The position numbers and the translations under genes were made by a program. The notes under the pieces were generated by a model that did not search any database, was not told the DNA's origin, and saw only the letters and a list, made by a program, of their open reading frames with translations. This document shows positions 1-64,000 of a stretch of DNA of 64,000 nucleotides, one piece after another. This DNA comes from Xylaria sp. FL1777 (Eukaryota; Ascomycota; Sordariomycetes; Xylariales; Xylariaceae). Each line of letters starts with the position of its first letter. Within the stretch, counting starts at the first letter, position 1. The stretch is from NCBI GenBank assembly GCA_022578965.1, contig MU400524.1:372001-436000 (forward strand), read 5' to 3'.

Positions 1-3000
1 CCCCTCTATTAAGCAACAGCAGCGCTAGCTTTAAGTGGCCGACTCTTACAGCCGTCTCTAACGGCGTCGATCCGAAAAGAAAGGGGTGTTCTATCTCGGA
101 AGGTAGCCCTGAAACAGCATCTGAACTATGGTTTTTTGAGTACGGATGGGTTGCAGTCTCTTTTTCGTCGCTATTCGAGGCGGCGGAAAAAGAATATATA
201 TTCTCTCTACCGTGATCGTATAGGGCGTAGTCATAATAAGCCTCAGTTCCACGACACGCAGCAGGACTTTGACTAGCTATCATGGAGTATAGGTCTTCAC
301 ACAGCGCTTGTGTAGAAGTTCCCCCCTTTCCACATACGCGGTATAATCTGGTCCAGGTTCTAAAATCAAATGATTTTAGAAAATAGTGCTGCGAGAAACT
401 AGTCGCGGCAATTCTAGAATGAAATAAAACGTCACGTGTGGCGAATTCAGCGAAGGGGAACCTTGCTATGAAATCATGTGTCACCGCGATACTCGGGTAG
501 TTCCGCAATCCCTCGACATCGGCCGACCGTGCTTTGATATAAGCATAGCAACAATTTTTTAATCGATCGTGACTGCGACTTTCGAATTTGTCTTCAAGAT
601 CAGGCCAGAGTTCAGAAATACCGCCATCCTTAATAAGGAAGTCTGGGACAGATTCGTGAATAAACTGAACTGTAGGGCGATATGAATTGGTGACCTCGGC
701 AAGTCCTTTCGAGGAGGTCAAGACAAACTGTTTCATATGATCCATTGTGAGCTCCTTGGGATCCCATTCGGCCAGGTCATTCTCTTCTGGATCAAGTTCG
801 GCTAATAGTGCGTAATAATATTCCTGGGGCTTTAAGGGCTCTCTGGCGTAAAGTATCCATTGTATAGACAGCAAAAGCTCATCTACGTTCTCGTTGTCCC
901 TCTTTAATATCTCCTTGAACAGTTCGCTCAATTTCGTAGGGATCTCATTGAGTCTCTTATTCACTGCAAAGATCCGGCCGCGTCGGTGCTCCTTGTTTAA
1001 AATGGCAACGACTAGGACAACCCACATGAAAACACCAGCTGCTTTCCGGAGAAGCGTGGCTCTGATTTCCGGCACAATCTTCCCCTCACCAACATTAAGC
1101 GTATGAACCACATACTCTTCGAGATCTCGGCTGTGGCCGTCTTGGGCTTCCAGCGTCAACGTTAGACCAGACTCGATAAATATGGATGGATAATGGCGGC
1201 TTGAGAAGCAGATGAGAAGTTTCACGTTCTTTTCCGAAGCAGACTTCCCAAGTCGCTCGAAGTACTCAAGCATGTCATATACTTCGAATTCATTGCACTC
1301 GTCAAGAGCATCAACGAAGCACATCAGCTTCTGTTGGCCAAGCTGCATTATTGCATTGAGGAAAATGTCCTGAAGAGTCCCGTTATCCCACTTCATATTG
1401 CCCTTTGAAACTTCACGAAGCAGGCGATCCTCAAGCACTAGATGGAGATCTGGTAACTGTTGAAGTAGCTGGAGCAATAGGGAACGGTACATCCCCTCAG
1501 TTGACTTCTCCAAATCATCTCCTCTTGCGTTGAAGAAAAATGAGATAGCGTTATGATTGTTTTTCAAATTTGTGTAGATGTATTTCATTAGTGTTGATTT
1601 GCCAGCACCCGGCTTTCCCCGTATCCTGTGTGCATAGAACGTGTTAGTCGAGACCTGTAAGTTCAATCTTCTAAAGCGTGCTGGTCCATACAGGAAAAGA
1701 AGATAAAGGAATCAGGCAGGTGGGGCTTCAATACCTACCATAAAAAGCCATGGTGCTGATGATAGTTGTCCGGTTCTAGCCATGCTAAATAGACGGAGTG
1801 ATATACAATCCACTCGCAGGTCTTGTCGTGTGGTGGCTTTATATTCAATTCCCGAGAGACAATGCTGCCAAAGCTTAGTGAATTCATTAGGGCTGTTCTT
1901 TGATCTGGAGATAGTTTCTTTCCAACTAAGACATAATTAAAAGCTAAAGACGGTCTAGTTGTGAAGCGATAGACCCACCTACTTCAGACACTTGGCTCTC
2001 TGAGACAGGTATCGCGAGAATGAGCTTCTTGGCATATGCAGCGGCAGCAGCGGCCGCATATGGTTGCCATTGCTTATTCTTGTGGCTATCCGCGTAGTCA
2101 CAGATAGAGCGTATAACTAAGCATTGGTGGCTTTCTATCATCCCGGCCGCCTCCATCTCAAAACACAGGGCATTGAATCGTCTCACTAATTCGTTTCTTC
2201 TCTTTGGGGATTTGATGAGCGAGTTGCCAGATGCTATGACACCATAATGGATTTCAGGATCGTTATGTTCTCGAGGTGCTCTTTTGACCAGCTTTGATGG
2301 ACTGCACCCGTGACAGTAGTCATTTGGCCCAGAGTGCTCATATGTATTTTCAAACAGCAGGTCCTGGAGCGATTCTCTACTTGCGAAGGCTTTCATTCTG
2401 GGACTCTTGTCGGCTATTTGACGAATAAATTCCGGTATTTCAGATTCTTCCTCCATATGCCCTGCCTTTAATTTGCCAACGGCCATTCGAAGTTTCTGAG
2501 ACGGTCGGAGTGGAATTGCCGTTGTTTCGAAGTCGTCATAGAGAAGGTCTTTCTTCAAATCGTATTGGATTAGTCTTTCGCTGACTACGATATCACCTAG
2601 GCGCACATCAACCTTCCCAGCAATGCCAGCACCGCCAGCAGCTCCAACCACCAGATAATCCCGCAAAGAGGGGAAAGTCCTGTGCATGTCTTTTGCCACA
2701 GTAGCAGCATTGACGGTGCCATATCCGTCAATTGGTAGACCTGCAATAACGATGTTGTGGTTTCCAATACTACCAAGGGTATAGATGTTGGGGTCGCCCT
2801 CCTTCTGGGGTAGGTCTTGGTGCATTTCATCCAGCATGGCCCTGGCAGCAGCCTGCTCTTTGGGGAGCGCTGCGATCCAGCCAAAAGCGTAGTCATCGTG
2901 CGCGAGCCTTTTCCGCTCCCGGTTTTTTCTCATTCGCTTCGATTGGTGTCCGGCGACATCATGCTGATCTACGCATCTCTTATAGCTAGACGCTGAGTTC

Positions 3001-3002
3001 AT
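1..3002 (-). CDS. NLR-type receptor: phosphorylase-like domain, NACHT NTPase, ankyrin (3' end outside window)
   Basis: A STAND/NLR protein of the kind fungi use for non-self recognition. The start is the ATG at 3002. Residues ~38-340 form a PNP/UDP-phosphorylase-like domain (DYAFGWIAALPKEQAAARAM; VVGAAGGAGI; FEMEAAGM; RSICDYADSHKN). I infer introns at 1926-1978 and 1626-1738, which join the domain in frame to a linker and a NACHT module with Walker A (FLWIRGKPGAGKST, ~1585-1630) and Walker B (CFVDALDECN, ~1290-1320). The frame stays open to base 1. The last codons read GSTPLETAVRVGHLKLALLL, a typical ankyrin unit, so an ankyrin domain probably continues beyond the window. At least 945 residues lie in the window and no break is visible. 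The role in allorecognition or defence follows from the family; no specific ligand can be named. Confidence 0.9.
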
Positions 3003-3773
3003 TGTGTCTGTTGTTAATTGAAGAAAATAGGAGACTATTTTTCAGGAAAAAAAATAAAGATGAAATGAAAACGCAAAAGGCTCTATAGTCTCTAGCCTCC
3101 AGTCGAGATTGAAGACATTGGGAAATACATGTCTGACATCGACCATGGGCTTGGACAGAAAGCAAGTCCCAGCCACTAAAATTTACTTGGCCACTGTTTG
3201 CATGACTGGTTGGAGAGGCAGAAATACCCAGACGTCGTAAAACATCGTATCCAAATGTACTTCTGCATAGGTAGCCCGCAGTAATGGACTCAGGAGGGTA
3301 GCATCCCTGAAGGTAAGCGGCGATTGCGAGCATAAAAAAGGCAGGTCATGCGAGGAAACTTACGGACATGACCGGGCCTGTAGCTTCCGAATGAAGGTAG
3401 GTAGTCGAAACGGGAGGCAACCAGAACCTGAGGGCACTTGCCTGTATACATACCAGGTACCTAGGCTACCTACAAGGCATTCACACATGCAGCATGGAGT
3501 TGGAGTGAGGTGTGCGCACCAAATGAGCCATCTAAGTTCCTAAGTAGGTACTTACCCTAGTAGCGAATACCAGTAACGCTGTTAGGAATCCATTGAACCC
3601 AGCTCACTATGTATGTAGATGACTCAGTAGAGTCCTGCATTACCTAAGTACACATAAGTTCAGTCGAGGTTGGGTATGATTGGAGTTTAATCAGCATCGT
3701 ATATGTTTATCTCTTATATTACACCGTGAATCATTTTCATACCTGGTTCCATAAAGGCCACTCCATTCCTTCA
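3003..3773. other. Intergenic between the first NLR and EMC1
   Basis: No supportable gene. It contains CCTAGG/GGTAGG-type short palindromes (around 3400-3480 and 3540-3555). At about 3564-3610 there is a 40-50 nt segment related to one at 20604-20650 (see the repeat entry). Being upstream of the NLR start, it presumably holds that gene's promoter. Confidence 0.5.
3565..3609 (-). repeat. Degenerate SINE-like fragment, copy 1
   Basis: About 45 nt resembling 20604-20646. In the best block (CAGTAACGCTGTTAGG against CAATAGCGTTATCAGG) all five differences are transitions. The reverse strand of the second copy resembles a pol III B box (GTTCGATTCC). Interpretation as a decayed tRNA-derived SINE is inference from a short match. 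Confidence 0.3.
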
Positions 3774-6700
3774 TTACATGGGAGCCTGCCATCGCATATT
3801 AATCTGCTTTTTCCGAACCTACGATAGATTGTTAGTAAACGAACGTAAATGGATGCAAATGGATGTAAATGGATGTGGGTTTAGGATATCCCAAAAAAAA
3901 AAAAACTTACCATAGGACCCAACCCAAGCACACCCAAAAATAGCGCTGCAACCGTAGCCAAAAGCGTGACCTTATTGAACCCCTTGCCGAGGATGTCGAA
4001 GGCCTGGGAGGGTGCGACCCTGGAGCCGAAGACGTCGACGCCGTACGCGAAGACGAGGCACGTGCTCTCGAGGATGGCGGGGGCCGTGATGATGCGGCGG
4101 ACGCCGAGGACGTCGCGCGCGTGGGAGACGGTCATGCGGGGGTCGAGCTCGATGGCGGGGACGTAGCGCGCGAGGCCCTCCTCGAGCTCGGCCGGCGTCG
4201 GGTCGCGGCCCACGGGGCGGCGGGGCTCGAGGAGCATGCGCGGGATGGCGATGATGGAGTGCGATTCCGGCAGGTACGCCAGCAGCTGTCTGATGGCGAT
4301 GCCCTGCCGCGTCTGTGTGACTGCTAGGGAGGTGATGGGGCCCGATAGGATGAAGGTCTTCGAGACGACTGAGGGGAGGGCTGGACCTGTGGGTATATCA
4401 ACCGGGTGGAGAGAGGAGAAGTTGGCCACGTCACCTAGGGGACCGCGGTCGTTGGCGAGTTCGGATTCGTAAAGGTCGGAGATGACGACCTGATAGCCCT
4501 TGAGGTTCTGTTCTTGGGAGTCACGTAGTTGGTATTGGCCGTAGTAAGTACACAGGAACCAATTCTCGGAGAGGGTGCATGCGATGTCCTTGGCGGGATC
4601 AACACCCTCATAGGACGAGGAAGCTAGAACTTGTCCAGACACGGTATCCAAAAGATAGGTAGATAATACGGAGGTCTTGTTGTCGACAGCAGCAACCACT
4701 ACTGTGTTGGGATTTAAGTACTTGTATTTGACTGTCCTGTCACCGAGGACCCGGCCAATAGAGGCGATGGGGTCATGCTGTGGGCGAGTCGCGATGTCAA
4801 CAATGTGTTGTCCAGCAGAAGGGGAGAAGCTCCAGACTGGGACCGCAGAGGCTAGCTGATCTTTCGCCATATAATCAAATCCCTGAATTTCGTTCTCGCT
4901 CATGCGAGTGACTATAGTCTGTTTGGGAGCCCAAGCGATTTGAACGTCGCTAAGTTTCCCGTTACGTTCGATAGGTAGAAGCCAGGGACCAGCATCACTA
5001 TCTACGATGATAGCAGCGTCGACCGGTGGGAATAGACTGGATGGCATAGCTTCAACGGTTTTGCCCGTATCTGATTTTACAATAATAAACTCGCCCTCAG
5101 AGCCACGAACGGTGACGAAGCCCTTGACATTATCGGCATGGATGGCCTTTACATCCCAATGCCTCCCGGATGGTGTCTCATTGGCATTTTTCGACCACAC
5201 AATTTTTCCATGATTACCAACATTGAGACCGTATAGCTTTCCACGCTTAGTTGCTAAGACGACAAGTTTGTTGAATCCAAAGCTATCCCTCTCGAGTTTA
5301 TCCGTAGACTCTGTGCTCTCGGAGCCGAGCACACTGCTGAGAAGACGTTTGGGGATAGATTGTAGGTAGGTGGGTAGATATTGGAGATCATTGATATGTC
5401 GGTTCACACGATGTACGTACGCCGACCATGGGTTGCTGTGAGCCTCGGCCTCGAGCGTCCTGGCCAAATCCTCCGACTCAGGAATCTCGGCCCAGGTAGC
5501 AGCCACAGCACCACTCAACCCCTCGAGGCGTGTCCAGCCAAGTTCGCCATTGACAATCTGTGTCCAATCATCAGAATCTGTCACGATGACGGCCCTCACA
5601 GCGTAGCTGTCCCCGGATTTCTTGATGACTTCGGAGACCCCATATAGAGCGTGAGGCTTTTCGGCCCCCAATTTCAGTGGCCAGCGAGCGAGAAGGCCAT
5701 GGGAAGCAGACGAGGTTACAGTAACCTCATCATCCGTCACTCTGGTGAAGTATACGTTGGCGCCGGATGAGCTTGTTGAGAAGGCACTTCCACCCTGAAG
5801 TAATGGAAGTTCGTATGCCTTCGTGATGGCGCTGCTCTTCAAATCAACGTGGAAAACGTCGCCTTTGTTGCCAGACTGTGTTCGACTATGTACTAAGAAA
5901 TGAGGTGATGATTGAATAGTATGTGGGGCATGGATCTCCACGTCTACCGTGTCCGTAGGAAGGGCGAATTCCTGCTTGCTCTTGAGACCGAGGACATTGA
6001 CCTTAAGATGAGTCATCGCGTTGTCTGTCCACGCGACAATAGGGGCAGCCGAATTAGCGCCCACAAACATGACGTCTTCGGGCTTTTGAACCTCATTCTT
6101 AGTGCCGAGTGGGATCTCATCTAACTTCTTACCAGTCACGGTGTCCAGCACGACGACTTTCAAACTGTACGAGAGGAGCGATCCATGTAGAGTCACGACG
6201 AAGACCTTGTCCAAGCTGGTGCTCACTTGTAAAGGGACGTCCTTATTCACCTCTCTATGTTCCCAGACGACGTGGCCCTCCGTCCCGCGTATTCTTCTCG
6301 TGACCGTTGCACCAAGCTCTTGGTGGAGAGCTAATACATCCTTCCCCCCTCGTTCGGTTATCTCCATGACCTCAACATCTTTAACCGCACCATTGAAGTC
6401 CAGGGACCAGACATTGCGGCCAGTCAGAGCGTCCCACGAACTCACAGAACTACCGTATGCGCCGACTAACCATGTCTGGTCCTCGGCGGCGCGCAGAAAC
6501 CCCCCGCCGTCGGTGACGTTGCCAGCGAGCAACTGTCGCCATACGAGGGCGCCATTACTGGGATTGACGGCACCAAGCACGCCCAGGTCGCTAAGGGTGT
6601 ATAGAAGGCTGGCCTTCTCTTCTGTTCGAGGTCGGTGGAAGAAGGTGGTTTCGCGCTGGGGGACGCCGAGGAGCTCGTGGTGGTAGTCGATATGGCCAAC

Positions 6701-6781
6701 CTCGTCCTGGAAGACGGCGCGAACGCTGGCGGGCAGGGCGAGGAGAACAGACAGCGAGAGCGCCTGGAAGGATAAGTACAT
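3774..6781 (-). CDS. EMC1: ER membrane protein complex subunit 1
   Basis: Large lumenal subunit of the ER membrane insertase (EMC), which inserts tail-anchored and multipass proteins. The ORF begins with a signal peptide (MYLSFQALSLSVLLALPASV), then the family N-terminus VFQDEVGHIDYHHELLG and PQQ/beta-propeller-like repeats (GALVWRQLL, GRNVWSLDF, GKIVWSKN). The C-terminal EMC1 domain contains RRPVGRDPT and VFAYGVDVFGSRVAPSQAFD, and a membrane helix lies near the end (VTLLATVAALFLGVLGLGPM). A naive reading ends in FFFFGIS. I infer a final intron at 3819-3910 (GTAAGT, then A12 on the plus strand, branch CTAAC, TAG) and a last exon at 3774-3818 ending VRKKQINMRWQAPM. That cytosolic tail fits the family. 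Total about 971 residues, the usual length. Confidence 0.93.
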
Positions 6782-7466
6782 CTTGTTAAGACGGAGTCAT
6801 GTGCAAGGGCGCAAATATTACTATAGTGGTGGTTGAAGAGAAGAGAGCTGAACAAAACGCCCGAACATTGGCCGTGGCATCAGGCAAGCAGCGCAACAGT
6901 TGAGATGTAGATACATGAAGCTAGCTAAGCAAGTAATCAGTGACGTTTTTCGATAGCAGCAGCTTTGTACTTTGCTTGGCGTTCTGACAGTGGGGATGCT
7001 CACTATCCCTTATCGCTACCAGTTGTTATCGGTCAACACCAGCTGCTGACTTGCTGGCTCCTTACAGTAGGCATAGCAGTTCTATTTATGTATGCATCCT
7101 ATCAGGTATAAAATAAAACAAGTCAAGTTGTGATATAATTAACGTGAAATTGATCTAGCAGATGAAATGCTCGTTGCTGTGAGGTCATTAATATGATTTC
7201 AGAGACCATATCTAACAGCACGACATTCGTAGTCAATCATTAGTGTACACATAGATATCTCGAAACTATCACCTGCCGTCTTGCTCGGTGTCGAATCCCT
7301 TCACTCGCAGAACACACAATTTTCATCATTATTAGCAAGACAGATCCCATTCTCTTCCACGGAGAGACAAGATGAAGCGTCCGGGCATCCGAACATGACA
7401 GGGAAATCCGGAAAGAAAACAAGGCAATGAGGCTAAAGTATTAGGTACAAGGAGTGATCGTCGCAA
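6782..7466. other. Intergenic: EMC1 promoter and 3' region of the zinc-finger gene
   Basis: 685 bp with no convincing gene. EMC1 starts at 6781 and reads away, so this stretch should hold its promoter. The 3' end of the PARP-type zinc-finger gene abuts at 7467. Small ORFs here have no recognisable sequence. Confidence 0.5.
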
Positions 7467-9032
7467 TTACTCGCTATCATCGGCTTTACTGTTTAGAAGG
7501 TTAGAAATAGGACAAACGCAAGTCGACATTAGACTTACGCTTTGGAGCTGCGACGTTTGCCACCTTTCGGGGTAGTAGTAGCGGTAGCAGCCTTCGACTT
7601 GCGACTAGCTTTGCCCTTTACTGCCGTCTTGGTGATCGGTTCGTCATCATCTTGCTCCTCCTCGTCTTCAGGGGGAGGAGATGGCTCCTTCTTGGCCGCC
7701 TTTTTACCTCTGCTTTTCTTAGCAGGGGCTGGTTCCTCGGGTTGCTCAACTTCCTCATCATCATCCTCGTCAAGCTGTTTGGTAGTTTTGCGAACGGCTT
7801 TTGTCTTCTTAACGGGCTTTGCCACCTCATTCTTCTCCCGCTCGCCCTCATCATCCTTCTTAGCCTTACGGCCAGCTCGAGCCTTCTTTACTGGTTGGAC
7901 TTCTTCCTCCTCATCTTCCTCAACTTTCTTGGCTTTACGGCCAGCTCTGGCCTTTTTCTTTACCGGCTCGGGCTCCTCCTCGTCTTCTTCTCCTTCGTCC
8001 TCGGCCTTTTTGCGGCCACGCTTGGCACCGGCAGCCTTCTTCGGAGCAGCCTTCTTTGGAGCCGTGGCATCTTCATCGGCCTAACTCAGCAAGTAAGTGA
8101 AGTGTAAAGTAGAATAGACATGGACAACCTTACCTCGTCCGGATCGGCTTTGGCCTTCTTAGCACGTCCTCGAATTGCCGTTTGGCCAGGTTGGTTGAAC
8201 TCGGGATCCTAATATCATGGTTAGGCAGCCATAGGATGAAAGATTGAGCACGCACATGATGGCCATAAAGATGGGCATTGAAACAGTAGATCCCGTATAT
8301 TCGCATAGCGCTCCAGGATATGCAGTAAGAAAAACAAATTTAGAGTGAGACTCACGCCATTGAAATCCTCAGCATCAATATGACCCTGGCGCACAACGCG
8401 CTGGATTTTGTCTTGGATATCGGGGTTGCTGTTATACAATCAGTAAGGCGTGAGATGGCCATGGCATGAGAATGAGTTGTTCATACGGGATTTCGTCATA
8501 ACCGTCCAACAAATCCCAGTCGTAACCATCATCCTTTTTGATGGACTCCTGGAGATTCAAAATAGTCTTGCCGGAGACGCAGCCCCTGCAAGACAAGAGT
8601 CAATAAAGAGAACGCAAAACCAAGATGCTACCATCGAGTAGACCAGTAGACCAGTAGACCATACCAATGACGCCATTTCCAAGATCCGTGCTCTGTGCCA
8701 GGCATAACAAACCAGACACCGAAGCGCAGCTCGCCCTTGGTGATTTTGGTCTTGGCGTCTTTGCATACCTTATCCTGGCACCCGGCGCGGTTGTTGGGAG
8801 AGACCTCTATAAAGAGCGTTAGTGATCCGAGTCTATGAGTGAGCGTATCAGATGCTCAAGTAAATGCTGAATCTGCCCGAAAATGTTACATGACGGCGCA
8901 GATTGCCGAAGTGAGCTCGAAGAGACGGAAGAAGGGCTATAAGATGGAAGGGCTCGGACGCGACATGAGAGTCAACGAAACAATGCTGATGTTAGACAAA
9001 TAAAAAGCAAACACACCGATACGGTAAGACAT
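7467..9032 (-). CDS. PARP-type zinc-finger nuclear protein
   Basis: A seven-exon gene assembled from splice signals: 9017-9032, 8665-8806, 8487-8585, 8356-8428, 8134-8208, 7539-8080 and 7467-7488. It encodes 322 residues. Residues ~4-85 form a PARP-type finger: MSYRIEVSPNNRAGCQDKVC, then KGELRFGVWFV, then SWKWRHWGC, giving Cys, Cys and the HWGC ligands. The rest is low complexity: alternating acidic and Lys/Arg blocks with repeated KKARAGRKAKK modules and SRGKKAAKKEPSPPP, as in chromatin-associated proteins. No PARP catalytic domain follows. S. pombe Hpz-type proteins share this layout, so DNA-break binding in the nucleus is plausible, but this is family inference. The last exon rests on a 50-nt intron (7489-7538) and adds only KADDSE. 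Confidence 0.82.
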
Positions 9033-10226
9033 CTTGTCCCAAGTCCAGACAGCAGAGCTGCGAGGTACGATATGTGAGATGTGAGATGTAAAGCAGGTAA
9101 AATATGTCAGATGTGGATGGGGTGATGATGGAGTCGCGTTGCGATCGACGATGGAGTGGTCGGCGGAGATCAGACTTCGGTGTGAAACGTGACAAAGAAG
9201 ATTAGGGAGGGTGCTAACAACAACTGAGTGACTAAGGTTGGTTGGGGAAGACAAGAACAAGTCGGTTGATGTGCGAGAAAACAGGATCAGTCCAGCGTTT
9301 AATAAATGAGCAGGTCGCAACAAGAGGCAAAATGACTTTGTTGGCCTGGCGTTTTGGGAGGAGCCAAAGAAAGAAATGCCGGGGCGTGTTGCCTGAGAAG
9401 ACAGTCTAGGAGGTGTCAGTCTACCTACCTACCTAGACGGTACCTATCCTACATACCTACATACCTACCTAAGGTAGGTAGATAAGCGGTGGTGTTGGAC
9501 AGGCAAGGAGGTAAAGATACCTCGATACTTGGATGGACGAGACGCGTTTTTTCTGGTGGATAAACAACAACCTATACCTAATCTACCTATATGTACCTAT
9601 AAAGTGCGGTACACAGGTGCCTGCCGGCGGCCGATAAGACCTCTCTCGGTGCTGTATATAGGTCCTCATTTGGGTAAAAATACGTGGGTATCAAATTAAC
9701 GGCCAACATATAACCTAACCGAACGTCACGTTCTTTTTCACTTCCCTTTGCCTTTGGGCTCGAAAAATGATGACGTGATGTTTGTTGACGGCATCAGTGT
9801 CTATTTTTTTTTACAGGAAAGAAAATGTAGGATGGTGGAAGAAGGTAGCCAAGGGATGCCTGTCCAGGTGTGCATAGGGCGCCTGGGACACACTGTAAAT
9901 TCGCCACAGCTGCTATAACTACCGTAGTAGTCCAACGGCTCCGCATATCAACTGATGGTGCTGCGTAAGATCGCCAATTTCGAAATAATCTTATGAGCTT
10001 AGATTGAATAGAGCCTCTATTAGATTCTCAAACTTTAAAGGAGGTGGTTTTTTTTTTAACTTATGACAACTTGCCAGCCCAAACCTTAAGAAACACGTCC
10101 GAATAGAGCTATCATATTTCACATTTTCTGGTCCCTCCTACCGTAGCTACGCCATGCAAAGACCGAACCCTCGGCCACAGAATCTTCCTAAGCCCCGAAC
10201 ACGTACGTCTAACACCTAACCTGCTG
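9033..10226. other. Intergenic with CCTACCTA/TAGGTAGG tracts
   Basis: 1.2 kb without a gene. It carries the promoter side of the zinc-finger gene and the 3' flank of the ATR gene. Around 9420-9485 it has tandem CCTACCTA units ending in AAGGTAGGTAGATAAG, and further TACCTA copies at ~9570-9600. Nothing coding was recognised. Confidence 0.5.
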
Positions 10227-13200
10227 TTAGAGAAAAGGACACCAGCCGATATACATAGCCGATAGGTTCTTTGGGTCAACAGCTTGCTTGATAAGCTCAT
10301 CGACCTGCCCCTCCACACTAAGAGGAATGCTCTCGTCGGGAAGTAAGCCCTGGACTTTCCTCTTGATGCTCTGCACCACGCTCTGAGGGTTAAGCCTAAC
10401 CACCTCATGCTTCTTACGTTTGTCTCTCTGAAGGTCTAGAGTGGGATCATAGATAAACGCTTCTAAGATCGTCATGAGCGTTTCCTCTTGCTGCCGAAGG
10501 ATGCTCAACGTTAGCTCCGAGCACTTTCTAAAAGGCCCTTCGTATCCATATACGCCCATTGCAGCCACCATATTGTGTGTCAGTCGGAACGGAACTCGCT
10601 CGGGTTGCGTGAAGGTAAGGCCTTTGTCGAACAAGCAGTTAAAGTCGACGTGAAAAATACCACCATTTCTTTCTTCAAGAAGTACGTTCTCGCCATGACG
10701 GTCACCAAGCCCCAAGATTGTCCCCACCATCGACATGACAGCACACGACCGAGTATATCTGAGTCTGGCTGTAAACCAAGCAGACGGGTTGGGGAATTGC
10801 GATATGAACCAGTTGGGTAGTACTGATGGGAATAGGCCCAATACCTCGTCTGTGAATATTTTGAGATTCTTATTCCCCGTAGCGGCATTTGCCATCATTT
10901 GCTGCAGGCTGTGGTAATTAGGAACAATTCCACGTGAACGGTAGATGTTTAAGAGTATATCACGCAATGTTTTGAGACCGTCGACCCATTCAATAATGCC
11001 ACACTCCTCGTTGAGTGGTGTGACTGCATATGTTCTGATATATAGTTGCCGTCTGCTTGACTCTGCATCCCGTTTCAGCGATCGGTTAATCATACCATTG
11101 AACTCCATGAGTCGCTGGTCGGTTCGAAGATCGTCCTTGGGTTTGATCAAGAGTCCATAATTGACGCCATTCGAACCGCGAGCTGTAAGCTTCCGAGGTT
11201 TCGCAAGGGAACCGAGGACTAAAACCTCATCAAGAAATGAGGAAATGGTGATCACATCTCCCGAAAAGGCCTTATGCCGCTTTAAACCATCGGTCAGCGT
11301 GGGAAGTGTTGCGGTAAGGCATGCTTCAATAGGGACAACCAAAGGACAAGGTGTGCATTTATGATTAAAGCGCAAATCTCGCGTGATGCTCGCCATTGTG
11401 GTTCGATTACTCTGAAAATCGCCATTATTGCAAGCCAGGAGGAGTTGCTCTGCTAATCTCTCTCCTTTACGTAGTAGTGAAGGGAGACTGTAAGTGCCGT
11501 TCTCAACCTTGACATTACGGTCTTTGACATGAAGTAGAATCTGTTGACCTCGCGCCTTGCGCTCCGAGGAAGCCTGTTTAGTAGTCATGATTGCAAATAG
11601 GCTCCACAACGCCTGCCTAGGATACGCTTCAACGACTTTCAAGATGATCGCTTGTAGCACCCTGAAAACATTCGGGTTAGGATGGGCAATCCTTGCAACG
11701 AGTTGAGGTAGTGTTGTATAGAATACATATGCGGGGAGGCGGTCGAGATGCTTGCGTAAAATACTATGCAGGGCTTCGAGTTGGCTCTTTCGGCGATGGA
11801 GAAGCTCTTGGGAAAGAGACACTTTCCCTTCAGGTGCTTTGTCGAACTGAGCGCCAAGCTCCAGCCACAGAGTTAGAATTCGAGGTAGAGTTTGATATAA
11901 GTATTTGGTTCCGTAATTGAGAGATCTCAGGTAGTTCTCAATCACAAGCTTTGAAACCTCTCCTGTGAGGTATTCGTCACTCTGGTCATCCGGCTTCAAA
12001 GCCCTTTCGGACTCCAAAACCTTTTTGTAGTGTCGGCCAACATAGTAATGACCCTTTTCCCACTGGCTAAAAATCTGGGGAATTGCTCGATACTGTTCCC
12101 TCAACGCTGAAGCATTGGTTTGGCCTGCATTATCCAGCCACTTTGCGAGAAGTAGTTTCGCACGAGCAGTTAACATGTTCTGCTGCGTACCGATGTTTCT
12201 ATCAGAGGCATCATGTTCACTGAAGCTGTGCTGAGAGAAAACTTTGCCATCGATAGCACCCTTGAGGGTTTGTATAGCCTTCCTATTATATCCCTCCTTC
12301 CACAAAAGACGGGCATTCTCTATGGTAGCCGACTCGTCGCCGAGTTGCGAGGCACGAAGAACAGCGTTAAAGGATTGGTGCATTGAATTGGCCTTCCTAG
12401 CAAGGCGAGCGCTAGATAACCAAAGCGCTGATATGTCCATGTCGCCAAAGCGAGGTCTTTCAAAATTAGTTATTCGCAAAATTGACAGAATATCAGGAGC
12501 CTTACCGTGATAATTCCATGGCCGCTCGGCGAATGCTTAACACATACTGCTTATCATTCACGTAAGATCCGAGGACTTCAAGTCGTCGGCCAAGTGACTT
12601 TAGGATGTCTTGAGGATGCTGATCTCCATCATTATTCACGCCAGCAATGAGTTCGAGATCGGTCAGTACATGCGCTCTGAGTATAGACTCATGACAAGCT
12701 TGTAGAGATGCAGTTTTTGAAGAGGTCATGGACGAGCCAACTCTGTCTCGCATGGTCTTCACGGCTTGGACGAACTCCTTCGTCCATCCACTCTGAAGAT
12801 ATAGGAGTGCTTGAGCTATAGACACGTTAAAGTCTTCAGAGGGATCTCCTTGATATTTGCTGAAAAACTTCTCCATTGTCTGCCATCTGCCAGTTGCCCA
12901 AGCAGCTTCTACCGCATATGGTACTACGCGGTTAATAGTGGCGGCAGCCGTATGCTTCTCAATCCCTTCGACGTAGTTAAGTAGTACATCTAAAATGTAA
13001 TTAATACAGAGTAGATAAGGCAATCTCAACTTGAACATACCATGCTGTCCTGATTCCTTTAGGCAAGTAAGCAGATCGATTTGGACATCGATATTATCCG
13101 GCTCTTCGGCAAGTTTGATTTCATACCAAGTTTGAGCTGCGGCCCACCTTCCCGCCTTTCGGTGACTCAAAACTTGTTGCTCGATATCAAGTACTTGAAG

Positions 13201-16200
13201 ATGTGCTGATATACCTTCAAGCCCATCTGGTTCGTCGATCTGCGTGTAAATATCTTGTACTCGCTGAACGAGTCGGTTTCTGTCATGAGTGCCCTCTTTG
13301 GACTCGTCGACTTGACGGATATGTTGTTCTAAATGAAAAAGCGCACGAGAATATGAGGAACAGTCTACTGCCCGTTGAGAGATCAGCTCAGCCGGGAAAG
13401 ACGCTAAGAAATTGGACACTTTCTCGATTCTGGCGGTCTCACTACTGGACGGGTTAGGGGTCAACCGTTTCAGATGAACCCAACGCATAGCATAATCGAG
13501 GAAGCCGAAGATGGCCTGATGATTATTAGTACGGGCTAAGTCTCAATAATCCACTACTCACCTCGCAGTAAAGCTTCCTATCTTCCCTTTCGGTAAAAGA
13601 CGCCTCAGCAGGAAGCTCGTGTTGCAAAACATTGAGCAACTCACGAAGCACAATCGTCCGTTCTTGTTCCTGAATCTCCTCACCGAGGAGTATATGCACG
13701 ACTAAGTAAGGGAAAAGAAACTCGGCGATTGACAAATCCTTCACTCGAATCAATCGACACAAAGGTTCGAATAGAAGCATGGCAAAGGGGTTTTGGGGTT
13801 TCCTAAGGCAATCAACCGTGAAGTTTCTCATCCAAATGCCGTATGGTTTTCCTGGGCTAAATATCGGGTATCCAATTTGCTTCTGATTCATAGGCACGAG
13901 CATGTATCTTGAGGTTAAGAAGGGGGTCAAGATCTCCTGTGCGCTTTGTGAAAGCGAACACCATCTCCTATACACCGCCTCGCCCTCCATAAGCCCTTCC
14001 ATTTTAACCGCTTCTGCAATGTTGCCTCTATCGAGAAGCTCTTGGATTGCGTACGACAAAAAGCCCTGAAGATTAGTGTCGGTAGCAGAGACAAAAGAGT
14101 TCACTAGTACTTTCTCTAGTAGGAAAAAGACAAACTCTGTAACCTGGTGCGAGTCTTCGAAGTTGCTTGTAACGATGATTTGGCTTTCTCCTCGAACAGC
14201 TTCAATACGATTTGGATCAAGACATCCGACCAGACCAATGCACTGGGCGCATAGGTCAGTGATTTCCCTGTGAAAGCCATTATATCTCGAGATACAGTCC
14301 AGGAGTGCCCTAACAAGATTAGAGACGATGGAGTCGGGTTGTTCGCTAACAGCAGACGCCTGTAGATAGCCCTGATGTCTCTGCAGATATTCGGCAAGGT
14401 CTCTTAAGGCATGCAAGACGACGCCTTCAGTTTCATGGTATATCCGTTCTGCGAATGAAAAGAAGGCAGTGCGATTGTCCACCGGGGTTCGTAATTTGCT
14501 AAGTCTAGATTCAACACTCGACAGCTCCTTGATATGGCTAAAGGATGGTAGTTTGCCAATGTATTTCTCAACTGTTGGCTGCTGCTTTTCTAGAAGAAAT
14601 TCGATCAAGTCTTTTGCAAGTCGCTGCGAGGCTTCCTCAAAGACAGACCAATACTGATTAACGAGATAGAAAGTCGTCTCAATTAGAATATCAACCTCAG
14701 ATTCCTCAAAGAAGAACATCATGGCAGCCCAGCATGAGAAAGCCGCTGTGCGAAGTTCGTCATGTGACAACGCCGCAAGTATGCATGCAGAGATCTATTC
14801 ACGCATTAGTATAACGCCCGTTGAGCCCGTCTGAATAGAATTACTACTGACTTGTGGACGTGCGATGCGAACGTCGTTCTTCCCTATCCGTATCATTTCT
14901 TCCATTGCTATAATACACCGCCTCCGCTCGTGAAACGGAGCTCGTATCACTGATACGTCATTAATAACATGTGTTAACTGAGCCATCAAGCCAAGAGCGT
15001 GGTAGTGCAAAAAACGGCCAGTTGAATGGGTCTTCTTTCTGGGCCCTCCATTAGCAATTAGGATCATGCTAGCCATTTGATTCAGTGCGTTCCGAATCTA
15101 TGAAAAGTCCTAGTTAGACGGTCGTAGCTTAAACCAGGTAACGTTGCTGGACCTTACATGTGGCTTGCGACTTTCATCTGCGTCGGCTGCAGCTTTCAAT
15201 ATATTAAACGTAGTCGCCAACGGTTCAATCTGAAGAAGGTCGGCAAGGCTAAACTCATCGAAGTGTGGGGAAATATGTCTTAGCAGAGACATTGTATATT
15301 CTTGAATATCTGCTGTTTCCTGGGTGAGCAAGAGGGCTAATATGCGGCCAAGATTGGCCTTATCAAGGCATGGCTGCCATGGCTCGGCCTCGTTGCGAAC
15401 TTCTGTAATCATTTGAATAACATCCTTTTTCTTGTTCAGAACAAGGTATGGAAGAGCGTAAGTCTGGATATGAAGTAGCAACTGGTCAAGACTTATGTCC
15501 TGCATTTCTGCTAGGAGTCGAGCGAGCTTTGGCTGAGCAATTATATCCCTGACTGCTAAATAGGCTAAGGAGCTCCAATAAAGTTCAAACAGTTGTCCAG
15601 GGGTGAGAGAACGGTGTCGTGCAATTTGAAGGATCTAACTATGAACTTAATAAATAAAGATTGGAAAAAACACTTCTCATCGACTTACCTCTGTGAACGC
15701 AGCGGCGGAGGCGACTGCACTTGGGTGGCCCAAGTATTCCACGAGCTTGACTAGAACGAGTATCAATTCATCGTCGGGTAGCACTCTTTATCATGTAAGC
15801 ATATGTTGTTCCACTTGCGCATAATCCTACCTACAATGACACATGAGACCAAGCTAGGATGCATGACTCCGTAAACTTGGGTTCATTTCGATCGGAGAGA
15901 TTCTTTAGGATGCCGAGCGCAATTCCTCTGTTTTTCTGGATGACAGCGTACTTAATACCAGGATGATCACGATAAGCAAGGAAAACAGCAAGTGTTCGTC
16001 TAATTTTTGTTAGCGATGAGCTTGCGAACCAATAGTGCATCTTACCCTGCAGCAATACGTAGCTCTCGCTGTGAGCTATGAAGCGACTTCAAACACCATT
16101 GCGCGGCTAAAGAGGTCTCCATGTCAATGAATTCCGAGGAATTGCAATGCTTAGCTATACGTCTCAATGCTACCATTGCCGCTACTCTTGGGTTTCGCGA

Positions 16201-18144
16201 TTCGGAAAATGTTTCAGTTTGTAATAAGCAGAGAAAGATCTCGATAGCAAACTTCTTCGCTGCCACGTCGATACATGTCGACGCATCGGGATTTTTCTCC
16301 AAAGTCCGACAAGCAGGGCAATTGAATCGAGGCACACCCTCGTCCTCAGAGGCGGTCATTGTGAGGGTTTCGTCGGCTGCGCAACATACGTCGGCAATTA
16401 GGTGAATGAGACGAACCTTATCTAAATCAGAAAGGCCCGGGTAAGTCGACCTGTGAGCTTCGTGAGAATCGAATCTCCATGACAAAGTCAAGCGATTGAC
16501 ATACTGAAGGGCAATTGAGTAGTCGGCTAGAGTGTTCCGTGGTTCTGTCCCGACAAGTCTCCATAAGAGGCTGGTTATTTTAGGTAATACTTGTGGAGGG
16601 CCTGTCTTCCTGCGCTTCGATTGGGGTTCCAAGTCTACGGCTTCCGCCGAACAGATAGCCATCCCGTTTATACAGCGTCGAATATCGGGATCGAGAAATT
16701 TATCTGGTTGGACGATGGGGTCTAACGACGCCGGAGGAGGATCACGCGCCATCCGACGTAGTAGTTCCAAGCTCCTCTATGCCGGTTTAGCACTTGAAGA
16801 TATGTACAGGGTTCTTATCTAACTTACCCATAGATCGGTTTCGGTGGGAATAATCCTCTCGTAACTTATTGGCTTTTCAGTGACCGGGATTATATGCGAT
16901 ATTGCAAGGTGAGACACCGTCTTGAATGACAGACATGCTTCTGATATCTTTATTACGGTTACACTTAGTAATTGATCGTCAACGCCCGTCATATTTGCAA
17001 GCTCGGGGGCTGTTTGTCGTTGACTAAGCACCTCCGCGCAGAGGTGAACTAGAAGGATGTAAGCCTTCTCTTCAACAAGCATATCATTGTTTATTAAATG
17101 TTTCATAGTGTCGAGGATTTGTATTGTATGGCGCAAGAACTGTGGCAAGTAAGAGCTAGAAAACTGTTGCCATCGATTTTGTGTGGCATTCAGACGTATG
17201 GTAGCATCTATCATCCATGGAATCGCTTCTTGGAATAAAGGGGGGGTATTAGAGCTTAGCTGATATTCCACCAAAGGAATGGATAAAAGCGATAAAAGGT
17301 CTAAGGCATGCCGCAGCGCATGAGACGCAAGTTTTATAGAGTAAGTGCACTGCTCTTGAAGAGATCGGAGCTGGCCGCAACCGAGAGACTCGAGGAGACC
17401 GTCCTGGGGTAACCGCAGCTTAAGGAGAGGGTCACGATTGGTAGAACAAGGCAATCCGGCTAGGTAAGATTGAATACCTTCCGCACTCATTAGCTAACGA
17501 AAGCACAAAGTTATTCAGGTCGACAAACTGTCAAAATTGTTCCGAAGATAAGCCAGAAACTGGGGGAGATGTGGCCACAGGCTATTTGATCGGGCCGCTG
17601 TCAAGTAAAGTTCGCCAAAAAATCCCTTGATTGAGACGGCCAAATCGGCACATAAGCTATTTCCAAGCAATTTAAGGATCTTGGGAAATATCCAAATCCA
17701 AAGTGGTTCGCGGCCCCGGAAGAGAAATGCGCCGTTGTTAACAGTGAAGAGGAGGACTTCGGGGGTCTCGTTGACAGTGATCTTTAGGAAATTAATGGCC
17801 CTCACAGCATCGGCGACAAGCTGTGACGTGTTGGCAAAAGGTTCATCCCACTTAAGGCCCTCTAACACAACACGAGCATAGACGTAGATGAGCATGTGGT
17901 TGTGCTCAACCCTGTCTTGATGTGAAGAGAGAAGACTAGGCTCATTCTTGACTTTCTCGATGGCAGCAAACAGTGTCCGAAGCTCTGCGGTCTCGTCCGG
18001 GCGAGAAGATCTAGCAGAAGTCGAGATGTTTTCGACCAATTGGGCAGCCAAGGTCGACGGCGGAGGGGCGTTATGATCCATGACGCCGTTGTTGAAGGTC
18101 TCGCGACCATTGAGCATGGTTCTGCCGTGAGATGTGGGCGCCAT
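10227..18144 (-). CDS. uvsB: ATR/Mec1-family checkpoint kinase (UvsB/MUS-9 type)
   Basis: A PI3K-like protein kinase that senses RPA-coated single-stranded DNA and starts the replication and damage checkpoint. I infer eleven exons: 17529-18144, 16828-17477, 16046-16776, 15835-15999, 15689-15785, 15158-15634, 14852-15097, 13562-14794, 13041-13515, 12506-12989 and 10227-12456. Phases agree throughout and give about 2467 residues, the usual ATR length. The N-terminal two thirds are HEAT-like and include a UME-type block (DELILVLVKLVEYLGHPSAV, ~15700-15785), followed by the FAT region. The kinase domain shows the catalytic loop GLGDRHGENVLLE and the activation loop HVDFNCLFDKG. The protein ends in a FATC-type tail, AMYIGWCPFL. 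The FATC sequence, the VDFNCLFDKG loop and the length favour ATR over ATM/Tel1. The ATG at 18144 is the first in frame. Confidence 0.93.
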
Positions 18145-18683
18145 GTTTTTATGACCCTTGTTTTTCCTCTCCCTTTTCTTCCCTACTCTTCCCTACTCTT
18201 CCCTATTCCCACAGCAACAAGATGCCGAGGTCAGCACCTAGGACAAACAAAAGACGCTGACGGCTCCTATATACAGCAGCCCATCAAGCTGGCGGAGGAC
18301 GAGACGCGTTTAGACGCGAGCCAGGTGTCACGGAACCACGTGAGAAATCGATAATTGGGGGGGGGTTTCCCATTAATCTTGTCAGGTGGTACGATGCTTC
18401 TTGGCAGCCGGTCACGGGTGTCACTGCTAAACTGAGTTAGTAGGTAGAGCTCGTTGCCGCCGAAGCTATTGTGGGTCTTTTGCCCCCCTCTTAACATGCT
18501 ACTAATGATGATCTGATTGTTATCGACTTCTCAGCTGCCATCCTTCCAACTGTGTACAGAGCATACCTATCGCGAATTCTCTGCTACCTACCTATTTATA
18601 CCACAACCCTTTTACGCTTGGTAAATCCTCGACATCCCGATATCTCGATATCCCGTCTATTTTTACCGCCCAATCGTCCAACG
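18145..18683. promoter_or_regulatory. Divergent promoter region, ATR kinase / COX16
   Basis: 539 bp between two divergent starts. It contains CTTCCCTACTCTTCCCTACTC pyrimidine repeats near the ATR start and a pyrimidine-rich leader before COX16. No canonical TATA box stands out. Confidence 0.5.
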
Positions 18684-19094
18684 ATGGCCATTTTCCAATC
18701 GAAGAAATATCGAGGTGCCGCTGAGGCAGGCACTTTCGCTGCCAAGTACCGCATAATGATGGCTAAACACCCATTTCTTCTTTTCGGGTTGCCTTTCATG
18801 TCCGTAATTGTAGCGGGTTCGTTTATGCTCACCCCCGCCACGGCCGTCCGGTACGAACGCCATGACCGAAAAGTCCGACAACTCACCCGAGACGAGGAGC
18901 TGGGAGTCGGCAAGGGAGGGAGGAAAGTTAACATCAAAGACGAATACTACGTAGGGCTTCCATTATAGATGTGCCTGGGTTGCAGAACGCTGACGTACGA
19001 CGCGCTTTTCTAGAGACTGGCTGCAAAGGACCTCGACGATTGGGAACAGAAACGCGTCAAGAGACTCCCAGGGGAGAATGACGGCATCCTATAA
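18684..19094 (+). CDS. COX16: Cytochrome c oxidase assembly protein Cox16
   Basis: A small mitochondrial inner-membrane protein needed for complex IV assembly (Cox1/Cox2 joining). Two exons: 18684-18950 and 19014-19094, with an intron at 18951-19013 (GTAGGG...TCTAG). The product is about 115 residues. It has the Cox16 hallmark RIMMAKHPFLLFGLPFMSVI with its single membrane helix, then the charged block RYERHDRKVRQLTRDEEL. The second exon supplies the conserved tail RLAAKDLDDWEQKRVKRLPG. Read without splicing, the ORF stops early after EYYVGLPL, so the intron is needed for a normal family C-terminus. Confidence 0.93.
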
Positions 19095-22000
19095 ATGTCC
19101 TAGGGGCCGCGTTTCTTCAGTAGCGGGGTTCTACTTCGAACGTTCTCCATTACGTACAATAGTCGTGTCCATCAGAGCTTGCTGGCGTTGATCAGTCATA
19201 TCGACGGTATAATCTTTGCGAAATGCAGGACTTTATCTCTGATGCACCAATATCAAAAGCGAGAGGCGTCAGCTGATTCTAATGGATCATATGAGGTGCT
19301 TCGAACCACGTCCTGTACGCATATGATCCTCGGACCAATTCCTTCGGTGTGTCAACACTTGGCGGTGGGCTAATACGAAAGACACGCAGCGAGTCTAAGA
19401 ATCATTTAGACGAGATATCAGTCTAATATCTCTGACGCCGTTATAGTCGTATGCTGAAGGTTCAGAGCTGCCTAGCCTAAGCGCCTCAGCTATTCATCAT
19501 GGTACAATTTACGATATCCATAACTTGAGAGTGCATCGACTCCCCGGTATCATAAAACTGTCTTCCAAAGCTTCGTTCTATACCAACAGATTCTACTTTG
19601 CGTCACGCATCGTCATCAGTACACGAGTAGCTGCGGTAGGAAAGTGAGCTTGAGTCATAGCTATATTCAATCACCATGAGCTATACCGCTATACAGCGAC
19701 TTAGTCAGAATATCACTAATCAGATAAACCTTTCGCCGAGTTTGGGGCATCAATTATTGCCTTTTTCTTGGCAGCCGGGGGTGCTCGGTGTTCGGTATGT
19801 GCTCCGTTTGTGTGGAGGTTTAATAACGGATGTGATCATGTAATCATGATTTAGATTTAACAAGATAGACGGCTATCCTGAATCATGAACATTGTCTGAT
19901 AAGCAATAAGCTTTGCCAAGATTTGTAACCAACATCGGATTGTTAATCCAACGCAAGGCCCGACTCGTATTTCCCATAAGTGTGCCGGGTAAGTGGGTGA
20001 CCACCGGAACCTTGGACTAGTGTGAATAGGATTCGAACCTATCTATACCCATTTACCCGTGGCCCAACATCTCCGTCTGATGGAGTAGCTTCTTACAAGT
20101 CTTTTATCAAAGAGTTGTATAGCCACGTGGATAGAGCTGATAGATATCTTTATGCCAGCCTTGCTCATGCACTGCTACTGTACCAGTATAGGTATATGAT
20201 AGTAGAGGTGTTTTCGTTCGCTTCATGTTTCTTTAGCCGCATTTTTTTGCAGCAAAGGTTTTATCATGGACTTACACATGTACCTACTGTAACGTCCTTC
20301 AGCGTCCTCACCTCATCTTTTAGCAAGCTTCTGCAACCCATCGTTTATTCGGTATAGTTCAGCCTAGTGTACACTATCTGAGGTAGTGTAGTGGTAGTAA
20401 GCGGTAGATATTATAATAGACTTGCAACCACTATGGGCGGTTGGTATTCTTACCAACTTAATCTACAGCTACAAGTAAGCTATTATTCGGAAAGGACCCA
20501 AGTGCATGCTCGGATTCTCGCACCAACCTCGTACCAACTAAAAGTGCCGAAAGACCCATCTATCTAGTTTGTCTCTAAGTTATCGCTAAATATCCAGCGA
20601 GTACCAATAGCGTTATCAGGAATCGAACTCGACTCACTAGTTACCTAGCTCACTCACTCAGTCTGACATCAGCAAGACGCCTCTACCCACTGAATGAGGG
20701 AATGGCTATGAAACTCAAGCGCCTCAGATTCTCTGATATGGAGGGGTAAGCATACCAACGTACTGTAGATCACTACAGTGTGTAGTTCATAGCCAGACCC
20801 TATGACTTCAATCCTGCAGACATCTGCATAGCTCCGCACTCTACATACGGTATGCAGCACATTACGTGCCCACGTTGCAGCAGAGAATTCGTTATATCAT
20901 CATCGCGAAGATCGTCTGCGACGTGTTTCGCAAGGGAAGGTCATCGTCGCGTGGGTGACAATAGGTCTTTTCCTGCAGCGCGGCCAGGTTAAGGCCGATG
21001 GTGGTCATCACGTCTGATCTTGGCGGCGGAAGAGACGGACAATAGTCTCAAGGTCACGGCCGAAGGTGCTAAACAGGTTCCAGAATGGACTCTTCTCCAT
21101 CCCCACATCGCCCAACCATCGTTCTCCATCAACAGGGATCTGCATGATCTACCCTCCCACACTGATGGGATGACGCCATGATAGATGCGGCCTAGCCTGT
21201 GGTTTTTTTGGGATCATGCGCTCATTGTGACCAGGGGGGATTCCCAAGCATCCGGGCCTGCCAAGGAGAAACAAGCCAGGCAATTGTGTGCGAGAAGAAT
21301 AAAACCAAGTAACGGGCTAGGTATGTGGTGTGCTGGACACGGAAAGACAAACTCGGTAGCTTCGATGGTACGTTCTTAATGATTTCGGCAGAAGACGCCT
21401 CAACGAGGAGTCCCAAACATATTTAATGTATTATTCATGTAACCGTCTCCGGTGAGCTCGGCTCCGGCGGACTGGGGCGTAAAAAGAACGGCACAGGTGC
21501 GGCTGTACTAACATGATACATGTTGGTCTCGTACTATTGGGAGTAGTGTCCCAAACCTTCTATAAGTAGGTAATTACTCTGACGGTTACCAGGTTACCAC
21601 GCCAGCGCCATGCCCGAACCACACGGCGGATGAGCCAAGCATTTGAGATAAGTGGTTCAACTGAGTGTAGGTAAGTATGTAGATAAGCTGCTCTTGGTGC
21701 CCGACGTAGCCCCAGCTGAAGTCATTGGCAAGGCATGCCGAGTGCCACAGGGCGCCAGCTTCGGTTAACAATGACGCATTCAGTCTCGCTTTGCAGACCG
21801 AGCGATCGAAAACTCGGATGAGAAATCGTAACTTTTTAACTTCCATGGCGCAAGTATAACGCTTCTGTTTGTCAGCATCTCCCCTGCAAGGCACCATCCC
21901 TCCCCTCACCCTCAGCATAACAGTTCTGCAAGGCACCGGGTTCCACACACTCGGCTTATATCTATCTAGCCTGTTCACGAGTACAGAGGACAAGGGCATA

Positions 22001-22271
22001 TCTGCAGGAACCAGGCGATCCTAACAGACTCGGTTGGCATATTAATAAACCAACCCACCCCCATTGCCTGGTGGACATGGTCTCTCGGACTTGGACCGTC
22101 TAGACATTAGTTCTCCAGGTTTTTCCTCTATTTATCGAGACCGTTTCCCCAGCCCTTGGTCTCTGGCTCTAGTGAGATCCAGTCAGGCCATATGTACTCT
22201 CTTTCACTCTAGAAAGATAGATACTCTCTAGCTTGTGCTGGTCCCAGCGTTGACCGCCTGGCCTCATCACA
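19095..22271. other. 3.2-kb gene-free stretch
   Basis: No gene could be supported on either strand; all ORFs are short and lack recognisable sequence. It contains a tRNA-like T-arm on the minus strand at 20026-20042 (stem ATAGG/CCTAT, loop TTCGAAT), the second SINE-like fragment at 20604-20646 and short palindromes such as TTGGTATTCTTACCAA (~20441-20456). It looks like old, decayed repeat sequence. The last ~200 bp should be the leader and promoter of the 22272 gene. Confidence 0.5.
20604..20646 (-). repeat. Degenerate SINE-like fragment, copy 2
   Basis: Resembles 3565-3609. On the minus strand it reads GAGTTCGATTCC, close to the consensus pol III B box. No complete tRNA-like fold or A box was found, so this is a fragment at best. 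Confidence 0.3.
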
Positions 22272-22907
22272 ATGGCATCCATAACGAAGTCATCGTTCTT
22301 TCACAAGAAGTCAAAGAACGGCTTCTGCAAGCCGAGCAACCCGGAAGAACAAACTCATATACGCAAATGGAGTTCTTCCAGCACAATTTCTCAAGCTTCC
22401 TCCGGAAGCCCTCGTCGCCTCAGAGCCGACAGCTTCAACCCTCTTTCTCTACATCCGCCACTTAATCTCAACACCTCCCCCCATGTCACGCCTGAGTATG
22501 ACATAGTGCGATATCAAGAAGACGAAGAACGCGAGTCCCGCTTTTTCAACCAGACACGCTATGCCGAAGATCATATCCAAGACCTGGCGGAGTACTCGCC
22601 TATCAAGGGCAAAAACTGCTACTTTGAGGGCTCGAAGACCAGACCCTATCAATACGATCAGGACTCCCAATGGCCCTTAAAGGACTGGCAGACCATCCCA
22701 CCCGGCTTATCTGAGCCCGGCTCAGCAAACTCATCCACAGTCTCATCACCCACTCGAGCCGATATTCCCCGGCGACGAAACGCAGATTGGATGCACGACA
22801 GCGATGTCTTCGTCAAGCGTGGGGCGTGGAAGCGTCGGGGCATCGTCTTCGAACTCAACGAAGAGAATGAAGAACTGCAAGAGCAGCATTTCGAACTACC
22901 CGAATAG
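22272..22907 (+). CDS. Unknown 211-residue protein, Ser/Pro-rich with a basic C-terminal motif
   Basis: Single-exon ORF from the ATG at 22272. It has no signal peptide or membrane helix. The N-terminal half is Ser/Pro-rich and likely disordered (KWSSSSTISQASSGSPRRLR). The middle holds TPEYDIVRYQEDEERESRFF and YSPIKGKNCYFEG. Near the C-terminus, after a Ser/Thr stretch, is DSDVFVKRGAWKRRGIVFEL followed by a Glu-rich coil. The last motif looks like a conserved short fungal block, but I cannot name the family. The absence of introns and a continuous 636-nt frame make it a likely real gene; the product stays hypothetical. Confidence 0.6.
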   Translation: MASITKSSFFHKKSKNGFCKPSNPEEQTHIRKWSSSSTISQASSGSPRRLRADSFNPLSLHPPLNLNTSPHVTPEYDIVRYQEDEERESRFFNQTRYAEDHIQDLAEYSPIKGKNCYFEGSKTRPYQYDQDSQWPLKDWQTIPPGLSEPGSANSSTVSSPTRADIPRRRNADWMHDSDVFVKRGAWKRRGIVFELNEENEELQEQHFELPE

Positions 22908-24060
22908 ACGACTATGCACATTACTCCTTCACTCTTAGTCATCTATCCATCTATTCATCTAATACTTTGAGACCATCCACTTACACACACGGCATAACGA
23001 CCTCAACACATATACGATCTTTAACATAGTTCACCATTTCTTCGACCAATGTGTATCACCATTTTCTTAACACGACATCACATCTTATCTAATGTTATAC
23101 ACGAGGCGCACGGTTTGATCTAGGAGAGGAACACAACGGAAGACTCGGGTCATTTTCGAGACAAGACAATCTCTGTACCACCATCACCATCGGGATATCT
23201 TCCATCTATCTATCTACATATAATCTGTTATGATTTTGCATTTAGCCGGCGCGCAAGGGACAGGGGTTTGGGTTAAGATACCAATTTGAAAATTTTAGCA
23301 TACAAAATGGCGTATGCATGCAGGTGGTGGGAACCTCTCGGATTATCCCAATTCAAAATGGGCAAGGTCTGTTAAAATTGAATCATATTTTTTTCACTCG
23401 AACACTCAAATCCGTCCTGGATCATTACTTCTTCGTCAATGTGAACGTGAATGTGAAGGCGTAAAGTTATCTCCTGTCATCGGCGGGTTGAGTAGACTCA
23501 GACAGATGACCACGCTGGTCTCAAAAGTCTGTCTCAAGGGATAGATGACAGAACGCCACCTGCGTAGACGCGAAAAATACAGGAGAATAATTCCGACTAA
23601 GATCTATCCCTCACCATCTCTTACCTATTTCGTCTGCCGTCTTGGCCTCAGTGTAACGGAACCCAAGCCCGGGAGACCGGAGCCATCCCGGACGACAAGA
23701 ACACCTATCATTACTGTAATCACGAAGCGTCATAACCGTAATAAGTTGGTTAACACTCAGGGCCGTGGTGATCGAACCGTTGGGGGCCCCCTTATCGCAG
23801 AAGTCCCAACTATTAAACCGCTTTTGGCCGTTTGCTGTCTTTGTATTTGAGTAGACAGTTCGTCGTATCTCATCGCTGCCTTTTTCGAACTATTGTCCTC
23901 CATTTCTAGGATACTCTTGATCTGTCTCGTCTGACTCGTCGCAGGATTACTTTTACTCTGCGGTGGGTAACTGGTTCTCAATTTGATGGCGTTCACATTA
24001 GCCTCTAGCTCACTCATAGAAGAGAAGCAGTATTGCATACAATACTCTCTACTACTGCTG
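22908..24060. other. Intergenic between convergent genes
   Basis: 1.15 kb carrying the 3' flanks of the 22272 gene and of the second NLR. No coding or RNA feature was recognised. Confidence 0.45.
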
Positions 24061-27000
24061 CTACAATAGCCTCGACAACCTAGACTTGCTTTTCCCTTCC
24101 TTAAGCAGAGCTATGATCTCTTGCCTGCGTGACTCGTTCATTTCCGCCGCAGCTATAACTGCGCTAGTAACTTGAATCTGCTCTCCTTTGTTTTCGAAAA
24201 ATAAACCTAGAAGCCTGATCCCATGCCGCCTATTTTCTATAGCTGCTATCATAATAGCTTCAGTGACCTGAATCTGCTCTTTCTCCTTTTTGAAAAGTAG
24301 GTCCATGATTTCGTACCCATTGTTCACGTTTCCCGCTGCTGCTATCATAACAGCTTCAGTGACCTGAATCTGCTCCTCCTTCTTTTCGAAAAGTAGGTCC
24401 ATAATTTTGTACCCATAGTTCAGGTTTCCCGCTGCTGCTATCATAACAGCTTCAGTAACCCGAACCTGCTTTCCCCCATCTACAAGAAGTATTCGCATAA
24501 TCGCCAACCCATAATCCATATTTTCCGCCGCTGCTATTATAAAATCCTCAGTAACCTTAATATATTCGCCCCGCTTCTCAAAAAGCGCCCTAACTAACCT
24601 GGTCTCTAGGTACCCTTCTCCTGCAAGGCGTGCGGGCAATTCCATAAACCGTCCAGACCGCCCGTCAACCTTAAATCTAGTATCAAGAATCAAATCAACC
24701 ATAGCCGGAGAGTCAATTAGTACCGCTAGACTCATTGCTTTATAGCACCTATCATTTGCATCAGCATGAACTCCTCCCTCATCAACATCCTCATCAAGAA
24801 TGGAACGGACCACAGATACCAGCCCAACCTGAGTCGCTAATACTAGGTCGTCCTCTGTATCATTCGAGCAAAAATCAGTTGCCCATATCGGCTCTCTCAT
24901 ATGTGGGCGAAACAGATTGCGCGCTTTCTCAATCATATCCGCGCATGTATTGTGATCTTGCTCTCTATAGTGGAAGACCCAATGTCCAACCGCGTATAGA
25001 AAAAATGGATCGAAACGGTAGTTGGCTCTATCGCCGCTGTGTGTATCTAGTAGAGATAGGTAATGGATGCAAGAAAATGACATCACCCTGTGACACTCAG
25101 ACAGTTTGAAGCGTCCTCTCCAGTTCCACTCGCCATCCTCCCGCGGGCACTCTGTTAGGAACTCTCTCACAGTTTGGTGAATAAATGACAGCTTAGAGTC
25201 GTGAAAATCGATGAGGAGCCCACAGAAATTCTTTGCTGCTCCTTGAAAGCTCTCAATATCCCAGAGGCCTTTCTTGAGTTTAGGACCTGATGTAAATGGG
25301 ATATCAGCCGTAGCTATTGTAAGTGCATAGTTCGCTTCGGCAGCGGTCAAAGGTACTTGCGCAGCAAGTATAAGTTGAAGAAGAGGACGGGTATATTTTG
25401 AATTCTTCTGGTTAAGGATCTTCTCGTATGCCTCGGAGTGCTCGTTGGGGAGATTATTCAGCAAGGCCTCGACATCCGAGGGCCTGTTATAATCGACTGG
25501 ATTCTGTTCGATTAGGTAGAATGTCAAACGCAACCAAAGATATGTCCGGTTTTTCATGCCTTTGAGCCGTTCAGAGATGCGGCGACGGTTATCCTCTGAA
25601 AGATACTTCAAGAGGTCCGGGACCTTAGCATCAATGACACGGTTGATATCTTCACTGACAGCTGCAGAGTGATCATCTCCATCAATTCGTAAGCACGAAG
25701 AATTCAGGAAGCTCCCGATTGACTGTTCGATTGTATCATAAGGTCGGCTTGTGACGAAAAACTTAAGTCTACATGTGCGGCGAGATGCTCCCCCGGTACT
25801 GGAAAAGAAATCTTTCAGCTTGCCGATGATGTTGTTTCTATCGTTTTGGTTGCATTCATCGAGGGCATCGATAACGCAGACGATCTCTCCGGCGTCTGGA
25901 GTGGTGGCACAATCAAGTAGGATGTTCCAGAGTTCAGAAAAATTCGTAGTTAGAGCTTTGCCGTAATTCTTATGTCTGTGTAGGGCATGGCTCATGAACT
26001 TGCCAGTCATGTCCTGTATGAATAGCTGATGCAGAATGGCAGAAAGAGCATTAGCGCTGCTCTGACGCCTCTCGCCACCATCCTTGAAGAAGAAGTAACA
26101 AACGGTAGAGGTCGCGGCGCTAGTAGAAAGCTGCCACTCGTCAATCAGCGACCGTGAAAGTACGGACTTTCCGCATCCGGGACCGGCTGAAACCCAGAGG
26201 AAGCTCGATTCTCCGCTGTCACGCCATGTCCTGAAGCTCTCGTGCTCCAAGAACCATCCGCACGTGTTTTCGACTTTCGGAGGATTGAAGTTCTTGTATC
26301 CTTCGTGATCTGCTGCTAGATCGGCAAGCAGTTCCCGCTCCTGCTGATCCTGGTGGTCTTTCTTCTGTTGCTTCCTTTCCTCCTCTAAAATCTCGTAGAT
26401 TTGCCGAAGTGCTTCTCGTGATCTATCCATTTGCTTGAGCTGCTGGTCACACTTTTCCTGGGTCTCTCGAGCTTGAACGAGGCCCACACAGTTCTTGCAG
26501 TGTTCGCTCAGCTGGTACACATGAGAGGCTTTGTCCTTCCATTTATTCCAGCCGGCAACTAGCTCCCACGCTCGAGAGAGCTGGGTGCTGGATAGGTGGC
26601 AAATGATCCGGGCTTGATACTCGAAGATGTGGGAATACAAATTCACCAGACCACCCCGTACCACGTCGTTGCCGTCCGAACCAATTTGCTCGGTGAATAT
26701 GTCTTGATAGGCTTTCCAGTATATCTGGACACGATTAATCTCATCGAAGGCGTCGAGCATAGCATCATTCTGGGCTGATGCGGCTGTAAGAAGCTGTATT
26801 CTCATTAGCACCTATGTAGACCTCTCGTTAACTTCACATACTGGAAGGAAGATCGAGACGCCGGACCAAGCCAGTGCTGCGTAGGGTTGTGCACTTAAGG
26901 CATTCTTAACAATGCCGTCACACCATACGAGGACTTTAGCTAGCCTCTCGGCTTGTGTCCTAAATTTAATGTCTTTGCCGTGGAAAGTAACGTGCCACTG

Positions 27001-27429
27001 TTTATCCTCCCGGTTCTTTTGCAGTTGCTCCACGGTCGACTTTACCCAGTCGGCGTTCGAGAAATCGGTAATAGACAGGGTAGTTAAGTGTGTCTTGTAA
27101 CCTTCAGCTAGCTCCGGTTCTCGTTTAGCGAATTTATCGTATGCGTCAGCCCAAATATCAAAGTTTGCAGCCTTAGTTGGTGGCGGATCATAGTTCGAGA
27201 TTGGGGTCAGCGAGGTTTCAATTGCAACGGGACGGGAGGCGATAGGGATGGGCGGCACGGGGTGGGATATAATAGTTTCTGGACTGAGGTCGATGTCTAA
27301 GGTTTGTGGACCTCCCGCGTTATCGAACGACGGCCTCGGTGGAGTTTCTGCGCTCGCTCGAGTCGCTCCTGGGCGGCCATCTTTCGCTTGCTGCTTCGAC
27401 TTGCGCTTGATGCCAAAGCAGCACTGCAT
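24061..27429 (-). CDS. NLR-type receptor: N-terminal NACHT-associated domain, NACHT, 32-residue repeats
   Basis: Exons 26842-27429 and 24061-26793, with an intron at 26794-26841 (48 nt, GTATGT, branch TGCTAATGA, ACAG), give about 1106 residues. Residues ~60-330 match the helical domain found before NACHT in many fungal NLRs (FDIWADAYDKF; WSGVSIFLPLLTAASAQNDA). The NACHT follows: TCGWFLEHESF, Walker A SAGPGCGKSVLSRSL, Walker B CVIDALDECNQNDRN, and FFVTSRPYDTIEQ. A winged-helix-like part (LILAAQVPLTAAEANYALTI; FIHQTVREFLTE) precedes the C-terminus. The last ~170 residues are consecutive 32-residue units starting VTEAVMIAAAGN and ending FEKKEEQIQ. Such near-identical sensor repeats are known in fungal NLRs. 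Function in non-self recognition is family inference. Confidence 0.9.
24140..24570 (-). repeat. Tandem 96-nt coding repeats in the NLR sensor region
   Basis: The unit AGCTTCAGTGACCTGAATCT recurs exactly 96 nt apart (about 24257 and 24353), with diverged copies on both sides. About five units are visible. The two central ones are the most alike, which is the pattern of recent unit exchange or duplication. Confidence 0.85.
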
Positions 27430-28823
27430 CGCGTGCTTGAAATTACTAATAGTAGTAATGGTGAAGGACGGAAAGCACAGGACTAATACCTTGACTTCTC
27501 ATTAGAAGGAGGCACTTATGGGGCCAGAGGTATTTTATTTGTGCAAAACCGGCTTCAGTTGGACGACGGTAGTGTCTAGGAATAGAGTGAATTGATGATA
27601 AGGATCAGTATGAGTATGGAGATGACCTCTATGGCAATATCTGAAACGTATCTTTATGTTCGGGTTTGTGTGGTAGAAGCCAGGAACAACAGGAACATAA
27701 GGCTAGCAAAAGCCCAACTCATAGATATGGAAAGGATACAATTAGAAAGATATTTCATGGATTCACAGTTACAGTGCCAGACTACCTTGAGGCAGTGCTC
27801 GGGGGAAGAAACCCTGCCAATAGGAATCTCTTAGATTCTGGCGCAGCTTGAAGCCCAGGGAACATTCAGCGCTTGATGGCAGTACCAGATCAGGCATGTT
27901 GCATAATTTATGTTCTCATGACTTGATATTATTCTTGGGTGCTGGAAAGCCACAATGTAACTCCGTGTGCCAGCTGCTCCGCATTTTCTATAACCATGGC
28001 CTCTCACGTAACGTGGTAAGGTGATTATCCTCCTTGATCCCAGGTTCACTGTAGACAAACTGTACCCTAGATGCTATGGAATGATGCTTAGAGGTCGAAT
28101 ATACTGCATAAGGCATTGCGTACTGGTATAAGTCTCCAATAACTATAGTCAAACAATGACTCGTTACTTCAACGAAGCACCATTACAGTCCGCCATGATA
28201 AACGTGGTATCGCTAAGGTTATTATTGTTACTAGTTTACTCGATATTTTGCTACAATATTCAGAGCCTCTCAAAATATCTATATCTCATCTTTGTTACTA
28301 ACCTACATCTATATTGGTGTTAACGGAGAGAAATATTCATGATCATTAGGTGTAAATACTAAAACGCGGACGCTCCCGGTTCAACGGTGGAGAAGGAAAC
28401 TGATAGCTTGTTAGATTTTAAAGCATGAAGCAGAATATTGTGAAATCAGCTTTATAGAAATGATGGTTAACATAAGACAAGTCGATCACAAAGTAATCAC
28501 CGTTATTTCCCGCTTCAATTATTCGAGTACTTATGACTTTCTATATTACCTTACTGAGTACCTATAAGACCGGTGGAGCCAAGCATCCACAATGCGGCTC
28601 TACTATCTACTTATGTGTACCTAGGTAGATGTATGTAGGTCTTAGATAGTCGGAGGTAGCTATGATGTCGTGCCCCTCAAACCCCACTAACCTAGAGCTC
28701 AACAAGTCATTACTTATCTACAATTTTCCTCACGTCCAACATTACATTACCTTCCCCAGTGTTAAAGTCGGAAGCCCATAGCTAAGCAATCGACACCCGA
28801 CACTCTTCACGACAAAAGTAGCA
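27430..28823. other. Intergenic, divergent between the second NLR and the SDR gene
   Basis: 1.4 kb, AT-rich in the middle (28190-28560), without a gene. It contains TACCTAGGTAG and GTAGGT-type short motifs near 28615-28640. It presumably holds the promoters of both flanking genes. Confidence 0.45.
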
Positions 28824-29746
28824 ATGTCCAAAGTCTTCATCGTGACGGGCGCGAGCCGCGGTCTGGGACTAGCCATCGCACAGGCCCTGCTCAGGGAATC
28901 CCACAAGGTGTTCCTTGTGGCTAGGTCCGATGACGAGTTGCGGAAGCTCAAGATCCAACATGGGAATTCGGTTGATTACACGAGTGCCGATTTAGCGGAT
29001 TTAAAAGCAAGTGAAATCGAAACCATTTCTCTTTATTGTCTTTACATGAAAATTAACTGTGGCGTAGGTGGCACCCAAAATTGTGGCGTCGACATTAGAA
29101 GCCTTTGGAAGAATTGATGGATTGGTCTTAAATCATAGCTCGTTGTCCCCAATTACGAAGATTTGTGACTCGAACGCTGAAGAGTGGAGGCGAGCTTTTG
29201 ATATCAACGTCTTTAGCGCAGTGGCATTGGTGAGTCTGGGGAAGTGATTGCGAAAAATTGGCATCTATATTGACTAGTCTATAGGTGAAAGAGTCTATCC
29301 CGGAACTACGCAAATCGAACGGTCGGGTTATCTTCATCTCATCTGGAGCGTCGAGCAATGCTTACATGGGCTGGGGAGCCTACGGGACATCCAAGGCAGC
29401 CTTGAATCACCTCTGTGCGCATCTAGCAGTCGAAGAGCCCTCTATCACCGCTGTCGCGGTTTCACCAGGCAAAGTTGACACTGCTATGCAAAAGCAAATT
29501 AGAGAAGAGGGACACCATGGCATGTCACCAGACGTCCATGCGAGTTTTATAGCTGAACATGAAAATGGTCGACTGCTCAACCCAGATCAACCGGGTAGGG
29601 TTATTGCTAAACTGGCAATTGGCGCCACGAACACTTTGACTGGTAAACACTACAGGTGCGACCAAGAGCCTCCTTGAACAGGCTGTCTCAACTAACATCT
29701 CAACAGGTGGAATGCGGCGGAGCTTGCTAATTTCCAGTCAAAGTAA
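28824..29746 (+). CDS. Short-chain dehydrogenase/reductase (Irc24/YIR036C-like)
   Basis: NAD(P)H-dependent oxidoreductase of the classical SDR family, about 251 residues, cytosolic. Exons 28824-29006, 29068-29229, 29285-29655 and 29707-29746. The Rossmann motif is VTGASRGLGLAIAQ at the N-terminus. The catalytic Ser is in VIFISSGASS and the YxxxK motif in YGTSKAALNHL; SPGKVDTAM follows. The usual NNAG strand motif is replaced by LNHSS. Intron 1 uses a GC donor (GCAAGT at 29007, AG at 29067), without which no in-frame join exists. The final small exon adds WNAAELANFQSK. Overall it resembles sepiapterin-reductase/Irc24-type SDRs; the substrate is unknown. Confidence 0.88.
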
Positions 29747-31169
29747 ACTTTTGACAAAATTACTAAGAACGTTAGTCCTCATTACGAGAATAACTAAGTA
29801 AGTACTCGATAGGGTTGGTGCTTCAGTCGAAAGATGAAAAGACGTTTATAAAATTCTACATGGGATATTCGGGTATAGCATGGTCATCATAAGCGATGGA
29901 GGGGTGGTGGGGAGCAAAGGCATATATCATACCTTACTACTGTGTTTGCTACAAATATGCAACCCACGATATACTCTACTCAGCTGCGCCTGCAATAATC
30001 CCTCTTATTAGTTCCGTGATTATATAATGGACTAATGTCGTAGTGCTGTCGAATAGACGAGGATCAGGGAAGAGATACTCCGTCATGTATAATCGGTATT
30101 TGATAGTACGTTTTGGATGTTTGGCATCATAGTGCTCGGTAAGTCTTTGTCAAGATTCGTTTTTACATACCGTACACTCGGCCTAGTCTAGTTGCGCGGT
30201 TAGCGAATGGCCCGATCATCCACTTCAGTATAAGCGAGCAGGTGAACTTCAATCAGTTATGTCTGTTTGGCTTGACGTGTCGATCACCATATTGCCATTT
30301 GGCAAAGTAAGACTGGGGCGACAATGGACTCATCATTGAAGGAGGAAAAATGGTAACAAAAAGACATACCAAAGGAGACCTGCGTAGAACGCGTAGAATT
30401 ACAAAACCCTATATCGCTTAACAAGACCTGTGTCGGGATACTCCTTTGCTCCAGGTAGAAAAGCAGTGGAGAAGTAGTAGTGTCGAAGAAGCCGGACTGA
30501 CAGTCGGATGCGTGCGCCCAATTTGGCACTTGAATTCGTAGCAACGCAGTTCGTGAAACTCTTGAAATGTCAAATATGAGAAATACTACTCTGCAAGATG
30601 CATTGGTAGGTATAGGTGAACGTGGTTAACTTGGTAGGAGAAGCAAAGCACAAAGTGGAAAAAGGTGTTGGGATAAAAATTTTAAGAGCTTTAATAGCTG
30701 AATTAAATGCTCTACTGCGCCACAGTACGGAGTACCATGTGGCGTAGGCTTCTGACCATGGCCAAGATTTAGATACTATACCAAAGTTAGGCTAGGTAGG
30801 TGCTACTTACCTATAATCAAGTCACTCCAGGCCACAATTTCAGTGAGCTCGATAAGGCGTCAACAGGGTGGCATCCGCATTACCTAGCAACCAATAAAGG
30901 CCCATATTGATTTAGTACTTAATACCAGGTAACCTCGCGACTCACAGCCTGCATGCACATGCCTACAACGAAAACAGTCATCATCCCTTGTTCCCATTTC
31001 CACAAGTGTCATTTCGAGCTTCCGAGTCTTCTCGATCATACGTTTGTGGCAGTTGTTAACCTAATATTTGCCACGAAAGCTAATCTGGTCTCTTCCCGAG
31101 AAACGGTGGCCTGTTCTCAACCTCAAGTCGTCTTCCTAAGCTATCAACTTTATCAAACGCTGCTTCACC
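29747..31169. other. Intergenic upstream of NC2 beta
   Basis: 1.4 kb. No gene was recognised; scattered short ORFs lack protein-like composition. Contains a GTAGGTATAGGT-type motif (~30606) and GTTAGGCTAGGTAGGTGC (~30786). Confidence 0.45.
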
Positions 31170-32425
31170 ATGTCGGACCATGAATATGGAGGTATGTAAC
31201 AAAATTAATGATGTTCAAAATCATGTCCCAAGGCCTCTTTTCTGCTGCATACTGGTTTTTGATCAGTCCGAAAGTCCGGACGACACGGAAGTAACACCGT
31301 GGTATTAATACCCCCCAATATCGCGAAGCTGGCCTCTAAGATATTCGCCTTATCCGGACTGTCTCATCCCATGCACCACACGATATCACTAAACCCTCGA
31401 GAGAGCTTCCTCTATCGGAATACCAAGCTTTCCCCTTCATCATCTTCATATGCTATGAGAGTCATGAAAGTGTCGATATGTTCAACGTATCATCACTATT
31501 TTCTCTTGAGCCCCTTCGAGATACACATACTCATCTCGTGTTCGGTATCTATTATGGATAATGCAACGACTCAATCACCGAACTTGTCACTTGTCCCATC
31601 GTCATTCACCGTCCTAGCATTATCATGATAATCTTTTGGCTGCTTTCAATTTACCAGTTGGCACGACTTCTTTGTTGCGAAACTTATCCTTCAAAACACT
31701 CTAATTTGGCACGCCAATGTCTTATACTCCGGCGGCATCCCGACCGAAACGACCTTATCTCTATGTTTCATACTGGATGGCTTCGGTCCTCGTTTCCTTT
31801 GTATATCTATTCGTAGCTCTTATGATACCGATAAAGTTGCTGACTCCATGTCTGCTATAGGCAATGACGATCTGTCTCTACCCAAAGGTAAATACATGAC
31901 CTTTCTAAGTCATCCTTCAACAATATGGCTTTTATTTTTTCTTCTTCCCATATTGCGTTTACATCCCCATCTAGGCTAACCATCATCCAGCAACGGTACA
32001 GAAGATCGTCAGTGAGATCCTCCCGCCCTCGACAGGAGTTTCCTTCTCAAAAGAGGCACGGGATCTTTTGATAGAATGCTGTGTGGAGTTCATTACTCTC
32101 GTATCCTCTGAAGCAAACGAGATTTCAGAAAAGGAGGCCAAGAAGACAATTGCATGCGACCACATTACTAAAGCGCTCGACACCCTCGGGTTCGGCGACT
32201 ATGTTCCTGCCGTGCTAGAGGCAGCTGCTCAACACAAGGAAACGCAAAGGGTTAGCGCTCATGTTCCTTCCCCCCCTTGTTACTACGAGATTACTGAAAT
32301 GACGATAGGTACGCGAGAAGAGGGGTAATAAGTTCGAGGATAGCGGTATGACGATGGAGGAACTATTCGAACTCCAGCAGAAGGAATTCGAGGAGGCCAA
32401 AAAGAAACAGAGTGGCGAGGCCTGA
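31170..32425 (+). CDS. NCB2: Negative cofactor 2 beta (Dr1/Ncb2), histone-fold transcription factor
   Basis: Beta subunit of NC2, which with NC2 alpha binds TBP on DNA and blocks or tunes TFIIA/TFIIB entry. Four exons: 31170-31191, 31861-31887, 31991-32250 and 32309-32425, giving 141 residues. The histone fold is clear: LPKATVQKIVSEILPPSTGV, FSKEARDLLIECCVEFITLV, SSEANEISEKEAKKTIACDH, ALDTLGFGDYVPAVLEAA. An acidic, Gln-rich helix follows (TMEELFELQQKEFEEAKKK). The short N-terminus MSDHEYGGNDD is split over the first two exons. Intron 1 is 669 nt, much longer than others in this window. Confidence 0.92.
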
Positions 32426-33315
32426 AGATTTCTCATTTTATTCGTTCGCTCGGCTTCGGCCATTATAGATGCAGATATGCATCATCATAACGTGAATTCA
32501 TTGGGCCGGAAAGGACTTATAGGAGCCACGATTCGGGAGTCGTGGCGCTGGTTGATAATGCATTAGTTGGCGTTAGGTTGTGGAAAGACGGGATACCAGC
32601 AACGGCGTTTCTTGATGGTCTTTAGGGGCAACCGATGTTGAATCTTCTGATCATGAGTTGAAATTTAGCTCTTAATCTTCTACCTAGGTAGCTCCACGCA
32701 GCCACAACAAATAGGTATCCCATCGGAAGCTGATCCACGATGAGCACTACAACTATAACACGGCTATAGAGCTTATACTTGTGGGATTGACAGGATGCTG
32801 TCTGCTCAAGCTTAATAGTGGGGATTTACCTGCCCACCATACTGAATCGAGTCTGGGAAGAGCCTTGCCTCCTTCCTGTTGTTGCTTTGCTCAATAAATT
32901 TAGGAATGAAGACCATTTTCCCACTGAAATACCTCGAATTGACTTTGTCCTGATATGTTGTTCTCCCGTCACAAAAAGGGCTTTGGTAAAAGAGCGGTGG
33001 CATTCTGACGAGGCCGAGGGAACGTACCTGCGGAGTGGTTGGCTGTGAGTCTTTCCGTCTATGCATAATTGCGTCAGCGTTGCTTTTCTACGTGTAGCCG
33101 GCATTTCTACCATGTAGACTAAGACCCTTTCTTCGCGAACGCACCAAACTCGGAGGGTCAACGGCAAGCGGCAAACAGCAAACGCGCAGGGTACACATTT
33201 CATTTCATTTATTTATCTCCATCTGTCGCTTACGCATCAACTACCTATGCGTATATGCACTGCCCAACTGGCCGACAATGCCCAACGTCGCAAACCCCGA
33301 GGTAGGTATGTACGT

Positions 33316-33367
33316 ACATACATACATACATACATACATACATACATACATAGGTAGGTAGGTAGGT
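33316..33367. repeat. (CATA)n/(GGTA)n microsatellite
   Basis: Nine or so uninterrupted CATA units pass directly into four GGTA units. It is a simple sequence repeat. Confidence 0.9.
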
Positions 33368-34309
33368 CGTCAACCGCAGACAAGACGGTATAGCGGTACC
33401 TAGTGTAGATAGCAAAGACGAACGACCCACGAGACAGACACCTGACGCGGCTCAGCCCCGAGGAGAGAGTGCGCATAGAGTAAGCTGGGTGTTAGCCAGC
33501 CTGCTGATGAGCAAGCTGTGGGGCCCACGGTCTTGGGCTTGTCGACACGGATGAGACAGCCCACTGCTCGTGATGTGTAATAATCAGAATTCCTCGTCTG
33601 TGCTCTCACCGAACGCTGGAGCTTTTGGAGGGGCCAAAACCCTCCTGCGAAGATACCCTTCTTGCATCACGCCCGTGGCCGCTGCCTAACTGATGACTGA
33701 TTACGGGCGACAACCCAACCGAACAGGTAGAACAGACAGCACTGCCCCCCATTTTCCATTCTAGTGTAGCTACTACCCTTGACCTTGACCGTCTGGCAGA
33801 GAGGAGTAGATAAGTGACTTCATGAGAGTGGGATTTTGAGGACTCCAGAGCACTGCCTGAGTAAAGAAGCCTGAGTGCGGAGTACATGCAGTAGGTACTT
33901 CCACGCTGCTGCTCAGACAGTCAACCCAGCCCCTCCTCCATCACGTTACGAGACGTACAAATAAGTACCAAATACATAGGTAGACAGACTAGTAGCAGAT
34001 GGGTATGGTAACGAACCCACTTCGATCTGGCCACAGCCTATGATGCGGCGACAACGGCATTCGCGACTGCTAAGTAGGGTCTATGCGTAGGTTAGACTAG
34101 TGGGGTTTGCAGGCGTAAGTATCAGGCTACTTATGTGGGATGACGACGTTGGTTTTTCCTGCTAACTTGCTTGCAATTGACTTTGCAAGCGCACCCTCTT
34201 GAGGGGCCTGACAACATGACCAGTCCCCCTAAGATCTACACGACCAGTACTCCACTTTGACTCCATTAAGTGGATATGATCTACAGCGCTAAAACGTTAG
34301 TACTGGTCA

Positions 34310-34600
34310 GGTAATTTAAACTTTTTTTTATTTTTTAGTTAGCTAATCGATTAACAATTGATTAATAATCGATTAACAATTAATTAATTATTTTAAAATT
34401 TTATTTTTTATTTTTTAAAAGATTTTATTTTATTTATTTATTATTTATTTATTAAAAAATATTTTTTTTAATTTAATTAAATAATAAAAAATATTTTTTT
34501 TAATTTTTTTATATTTAATTAATTTTTAATCGATTATCAATCGATTATCAATTGATTATTTTTTTTTATACTTAGAATTTCTAAGTTAAAAAATTAAAAT
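34310..34600. repeat. AT-rich, palindrome-rich block
   Basis: About 290 nt almost wholly A/T with repeated AATCGATTA and AATTAATTAA units. The left part (TAATCGATTAACAATTGATT, ~34343) and the right part (AATCGATTATCAATCGATTA, ~34528) are imperfect inverted repeats. The left flank has a perfect 10-bp inverted repeat, GACCAGTACT...AGTACTGGTC (~34240-34306), and the right flank has GGGTGGGG...CCACCCC. It could be a RIP-mutated transposon remnant or a MITE-like hairpin element; neither is proven. Confidence 0.55.
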
Positions 34601-35347
34601 TATCAAGTAGGTGGCTATTGGTCGGGTGGGGGGAAATTCTAATTCCTTATTGGCTATAGACCACCCCACTGGTCGGCTTGTTGCAGGGGTGACTGGTCAC
34701 CTTATGTAACCACTCACCCTCTTCCATCCCATTTTTCATACTCCCGGCATAATGTCCACTTGACCTTTAATGCCCTACACTAGACTACATCTTGCTTGTA
34801 CCTGACCACTCGAACCTTATGACCCGCCTCCCAGATCACAACATCTCCATACTTTAGTCCTTAGACGACCGGCATCTCTCCTGGACTCGGGCTTTTCTGG
34901 TTTGACATCTTTCGCTTCCTCTATCTAGAATACCACCTAGATACCGCATTTCAAACATCTACAATCAAAATACAAAACACAGCATCCAGAACACAGTACA
35001 CAGAACACGAGATACGAAACACCAAAGTGTTAAGCGCCGCAGAAGCGACCAGAACAGCGGGCCGGACGGCGACGCTATATTGCAGTAGCGTCATCATCCC
35101 ATCTTTCAGGTTTCCCCTCAGCTCAGCACTTGCTCCTCTTCTTATTAGCTGGCCACCCCGCCGCAACAACCCGTCGTCCGTCGTAGGACAACATCTGTGA
35201 AGCCAGGCTTACTCACACGCATCCGCATCCGCATTCACATTCACATTTACATTCACCTTCACCAACCATTTTACTTGCCTGCCCGTCTTGTCATCTGTAC
35301 TGCGGCCCGCGAAAAAAAAAACATTCATTAGGCTTGGACTTGCTGTG

Positions 35348-37063
35348 ATGGCTTACAGGAGTAGCCGAACTGAGCTCAGTGAACGGGACTACGCCCATCG
35401 AAGGGCACCTGTTCGCGAATATGACGACGATCTCAGTGTTGACGTCAATGTGCGAGAACGCGAGCGGGTAGACAGAACACCTGCCTTCCTCCGCGACGAC
35501 GTTCGACGTACAGAAGCCGGACCTCTCGTGCTCCGGTCGCGAGAAGTCGAGACTGTCGACAGACGGCGACCCCGCAGTCCGAGCCCCCAGGTTCGTTACC
35601 GAGAGCGCTTCATTGAGCGCGAGCGTGAGAGGGTGCCTTCGCCGCTTCCTGAAAGACGACCTGTTCGGTTCATTGAGCGTTCACCCTCACCGCCGCCCGC
35701 TCGTGTGCAGGTTGTCGAGCGTGTGGAGCGCCGACAACGAGAGAGATCGCCAACACCGGACCGAGAGCGAGAGCTTATTCGCCTTCGCATTGAGCGCGAG
35801 AGACAGAAGGAGCGGACTCCGTCGCCAAGCCCTTCACCATCTCCTCCACCAGAGCCTCAGATCATTCGTGGGCCTACCATTGAACGAGAGGTCATCACTC
35901 ACTATCGGGATATTGACCATGGTAAGCTTCACTTCCACACAACCACCATGTTAATCTTTACTAACATATACCGTAGGCGTCGTGCGAGCAAAGCCGCCAA
36001 CCCCTCCGCCACCGGCACCACCACGCCGCGCACCGTCTCGAGCCCGGGAACGCGAGACCGACATAGACATCGATATTTCCCGTAATGAGACTGATATTGA
36101 TATTCGCCAACGCACTCGTTCGCGCTCTCGCGCTCGGTCTCAATCCCGCCCTCGTGAGCGGCCGCGCGCGCAACATCGGCCTTCCTACGACGACGATGAC
36201 TTGGTCATTGTGAGAAACCGTGACAAGCTCAAGGTTTCTGATGTGCAAAGACGCCGCGCTCACTCCGCAGCCCCACGTCCAGACTGGGATGATGAGGCCG
36301 AGTATATCACCGGCAGGATTGACGCCCGAGGGCGTATGGGCGAAGCCTGGAATGGTGCCACCAAGGACTGGACCATCGTCGACGTTCCTCCGGGAACTGA
36401 GCGTGTAAAGATGGACGGTGTAGGTGGTGGCGGCGCCGAGGTCACTTGGCAGCGCTACAATGGTGTTCGGCGTTCCAAGTTCATTCCTGATAGAGACGAC
36501 TCCCCTGCCGGTGCCCCGGTCGCGGCTCTGCCTGAACCGGCTCCAGACTCTTCGCGCGAGCGGCTAAGCGTACAGATATACGACTCGAAAGGCCGTGATC
36601 GCGAGGTAGAAGTGGATGAGGTGCGGGATCGCCGTATCTCGATTCGTGACAGTGATCGGACCCCAGCCAAGAAACGCGATAGCATGTGGACAGAAATCAC
36701 AAAAGACCTCGTAAACCGTGAAGCTATCGAGCGCCTGGGATACGACTATGAGGAAACGGAATGGTTTTTCTATATCATGCAATACCTGCGTTATGTGAGT
36801 AGCGAATCCTCTTATTCTCTTTTTTTTTTCATAGTACGGAGGGGCTAACAACAATACAGGAGGATGTCCTTGAACTTACCGACCTTACGGAGGATATCCG
36901 CCGAACCCGAAGACGTCGAGCTCGTGAACTGGATGAGCACGACCATTATACATTCAGCCGACGACATCACGCACATAGACACGTACCATGGGACAGAACT
37001 GACGACGAACGGATCGTAGAGCGCGAAGTCGTCTTCGACTCTTCACCTCGTTATTACCGTTAG
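35348..37063 (+). CDS. Arg/Glu-rich protein with a conserved C-terminal block
   Basis: Exons 35348-35921, 35977-36794 and 36860-37063; 531 residues. The start is the first ATG (MAYRSSRTELSERDYAHRR). The N-terminal 330 residues are low complexity, with RERERV, SPSPPP and RSRSRARSQSRPRERP stretches as in nuclear RNA-associated proteins. A more structured part follows: RIDARGRMGEAWNGATKDWT, IVDVPPGTERVKMDGVGGGG and EVTWQRYNGVRRSKFIPDRD. The C-terminal block is SMWTEITKDLVNREAIERLG, YDYEETEWFFYIMQYLRYED and VLELTDLTEDIRRTRRRR. I recall this C-terminal pattern as a fungal domain of unknown function, but cannot confirm it. Nuclear location is inferred from composition. Confidence 0.8.
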
Positions 37064-38774
37064 AAGCTGTCACCAGCGTTCTATCTATGTTTAAACATAA
37101 TAAAATTAAATCAGGCTGTTTTATTTTCGAACGTTGTTATCGGACAAAGGGCATTTAGTTCATTTTGACTGATTGAGGCATATCATAATAAGCGACAAGC
37201 GAGGGCGAGAGCAAGCGGACGATCCATATTGAGATACGCAACGGCCAGTTGATTTGAAGGAATTTCCCTCTATATACCTTTTTTTTTGTTTTTACGACCA
37301 GAATTGGAATATATGTCTCGCTTATGTTTGGCATTGGGTGTGCGTAGTACGGAGTGAATGAGCAATGCAAGGGATGCCAATGGATCGGTAAATTAGGGGA
37401 TTTGTATCTAGACAGCGAGTAGTGTGCACTAATGACTAATGACTTGATGAATCATACCTTCTATATCGATCTCTTTCTTTAGGTTTAGATTTTTAGGTGG
37501 TGAATTGTTAATTACCCAGTCGAAATGGTATGATGGGAGGTGATGTCGAAATGAAGCACTTGCCAAGGAGAGGTTGAGATTCTAGCTTGTCTTAGTTTCT
37601 TTATTAGAAATTATAGTCATATCGTTTAGACTAGGAAGGTCTCTTCTAAAAGATCGCTTCTTTATTCTGAGTCTTGTCGTATTGTTTACTTTTTTTCTTT
37701 TCCTCTTTTCCTCGCCGGGGGGGGGGGGGGGTTAGGGGGTCGCACTACGCTCTTTCACACAATATTCCGATAGACCTGTTTGAGGTCGTCTTCGTCCAGG
37801 ATGATTGCGGGCGATCAAGGTGAGTACGGATCGGGAGGAACAAATACAGATCTGTATTGGGTGGGTATTAGTGTTGAGCACTTTGTTAACCTGTCAAAGT
37901 AGTCATTGCCGTCGCTACATGCAGGGTTTAAAACACACCTATCTTTCGGCTCTTAGGCTGGAAGTACGTATCTGACCCTTTCCTCGTTCTTTTATTTGGT
38001 ACCCGACCACATGTAGCTTAAGTTAGGTGTATAGGTGTTATCTGTATTTTTTTTTAGAGAAGTCAAACTATAGACAGGTGTATATTATACACATCCTTAC
38101 TACGCGACAATAATGGAATTTCCCAGTGGGTGATAGCTACTTAAGAAAATGAAAGAATAGATAAGAGGACAATATCTTTGTACTATGTTTGCCTCCCTTC
38201 CTAACAAAGTCTTTTCGTCTATGTGTTTAGAGTTAATGACTGCTTCTTCTAGGAAATCATGTCAAATTTTCTAAGAGTTTACAAGAAGTAGATAACCTGA
38301 ACTAACCTATGGCATGTTATGAAGGCATTGAGCTACACGGAAAGATGAAAGCTAGAAAAGCATGCTTGAAATCACTCATAATGGTTCAATTCATGATGGA
38401 GTGAACATAATTATATTGCCATTTTTTGATAGAGAGGAATCCTTTTTTATCCCAGTTAAAATCTTGAAACGATGAAAAGGAACAAGGAAATAGAAGGAAA
38501 GAAAGGAAATAGAAGGAAAGAAAGGAAATAGAAGGAAAGAAAGGAAATAGAAGGAAAGAAAGGAAATAGAAGGAAATAGAAGGAAATAGAAGGAAAGAAA
38601 GGAAAGAAAGGAAAGAAAGGAAAGAAAGGAAAGAAAGGAAAGAAAGGAAAGAAAGGAAAGAAAGGAAAGAAAGGAAAGAAAAACAGGAACAAGGAGAAAG
38701 GGGACCAGAAGAACAGAATTGCTATGTTAGTTGCAGCATATGGTAGTTTTTAATACATCAGAGTGAGAGTCGTT
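37064..38774. other. Intergenic with poly-G and purine minisatellite
   Basis: 1.7 kb between two convergent genes, with no gene seen. It carries a run of 15 G (37717-37731) followed by TTAGGGGG, and the GAAAG/GAAATAGAAG repeats at 38464-38690. Confidence 0.5.
38464..38690. repeat. Purine-only minisatellite (GGAAAGAAA)/(GGAAATAGAA)
   Basis: About 225 nt of GGAAATAGAAGGAAAGAAA-type units passing into a pure (GGAAAGAAA)n tract. One strand is almost all purine. Translations of it are artefacts. Confidence 0.9.
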
Positions 38775-39272
38775 TCAAATACTAGAAACAGCCGGAAACT
38801 TACGGGCATCAGCAATAAACTGGGCAATGAGCTCGGGTTCCTTCTGCTGAGCGAGTAGCCAAAGCCACTCGAGATGGGCATACTGCACCTGCCAAAGCCT
38901 CAGAGCCTCGAGCATCTTGGCGCGAAGCGGGTCGTTTCGATCCGCTTCACTTGTCATCCCCGCCCATTCGCAGAAAAGCTCCTCTGTCACATCCATCAGG
39001 TTCTCAACCTCTTCGAGGACGTTTTGGAGCGCCTGGCCCGCAACGGATTCGGTCCCTGAGCCCTCGAGGAGCTGCCTCTCGAGACTGGAGAGCCCTAATA
39101 GGCTTGTGTTGTTGCTGTAATATGTGTCAATGGCGGTGTCTAGATAAACTCTGAGGACTTCTAAAGGTTCCTGATCAAAGGTGTTTGGGTTGACAACCGC
39201 TGCAACATAAGCTTCAAGAGTGGGTGGCAGGCTCTGCATTCCAGAGCTAGTGTTGGTGTTTTCTGAAGACAT
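38775..39272 (-). CDS. Unknown 165-residue helical protein
   Basis: Single ORF from the ATG at 39272. It is acidic, rich in Leu/Glu, and mostly predicted helix: SLPPTLEAYVAAVVNPNTF, LEVLRVYLDTAIDTYY, VLEEVENLMDVTEELFCEWA, WQVQYAHLEWLWLLAQQKEP. No signal peptide or membrane segment. A strong donor (GTAAGT, ~38805-38810) lies 8 codons before the stop and is followed by a CTAAC branch motif and TAG near 38731, so the true C-terminus is uncertain. It directly borders the RiPP cluster, but nothing ties it to that pathway. I do not recognise the family. Confidence 0.6.
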   Translation of the reverse strand: MSSENTNTSSGMQSLPPTLEAYVAAVVNPNTFDQEPLEVLRVYLDTAIDTYYSNNTSLLGLSSLERQLLEGSGTESVAGQALQNVLEEVENLMDVTEELFCEWAGMTSEADRNDPLRAKMLEALRLWQVQYAHLEWLWLLAQQKEPELIAQFIADARKFPAVSSI

Positions 39273-39872
39273 TGTTGATGGGGATGCTTGAAGCGGAATA
39301 TGAGTAATATGACTATTGTGAGGTTATGCTAAGGCTCGTTGGTTGGTTTAGAAAAAGCCTAGGAGTTTGCGGCGCCGCTGGGTATTTATGTTCGAATCTC
39401 GGTTAAAATCATAGCAATCGTTCCTTTGACCTTGTCTCTGTTCTTATTTTTCAAGGATATTGTTTGAATTATCAAGGAATAGCATGGTAGTTCAAAGTGA
39501 CGCTCGAAAAAAATGCTATTGTGCGAACTGTGTTGAAAGCGGCTGTTATTCCTTAGCATTATTAAAGAGTTTCGACTACGTTGGCATTAATCGGGTCTTA
39601 ACAAGGGGTCTAAGGACATTGTCACAACGGCTAGTACATCACAACCGGCTCTTTACGCAGGAGATGCTCCTAATCATAAGCGAAAGTTGACCATCTTCTC
39701 ATTTGCGGCCTCTTACAGTCTGCGATATGATCCTGTTTTATGATCGGCAACATCTTATAGCATAGTTGAAGAAAAGAATGACTTTGATGTCTATAGCATA
39801 ACCAGCCCTCATGTTCAACGGTCCAGCAACTCTACCCACAAGGTAACTAAGCTCAAACTTCAAAATTTTCTA
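39273..39872. other. Intergenic at the left edge of the RiPP cluster
   Basis: 600 bp upstream of the unknown 38775 gene and downstream of the first UstYa-family gene. No coding feature was recognised, and the cluster palindrome GCATAGSCTATGC is absent. Confidence 0.4.
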
Positions 39873-40692
39873 TTAATACGGGAATGGTTGAGTATATACC
39901 TCTTTCCCATTATCGCGCATGAGTTGAATGAGTCGTCGGTTATCGCCGCACTTTCTTACATCTTGCGCGCCATCAATGAACTTTGAGACTGTCCCATTCT
40001 CGAAGACGAACGGGCGTTCAATCAGATCATCAGCCCAGCAAAGTAAAGTCTAATTGCTCTGTTAGAATTAAATTGTTTTTACCGTAATTGGGTGAGTACA
40101 CTAACCTTTCTTAGGTAATCCATGCAATGTGGCCAGTGATCGTTATCCTGCCAGTCGAGCCCCGGGTCTTTCCCCTCACGGGCTTGCTGGATCGCGTGAC
40201 GAAGAGAAGAAAGACAATGAAGTTGATGGAACCTAAATATATTAATTTCGAGCCCGCGCATCGCGCTTCAGGGAGCGCTTACATGGAGATGGAGCCTGGT
40301 CTTAGTTCCCCGTCGTATTTCTCATCTGGGAGCTTGATGATTAAACCCTTTGCTCCAAGGTCCTCCCACAAGTGATCATACTTGTGGTCTACAGACATAT
40401 ATGACAGGTCACCGCCAAATACCGCCTGGAAAGCATGTTCACCCTGATCATTGTCCGTGCATGATGCATTTGCTTGCAGTTGGCCGAGGATAATGCTCAT
40501 TAGAATGATCGCGGCAGTTGTAGATAGCGCGCAATAGATCAGTAGTATGTGAGCCGTGGACGATGTAAACCAGTTCGATTTGCGCTTGATCAAGCCGGTG
40601 TCCTTCAAGGCCAGGGACATGGGGGTTAATAGAGGTAGCCCGCTGCTCGTCCTATCCTCTATAGACAAACGTTCGTACTTGGTATCTTCCAT
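39873..40692 (-). CDS. UstYa-family (DUF3328) oxidase A
   Basis: Member of the UstYa family, membrane-bound oxidases that form C-O or C-C crosslinks in fungal ribosomal peptides. Exons 40283-40692, 40106-40232 and 39873-40049; 237 residues. The N-terminal cytosolic part is followed by a single membrane helix (AHILLIYCALSTTAAIILMS). Both hallmark motifs are present: FHQLHCL straight after intron 1, and HWPHCMDYLRK at the end of exon 2. After the second motif comes LLCWADDLIERPF, the family's usual CxxD...E(P)PF element. It lies divergent to the regulator gene. No palindromic cluster element was found upstream, so its control may differ from the other four oxidases. Confidence 0.9.
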
Positions 40693-41597
40693 GTCTTGGA
40701 CTTGAGAATATCAAGCAAAGCAATGAAAAAAAAAAAAAGGCATCGGATGTGGTAAGTGAGGGGGATAAAAGTGTGGCACTGGCTACGCAGACGCTTAGTA
40801 TATTACTCAGGTAAACATGACTTACCTTTGGATATCTGAACGGGGGGCATGATCACCTTCTCTTATCACGTCAAGGTTGTGTGATTTGACTTACATCTTG
40901 CATCAATAGTGCATATGAGAAAGGCATATCTACACTCAGGCTTGCATTATTCGCCCTCTAACTCGGGCCTCATCCCGCCGTAACACTTGGGCTTCATCGA
41001 GCCATACACTACTTGCCGGCCCAGTGCGTTAGGTTGCGTTACCTATTGCAACCAGGTCGTTAGACAATCCCCCGATCACAATGCATGTAACCGTCTCCAC
41101 CGGCACCCATTAATGTGCAGTTCAGCTCACATTGTTTGCATCCAATCCCACATCCGGTCGTTTTTTATGCGGTTGTCAGCTTGCATGTTGCACACCCTTA
41201 ACCTCTTGGGTCTCATGATGTGCTGTTGATGTGTTGTATACGGCTAGCTGCCTAGTCCACCTTGACAGATAGTGGGAGGGGTTGATTCAGCAGTCCTTGA
41301 GACCTGCGGGCTAAGTCCTAAACAGGTCTGATTGGATTGAGGCTCTGTCTTACTGCATGCGATGACTGGGACTATGGGACTGGGATATGCGGGGAGCAAA
41401 ATCGATGAGATGTATAACCTTTATATGAGCCCTCTTGCTTCACAGGGGAGAAGCTTACTCAACTTTGCCACTTCAAGTCGAGTTGTTGCGGTCCTTCAGA
41501 AATCCATCTCGCCATTATGTTACCAGGTCTTATCAGCTGGTCTGACAATGATAACACCATGTTTAATCATCAAAGTGGCCCGACGGACAGAGGGAGC
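40693..41597. promoter_or_regulatory. Divergent promoter region, oxidase A / regulator
   Basis: 905 bp between divergent starts. It contains an A12 run near 40727-40738 and GGGATATG at 41392-41399, an 8-mer that recurs in two other cluster promoters. No perfect GCATAGSCTATGC element. Confidence 0.45.
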
Positions 41598-43550
41598 ATG
41601 AATACTAGACATCGTGCAGCTTTGGCTTGTCTTTCCGTTAGTTTGTCTCTTTCTTATAAGACTCGTGAAGCGGAGGGAACTCCTACTGATCATGTAGTGT
41701 CGCTCTCTCCACGCGCGTTGTGGTGGGCAAATTCCCACCTGTAACCGATGCAAAGAGGAAGACAGGGTGTGCAGATATCCAAAATCTCGAAGGCGGCGTA
41801 CACTAGAGTACCCTCTACCATCTCCCGCATCTGATATAGCGGGGAGCCTGAGTACACAAGCTTCGGAAACGCCAGGTACTGGACGATTATCAACAGCTGA
41901 ACCGAGTGAAATCGTTCCTCTATCTACCCTGACGCCGCATATTAGTGGTACACCAAATGCAGCAATTGCAGATGCTAGTTCGACTGATGCTTTCGATCGA
42001 TTGGCTTATGACCCTGGAAGTCATGAACTCATCGACTCCTACTACCGGTAAGCCAAATACGACCAGTGTTGAATCATGTCCAAGGGCCGATTGTAGTAAC
42101 ACGCTCATCTGCATTACAGCTTCTTCCACAAGGCACACCCCTTCGCCCCGGAAAAGCCGTACGTGCTTTCTCAGATGAACATCAATGACGCGGCCATAAA
42201 GCCACTGTATGCGGCGATGTGTTATGTAGGCTCTCTTAATCGCCAGTCTCCGCCAAGGCAAGATCTCGAAAGGTTAGCGCTACAATACATGCAACCTGCT
42301 CAGGTCTTGCAGTGTGATGTGAGTCCAGCAGGGATATATCAAATTTCTGTACTGCTGTTGCTTGCCATTGCTTCCTATGGACTGGCAGAGCTAGATAAAG
42401 CGAGTGAACTGTTAGGAAGAGCAATATCCTTATCGGTTGACATGGGAATGAATCGTGTTGATTGGGTTAATTCGCTCCATAATAGTGAGTTGAAAGAAAT
42501 ATGGAAGCGGATATATTGGTACCTTTACATCGTTGAAACGGCTCTGACGCGCAGCGACTCTGGATTGCGGTAAGGCTATATTTGGCTCCTAAGACACTAG
42601 CTAAATGATGGCAGGTCCGAGCCTTTGTCAGAATTTCCGCTGCCTTGCGAGAAAGATACTTCGCAGCAAGCGACACTCGCAGAATTTGACAGGGCAGATT
42701 TTGAGGACGAATGCCATGGTTTCTCGTCCCTTACCTATCTAATTGCTCTGGTGAGGACAGGTCGTTGTATCAAGAGGTTTTTTGAACAGTCAAAAGATCA
42801 ACCAGACCGAACAGTGGCCTGGGCTGATGCTTTGCTTATGAACTGGAAACTTCACCTTCCGTCAGATAAAGAAGAAATTTTCACGGAAAATGGAGAGATG
42901 GATGATGTCATGTTCCAGTCTCATATTCTGTTTCACAGGTATTCGTCCTATATACCCGAGTTACATTTGGCAACAAACTGAGAAAAGGTGATAGTTTATG
43001 CATATATGTACACACTTCCATACCTAGTAAGACAAGGGGCAGCAATGAGTTGTTGCATAGACGCAGGAAAAGGGAGGCGGCCGAGGGTGCAGTGAGCCTC
43101 TTGACCCTTCACCCTTGTCTCCGTCATATGAGCCCCTTGAATATCACTCTATTATCGGGAATCGCAATGTCCAATCTTTGCACTTCTTTAACTACTGATC
43201 CCGGGTTTCATGCCAGAGACAATCTACGCCTTATTCTTGGGATTTTTAAACAATTGGGAGAAACGTGGAAAGCCGCGAAACAGGAAGCCCAGGCACTTAA
43301 AGCGATGGCTCGTCTATCATACTCTGAGCTAGGCAATCCTTCTCAGGAAACTCATTCCAGCCCTCAGATAAGCCTGACAGATGATTTCGCCAATAGCACT
43401 AGCTGTCTGTTCTCGGAAACTACCTCCCCTGTTCAGGATAGTGATCTGGGAAATACACCAGATGAAAGGCGCAACTCTTTGACCATGTCGTTCTCCGAGA
43501 GCAGTGGTGGACCATCCACGGAAGCATACGTGCTCTCATGGGATTTCTGA
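41598..43550 (+). CDS. Zn2Cys6 transcription factor, probable RiPP cluster regulator
   Basis: DNA-binding regulator of the Gal4/AflR class, about 561 residues. Exons 41598-41636, 41698-42047, 42120-42569, 42615-42938 and 43028-43550; the total coding length is a multiple of three. The zinc cluster reads CLSCRSLHARCGGQIPTCNR plus CKEEDRVC, giving C-x2-C-x6-C-x6-C-x2-C-x6-C. Intron 1 falls between the first and second Cys. A basic linker (PKSRRRR) and a Ser/Thr/Pro stretch follow, then the fungal middle homology region (LLLLAIASYGLAELDKASEL; EIWKRIYWYLYIVETALTRS). The C-terminal part includes EAAEGAVSLLTLHPCLRHMS and a Ser-rich tail. Its position inside the cluster suggests pathway-specific control. 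The intron-4 region is ambiguous (see findings). Confidence 0.85.
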
Positions 43551-43768
43551 CTGTATATTAATTGGTGGAGATGTGGGAAACTTATGAGGAGCTATTGCGA
43601 CCGAATTTCGATTGCGGCAGGCATTCTGTTGGCTAAGACTTAAATATTCTCTTTATCATGCTCACTCGCGCTGTGATGAGCCGGCTTCTTAGACTTACTT
43701 CGAACACGTCTTCATAGACATATAAATCTGCGTTGCACTGATTTTCATTCTATATAGAGTGTGGCTGA

Positions 43769-44591
43769 TTATCTGCTATTACTTGATGTTCCGTCTTCGT
43801 ATCCGAAAACACTCTCAACCGTATCACCATCCTTCCAACCCCAGTCCTCGAACGTCTCAGTTCGTCCGCGACGGGCCATTTCTATCACGCGCGTCATATC
43901 CTTACATTTGTGATGCACACCATAGCCATCAATACCATATTCTTTGATATTACCGGCTTCGTCCGTATCAATCCACGGCGGCTCGATGGTGCTGTCTCCA
44001 AGACACATGACTTGCTAAAATATCGTTAATCAATATTAAACATAGCCATTGAACGCCAAAGACGCTTAGAGTTGAATATACCTGTGTAACATAAGAAAAG
44101 CAGTGCGCCACGTGGGTCTGCAAGTGAAGCTTCTCTTCGTCATTCTTCGGCCCGTAAGCGAACGAGTGCGTATCTGCCGTCACGCGACCATCGATATGAT
44201 CTTGCAATACACTGCGCAAGTAAAGCAGGCAATGTCCGGCATGAAACATACTAATCCCCATTGCCAGCCGAAACGTCTCGTTGTGCCTGGTCCAGAACAC
44301 ACCTGTATCCTTGGGGCGCAGTCGTTCTCTGACCTCTGCGTCGATGGAGTGAGACAGGTTGAGCATGACCCTGTTATGTTTGAAGAGGAAGGGCGCCGTT
44401 AGATGCGTGCCCTCGGGCACGGCTTGTGTCTGGCCCCCAGAGCATTCATCCACGCGGCAGATCCGGTACGGGAGCAGCGGTGCCGTGGAGATCTTGAATG
44501 AAATCTGGAAGAGCAGCCCAACGAGCAGAGTCCCGAGCACGGCTACCAGGATTGGCGTCGTGCGAGAACTGCTGAGTCCTGGAAATGCCAT
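43769..44591 (-). CDS. UstYa-family (DUF3328) oxidase B, variant first motif
   Basis: Exons 44082-44591 and 43769-44014; 251 residues. A membrane helix lies near the N-terminus (TPILVAVLGTLLVGLLFQIS). The first metal-motif copy is FHAGHCLLYLR instead of the common FHQLHCL; the second is HVAHCFSYVTQ. Both keep HxxHC. The downstream part, VMCLGDSTIEPPW, matches the family's CxxDxxxEPPx element. It converges with the regulator (218 bp between stops). A perfect copy of the cluster palindrome is 276-288 bp upstream of its start. Likely a peptide-modifying oxidase; the actual reaction is unknown. Confidence 0.88.
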
Positions 44592-45210
44592 GCTTCGCTG
44601 AAATGTCTAAATTAAGGGGTAGGCAGGCTTAGATGTTTAAGGTCGGTGAATTGGGTGAGGAAGACGACGATACTCTCTGCACCTGCGGTGAAATGCAAAA
44701 GTTCCTTATTGATAAGGGAAACATGGTAAGGTATTGTTTTTGTTTCGCAGGTTCCTATGCCAAGTCAGCCGATGTTCCTCTTTCACATTTTGTCTAACAT
44801 TGAAGTTGATACCTAGCCTGGTTTGTTGTCCCGGCACATGTAGAGTTGGATTATGGGGTTCGGCCCGCATAGGCTATGCAAGATGCCCCCTACTGGGAAA
44901 GGTTACCCTAAACACAGACTTATTCCGACAAGTACCTAGGTAGTTGCGGTGTCGACATTAAATGGATATTTTGGGTTATGACCTCTTCAATCTACAGTCA
45001 GATACCGTAACTCTGGGTCTATATCGTGTTTATTGATCTGATGCCTTCATGCTCAATTGAATGACTAATCTACATTTAATGCCAAGCCTAGCTGAACCCT
45101 AAGACGCCACTTTACTAAGCCGGTTTACTCAGGATCGGAGATCTTGGAGCGTAGTTGAGCGGGACACATAATAGAGAATCATATTCAAGCGTTAACAGCG
45201 GCAATCCTAA
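44592..45210. promoter_or_regulatory. Promoter region of oxidase B
   Basis: 619 bp between the start of oxidase B and the stop of oxidase C. It contains the perfect 13-bp inverted repeat at 44867-44879 and a CCTAGGTAG motif at ~44936-44944. Confidence 0.5.
44867..44879. promoter_or_regulatory. Candidate cluster operator, perfect GCATAG-G-CTATGC
   Basis: Thirteen-base inverted repeat with a single central base, identical to the copy at 46430-46442. It lies upstream of oxidase B. The symmetric shape fits a Zn2Cys6 dimer, which is an inference. Confidence 0.6.
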
Positions 45211-46250
45211 TTAGTACCCTTTCTTTGGTGCTCCATTACTCTTTGACGCTCCAGCCGCATTTGTTTTCTTCTTCCCGGCTTCTACTCCTTCAGTAACCTC
45301 AGGATCTTCGCAGAACTGTTCAACGTCAATCCAGCCCTCCCGAATCTTATCAGTTTCTGTCCAGCCGACTTGTTTGATGATGATGTCACCCTCACACATC
45401 AATGCATACCGAAGAATCTCGAAGCAATGGTCTAACACTATTAGTCAGTTGCGTAGTATTAGGATTTCGGGTCTACGTAGACATGTGGGCTCGTACCATC
45501 GTGTACCGGGAGAGCAATGCCATCAGCTGTCTCCTCATCTGTGATCTGCCCGTGCCAACGCCTCCAAAGCACATGCTATTGACGTTAACGCCGAATAGCG
45601 TCGTAGTTGTATGGAGCTTAACTCACCAAACAGTGCAGTCTATGAACATGGGTGAGCGCCTGCGGATCACCGGCACTGGGGCTTTCTATATGCGCCCTAT
45701 TGATTCGGATGTAATTTGCATTCTTCCTCTCTACGGGAGTAATCTGGACTGCTCAAAAAACGATTAGATTAGGATCGTACTGTTTGCATCGGGTGTCATA
45801 CGATTCTGAACACGTTCCCAGGCTGCTTGACCCCCGGGAGACGGGTCTGAAGACTCGGAGACGTTGAAGTAATCTCCAATCTCCGAAAACGTGCCTAGAA
45901 ATCTGGCCTCCCAGTGCTCAGTGGAACGCTCAGATTCTGACGCGCAATTGGTACCTTTGGTCGTCGAGTTAGTCTTCATCAAAGATACGGCAAAGGGGGG
46001 ACGGACTGCGTAGATGAGGTCGGAAGCTAGACCACGTGAATAGAACGCCTGAGTACGCCACAAGGAGGATGATATGAGGAATCCATGCCAGCGATGAACA
46101 AGAGAATAGAGAATGTCGTCGTTTTGCCTTCGGTTTGATGACAACATTGTCTTCAAAGATCTTGTCAGTTATCGTTTCTTCACTCTCATCACTACCTCGA
46201 GCATCGCCTAAACCTGAAGACTTGGAGTCAATATCTGAATAGTAGGACAT
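45211..46250 (-). CDS. UstYa-family (DUF3328) oxidase C, probable one-base frameshift
   Basis: Exons inferred at 45802-46250, 45627-45748, 45497-45575 and 45211-45431. The N-terminus is acidic and followed by a membrane helix (WIPHIILLVAYSGVLF). The first motif is HRLHCL at the end of exon 2. The second, HDDHCFEILRYALMC, arises exactly at the exon 3/4 join. The frame changes inside exon 1: the helix is in one frame, while the following EHWEARFLGTFSEIGDYF and AAWERVQN block is in another. A run of six C (plus-strand G 45995-46000) sits at the crossover, and the summed exon length is one base over a multiple of three. So it is either a recent inactivation, an assembly error, or an unusual small intron. 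The tail is Lys/Asn/Ala-rich. Confidence 0.75.
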
Positions 46251-46697
46251 GTTTTGTGACTAATTTTAAATTGAAAGAATAGATCCCAGGGGGATGCAAG
46301 TTGGGTAAAGAAAACATCAAGACCCGTACTGTGACTGAGCCGAATATCAGCTTCGTCAAATTTACGTACGACTTGTGATGTCTAGCTAGTATTGCTTCGG
46401 TATGTAGCACCGGATAGATACTTATGTTTGCATAGGCTATGCACAGCGAGTTCCGGACCGGCCCGGGGATATGACTGGCTATGCAATCCGGGTTACAACG
46501 GGCCGTCGGGGGTCAATGGAGTCTCCTTTGCTCTACCCGCGCGAAGCTCGGCTCAAGGATATCGACAGTTTCAATACAGTAGGCTGTTACTCATTCTTTC
46601 CTTCTGATCTTGAACTGGGCGAAGCAGGTTGTGATGGTCGAAAGTTCTTTCTGTGCAACAAACTTCGATTTCATAGCAATCTGCTCATTCAATCAAG
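46251..46697. promoter_or_regulatory. Divergent promoter, oxidase C / oxidase D
   Basis: 447 bp. It contains the second perfect 13-bp palindrome (46430-46442) and, 20 bp further, GCCCGGGGATATG (46461-46473), which resembles a sequence in the precursor promoter. Confidence 0.6.
46430..46442. promoter_or_regulatory. Candidate cluster operator, perfect GCATAG-G-CTATGC
   Basis: Identical to 44867-44879 and placed mid-way in the divergent promoter of oxidases C and D. Confidence 0.65.
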
Positions 46698-47665
46698 ATG
46701 TTAGGCTTTAGTAGCCGCACAGACAAACATGGACAATACGAAAAGATTAACCTTAGTCATGATGATGAGGTAGAAGACAGTGGTACCATTGATGCCGCTA
46801 CGCCATCCTCCGGAGAAAACAGGACAAACAGCACGGATAAATCGAGCATCGCAGTGATAAGATTTTACCGACACCTCGTTATCATCCTTACCGGAGTGAA
46901 TGTGCTAATATCGTTCGCCGTGGTATGGCTTGGGATCGGATTCGCAAAACGTGTACCCTACCAGCTCACTGAGAACAATGTGGAATTTGTCGGTCCAGCG
47001 GGGATACCAGTTGAGATGGAGCTCTATCGATTCCAAACCGGCGTACGAGAGAGCACACCGTTCTTTGGCCCTCCCAATGCTACTACCGACGCTGCCTGGA
47101 ACACGATACTGAACGGTGAGGAGCCTTCTATACGCCTGTCTTATACATGGATTATCACTTACTAGATCTTGTCAGCTGGTTTGATCAAACTCACACCCGA
47201 GCAAGCCGACACGTTGAGCGCACCTACAGCGAAAGATCAACTGGACCCTACTTCATACGTTGGGATACTGGAGGTGTTCCATCAATTACACTGTCTTGTA
47301 AGAGAGTTTCGCCGTCAACGCCTAGTACGTTAATTCGTCGTTGTCTGATAATGGGACCAGAACACCTTACGACTGCGCGCATTCGCACAAGATCCGGAGG
47401 TCCAATTTGCCGATCCCGGCCACACAGGTGAGAAAATTATGATGATAGCGGCTTATTCGTATACTAAGGAGATCCAGCGCATTGTTTTGAGTACATTCGG
47501 CAGAGCTTGATGTGTCTCGCAGACGTCAATATCGCTCCGATCAGCTGGAACGAGAGGAAGCGCGAGTACGCCATTCACTGGGATGCTACGCGACAATGCA
47601 GGAACTTCGGGAAGATACGTGCCTGGGCGTTGGATAAGGACCATAAGGTTTCTGAGGATGTGTGA
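46698..47665 (+). CDS. UstYa-family (DUF3328) oxidase D
   Basis: Exons 46698-47115, 47176-47297, 47361-47427 and 47478-47665; 264 residues with all phases consistent. Membrane helix at residues ~60-82 (HLVIILTGVNVLISFAVVWL). Then VEMELYRFQTGV and the family's AAWNTILN. Exon 2 encodes AGLIKLTPEQADTL and ends in VFHQLHCL. Exon 4 begins within the second motif, HTAHCFEYIRQSLMCLADV. The C-terminal RQCRNFGKIRAWA resembles RQCRKFDKIYDWA of oxidase E. Intron positions coincide with those of oxidase E, so the two are probably paralogues from a duplication. Expected to be membrane-anchored in the secretory pathway, where the precursor also passes. Confidence 0.9.
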
Positions 47666-48173
47666 GAAGGTGCTCAATAGACTATAGCTTGTAGTCGGAG
47701 AAATCACTTAGAAATAATGAGTTTAATTTGACAATCAGGATTTGCTTGCTAGTCGTATTGGAGTAGGTCCATTATCCGTTAATAAATGATACCAACTTCA
47801 AGAATTCAGTAGCGATTCTGAGTGCTACTATAACAATCATCAAAGCTCCCTCGGGCACTGTAGACACTTTTGTTTTCTTTTGGAATAATAGGGGCTGGTG
47901 AATCCGGACTTGTGTCTTAGTGATAGACTAGACTACACTCACCTGGAATTGTGATTATTTAAAAATGAGCATCCTGACAAGATCAGGACCTTTAATAGTA
48001 TACGATGTTGTTTGAATTGGAGGCAGTACGATACTCTCTTCCTTGAAATTCGACTCTACCAAGAAAACTATAATGAACGTGACATGAGACTCATCCCATA
48101 CCCAACACCACCGATAACGTTGGCTAGGAAAGGTAGGCCGGCTTCTATACCTCCAGAGAAATAATCATTCGAT
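47666..48173. other. Intergenic between convergent oxidase D and the precursor gene
   Basis: 508 bp of AT-rich 3' flanks. No feature was recognised. Confidence 0.45.
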
Positions 48174-48819
48174 TCAAGCCTTCACCTCATCGCGCTTGCT
48201 AGAACCGTATGACCAGGTACCCGTGCCCCAAAGAAGCTCAACTTCATCGTCATCAGGCTTAGCAGCAGTTGTCACCTCACGCTGAACCTTCGCAGCCTTC
48301 GCAGCCTCCGCCTCATCACGTTTGCTAGAACCATATGACCAGGTGCCCGAGCCCCAAAGAAGCTCAACTTCATCATCATCAGGCTTGGCGGCAGTCGTCA
48401 CCTCACGCTTAATCTTCGCAATTATCGCAGCCTTCGCCTCGTCACGCTTGCTAGAACCATAAGACCAGGTGCCCGAGCCCCAGAGGAGCTCGACCTCGTC
48501 GTCGTCTCGCTTCTCAGGCGACTCCACCTGGGCAGGCTCCCTAGCCTTGATGTCGACTGCCGCGCGGGCTGTAGTGAGATTTCAGTTAGCTTGCTTGTTT
48601 CGTCCACTCGAGTCTTGAAAGTCTCGAATAGCAAAAGACCGCTATTACATGGTAGATATGCTCCTAATCTATGTACTTCCATGCAATATTGGTGTACTTG
48701 AAGTCTTTGAAGCAGTGCCATTCTGGTAAGAGGCATAGCGGCTTACCAGGGTTCTCAACTGGGGCCGCGAGGACGGCGGGCAGAGCGGCCAGAGATAGGA
48801 GGGAGAGTTGCCACTTCAT
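48174..48819 (-). CDS. RiPP precursor peptide with three core repeats (dikaritin/UstA-like)
   Basis: Exons 48747-48819 and 48174-48568, with an intron at 48569-48746; 155 residues. The start ATG at 48819 opens a signal peptide (MKWQLSLLSLAALPAVLAAP). After a short propeptide, three units follow of which full ones are 42 residues long. Each holds an acidic spacer and the core: DDDEVELLWGSGTWSYGSS twice, and the same with GTG in place of GSG once. Each core is followed at once by KR. Other KR sites lie before core 1 and between cores 1 and 2; the matching site before core 3 is QR. Segments after KR read DEAKAA, DEAEAA and DEVKA, which resemble Ste13-type spacers. Signal peptide, tandem cores, Kex2 sites and flanking UstYa enzymes together define the dikaritin precursor architecture. 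The product's activity is unknown. Confidence 0.9.
48195..48530 (-). repeat. 126-nt tandem core-peptide repeats
   Basis: CTTGCTAGAACC-type blocks start at about 48195, 48321 and 48447, spaced exactly 126 nt. The units are nearly identical at DNA level, with differences mostly at third positions and in the spacer. Confidence 0.9.
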
Positions 48820-49539
48820 GTTGACGGGTTGGTGGTTTTAGAGAGAGAGAAAAAGGTATGGGGTTGAAGATTGGTCTCTTGGATCTGACTTGGTTCTGTG
48901 AGATTGCGAATGCTTATCTGTGTAGTGGCCAAGGGGGACTTTGAGTCAAGTCTATAAATACTAGGGCCATTAACTTGGTGACATACAAAGGTCACGGCTA
49001 AGTCGCCTGCGCTCCGTTGTACCGGGCGTCCCGTGCCCGGGATATGTCGGTGATACTCTCTCTGGCGGAGAACTAGCCGTTGGGAATCAAACCCTCTGCA
49101 TAGCCTACAGTCGCAGGTGCTCAGGCTACTCACACCAAGATTGAGGATTGGCTAACGTATCTTCTGTTTGTGGTTTCAGCTGGTGTAGTTCTCGGCTCTG
49201 GTGCTATTTTCGAGACCCCGGGTGCTACATGCATACATAACTCCGCATAGCCTATCCTTGCCTATGTACCGCGTGTCACTGTTACCCCACGATGTGCCAT
49301 GAGACCTGCATAGCCTAGGTAACAAATGAGTAGATAGTAGTAGGCTCTTTGTCAAGATTCCGCATTTGTACTACCATAGTAAAATTCGGCGTAGGGAATG
49401 GTATTCACCACAAGTTGATTCTGTTGAGCTTTGACCGGCCATGAAGAAATTGGACGGCGAGACCATATCCACGTCATGACTACGAGAGTACTGATTGAAT
49501 CGTCCTTATTCTTGTCGTAATCTTCCACTTCGTCACAAG
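48820..49539. promoter_or_regulatory. Divergent promoter, precursor / oxidase E
   Basis: 720 bp. It holds three partial copies of the cluster palindrome (49098, 49245, 49308), a TATTTATAG box on the minus strand at ~48951-48959 (about 135 bp before the precursor ATG), and GCCCGGGATATG at 49035-49046. It is the region richest in shared motifs in the cluster. Confidence 0.6.
49245..49257. promoter_or_regulatory. Candidate cluster operator, 12/13 match (GCATAGCCTATCC)
   Basis: Differs from GCATAGCCTATGC at one base. Weaker 10-11 base matches flank it at 49098-49110 (GCATAGCCTACAG) and 49308-49320 (GCATAGCCTAGGT). Confidence 0.55.
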
Positions 49540-50616
49540 ATGTTCGCCTACTTCCGCCGATACAAGGCATACGCAAATAGCGACAGCCAACACAACGATG
49601 CAGAATCTCACAAGAGACTGGTAATGGAAGACGACTCGGAACCTAGCTCATCAAGGGCATCAGAAGACGGCGGAGATCCGCCAATGAGTTGGCGGAAAAC
49701 ACGCTCCAGAACACGTTTCGTCGTGGCTCTCGTGTCTTCTCTCGTTATAACCAACATCGTCACATTCGGCCTGTGGGTTAGCACCGTCCACCGCATGAGC
49801 TTGTGGCTGATGGACGACTATTACAACCGGCCCGGGATAGAGTATCTAGGCCAGGCTCAGGCGCCCGTAGAATACGAAAGCCGGAGGTTTCATACCGGCA
49901 TTGTCAACGGGGATGTGACGGAGTTTTTCGGCGCCCCGGGGACAAAGGCCGATGTGGCCTGGAATAGAGTCCTCAATAGTATGTTCCTGCTCTTATTCAA
50001 ACTCCTCGATATGCTAATTTAGAGCTGCTGCTTTAGCTGGACTGATGCGGTTGACTGCCGACCAAGCTAGTCGACTTGGAGATGAGACCACCAGGGAGTG
50101 GAATACGACTGACTCCTATGCCGGTATATTAGGAATGTTCCATCAGCTCCACTGTCTAGTCAGTATCCCTACCATATGATATCAAACCAATACTTATATG
50201 TCTATGTTTTCTGAGCAGAGTCGTCTTCGATATACCATATTCTTTCCCGATCGCTTTGAGCAGTTCGACGGGGAGCGCCTAGCGAACAAGCATATATGTA
50301 CGTGTCAGCTTCCGACGAGATGAGCCGAGATGTCATACTAATGCGAATCACAGTGCACTGCATTGAATACCTTCGTCAGATCATCATGTGTCTCGGCGAT
50401 GTAACGGTTGAACCCGTGGGGTGGAACGCAACGACCCTTAGTTACATCGCAGAGAAGGATCAAGTGAGACAGTGTAGGAAATTTGACAAGATATACGATT
50501 GGGCTAAGCAGGGTATAAATGAAGTCCCTAACGCGCCTGGGAATGAGAAGGTATGGCAGGATATGTTGAAGTTCAAAGACGCGCATCCCGTGGATCACTC
50601 TCATGTGGGTAACTAG
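49540..50616 (+). CDS. UstYa-family (DUF3328) oxidase E
   Basis: Exons 49540-49978, 50037-50158, 50219-50297 and 50354-50616; 300 residues. Start at the ATG of MFAYFRRYKAYANSDS; a further in-frame extension upstream has no ATG. Membrane helix FVVALVSSLVITNIVTFGLW. Then YLGQAQAPVEYESRRFHTGI and FFGAPGTKADVAWNRVLN, the family's N-terminal signature. Motif 1 is MFHQLHCL at the end of exon 2; motif 2, HILHCIEYLRQIIMCLGDV, forms across the exon 3/4 join. VTVEPVGW follows. It is transcribed divergently from the precursor, sharing its promoter. The intron pattern equals that of oxidase D. This is the most canonical member of the cluster. Confidence 0.92.
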
Positions 50617-51206
50617 AGGGTTGGTGTTAGCTAGGTAGCAAGCTTCATTAGATCAAAAAGCCAACCACGAGCTCGTCGGTAGTGGTATAGATACGTCCTC
50701 TGAAAACTTGCGAGCGAAGCATTAGGGTGCTTCTGTGTGTGTGGTAAATCTAGTGTAAATGGTAGTAGATAGGCCAAGAAGTCCACGTGAGGACTCAAAG
50801 CCTCCATTCATACATCATCACAGTGTCTTCCCACGAACCCCATCACAACTAGTGCTCCTCATAGGATAGGACCACCAAAGGACTAAGGGTAATGTCAGCA
50901 GGTAGAAACCCATAGCAAATCGCAGGTAACATTTCAGTGCGGAGAGCGCCCCCCATTGCAAACCGAATAAAGGCAGAGATGGAAACTCATTACCCTCGTC
51001 TTCCTAGTCGGTAGCAAGCTGGTCCTCCATAAGCCCATTCCTGCCCTGACATGATCTAACTTGGATATCCCGAATCCTTATTTGCTCAAATGGGGACGAT
51101 TCGCCATCTATCCCTTGCCGTCTCAGCCGACGTTGAATAGCGCGAAGATTACCAAATGCAAGTGTCATCTTATCGATATTTTTTTGATGATTTATATTTT
51201 GTACCT
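50617..51206. other. Intergenic, convergent oxidase E / MED17
   Basis: 590 bp of 3' flanks. Small ORFs here have no protein-like features. This is the right boundary of the RiPP cluster. Confidence 0.45.
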
Positions 51207-53199
51207 CTATAAATCTCCTCTCATGAGTTTCAGCACGATATCCTGAATACTCTCGCTTTCTGCATTTTGACTCTCCGATTCCCAAGTCCAGGTACGTGTA
51301 TGACTAGTCTTGTCAGCTTGCCAGTCTGCTTTTAGGGTTAGCACTATTTTGTTCTCTACGACATCGATTTCGATCCTTGTGTCCTTGCCCTTATTACTCT
51401 TAATTCCTATGCCCGCAATGCTCTCAGACCATTGGATGTCGTTGTCCCCAAGTTTTTCAGCTGCGGTCCGAGCAAGGTTCTGCGCCACGACTCGAACGGC
51501 TGCTTGGCAAAGATAATATACTGCTTCCTGGACGTTGGCGCAATAGTCTGCCGGTGGATATACGGCTTCTAGTGGATTTGGTGGCAGATCTTTGTTCTCA
51601 GCAGCCGGGGGTTTCAAAGTCATATTGAAATATGTACCAATAAAGGGGCGAACAAAGCCTCGGCTGAAGCACCAGATTCGCGCTTCTGGTGTGATGGTGA
51701 ACGTGTATAGAGACACCAAATTGAAAACGAGTTGCTGAACCCAAAGAAGTTCGGTGGTGGGGGTATGACGAACTTGGTTTGCCCCGGACGCAAGAGTATT
51801 TGGGTGTGGAAGAACTGAATAGAATGCTGTCGTAATGCCAGCATGTCGTAAAGTATGAACTAACTTGTCAAGGTGATTACCGAGGTCTGCGGAGTTTTTG
51901 AAGTACTCAAAACGGGATATGAGACTCCGTAGCATGTTAAACGTTGAGTTCTTGGGATCAGTTTGCCGTACCGAAGGGGATAGAGAAGTTCGTTTGTGGT
52001 AGTTTTGCCGGTGGCTCTGGAAAAGGAGAAATTGCAGAAGAGAGTATGCCGCAGTCGAAGAGCGGATACCCTCTGTATAATTTGCGCTTGTCTCATCCTG
52101 CTCATCAAGATCCTCCAATGTCAGGATGAATTCCGTTTTTTTATTTTGCTTCCAGGTAATGGCTGGGCCGTCGTAGTAGACATCGTAAGCGAGTAGAATG
52201 CGAGCTTCTCGATTGAGTTCGTACCATAGCTCCTGATGGAAGATAGTATTCCGCGCTTCGCGGACCCGATCCTTCAAAGGTGCGTCATCCGGTATTCGCC
52301 TGGGGAGAGGCGATTGATCGGTAACTACGCCATCTCTTTTGACGGTGATGCGTATTCTCTGGGACCCACCTCCAATCTTCCCAACGCCCAATTTAATAGT
52401 ACCATCATCATTCCGAATTAAAGGCGCAATGCTACTATTCCTGAACTCTGCTGCTGATTCGGCAAACCCAAAACGAACACCTAAGGTATGGGGTTCTTGA
52501 GGAAGTGCACAAACTGTCCAACCGTCGTCGCTCACAGCCAGTATGTCGGCCCAGTATTTGGTCTCAAGCTCGATCTCTTTCTCCAAGCGCTCGGCAGCAG
52601 CTAGGACGGAATCCACCATGTCATTGATACCCATGACCCTCCAGCCTGTGGCAACAGAGAGATCGTCCTGTATCTGTGCCTCGGTAACATTGGGCTCCCT
52701 GAGTTTAGAAGCCCCTAGGGTTCCAATGCCTACAAGATCGCGTAGTGCCGGAGACAGCGTAGTACCCGCCTGGACAGGAGCTTCTTTGGAGAGTAGGAGG
52801 GATATGGAATCGAGGGCTAGCATGGCAGACTGATGTGCAAACCTGTGGCATCTACGGTTAGTGCATGTTGACTGGTGCTATGTAGACAAAGACTGACTCG
52901 ATATTCCTCAAGAACTCCTCGCGCGCGGCAATGGCAGTCTTGCCCTTCGCTCCCTCAACTTCGTCGTCCTCATCGTCATCGTCGTCGTCGTCTTCCTCAT
53001 CGGAGCCGCCAACACTATCGTCCCCGTGCGTTCCTTGTTGTTGGGCCTGGATCTCTCGGCGCAACTGTGACTCGCTCAGGTTCCGGAAACCACCAGGCTG
53101 GGAATTGACACGCGCGATAAACTCGGCAAGGCTTTGGGGCTTCTTGTCGCCAGTCGGCCACGGGCGCAGGGAGAAGGGTGTCTGGTTGTTGCCAGTCAT
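51207..53199 (-). CDS. MED17: Mediator complex subunit 17 (Srb4)
   Basis: Head-module scaffold of Mediator, which links activators to RNA polymerase II. Exons 52898-53199 and 51207-52842, with an intron at 52843-52897; 645 residues. The N-terminus FSLRPWPTGDKKPQSLAEFI and ARVNSQPGGFRNLSESQLRR is the typical fungal Med17 start. An acidic stretch (EEDDDDDDDEDDEVEG) follows. Exon 2 has LALDSISLLLSKEAPVQAGT, ATGWRVMGINDMVDSVLAAA, a Trp-rich turn (VSDDGWTVCALPQEPHTLGV) and RFGFAESAAEFRNSSIAPL. No break is visible. It is a conserved single-copy gene that marks the edge of the accessory cluster. Confidence 0.92.
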
Positions 53200-54949
53200 G
53201 GTGGCTGTAGCTGTATTGCCAAGGGCCGAGTTCTGGGGTGGATGGTCACGCAGAGTAGTGTGGAGCGACTATCGTTCGGTGGCGGTAATCAGCATTCATC
53301 GTGTACTGTCATCCCGCTGCTATACCCTAGAGATTGTGGACAAATCACGTTGTTTGGTGTTTGTATGTTGCATGTTATCCATGATCTATCAGTTGTGTGT
53401 AGATTCAGAGTATCTCCAGGATACCTGCCCAGGTAGGTACTGGTGGTTGGCGCATGCCACAATACGCTAAACTTATTGTGGAATCTTATGAGGCTGATGG
53501 TGTGGCTCTTTCTACACAACAAAGCCAGTGGTCTAAATGTATCTCTTGAATTAAAGATCTAGGAATGAACACCTGAGAACTAACTCAGAATAGTACCTAC
53601 ATACTCTACAATTATGTATAAGAGCTAGACAAATTCCTTGGGATAAGACGAGCAAGATGGTTATACTACAGACGTTGGACCACAGCAAATTCCAGGCCTA
53701 CGCTACAGTACAGTTAACTTATCTTGTATAATTCGGATGTACCTGGCCTATAGGGATCTAGACAAGGTATATAAATCGCATGATGCTGCAGGCTACTTGT
53801 GGGGGGCCCGCACTGAATTGGGCATAACATCGCGTAGTACTGCCTAGTACTTACCATCTCCTGGACCTTCTGTTGGATACAACAAGCGTACATAAAATAG
53901 CGCTGCGGGAATTTCATGGGCCATGTGGGATGAAGCAATGCTCGCAATTGGTACCTAGTTTCGACTGTACTTACCTACATACATATGTACTACACAACCT
54001 GAAGAAGTATCTGTAAGCTGTTGCCAAAAGTCGCTCATTAACAAGGTCCTTGTCCGGCGTTACCAGGGTTTCCGGACTTGTAGTTGGGGAGTAATTGTTG
54101 ATGCACCCACCTTGTACAGTGCTGCATAGAGCAGCAACTAGAATGTCAAAGAAAGAGCTGCATCAACAATAATTCAGTCGTACGATAAAGAAGCAACTTG
54201 GAAATGTGTACATGGTTAAGATACATGCCTAGGTATGTATAGGTCCTTCCATCACCCCACCAGTACCTAATCCACCATAATGACGCACAGCCTTACGCTC
54301 AGCTCCGCCGGAGGGGCTTTTAGGCCTCGGCCGGCATTCGGCGTGCTAACCTCGCAGTATCAACTGTGACCTTACCTGCAGCTACCTACCTACCTAGGTA
54401 CTGTCTACTGTAGGTACCGGCCGTGCTACCAGCAGCACCACTTAAAAAAAGAGCAGAAAACACGGGACCTACAAGCATCAGGGTGTACAATGCAGGGTAC
54501 CTAGGTATGGACATAGTACAATTGTAGCTCCCCCGCACCCTAGCCAATTGATAAGCCCGATAAGAGCTCACATCGTCCCATCCCACCATCCCACCATCCC
54601 ACCACGCTCTCACGCTCTTGGATGAGTGTTTTCCTGTCGTCGAGACACCCAATTACATGACATAACACGACCCATCGTCCGCTACACGCAGCCTCCCTAG
54701 TCTACAACCAACGCTGCAAATACCCTCTGCGTCACTTGACGTCTCTTGCTACCTTGCATATAAGCGACGCGAGTGGCCGACATAGAGCATCGTCGGCTCA
54801 GTCCCAGTCATTTTCACACCATCATAGTTATTCATAAACCATCCTACATCCCATTTAACCCGAGTCCTTGAGCTCTTTAAATTGTTCTTCTATTTTCCTA
54901 TCGTTACCCTCCTATATCCTACTATTTACCACAAACTCCGCCTCTCAAC
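53200..54949. promoter_or_regulatory. Divergent region MED17 / phosphofructokinase
   Basis: 1.75 kb without a gene. It contains CTACCTACCTACCTAGG (~54382-54398), a CCATCCCACCATCCCACCA repeat (~54585-54605), and CATATAAGC near 54756 as a possible TATA element about 190 bp before the PFK start. The leader is pyrimidine-rich. Confidence 0.5.
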
Positions 54950-57424
54950 ATGGCGCAGCACAAGAAGAAGATCGCCGTCATGACATCCGGGGGTGACTCC
55001 CCCGGCATGAACGCCGTCGTCCGCGCCGTTGTTCGAATGTCGATTCACATGGACTGTGATGTCTTTTGCGTGTATGAAGGATACGAAGGTCTCGTCCGCG
55101 GTGGCAAGTACATCAAACAGATGGGATGGGAGGATGTACGGGGATACCTCTCCGAAGGCGGCACCCTCATCGGCACAGCCAGATGTATGGCATTCTTTGA
55201 ACGCGCAGGCCGTATTCAGGCAGCAAAGAACATGGTCCTCAACGGCATAGACGCACTCATCATCTGCGGCGGCGATGGTTCGCTTACTGGTGCTGACAAG
55301 TTCCGTGCCGAATGGCCATCGCTCCTCGAAGAGCTCGTCTCGAAGGGTGACTTACAGAAAGAACAGATCGAACCATACAAACACCTAAATATTGTCGGAC
55401 TGGTTGGCTCCATTGACAATGACTTGTCTGGAACAGACGCTACCATCGGCGCTTACTCTGCCCTATCACGTATCTGCGAAATGGTCGACTATATCGAGGC
55501 TACCGCTTCATCTCATTCCCGTGCTTTTGTCATCGAGGTAATGGGTCGTCATTGTGGTTGGCTTGCCCTCATGGCAGCAGTTGCTACTGGCGCAGACTTT
55601 CTATTTATCCCAGAGAAGCCTAGGGAAGATAACTGGAGAGAAGAAATGTGTCAAGTCATAAAAGAGGTTAGCAGTCTCTCCTGATCTCGGGCGCTTGCCA
55701 ATTTATCTAACACGTGTCTAGCACCGAAGTATGGGGAAACGTAAGACTATCGTCATCATTGCCGAAGGTGCTCTAGATAAACATGGAGAAAAGATCACCC
55801 CCACCATGGTCAAGGATCTCCTAGCGGATAAGAACGGTCTCGGCCTCGATACTCGCATCACAACATTAGGCCACGTTCAGAGAGGAGGAACCGCTGTCGC
55901 TTACGATAGAATGCTCGGTACTTTGCAGGGTGTCGAGGCCGTCAAGGCTGTGCTTGAGGCTACCCCTGAGACCGAAACTTGTTTCATCGCCATTACCGAG
56001 AACAAGATCACAAGGAAGCCCTTGATGGCTGCTGTCAGGGAGACCAAAGAAGTTGCGACGTTGATCGAAGCACAGCGTTTCAACGAAGCCATGGCGCTCC
56101 GTGATACCGAGTTTTCCGACCAGTACAAGTCCTACGCGATGTCAGCAAATACGGGATTCGGCGAAGAATCTAAGGTCAAAGAGAATGAGGTGAGTCAGCT
56201 ATGTGTCAGACATGAATAATAATTATTAATATTTCATAGAAAATGAGAATCGGATTTATCAATGTTGGCGCTCCGGCGGGCGGTATGAACGCTGCCATAC
56301 GCGCCGGTGTGGCTTACTGCCGAACCCGAGGACACGAACCCATCGCAATCCATAATGGATTTGCCGGCTTCGCTCGACATCACGGAGACAATCCTCTCGG
56401 TGCCGTTCGATCTTTTGACTGGCTTGAGGTAGATGGCTGGGCTAGCAAAGGTGGTTCAGAGATTGGCACAAACCGCGAACTACCCGAGGAATCGGGTATT
56501 GAACACATTGCCAATCTAATCAAGAAGTACAAATTTGATGCACTCTTCCTCATTGGCGGCTTTGAGGCCTTCCACGCAGTCTCCCAACTACGCAAAGCCA
56601 GGAGCATCTACCCTTCGCTCTGCATCCCCATGACTTTGCTACCAGCAACCATTTCCAACAACGTACCCGGCACCGAATACTCTCTCGGGTCTGATACGTG
56701 CCTGAACGAGCTCGTGGCATATTGTGACAAGATCAAACAGTCGGCCTCTGCCACTCGGCGGCGAGTCTTTGTCATTGAAACACAAGGTGGACGATCCGGA
56801 TATATCGCTCTATTAGCAGGTCTCAGTGTAGGAGCAAGTGCCGTTTATATTCCAGAGGAGGGGATCAGCCTACAGATGTTGACCGCAGATGTCATGCATC
56901 TCAAAGAGGTCTTCGCCAAAGATAAAGGCCAAACAAGAGCTGGAAGACTGGTGCTCATCAACGAGAAGGCCAGTCAGACCTACAATGCCAAACTCATCGC
57001 CGACATCATGCGTGAGGAGGCCCATAACAGATTTGAGTCTCGGGACAGCATTCCGGGGCACGTTCAACAGGGAGGTGTTCCTTCGCCGATGGACAGATGC
57101 CGGGCTGTAAGACTTGCCATCAAGTGTATACAGCACTTGGAGAAGTATGGACCTAGGGGTTACGAGAGCCCCGAAAAGATTGCTGAGGACTCTTTGAGCG
57201 CCTCGGTCATCGGAATCAAGAGCGCCTCGGTAGTATTTTCCTCCATGCAAGATCTCGAGGAGAACGAGACAGACTGGAAGAACCGCCGACCAACTGCAGC
57301 TCACTGGATGAATATAAAATCCGTCGTGGATATTCTAGGTGCACGCGCGGATTACCCTTCACCAGCGAAGAACTTAGAAGGCCTAGTGGCCAAGGACGCG
57401 AAACGAGGTCTGCTTACCAAATAA
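54950..57424 (+). CDS. pfkA: ATP-dependent 6-phosphofructokinase, fungal double-length type
   Basis: Phosphorylates fructose 6-phosphate to the 1,6-bisphosphate, the main control step of glycolysis; cytosolic. Exons 54950-55666, 55722-56189 and 56240-57424; 789 residues, the standard eukaryotic length of two fused halves. The N-terminal half has the catalytic features: [61 protein letters not shown] and [16 protein letters not shown]. The C-terminal half begins [20 protein letters not shown] and keeps [20 protein letters not shown] and [17 protein letters not shown], the degenerate regulatory copy that binds fructose 2,6-bisphosphate in the family. Introns are 55 and 50 nt. Nothing unusual. 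Confidence 0.96.
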
Positions 57425-58920
57425 AGAGGGATTGGAGAGCGCATTATTTTGGAGTCAGGGGGTTAAGAGATTGGGATCGGTTCGGGCGATATCAAAACAA
57501 TGGAATTAAGAGAGTATTGGTTTCAGCTGGGCAACGTTTTATCCGGTCTACTAGACTTAAAGAGTTACTTTTCGACTGAATAGACTTATAGTATTTTTCT
57601 TATTTAATGAGAAACAGGTTAGCCAGGCTCATAGACGTGAGATTTGTTTGTCCCTCTAAAGGCCAAAAGTGAGGTATTCCTATACATTCCGGGGAGTTTG
57701 AAGGCTAGCTCAGATTTGCCCGGGTCTACCCATACCTTAGCACTACGTATATCCCACATACTTAGTATATACACTAGGTTTCATACCGGTACCGGTAGAA
57801 CCCTAGGAGACCAACTCTTCCCGCAAACAAGCTATATTACACATTCAAACTCCCGGAGGCGTAGAATCTGTTGGCTGGTAATTTCGTAAGTGGAGTATAT
57901 ACGGTTTCGTTGATCCCTAGACTAATAATGCCTTAGTGTAGTTGTGACCCTGGCCAAATCCTGGTTTTTGTATTGAACTAGATAGTATTCGGAATCCTGG
58001 AATTGGTGTGGTGTAGTGTAAGAAGGATGAAGTAAACTGTAAACTTATAATGCGATGCGTCGGAAACAATTGGCCTTCGTCACGCCAGTAGTCTAACAAC
58101 GAGTTTCGCTTATTTCATCTCGAGTATTCGTACTCAGATGAGACCTGGTTTCTAGATCATATTTCGGTAGTTTTAGCCTTTTCAGATAAAAACCGGCACG
58201 AATTTCGGGATCCTTTGCCTTATCCCTGTATACCGAGGCATCATCGGTGTATACGTAGATGAAATCATGCTATGACGTTGCCGAGGTGCGACGCCGCATC
58301 TGGGTATACTACATCGCATCCAGGCAGGCGGGCGGGAAGACGGATGAGACGGAGATGGCTAGGTACTGTGGAGGGTCTAATTAAGATGTTAGCTGTTGGC
58401 GTCATGCTTGTGACCGTGCTCTATCTAGTGTACACTGGGTACGTAGTTGAGAAATGGAAATAAACTATTTTTTTTTTAGATTTGGTGATCTGAATCTATT
58501 TTTTTTTTCCTATTGTTAATTAAGAGGAACACTATATGACACGACCAGCGCTTAGTGTGGCATGGGTTACCGTTTCGAATATCTTACCACCAAACATAGA
58601 AACTGGAGATTTGATTATTCAACTCTCATTTGTCTTTGTCATTATTTATCCATGCTTGTATTGCCATTACGTAACCGGTTCTTATGTTTCTGCTTCTGCT
58701 AGAGAATTGATATGGCCTCTAGTCCGTGAGATATGTAATTGGCATGATATCTGCCATTATTTGAGACACGCGTATAAAATAGGCGCTGTCGTCGGTCGGA
58801 GTTTAATTCGGTATTTCTCAAGAGGTAGACAATTCGTTGTTGATATATATATACAAATGCTGGGGATATATTCGGAGTCGTGGAAGGGACAGACGACAAT
58901 AGACATATCGTTTCTCTCCA
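57425..58920. other. Intergenic, PFK 3' flank
   Basis: 1.5 kb with no convincing gene. A 63-codon ORF (58272-58463, +) encodes a possible membrane helix (KMLAVGVMLVTVLYLVYTGY), but there is no other support. T-rich runs lie at 58468-58478 and 58500-58508. Confidence 0.45.
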
Positions 58921-59871
58921 TTAAGGCACCTCGCTGCAGTGTCCCTCCCCCATCAATTCGACGGGTTTCCGTTGGTCGGGAAGCTCACTCGCATCCGGCC
59001 GCGGTGGCGGAACTTGGTACGGATTCTCGTGGTATCCTCCCGTTGAAGCCGAGTTGGCGTTCTGGAACTGATTGTGGCCTGAACCCGAGCCTTGCATCGG
59101 GTGTTGGTAATCTTGAAGATAGCTATCCTGGAGATCCTGGACGGGTCCTGTTTCCACTGTAGATAACGTTGATGATGGATCTGACCAACTTATGTGTTCC
59201 CCCTGTTGGTATTGCTGTAGTTGTAAATGCGCTTCTGGTTGATATTGTGCATTGAACGGTGCTGCATAACCGTGCTGCTGAGTCGCATCCACGGCGATAG
59301 TTCCGGGATACGATGTCCCGGGATAAACGTATTGTGTAGTTTGGTATGGCATCGCTTGTATTTGTTGATGCGGTGCGTATGTGTGCTCTGGTATCGCCGG
59401 ATAACCTCCTTGATATACCTGCCCATCTGCAGTTTGTTGAAGCACACCGTGGTGTCCAGTTGAAGCAGCGTTCGTGTCGTAAATCCCTTTACCCTTCCCG
59501 GATCCACCTCTCATGACCATGTCCTCATCGTCGATGTCACGCGACCCTGGCACCCGTCTCTGCGGCTTCATCAAAGCCCTATTACGTCCCCTAATAACAC
59601 AGAATATCGCAATGGACCCGACTATTATAATGGCAGCAAGAGTAACGCCAGCTGAAATGCCCGCCTTGGCGTTATAGCTCAAGCCTCCATTGTTTCGGTT
59701 TAACGACGGAGAAACAAACGTCGAACTTGGTACTAGAGCGGAATTCGTAGTTGTTGCTGAGGCCGAGGTTGTAATTTCGCTCAGGACATGGTCTGCAAGG
59801 AGCCACAGAGCGAGAACGCTGACGTATAAGGCCCTTATAACCATGTTCACGACGAGGACTCTGTCACTCAC
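58921..59871 (-). CDS. Single-pass membrane protein, Mid2/WSC-like layout
   Basis: Single-exon ORF of 316 residues. An N-terminal hydrophobic signal (VIRALYVSVLALWLLADHVL) is followed by a Ser/Thr-rich, probably O-mannosylated segment (ITTSASATTTNSALVPSSTF). A membrane helix follows at residues ~68-93 (AGISAGVTLAAIIIVGSIAI), then a basic stop-transfer and a long cytoplasmic tail rich in Gln, Tyr, Pro and Gly (QTTQYVYPGTSYPG; ISWSDPSSTLSTVE). This is the layout of fungal cell-wall stress sensors and related proteins, but no WSC domain or other named domain is visible. The start could also be the second Met, ten codons in. Function unknown. Confidence 0.75.
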   Translation of the reverse strand: MSDRVLVVNMVIRALYVSVLALWLLADHVLSEITTSASATTTNSALVPSSTFVSPSLNRNNGGLSYNAKAGISAGVTLAAIIIVGSIAIFCVIRGRNRALMKPQRRVPGSRDIDDEDMVMRGGSGKGKGIYDTNAASTGHHGVLQQTADGQVYQGGYPAIPEHTYAPHQQIQAMPYQTTQYVYPGTSYPGTIAVDATQQHGYAAPFNAQYQPEAHLQLQQYQQGEHISWSDPSSTLSTVETGPVQDLQDSYLQDYQHPMQGSGSGHNQFQNANSASTGGYHENPYQVPPPRPDASELPDQRKPVELMGEGHCSEVP

Positions 59872-62800
59872 TCATCGCATCGCCCAAGGTGGTGACAGTA
59901 GCAGACGGATAGGTAAACGCCGCAGCTTCGTTCAACTCCGTTCCGTCTAGGGTATATAATGTGGTAAAAAGAGGCGTTTTCCCAAGCACCGCATCGCCAA
60001 TAATCGCCAAAATTATTACGAAAACCAGAAATCGAGATGCGAAACAGAACTTAAAGGGAACTCAGTAAAGAGGGCGTGTAGGTGAGGGAGACATTTTAGA
60101 AAAAAATCGAGCTCAGGGACATGGGTCTTCATACAGACAATGTTAGCTCCGGGGCTGTTGGCTGCGTTAGGATGACGACAATGTGGTCCTTACGACCTAC
60201 CGCTTTGAGAATAACAGGCGAGATCGTCACCGTAGCATCCGGTTTGTACGCAGTAGTGTACTGCGTAGGGGGTAGTGTAGTATTGAAGATTTCCGCATTG
60301 GAGACGACCCCAATTACTACCTACATAAGCCCGACAACTTTCAGCTTACCCCTTTCACATGCTTTCAGCACTTGCTAACCTCAATGAGTACGGCATCGCG
60401 CGGACGTCATTTCATGAACCACTTCTTATTGAAAGTTCCACGCACTTCGGGCTCGGAGAATAACAAAGACACAACTACCGTTCTTATGCAAGACATGTGT
60501 TTAGAACGCTCGCCACGGTATTCGCAGATAGACTACCTAGGTCAGGTTAGTTCATGTGGATCTACAATGTTCATTCATTTTCTAGTGTGCCTTACTACGT
60601 ACTGTTATACCAAACTTACAGTAGACGCCAACCGAGGCCCAAGCTAGAAATCTAAACGTTGGATACTTTGCGTCACAGAACCCACAAGCAGGAATCAGAC
60701 CTTGGTGAAGCTCAGGTCATCAGGAGGGCACTCTCAACGCTGATGAGAAGTCATGATACCCCGTGGATGGCCAATCATGAACATGAATGAAGGATTCTCA
60801 TCCAAGGCAAAGACAGCTTGCTAGCGTCAGAGATTCGCATGACCCCATCAAAGTCTATCTTGGCTTGGCATTTGCACAGTAATAGCTAACTACCAATACC
60901 ACAACTATTCGTAGATCCTCTGCAGGCCACGAAGAGCGCTGCATATACTGCGTACATGTAGGTAGCTGGGGGGCTTTCGTGACTTCGATGCCATGAAGTT
61001 GAAGCTTAGAGAAAGAAAGAAAAAAACCCCTAAAAGAAAAAAACTGCAACACCATGATCTCCCACGTAGTAAGTACTATCGTAACACAACTGGGGTCGTC
61101 CAGTACCTTGGTTTCTCTAATTTTTTGAAAAGGGGAAAGGCAGGGAACACGGACTGTTCTAGCATCGGACATTTCAAGCAACTCCCTACCTACCAACCTA
61201 CGACTTAATGCGTAATAAAGAAGAAGCGAGACAGAGCAGAAGGGTCGAGGCATGTCTAGTGCGGGCTTGGCGGAGAGAGTCTTGGGGGCCGAGAATACCC
61301 ATACCCCGGACCTGTCATGTACCGGTAGCTCCCTACGCAGCAAAGTAAGCGACCCTCTCGGGGGCTCAAAGCTCTCTTTTCTGTAGCTCTCCCCGGGTCT
61401 CACCCGGTCCCTAGTCTGGCAGGGTGACCCCAGATAAGAGAAGATTAATCTGCGAGGTTAGTAGGCGCGCATGAATATAAGCATTTAAATTCCCACGTCG
61501 TGTCAAAGCTATCGAACAGAAATACAGCCATCTAGACCCTCGGAACTCGTGTCACGGACAAGACTGTCACGAGTTCGAGTTTTCCCCTATCGTGGAAATC
61601 CAGTTCAATTGGGGTGCATGTCTCAGAAGGAGGGCCGATTACTTCGGTGACCGGGCTCACTGCGACAGACTCTTGAATATTATTGGACACCGCAACAACC
61701 ATCTTGCAGGTTTTTAGCACTCAACAGTCTTGGGGCTACAACTTTCGCGGACAGTTATGCACGTAATCATCTAGACTTGCGCGTATCCAATTGAAGTAGC
61801 ATTTTACAGATATCCGGATAGCCGCCCGTAGCGCCGTAGGAGGTAAGACACGCGCTTGATAGGAGTGAAATTCCCATATGTTAAACTCACGGACACTGCG
61901 TAAATAATTGCAACTCCTAAGCCCATTTCCAACTTTAGAATCGGCGTTTGCAAAATTTGTGTTTTCAAACTAAACATTTTACGTTGGCATTCTGCCGCAA
62001 GGCTTGTATTCGTATTAGTAACGTCAGACTTTCGCTATTTCTCACTCCCCCTACATTATATCCTGTATGTAAACTGCAAGGCCACCCATAAACACACTCG
62101 TGCACGGCTTTCGTTGTTATCGCGTCGCAGCTTTCAATAGTAGCCCACACCATAATATCTGCCGCTATTAAGACAGTCCAGACTACGTTCAAAAACTTAC
62201 CAGCCACCTCCTACAATTGCAATAAGACTTCAAAGCAGCTTAAATTCTCTTCGCTCGCCTCAAGACACTGGGTCCGCCTGGCACGTCAGAATATTCTTAA
62301 ACCGAGAGAATTTAAAGTCCAGCTGACTGCAAGCCAGCTGAATACTTCCTCGACAAGAAAGAACTACGCAGTGTCTATACACAAAATTCTATTAGAGGAT
62401 GGCATAAGTATTAATAACCTTGAGAGAGCCAAAGGAATAATTTAGAGACGTAATTGTAATGCTGGAATGACGTTTACTAATCGTCCGAAGGACTATGGCA
62501 TCTGCCTAGGGGTTTTGGGATGAAAGCAGTCAACCAACAGAGAGCTCTTAAGTAATAATAGACCTAAAGAACGAGCAGAATCTTCCGCCATTAATAACGT
62601 GGATAAAATTGCAACGGAAGGATATCGAAAGTAAGGACGACAACAGACTCTAGAAACCCCGGAGATACTAGAAAGCAATTCATAGGTTTCGTTGCCTGAA
62701 TCCTCTTGTGTGATCATTTGTCCCTCTGTTACTAGAACTACATTCTTTTTGGTGTCTTTGGTTATCTGGTCTATCCTAAATAACGTCTCGGAATTTCAAA

Positions 62801-63891
62801 ATTGTGGAAATTAGCGGCGTCCCTGTTCTCAGAGGTAGTGACATAGAGTCTATTTTCAAAGGTCGCCTACTTAAGTCGAATTTTCATTCACCGAAAGAGC
62901 CAAAAAGTCGCTATAGCTGCTCATAGAACAACAACTACAAACCCGACGGCAATGTGCGCCTTGCCCCCGAGAAACGTATTGATCCGATGATGGTATTAAC
63001 GGCAAAGATGAAGGTCCTTCACTGGCTGTCTTAGCTCGTCATCTGTCCAGTTGGAACTTAATTAGGGATAGATTCAACAAAAACATGATGGGAAAATCCA
63101 ATTAGAAGTAGGCAGTTGCAAGGAAACTACTAATAGCCTCCACAATAACATTTACCAAAAAAATACAAACGAGATAACTATATCAAAGTACTACATAATT
63201 TCAGAGTAGCAACGTTAATCAAAATGAGAAACGGAACAAGGAGGAGTGACGGGTGTGGGTGTGCTTATTAGAATAGCACGATGTCGCGGCACTTTCCCTA
63301 GAGTGAACAACACTTTATAAGCAAGCATGCTAGAACATGCTGCCCTAACGAATGTAGATATAGAATCATAATACGCACGGTAGATTTGAATATACCCATA
63401 TAGATAAAAGACGAAGTGTCCGTGTCGATATTTACCAGGGCATCATAAACTCCACTGAGTCTAGATTTGAGATCCCGGAGGATATATAATGCAAGCCCTG
63501 TTTTTCGCTAAGGACTTAGGTTACAAAGGTACGGCTTGATGCTGTTAGGCCTCTGTCAGGCTTTGCCATTGTGATTGTATTGAAGTTGTAGAGGTGATGG
63601 AGGGGACGTAGTGTCCTAGCACTGTAGCTACCATACCTAGGTATATATAAGTAGGTACCTACTTAAGTGCATAGGCTAGGCCATACCTGCCTCCAGCCTC
63701 CTTGCAGCTGTCTCTGCCTGCTATGAAGGCTTTGTCCCAGGTATTTATTCGGGCGCTGGAACATTCAATGTTCTACATCATTAATAGCGCCTCCAGTGTG
63801 ACAACTTACCACCTGCAGATGGTTATAAAGTTGAGCCCGCCCGCCCGAGCCTCGAAAGTGATTATAACCCAGAGAGACGCGTAGCATCAAC
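59872..63891. other. 4-kb gene-poor region
   Basis: No gene could be supported. ORFs are short and unrecognisable on both strands. Promoter sequence for the 58921 gene lies at the left. The right end has ACCTAGGTATATATAAGTAG and GTACCTACTTAAG (~63635-63665) and CCATACCTGCC, and then the BTB gene leader. The middle (61900-63400) is AT-richer and may be decayed repeat, but no terminal repeats were found. Confidence 0.45.
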
Positions 63892-64000
63892 ATGGACGTG
63901 GATGAGGACGACATTATCCCCCTGAAAACGAAGCTTCTGGAGATCATAGACTATACTGATCTCACTCTCGAGTGTGATGGAAAACAGTTCAAGGTTCACA
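63892..64000 (+). CDS. BTB/POZ domain protein, 5' part only
   Basis: The ATG at 63892 opens MDVDEDDIIPLKTKLLEII, then DYTDLTLECDGKQFKVH, where the window ends. The phrase YTDLTLECDGKQFKVH is the first strand of a BTB/POZ domain (S/TDLTIxCxGxxFxVH), typical of the many fungal BTB-only proteins. These mediate protein interaction, often with Cullin-3. Only 36 codons are seen, so gene length, introns and other domains are unknown. Confidence 0.75.
   Translation, partial: MDVDEDDIIPLKTKLLEIIDYTDLTLECDGKQFKVH

Follow-up and report, generated by a model that had tools for sequence, protein, structure and literature searches.

Does a compact group of genes in the wood fungus Xylaria sp. FL1777 encode a working pathway to an oxidised ribosomal peptide, and what would its several oxidases do to that peptide? 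The question arises from an earlier note on the window (the whole stretch of 64,000 nucleotides that was analysed), which proposed a dikaritin-type cluster at positions 39873–50616. Judged from its sequence, the cluster is a real, conserved and uncharacterised example of a known pathway type. We consider it probable that the locus is a working dikaritin-type ribosomal-peptide pathway in which UstYa-family enzymes would oxidise the core, likely forming one or more Trp/Tyr rings.

Gene content of the cluster

Spliced models of seven genes, built with GT-AG introns, fill positions 39873–50616. The introns of U1 and U2 were placed by a simple script and those of five models (ZN, U4, U5, PRE and, in part, U3) by hand. 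The features are as follows.

U1, 39873..40692, minus strand: UstYa/DUF3328 oxidase, 237 aa, 3 exons, HQLHC and HWPHC; PF11807 57.1 bits
ZN, 41517..43550, plus strand: Zn2Cys6 transcription factor, 599 aa, 5 exons; PF00172 25.9 bits, PF04082 51.9 bits
U2, 43769..44591, minus strand: UstYa/DUF3328 oxidase, 251 aa, 2 exons, HAGHC and HVAHC; PF11807 57.6 bits
Palindrome GCATAGGCTATGC, 44867..44879: perfect, upstream of U2
U3, 45211..46250, minus strand: UstYa/DUF3328 oxidase, 272 aa, 5 exons, HRLHC and HDDHC; PF11807 63.6 bits
Palindrome GCATAGGCTATGC, 46430..46442: perfect, divergent U3/U4 promoter
U4, 46698..47665, plus strand: UstYa/DUF3328 oxidase, 264 aa, 4 exons, HQLHC and HTAHC; PF11807 133.9 bits
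PRE, 48174..48819, minus strand: repeat precursor, 155 aa, 2 exons, 178-nt intron 48569-48746
Three GCATAGCCTA sites, 49098..49317 (starts 49098, 49245, 49308): divergent PRE/U5 promoter
U5, 49540..50616, plus strand: UstYa/DUF3328 oxidase, 300 aa, 4 exons, HQLHC and HILHC; PF11807 134.5 bits

As the earlier note had claimed, the cluster (by spliced models and Pfam) consists of five UstYa/DUF3328 genes, a Zn2Cys6 regulator whose Zn_clus and Fungal_trans domains are both over the Pfam cut-off, and a three-repeat precursor; its right border is MED17 (PF10156, 260 bits). Precursor, UstYa enzymes and regulator of the proposed dikaritin-like pathway are thus all present. The note had also seen no tyrosinase, P450, FMO, methyltransferase or transporter, and indeed no Pfam match to these families was found among the seven cluster genes, nor did any of the 18 tyrosinase exon matches of the host assembly lie on the cluster contig. 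A core-trimming peptidase was likewise not found among the seven genes with Pfam. S41 is the peptidase type of the ustiloxin and phomopsin clusters, and none of the three S41-peptidase exon matches of the host assembly was on the cluster contig.

The UstYa-family oxidases

All five U proteins matched PF11807 (UstYa) above the cut-off of 25 bits, and each has two HxxHC motifs and one N-terminal hydrophobic stretch. U1 and U5 correspond to the public FL1777 proteins P0019 (100% identity over 213 aa) and P0008 (100% over 300 aa), respectively. A third public FL1777 protein, P0039 (147 aa), agrees with U3 at just 95% over 132 aa and therefore seems to use other exons than our U3 model. Of 37 database matches, U1 was the best match for 22 and U3 for 15; U2 was the best match for none of the 37, and no relatives of it were found among them. 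Rhypophila sp. PSN 637 has a relative of U4, P0018. Among solved structures no relative was found, the two matches at E 0.39 and 0.91 being taken as chance. AlphaFold models of U5 (P0008 and 9 relatives; mean pLDDT 43.6) and of a U1 relative (P0020 and 16 others; mean pLDDT 52.8) were too weak for a fold search; both have a long N-terminal helix and helices across the HxxHC motifs, to which we gave no evidential weight. The same contig holds a second UstYa pair, with no precursor beside it by eye.

The precursor and its core

The Kex2-type repeat precursor of the earlier note was recovered as a spliced model. PRE begins with a hydrophobic N-terminus that looks like a signal peptide (judged without a signal-peptide predictor) and contains three copies of DDDEVELLWG(S/T)GTWSYGSSKRDE, each core being immediately followed by KR. 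Ile is absent from all three 23-residue repeat units. Between repeats 1 and 2 there are 10 synonymous and no amino-acid changes, between repeats 1 and 3 there are 11 synonymous and one nonsynonymous, and between repeats 2 and 3 five synonymous and one nonsynonymous; the repeats are, by this count, under purifying selection. Upstream of the repeats, KR adjoins unit 1 and lies 8 residues ahead of unit 2; before unit 3 there is QR instead of KR. The sequence marks the downstream cut clearly, by KR, but not the upstream one. The core was put at 11 residues in the earlier note, a length that the sequence does not establish: the KR sites predict Kex2 products of 19, 27 and about 40 residues, and these would therefore need trimming. 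The calculated [M+H]+ values for candidate products are as follows.

WGSGTWSYGSS: linear 1174.4800, -2H 1172.4643, -4H 1170.4487
Thr variant WGTGTWSYGSS: linear 1188.4956, -2H 1186.4800, -4H 1184.4643
LLWGSGTWSYGSS: linear 1400.6481, -2H 1398.6324, -4H 1396.6168
DDDEVELLWGSGTWSYGSS: linear 2102.8825, -2H 2100.8669, -4H 2098.8512

The host assembly has a single PRE locus. The seven database matches of PRE include no FL1777 protein, and for this reason the precursor seems to be unannotated publicly. Its Pfam matches to OGG, DUF6533 and TACO1 were rejected as chance, no stretch being significant by itself; the OGG match just reaches the cut-off of 27 bits, and the same match is precomputed for P0001. 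The six core strings occurred in none of the papers searched, supplementary tables (which could list cores) aside, and no paper linking Xylaria with RiPP and UstY was found. To the extent of the literature searched, the label “undescribed” in the earlier note, which knew of no such core, fits the core family; the cluster type is already known.

Conservation, linkage and the likely chemistry

Seven homologues of PRE were found in the database, with three cores in two of them, two in three and one in two; X. palmicola, X. digitata, Durotheca rogersii and Rhypophila are among the fungi that have the precursor. In the first core of the eight aligned precursors, E-L-L-W, W and Y are invariant. The spacing W-x4-W-x-Y is kept in 16 of the 17 cores of these eight precursors, the remaining core having W-x5-W-x-Y, and the residues between the conserved W, W and Y vary. 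The earlier note would have been refuted by precursor homologues that are widespread without UstYa neighbours. Instead, for six of the seven homologues at least two of U1/U3/U4/U5 are on a contig of the same size as that of the precursor, equal contig size being our proxy for linkage, and this linkage spans Xylariales and Sordariales. In R. decipiens a contig of 29,278 bases carries the precursor and another, of 64,344 bases, carries U1/U3. The kept aromatic spacing of the cores, expected if side chains are joined, would also be explained by recognition by the enzymes.

The same pathway could instead introduce few crosslinks or none, its enzymes hydroxylating, desaturating or halogenating a product with a single ring or none. 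Within the DUF3328 family, CctR is a dicopper, O2-dependent hydroxylase whose HxxHC residues are essential, and the family has been linked to halogenation, hydroxylation, macrocyclisation and isomerisation (PMC12435403). UstYa proteins also install the dehydroamino acids of phomopsins, according to the title of a reference cited in PMC12186524. U1–U5 are themselves strongly diverged, with 37% identity over 234 aa between U4 and U5 and ~24–36%, over partial lengths only, for the remaining pairs. We nevertheless regard this alternative as rather unlikely, as the retention of aromatic residues and spacing in nearly every core would be expected if side chains were joined. The suggestion of the earlier note that five oxidases mean several crosslinks stands as one option, with hydroxylation, halogenation and isomerisation as others (PMC12435403).

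Promoter motif and extent of the cluster

The 58.7-Mb assembly holds three copies of the 13-bp palindrome, two of them in promoters of the cluster; a reversed control pattern occurs at one place in the same assembly. The third copy, at C76:195556, is inside an apparent phosphoglycerate-dehydrogenase-like gene (by eye) and was taken as chance. With five exact sites within 5 kb, the 10-mer form of the palindrome is unique in the window once microsatellite and filtered low-complexity words are set aside. Its pairing with ZN is a matter of perhaps: the regulator may act through the palindrome.

The block has five exact 10-mer sites, all of them between 44867 and 49317. In the U1/ZN gap the 10-mer is absent and the best palindrome copy has 3 mismatches; with no good copy there, U1 and ZN may be under a different control. 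This distribution would suit a smaller cluster, in which U2-U3-U4-PRE-U5 form one regulon and U1 and ZN belong to another pathway or are constitutive partners, as would the presence of U1-like proteins in fungi with no precursor match (e.g., Zymoseptoria, Penicilliopsis, Mollisia). However, a U1-like protein is on the same-sized contig as the precursor for six of the seven PRE homologues, and we think such a division of the cluster unlikely.

It is very unlikely that the locus is a relict, intact by chance and silent or non-functional in FL1777: hand placement of introns does yield models that avoid stops, but both HxxHC motifs are intact in five genes, repeats 1 and 2 of PRE differ at synonymous sites only, and U1, U3, U4 and U5 have relatives in other species. 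Barely credible is a reading of PRE as a linear, pheromone-like secreted signal with the UstYa genes as mere neighbours without a processing role, since, although Kex2-repeat precursors include mating factors and 6120 of 7878 lack the DUF3328 neighbour that 1758 have (PMC7329392), mating-factor genes were reported there without such neighbours bar three exceptions, oxidase linkage is widespread among the homologues, and PRE and U5 have a common divergent promoter with three 10-mer copies.

A proposed pathway

The synonymous-only differences between repeats 1 and 2, the conservation of the core together with contig-level linkage, and the palindrome in the promoters all support one functional pathway of the dikaritin type. 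We infer the order of its steps, as well as secretion, copper, crosslinking, the choice of residues joined and the pairing of regulator and motif. PRE would enter the ER through its signal peptide, where membrane-anchored, luminal UstYa enzymes, each with the two-copper HxxHC...HxxHC site expected from the family, would oxidise its conserved stretch ELLW-x4-W-x-Y. The most likely outcome would be one or more rings formed between Trp and Tyr side chains. Kex2 would cleave after KR and so release each core at its C-terminal end, and proteases encoded outside the cluster would trim the acidic stretch ahead of it. The common palindrome would co-regulate at least U2, U3, U4, PRE and U5, perhaps via the Zn2Cys6 protein.

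Much more tentatively, the locus could represent a subfamily of dikaritins whose UstYa dicopper enzymes, the sole enzymes encoded, build Trp-Tyr or Trp-Trp crosslinks, possibly two rings, on ELLW-x4-W-x-Y. The five paralogues might work one after another, or some might be catalytic subunits and others their partners; the acidic stretch before the core might be the recognition sequence. The cluster offers a compact, conserved test case for the joint work of several UstYa enzymes on one peptide, with no tyrosinase or other tailoring enzyme encoded beside the UstYa genes among its seven genes, and the fixed core residues would point to Trp chemistry.

Comparison with known systems

DUF3328/UstYa is the class-defining enzyme of dikaritins (as cited in PMC12048977). 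The Xylaria cluster has five such proteins with two HxxHC motifs each, and a precursor with a signal-peptide-like N-terminus (a predictor-free call) and three repeated cores. Earlier mining for Kex2-repeat proteins took annotated proteins in which three or more tandem repeats, each of 8 aa or longer, stood between Kex2 sites (PMC7329392). PRE has its three repeats, but its database matches include no annotated protein of FL1777 and its unit 3 has no directly preceding dibasic site. Because several relatives carry one or two cores and PRE seems to lack a public annotation, a search built on repeats would pass over some members of this family.

CctO, CctP2 and CctR of cyclochlorotine have the same HxxHC(x)nHxxHC dicopper motif and, as here, are encoded by a cluster that holds several DUF3328 genes (PMC12435403), but they act in the making of a non-ribosomal peptide. 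Plant burpitide (BURP-domain) cyclases likewise use four-histidine dicopper chemistry on ribosomal peptides; they are a separate, plant enzyme family and the likeness is an analogy only. To our knowledge, the asperipin-2a cluster has no tyrosinase. Its crosslinking has been attributed to a DUF3328 oxidase (title of a reference cited in PMC12048977), as we propose here, but it has one DUF3328 gene (PMC7329392) and the crosslinks in its product originate at Tyr side chains (PMC9233826, PMC12186524). Ustiloxin B of Aspergillus flavus also derives from a secreted repeat precursor and UstYa-family enzymes, with two DUF3328 genes and a tyrosinase among 15 co-regulated genes (PMC7329392) versus seven genes, five of them DUF3328, in Xylaria.

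The phomopsin cluster of Phomopsis leptostromiformis has, as here, a Kex2-processed repeat precursor with a signal peptide and five DUF3328 genes (PMC7329392), so that five oxidases for one core are less unusual than the earlier note supposed. It differs in that the Xylaria cluster contig has no tyrosinase match and the cluster thus lacks this ustiloxin/phomopsin feature. The cores are also unrelated: that of phomopsin is closed between Tyr and Ile, whereas the conserved residues of the Xylaria core are two Trp and one Tyr.

Gene Content of the Cluster

The limits of 39873-50616 proposed in the earlier note match the spliced ends of a seven-gene block. Its gene order, from left to right, is U1 (-), ZN (+), U2 (-), U3 (-), U4 (+), PRE (-), and U5 (+), where U1-U5 are UstYa/DUF3328 oxidase genes, ZN is a Zn2Cys6 regulator gene, and PRE encodes the repeat precursor. 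Every U protein passed the threshold of the Pfam UstYa model; scores were high for two of them (134 bits) and low for the other three (57-64 bits). Each has two HxxHC motifs and a single N-terminal hydrophobic stretch. U4 and U5 share 37% identity over 234 aa, and the remaining pairs gave only partial alignments at roughly 24-36% identity; such low identity indicates that these are old paralogues and not the result of recent amplification. A simple script supplied the U1 and U2 introns, and all others were placed by hand, partly by family-pattern matching. Public FL1777 proteins agreed fully with our models over 300 aa (U5) and 213 aa (U1); the public U3 protein (P0039, 147 aa) differs from ours, matching at 95% over 132 aa.

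Ten further open frames in the window, picked from 38 of at least 150 aa, were searched against Pfam. They represent EMC1, a phosphorylase-superfamily protein, an ATR-like kinase, a NACHT-type protein (two frames), and phosphofructokinase (two frames), with three matching nothing; no tailoring enzyme was among the ten. The NACHT/nephrocystin-like protein (24061-27498, -), which spans two neighbouring open frames and carries DUF7104 repeats, is a candidate fungal NLR-like protein. Elsewhere in the host assembly there were 18 exon matches to tyrosinase and three matches to S41 peptidase, none of either on the contig of the cluster.

Counted exon by exon, the host assembly has 31 UstYa matches. 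Ten are on the cluster's contig, seven in the cluster and three in a second pair at 188.8-190.1 kb, and the other 21 therefore indicate several more DUF3328 loci. The second pair (L011:3954-6135, a slice corresponding to C19:188.5-190.6 kb of the same contig) lies about 220 kb from the cluster and by eye adjoins MFS-like and rhodopsin-like membrane proteins. One GCATAGGCTA site is nearby (C19:187484), and no precursor was seen by eye beside the pair.

The Precursor and Its Cores

PRE is a 155-aa protein encoded in two exons, with a 178-nt intron between the signal-peptide exon and the repeat exon, and matches a single locus in the host assembly. The exon joint (VENP-ARAAV) agrees with the uninterrupted sequence of annotated relatives. 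No FL1777 precursor was among the seven database matches in the PRE search, and so PRE seems to have been overlooked in public annotation.

The repeat exon contains three units of DDDEVELLWG(S/T)GTWSYGSSKRDE. In nucleotide sequence, the first two units are separated by 10 changes at ~14 synonymous sites and by none at ~55 nonsynonymous sites; units 1 and 3 differ by 11 synonymous and one nonsynonymous change, and units 2 and 3 by five and one. The peptide of the units is itself under strong selection. A KR (Kex2) site directly follows each of the three cores. Upstream, the pattern is looser: KR adjoins unit 1, lies 8 residues before unit 2, and is replaced by QR alone before unit 3. Counted on the PRE sequence, Kex2 alone would therefore yield peptides of 19, 27, and about 40 residues, each containing a core, and not the 11-residue core that had been claimed earlier. 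No trimming enzyme is encoded among the seven cluster genes.

Relatives of the Precursor and Linked Oxidases

The seven PRE homologues (P0001-P0007), found among 1649 candidates, are from Xylaria palmicola, X. grammica, Xylaria sp. CBS 124048, X. digitata, Durotheca rogersii, Rhypophila decipiens, and Rhypophila sp. PSN 637. In the eight aligned precursors, the core residues E, L, L, W, W, and Y are invariant, as is most of the signal region. Residues between the fixed positions vary among the 17 core copies, of which 16 have W-x4-W-x-Y and one (P0007, second core) W-x5-W-x-Y. Since relatives have one core (P0004, P0005) or two (P0002, P0006, P0007), three repeats are not essential. The precursor start, MKWQLSxLSL, is invariant at all but one position in all eight proteins (P0001-P0007 and PRE) across the Xylariales, to which FL1777 belongs, and Sordariales; this conservation equals that of the core and is unusual for a signal peptide.

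Database searches returned 11 matches with U5 as query and 37 with a U1-U3 alignment. By best BLASTP match, the 37 comprised 22 U1-like (four weak, P0052-P0055), 15 U3-like, and no U2-like proteins, and the 11 comprised ten U5-like and one U4-like (P0018). As a proxy for same-contig linkage we used the exact contig size attached to each protein. By this measure, six of the seven precursor homologues share a contig size with at least two U types:

Precursor homologues and U types on contigs of equal size
X. palmicola, 285,069-base contig: PRE homologue with U1 and U3 types
X. grammica, 163,639-base contig: PRE homologue with U1 and U5 types
Xylaria sp. CBS 124048, 426,673-base contig: PRE homologue with U1, U3, and U5 types
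X. digitata, 137,276-base contig: PRE homologue with U1, U3, and U5 types
D. rogersii, 2,723,183-base contig: PRE homologue with U1, U3, and U5 types
Rhypophila sp. PSN 637, 81,774-base contig: PRE homologue with U1, U3, U4, and U5 types

The lone exception was R. decipiens (contigs of 29,278 versus 64,344 bases). In D. rogersii, the protein numbers are near one another and in the same sequence as in the window (558942 U1, 558954 U3, 558958 PRE, 558960 U5), which suggests, without proving, a conserved gene order. Both HxxHC motifs were present in 21 of 22 U1-like, 10 of 15 U3-like, and 6 of 10 U5-like database proteins; we infer that those without both are mostly wrong exon predictions. U1-, U3-, or U5-like proteins also occur without a precursor match (e.g., Xylogone, Stachybotrys, Mollisia, and Zymoseptoria), and these genomes may have an unannotated precursor or may use the proteins without one.

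Left of U1 (38780-39274, -) is an uncharacterised 165-aa protein with no Pfam family above cut-off. Xylaria multiplex P0032 looks like a fusion between U1 and a relative of this protein (46% over 48 aa); it is probably a wrong gene model spanning two neighbours, and hints at conserved order left of U1.

A Palindrome in the Cluster Promoters

While reading the cluster promoters, we spotted a repeated GCATAGGCTATGC. Across the 58.7-Mb assembly, the perfect GCATAGSCTATGC has three locations, versus one for a reversed control pattern. Two of the three are in the cluster, one at 44867 upstream of U2 and the other at 46430 in the U3/U4 gap, and the shorter GCATAGCCTA contributes three further sites between PRE and U5. 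GCATAGSCTA had 149 strand matches in the assembly versus 76 for its reversed control, and in the block five sites were observed with 0.03 expected. Because the motif had been picked after inspection, the window's 10-mers were scanned: no other 10-mer had five sites in a 5-kb span once filtered low-complexity words and the 38.5-kb microsatellite were set aside. That microsatellite (38480-38690), a long GGAAA/GGAAATAGAA tract, is immediately left of the cluster. The motif was not found in the U1/ZN promoter, and one extra near-copy lies outside the cluster at 63669. That ZN binds the palindrome is a guess. Zn2Cys6 proteins usually bind CGG triplets, and the palindrome is without them.

Proposed Mechanism and Comparison with Known Systems

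In PMC12435403, the DUF3328 protein CctR is described as membrane-associated, dicopper, and O2-dependent, with essential HxxHC(x)nHxxHC residues and a proposed organelle-lumen orientation. Like CctR, all U proteins of the cluster have this motif pair. On the simplest reading, the precursor would have its fixed Trp and Tyr residues oxidised in the secretory pathway, and Kex2 would release it. Bonds of known members are Tyr-Ile, Tyr-Phe, and Phe-Leu (PMC9233826, PMC12186524). The literature consulted yielded no case of Trp coupling by UstYa enzymes, though plant dicopper cyclases do couple Trp (PMC12186524).

Dikaritin-type clusters are common: DUF3328 genes lie beside 1758 of the 7878 Kex2-repeat precursors, and 20.5% of the repeat sequences in those 1758 contain W (PMC7329392). 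Passages of three further reports count fungal RiPPs without describing them: PMC8407739 gives one for X. grammica IHIA82, PMC10119272 at least one RiPP sequence for free-living Xylaria, and PMC10763133 23 clusters for Anthostomella pinea. The FL1777 locus may be among those already counted in these fungi. The cluster is real, and its core family looks undescribed in the literature searched, but the earlier note's "undescribed" does not extend to the kind of system, which is already known. Judged by the class-defining enzyme, this is a dikaritin-type cluster, and it falls outside the ustiloxin/phomopsin type because its contig is without a tyrosinase and its core is different.
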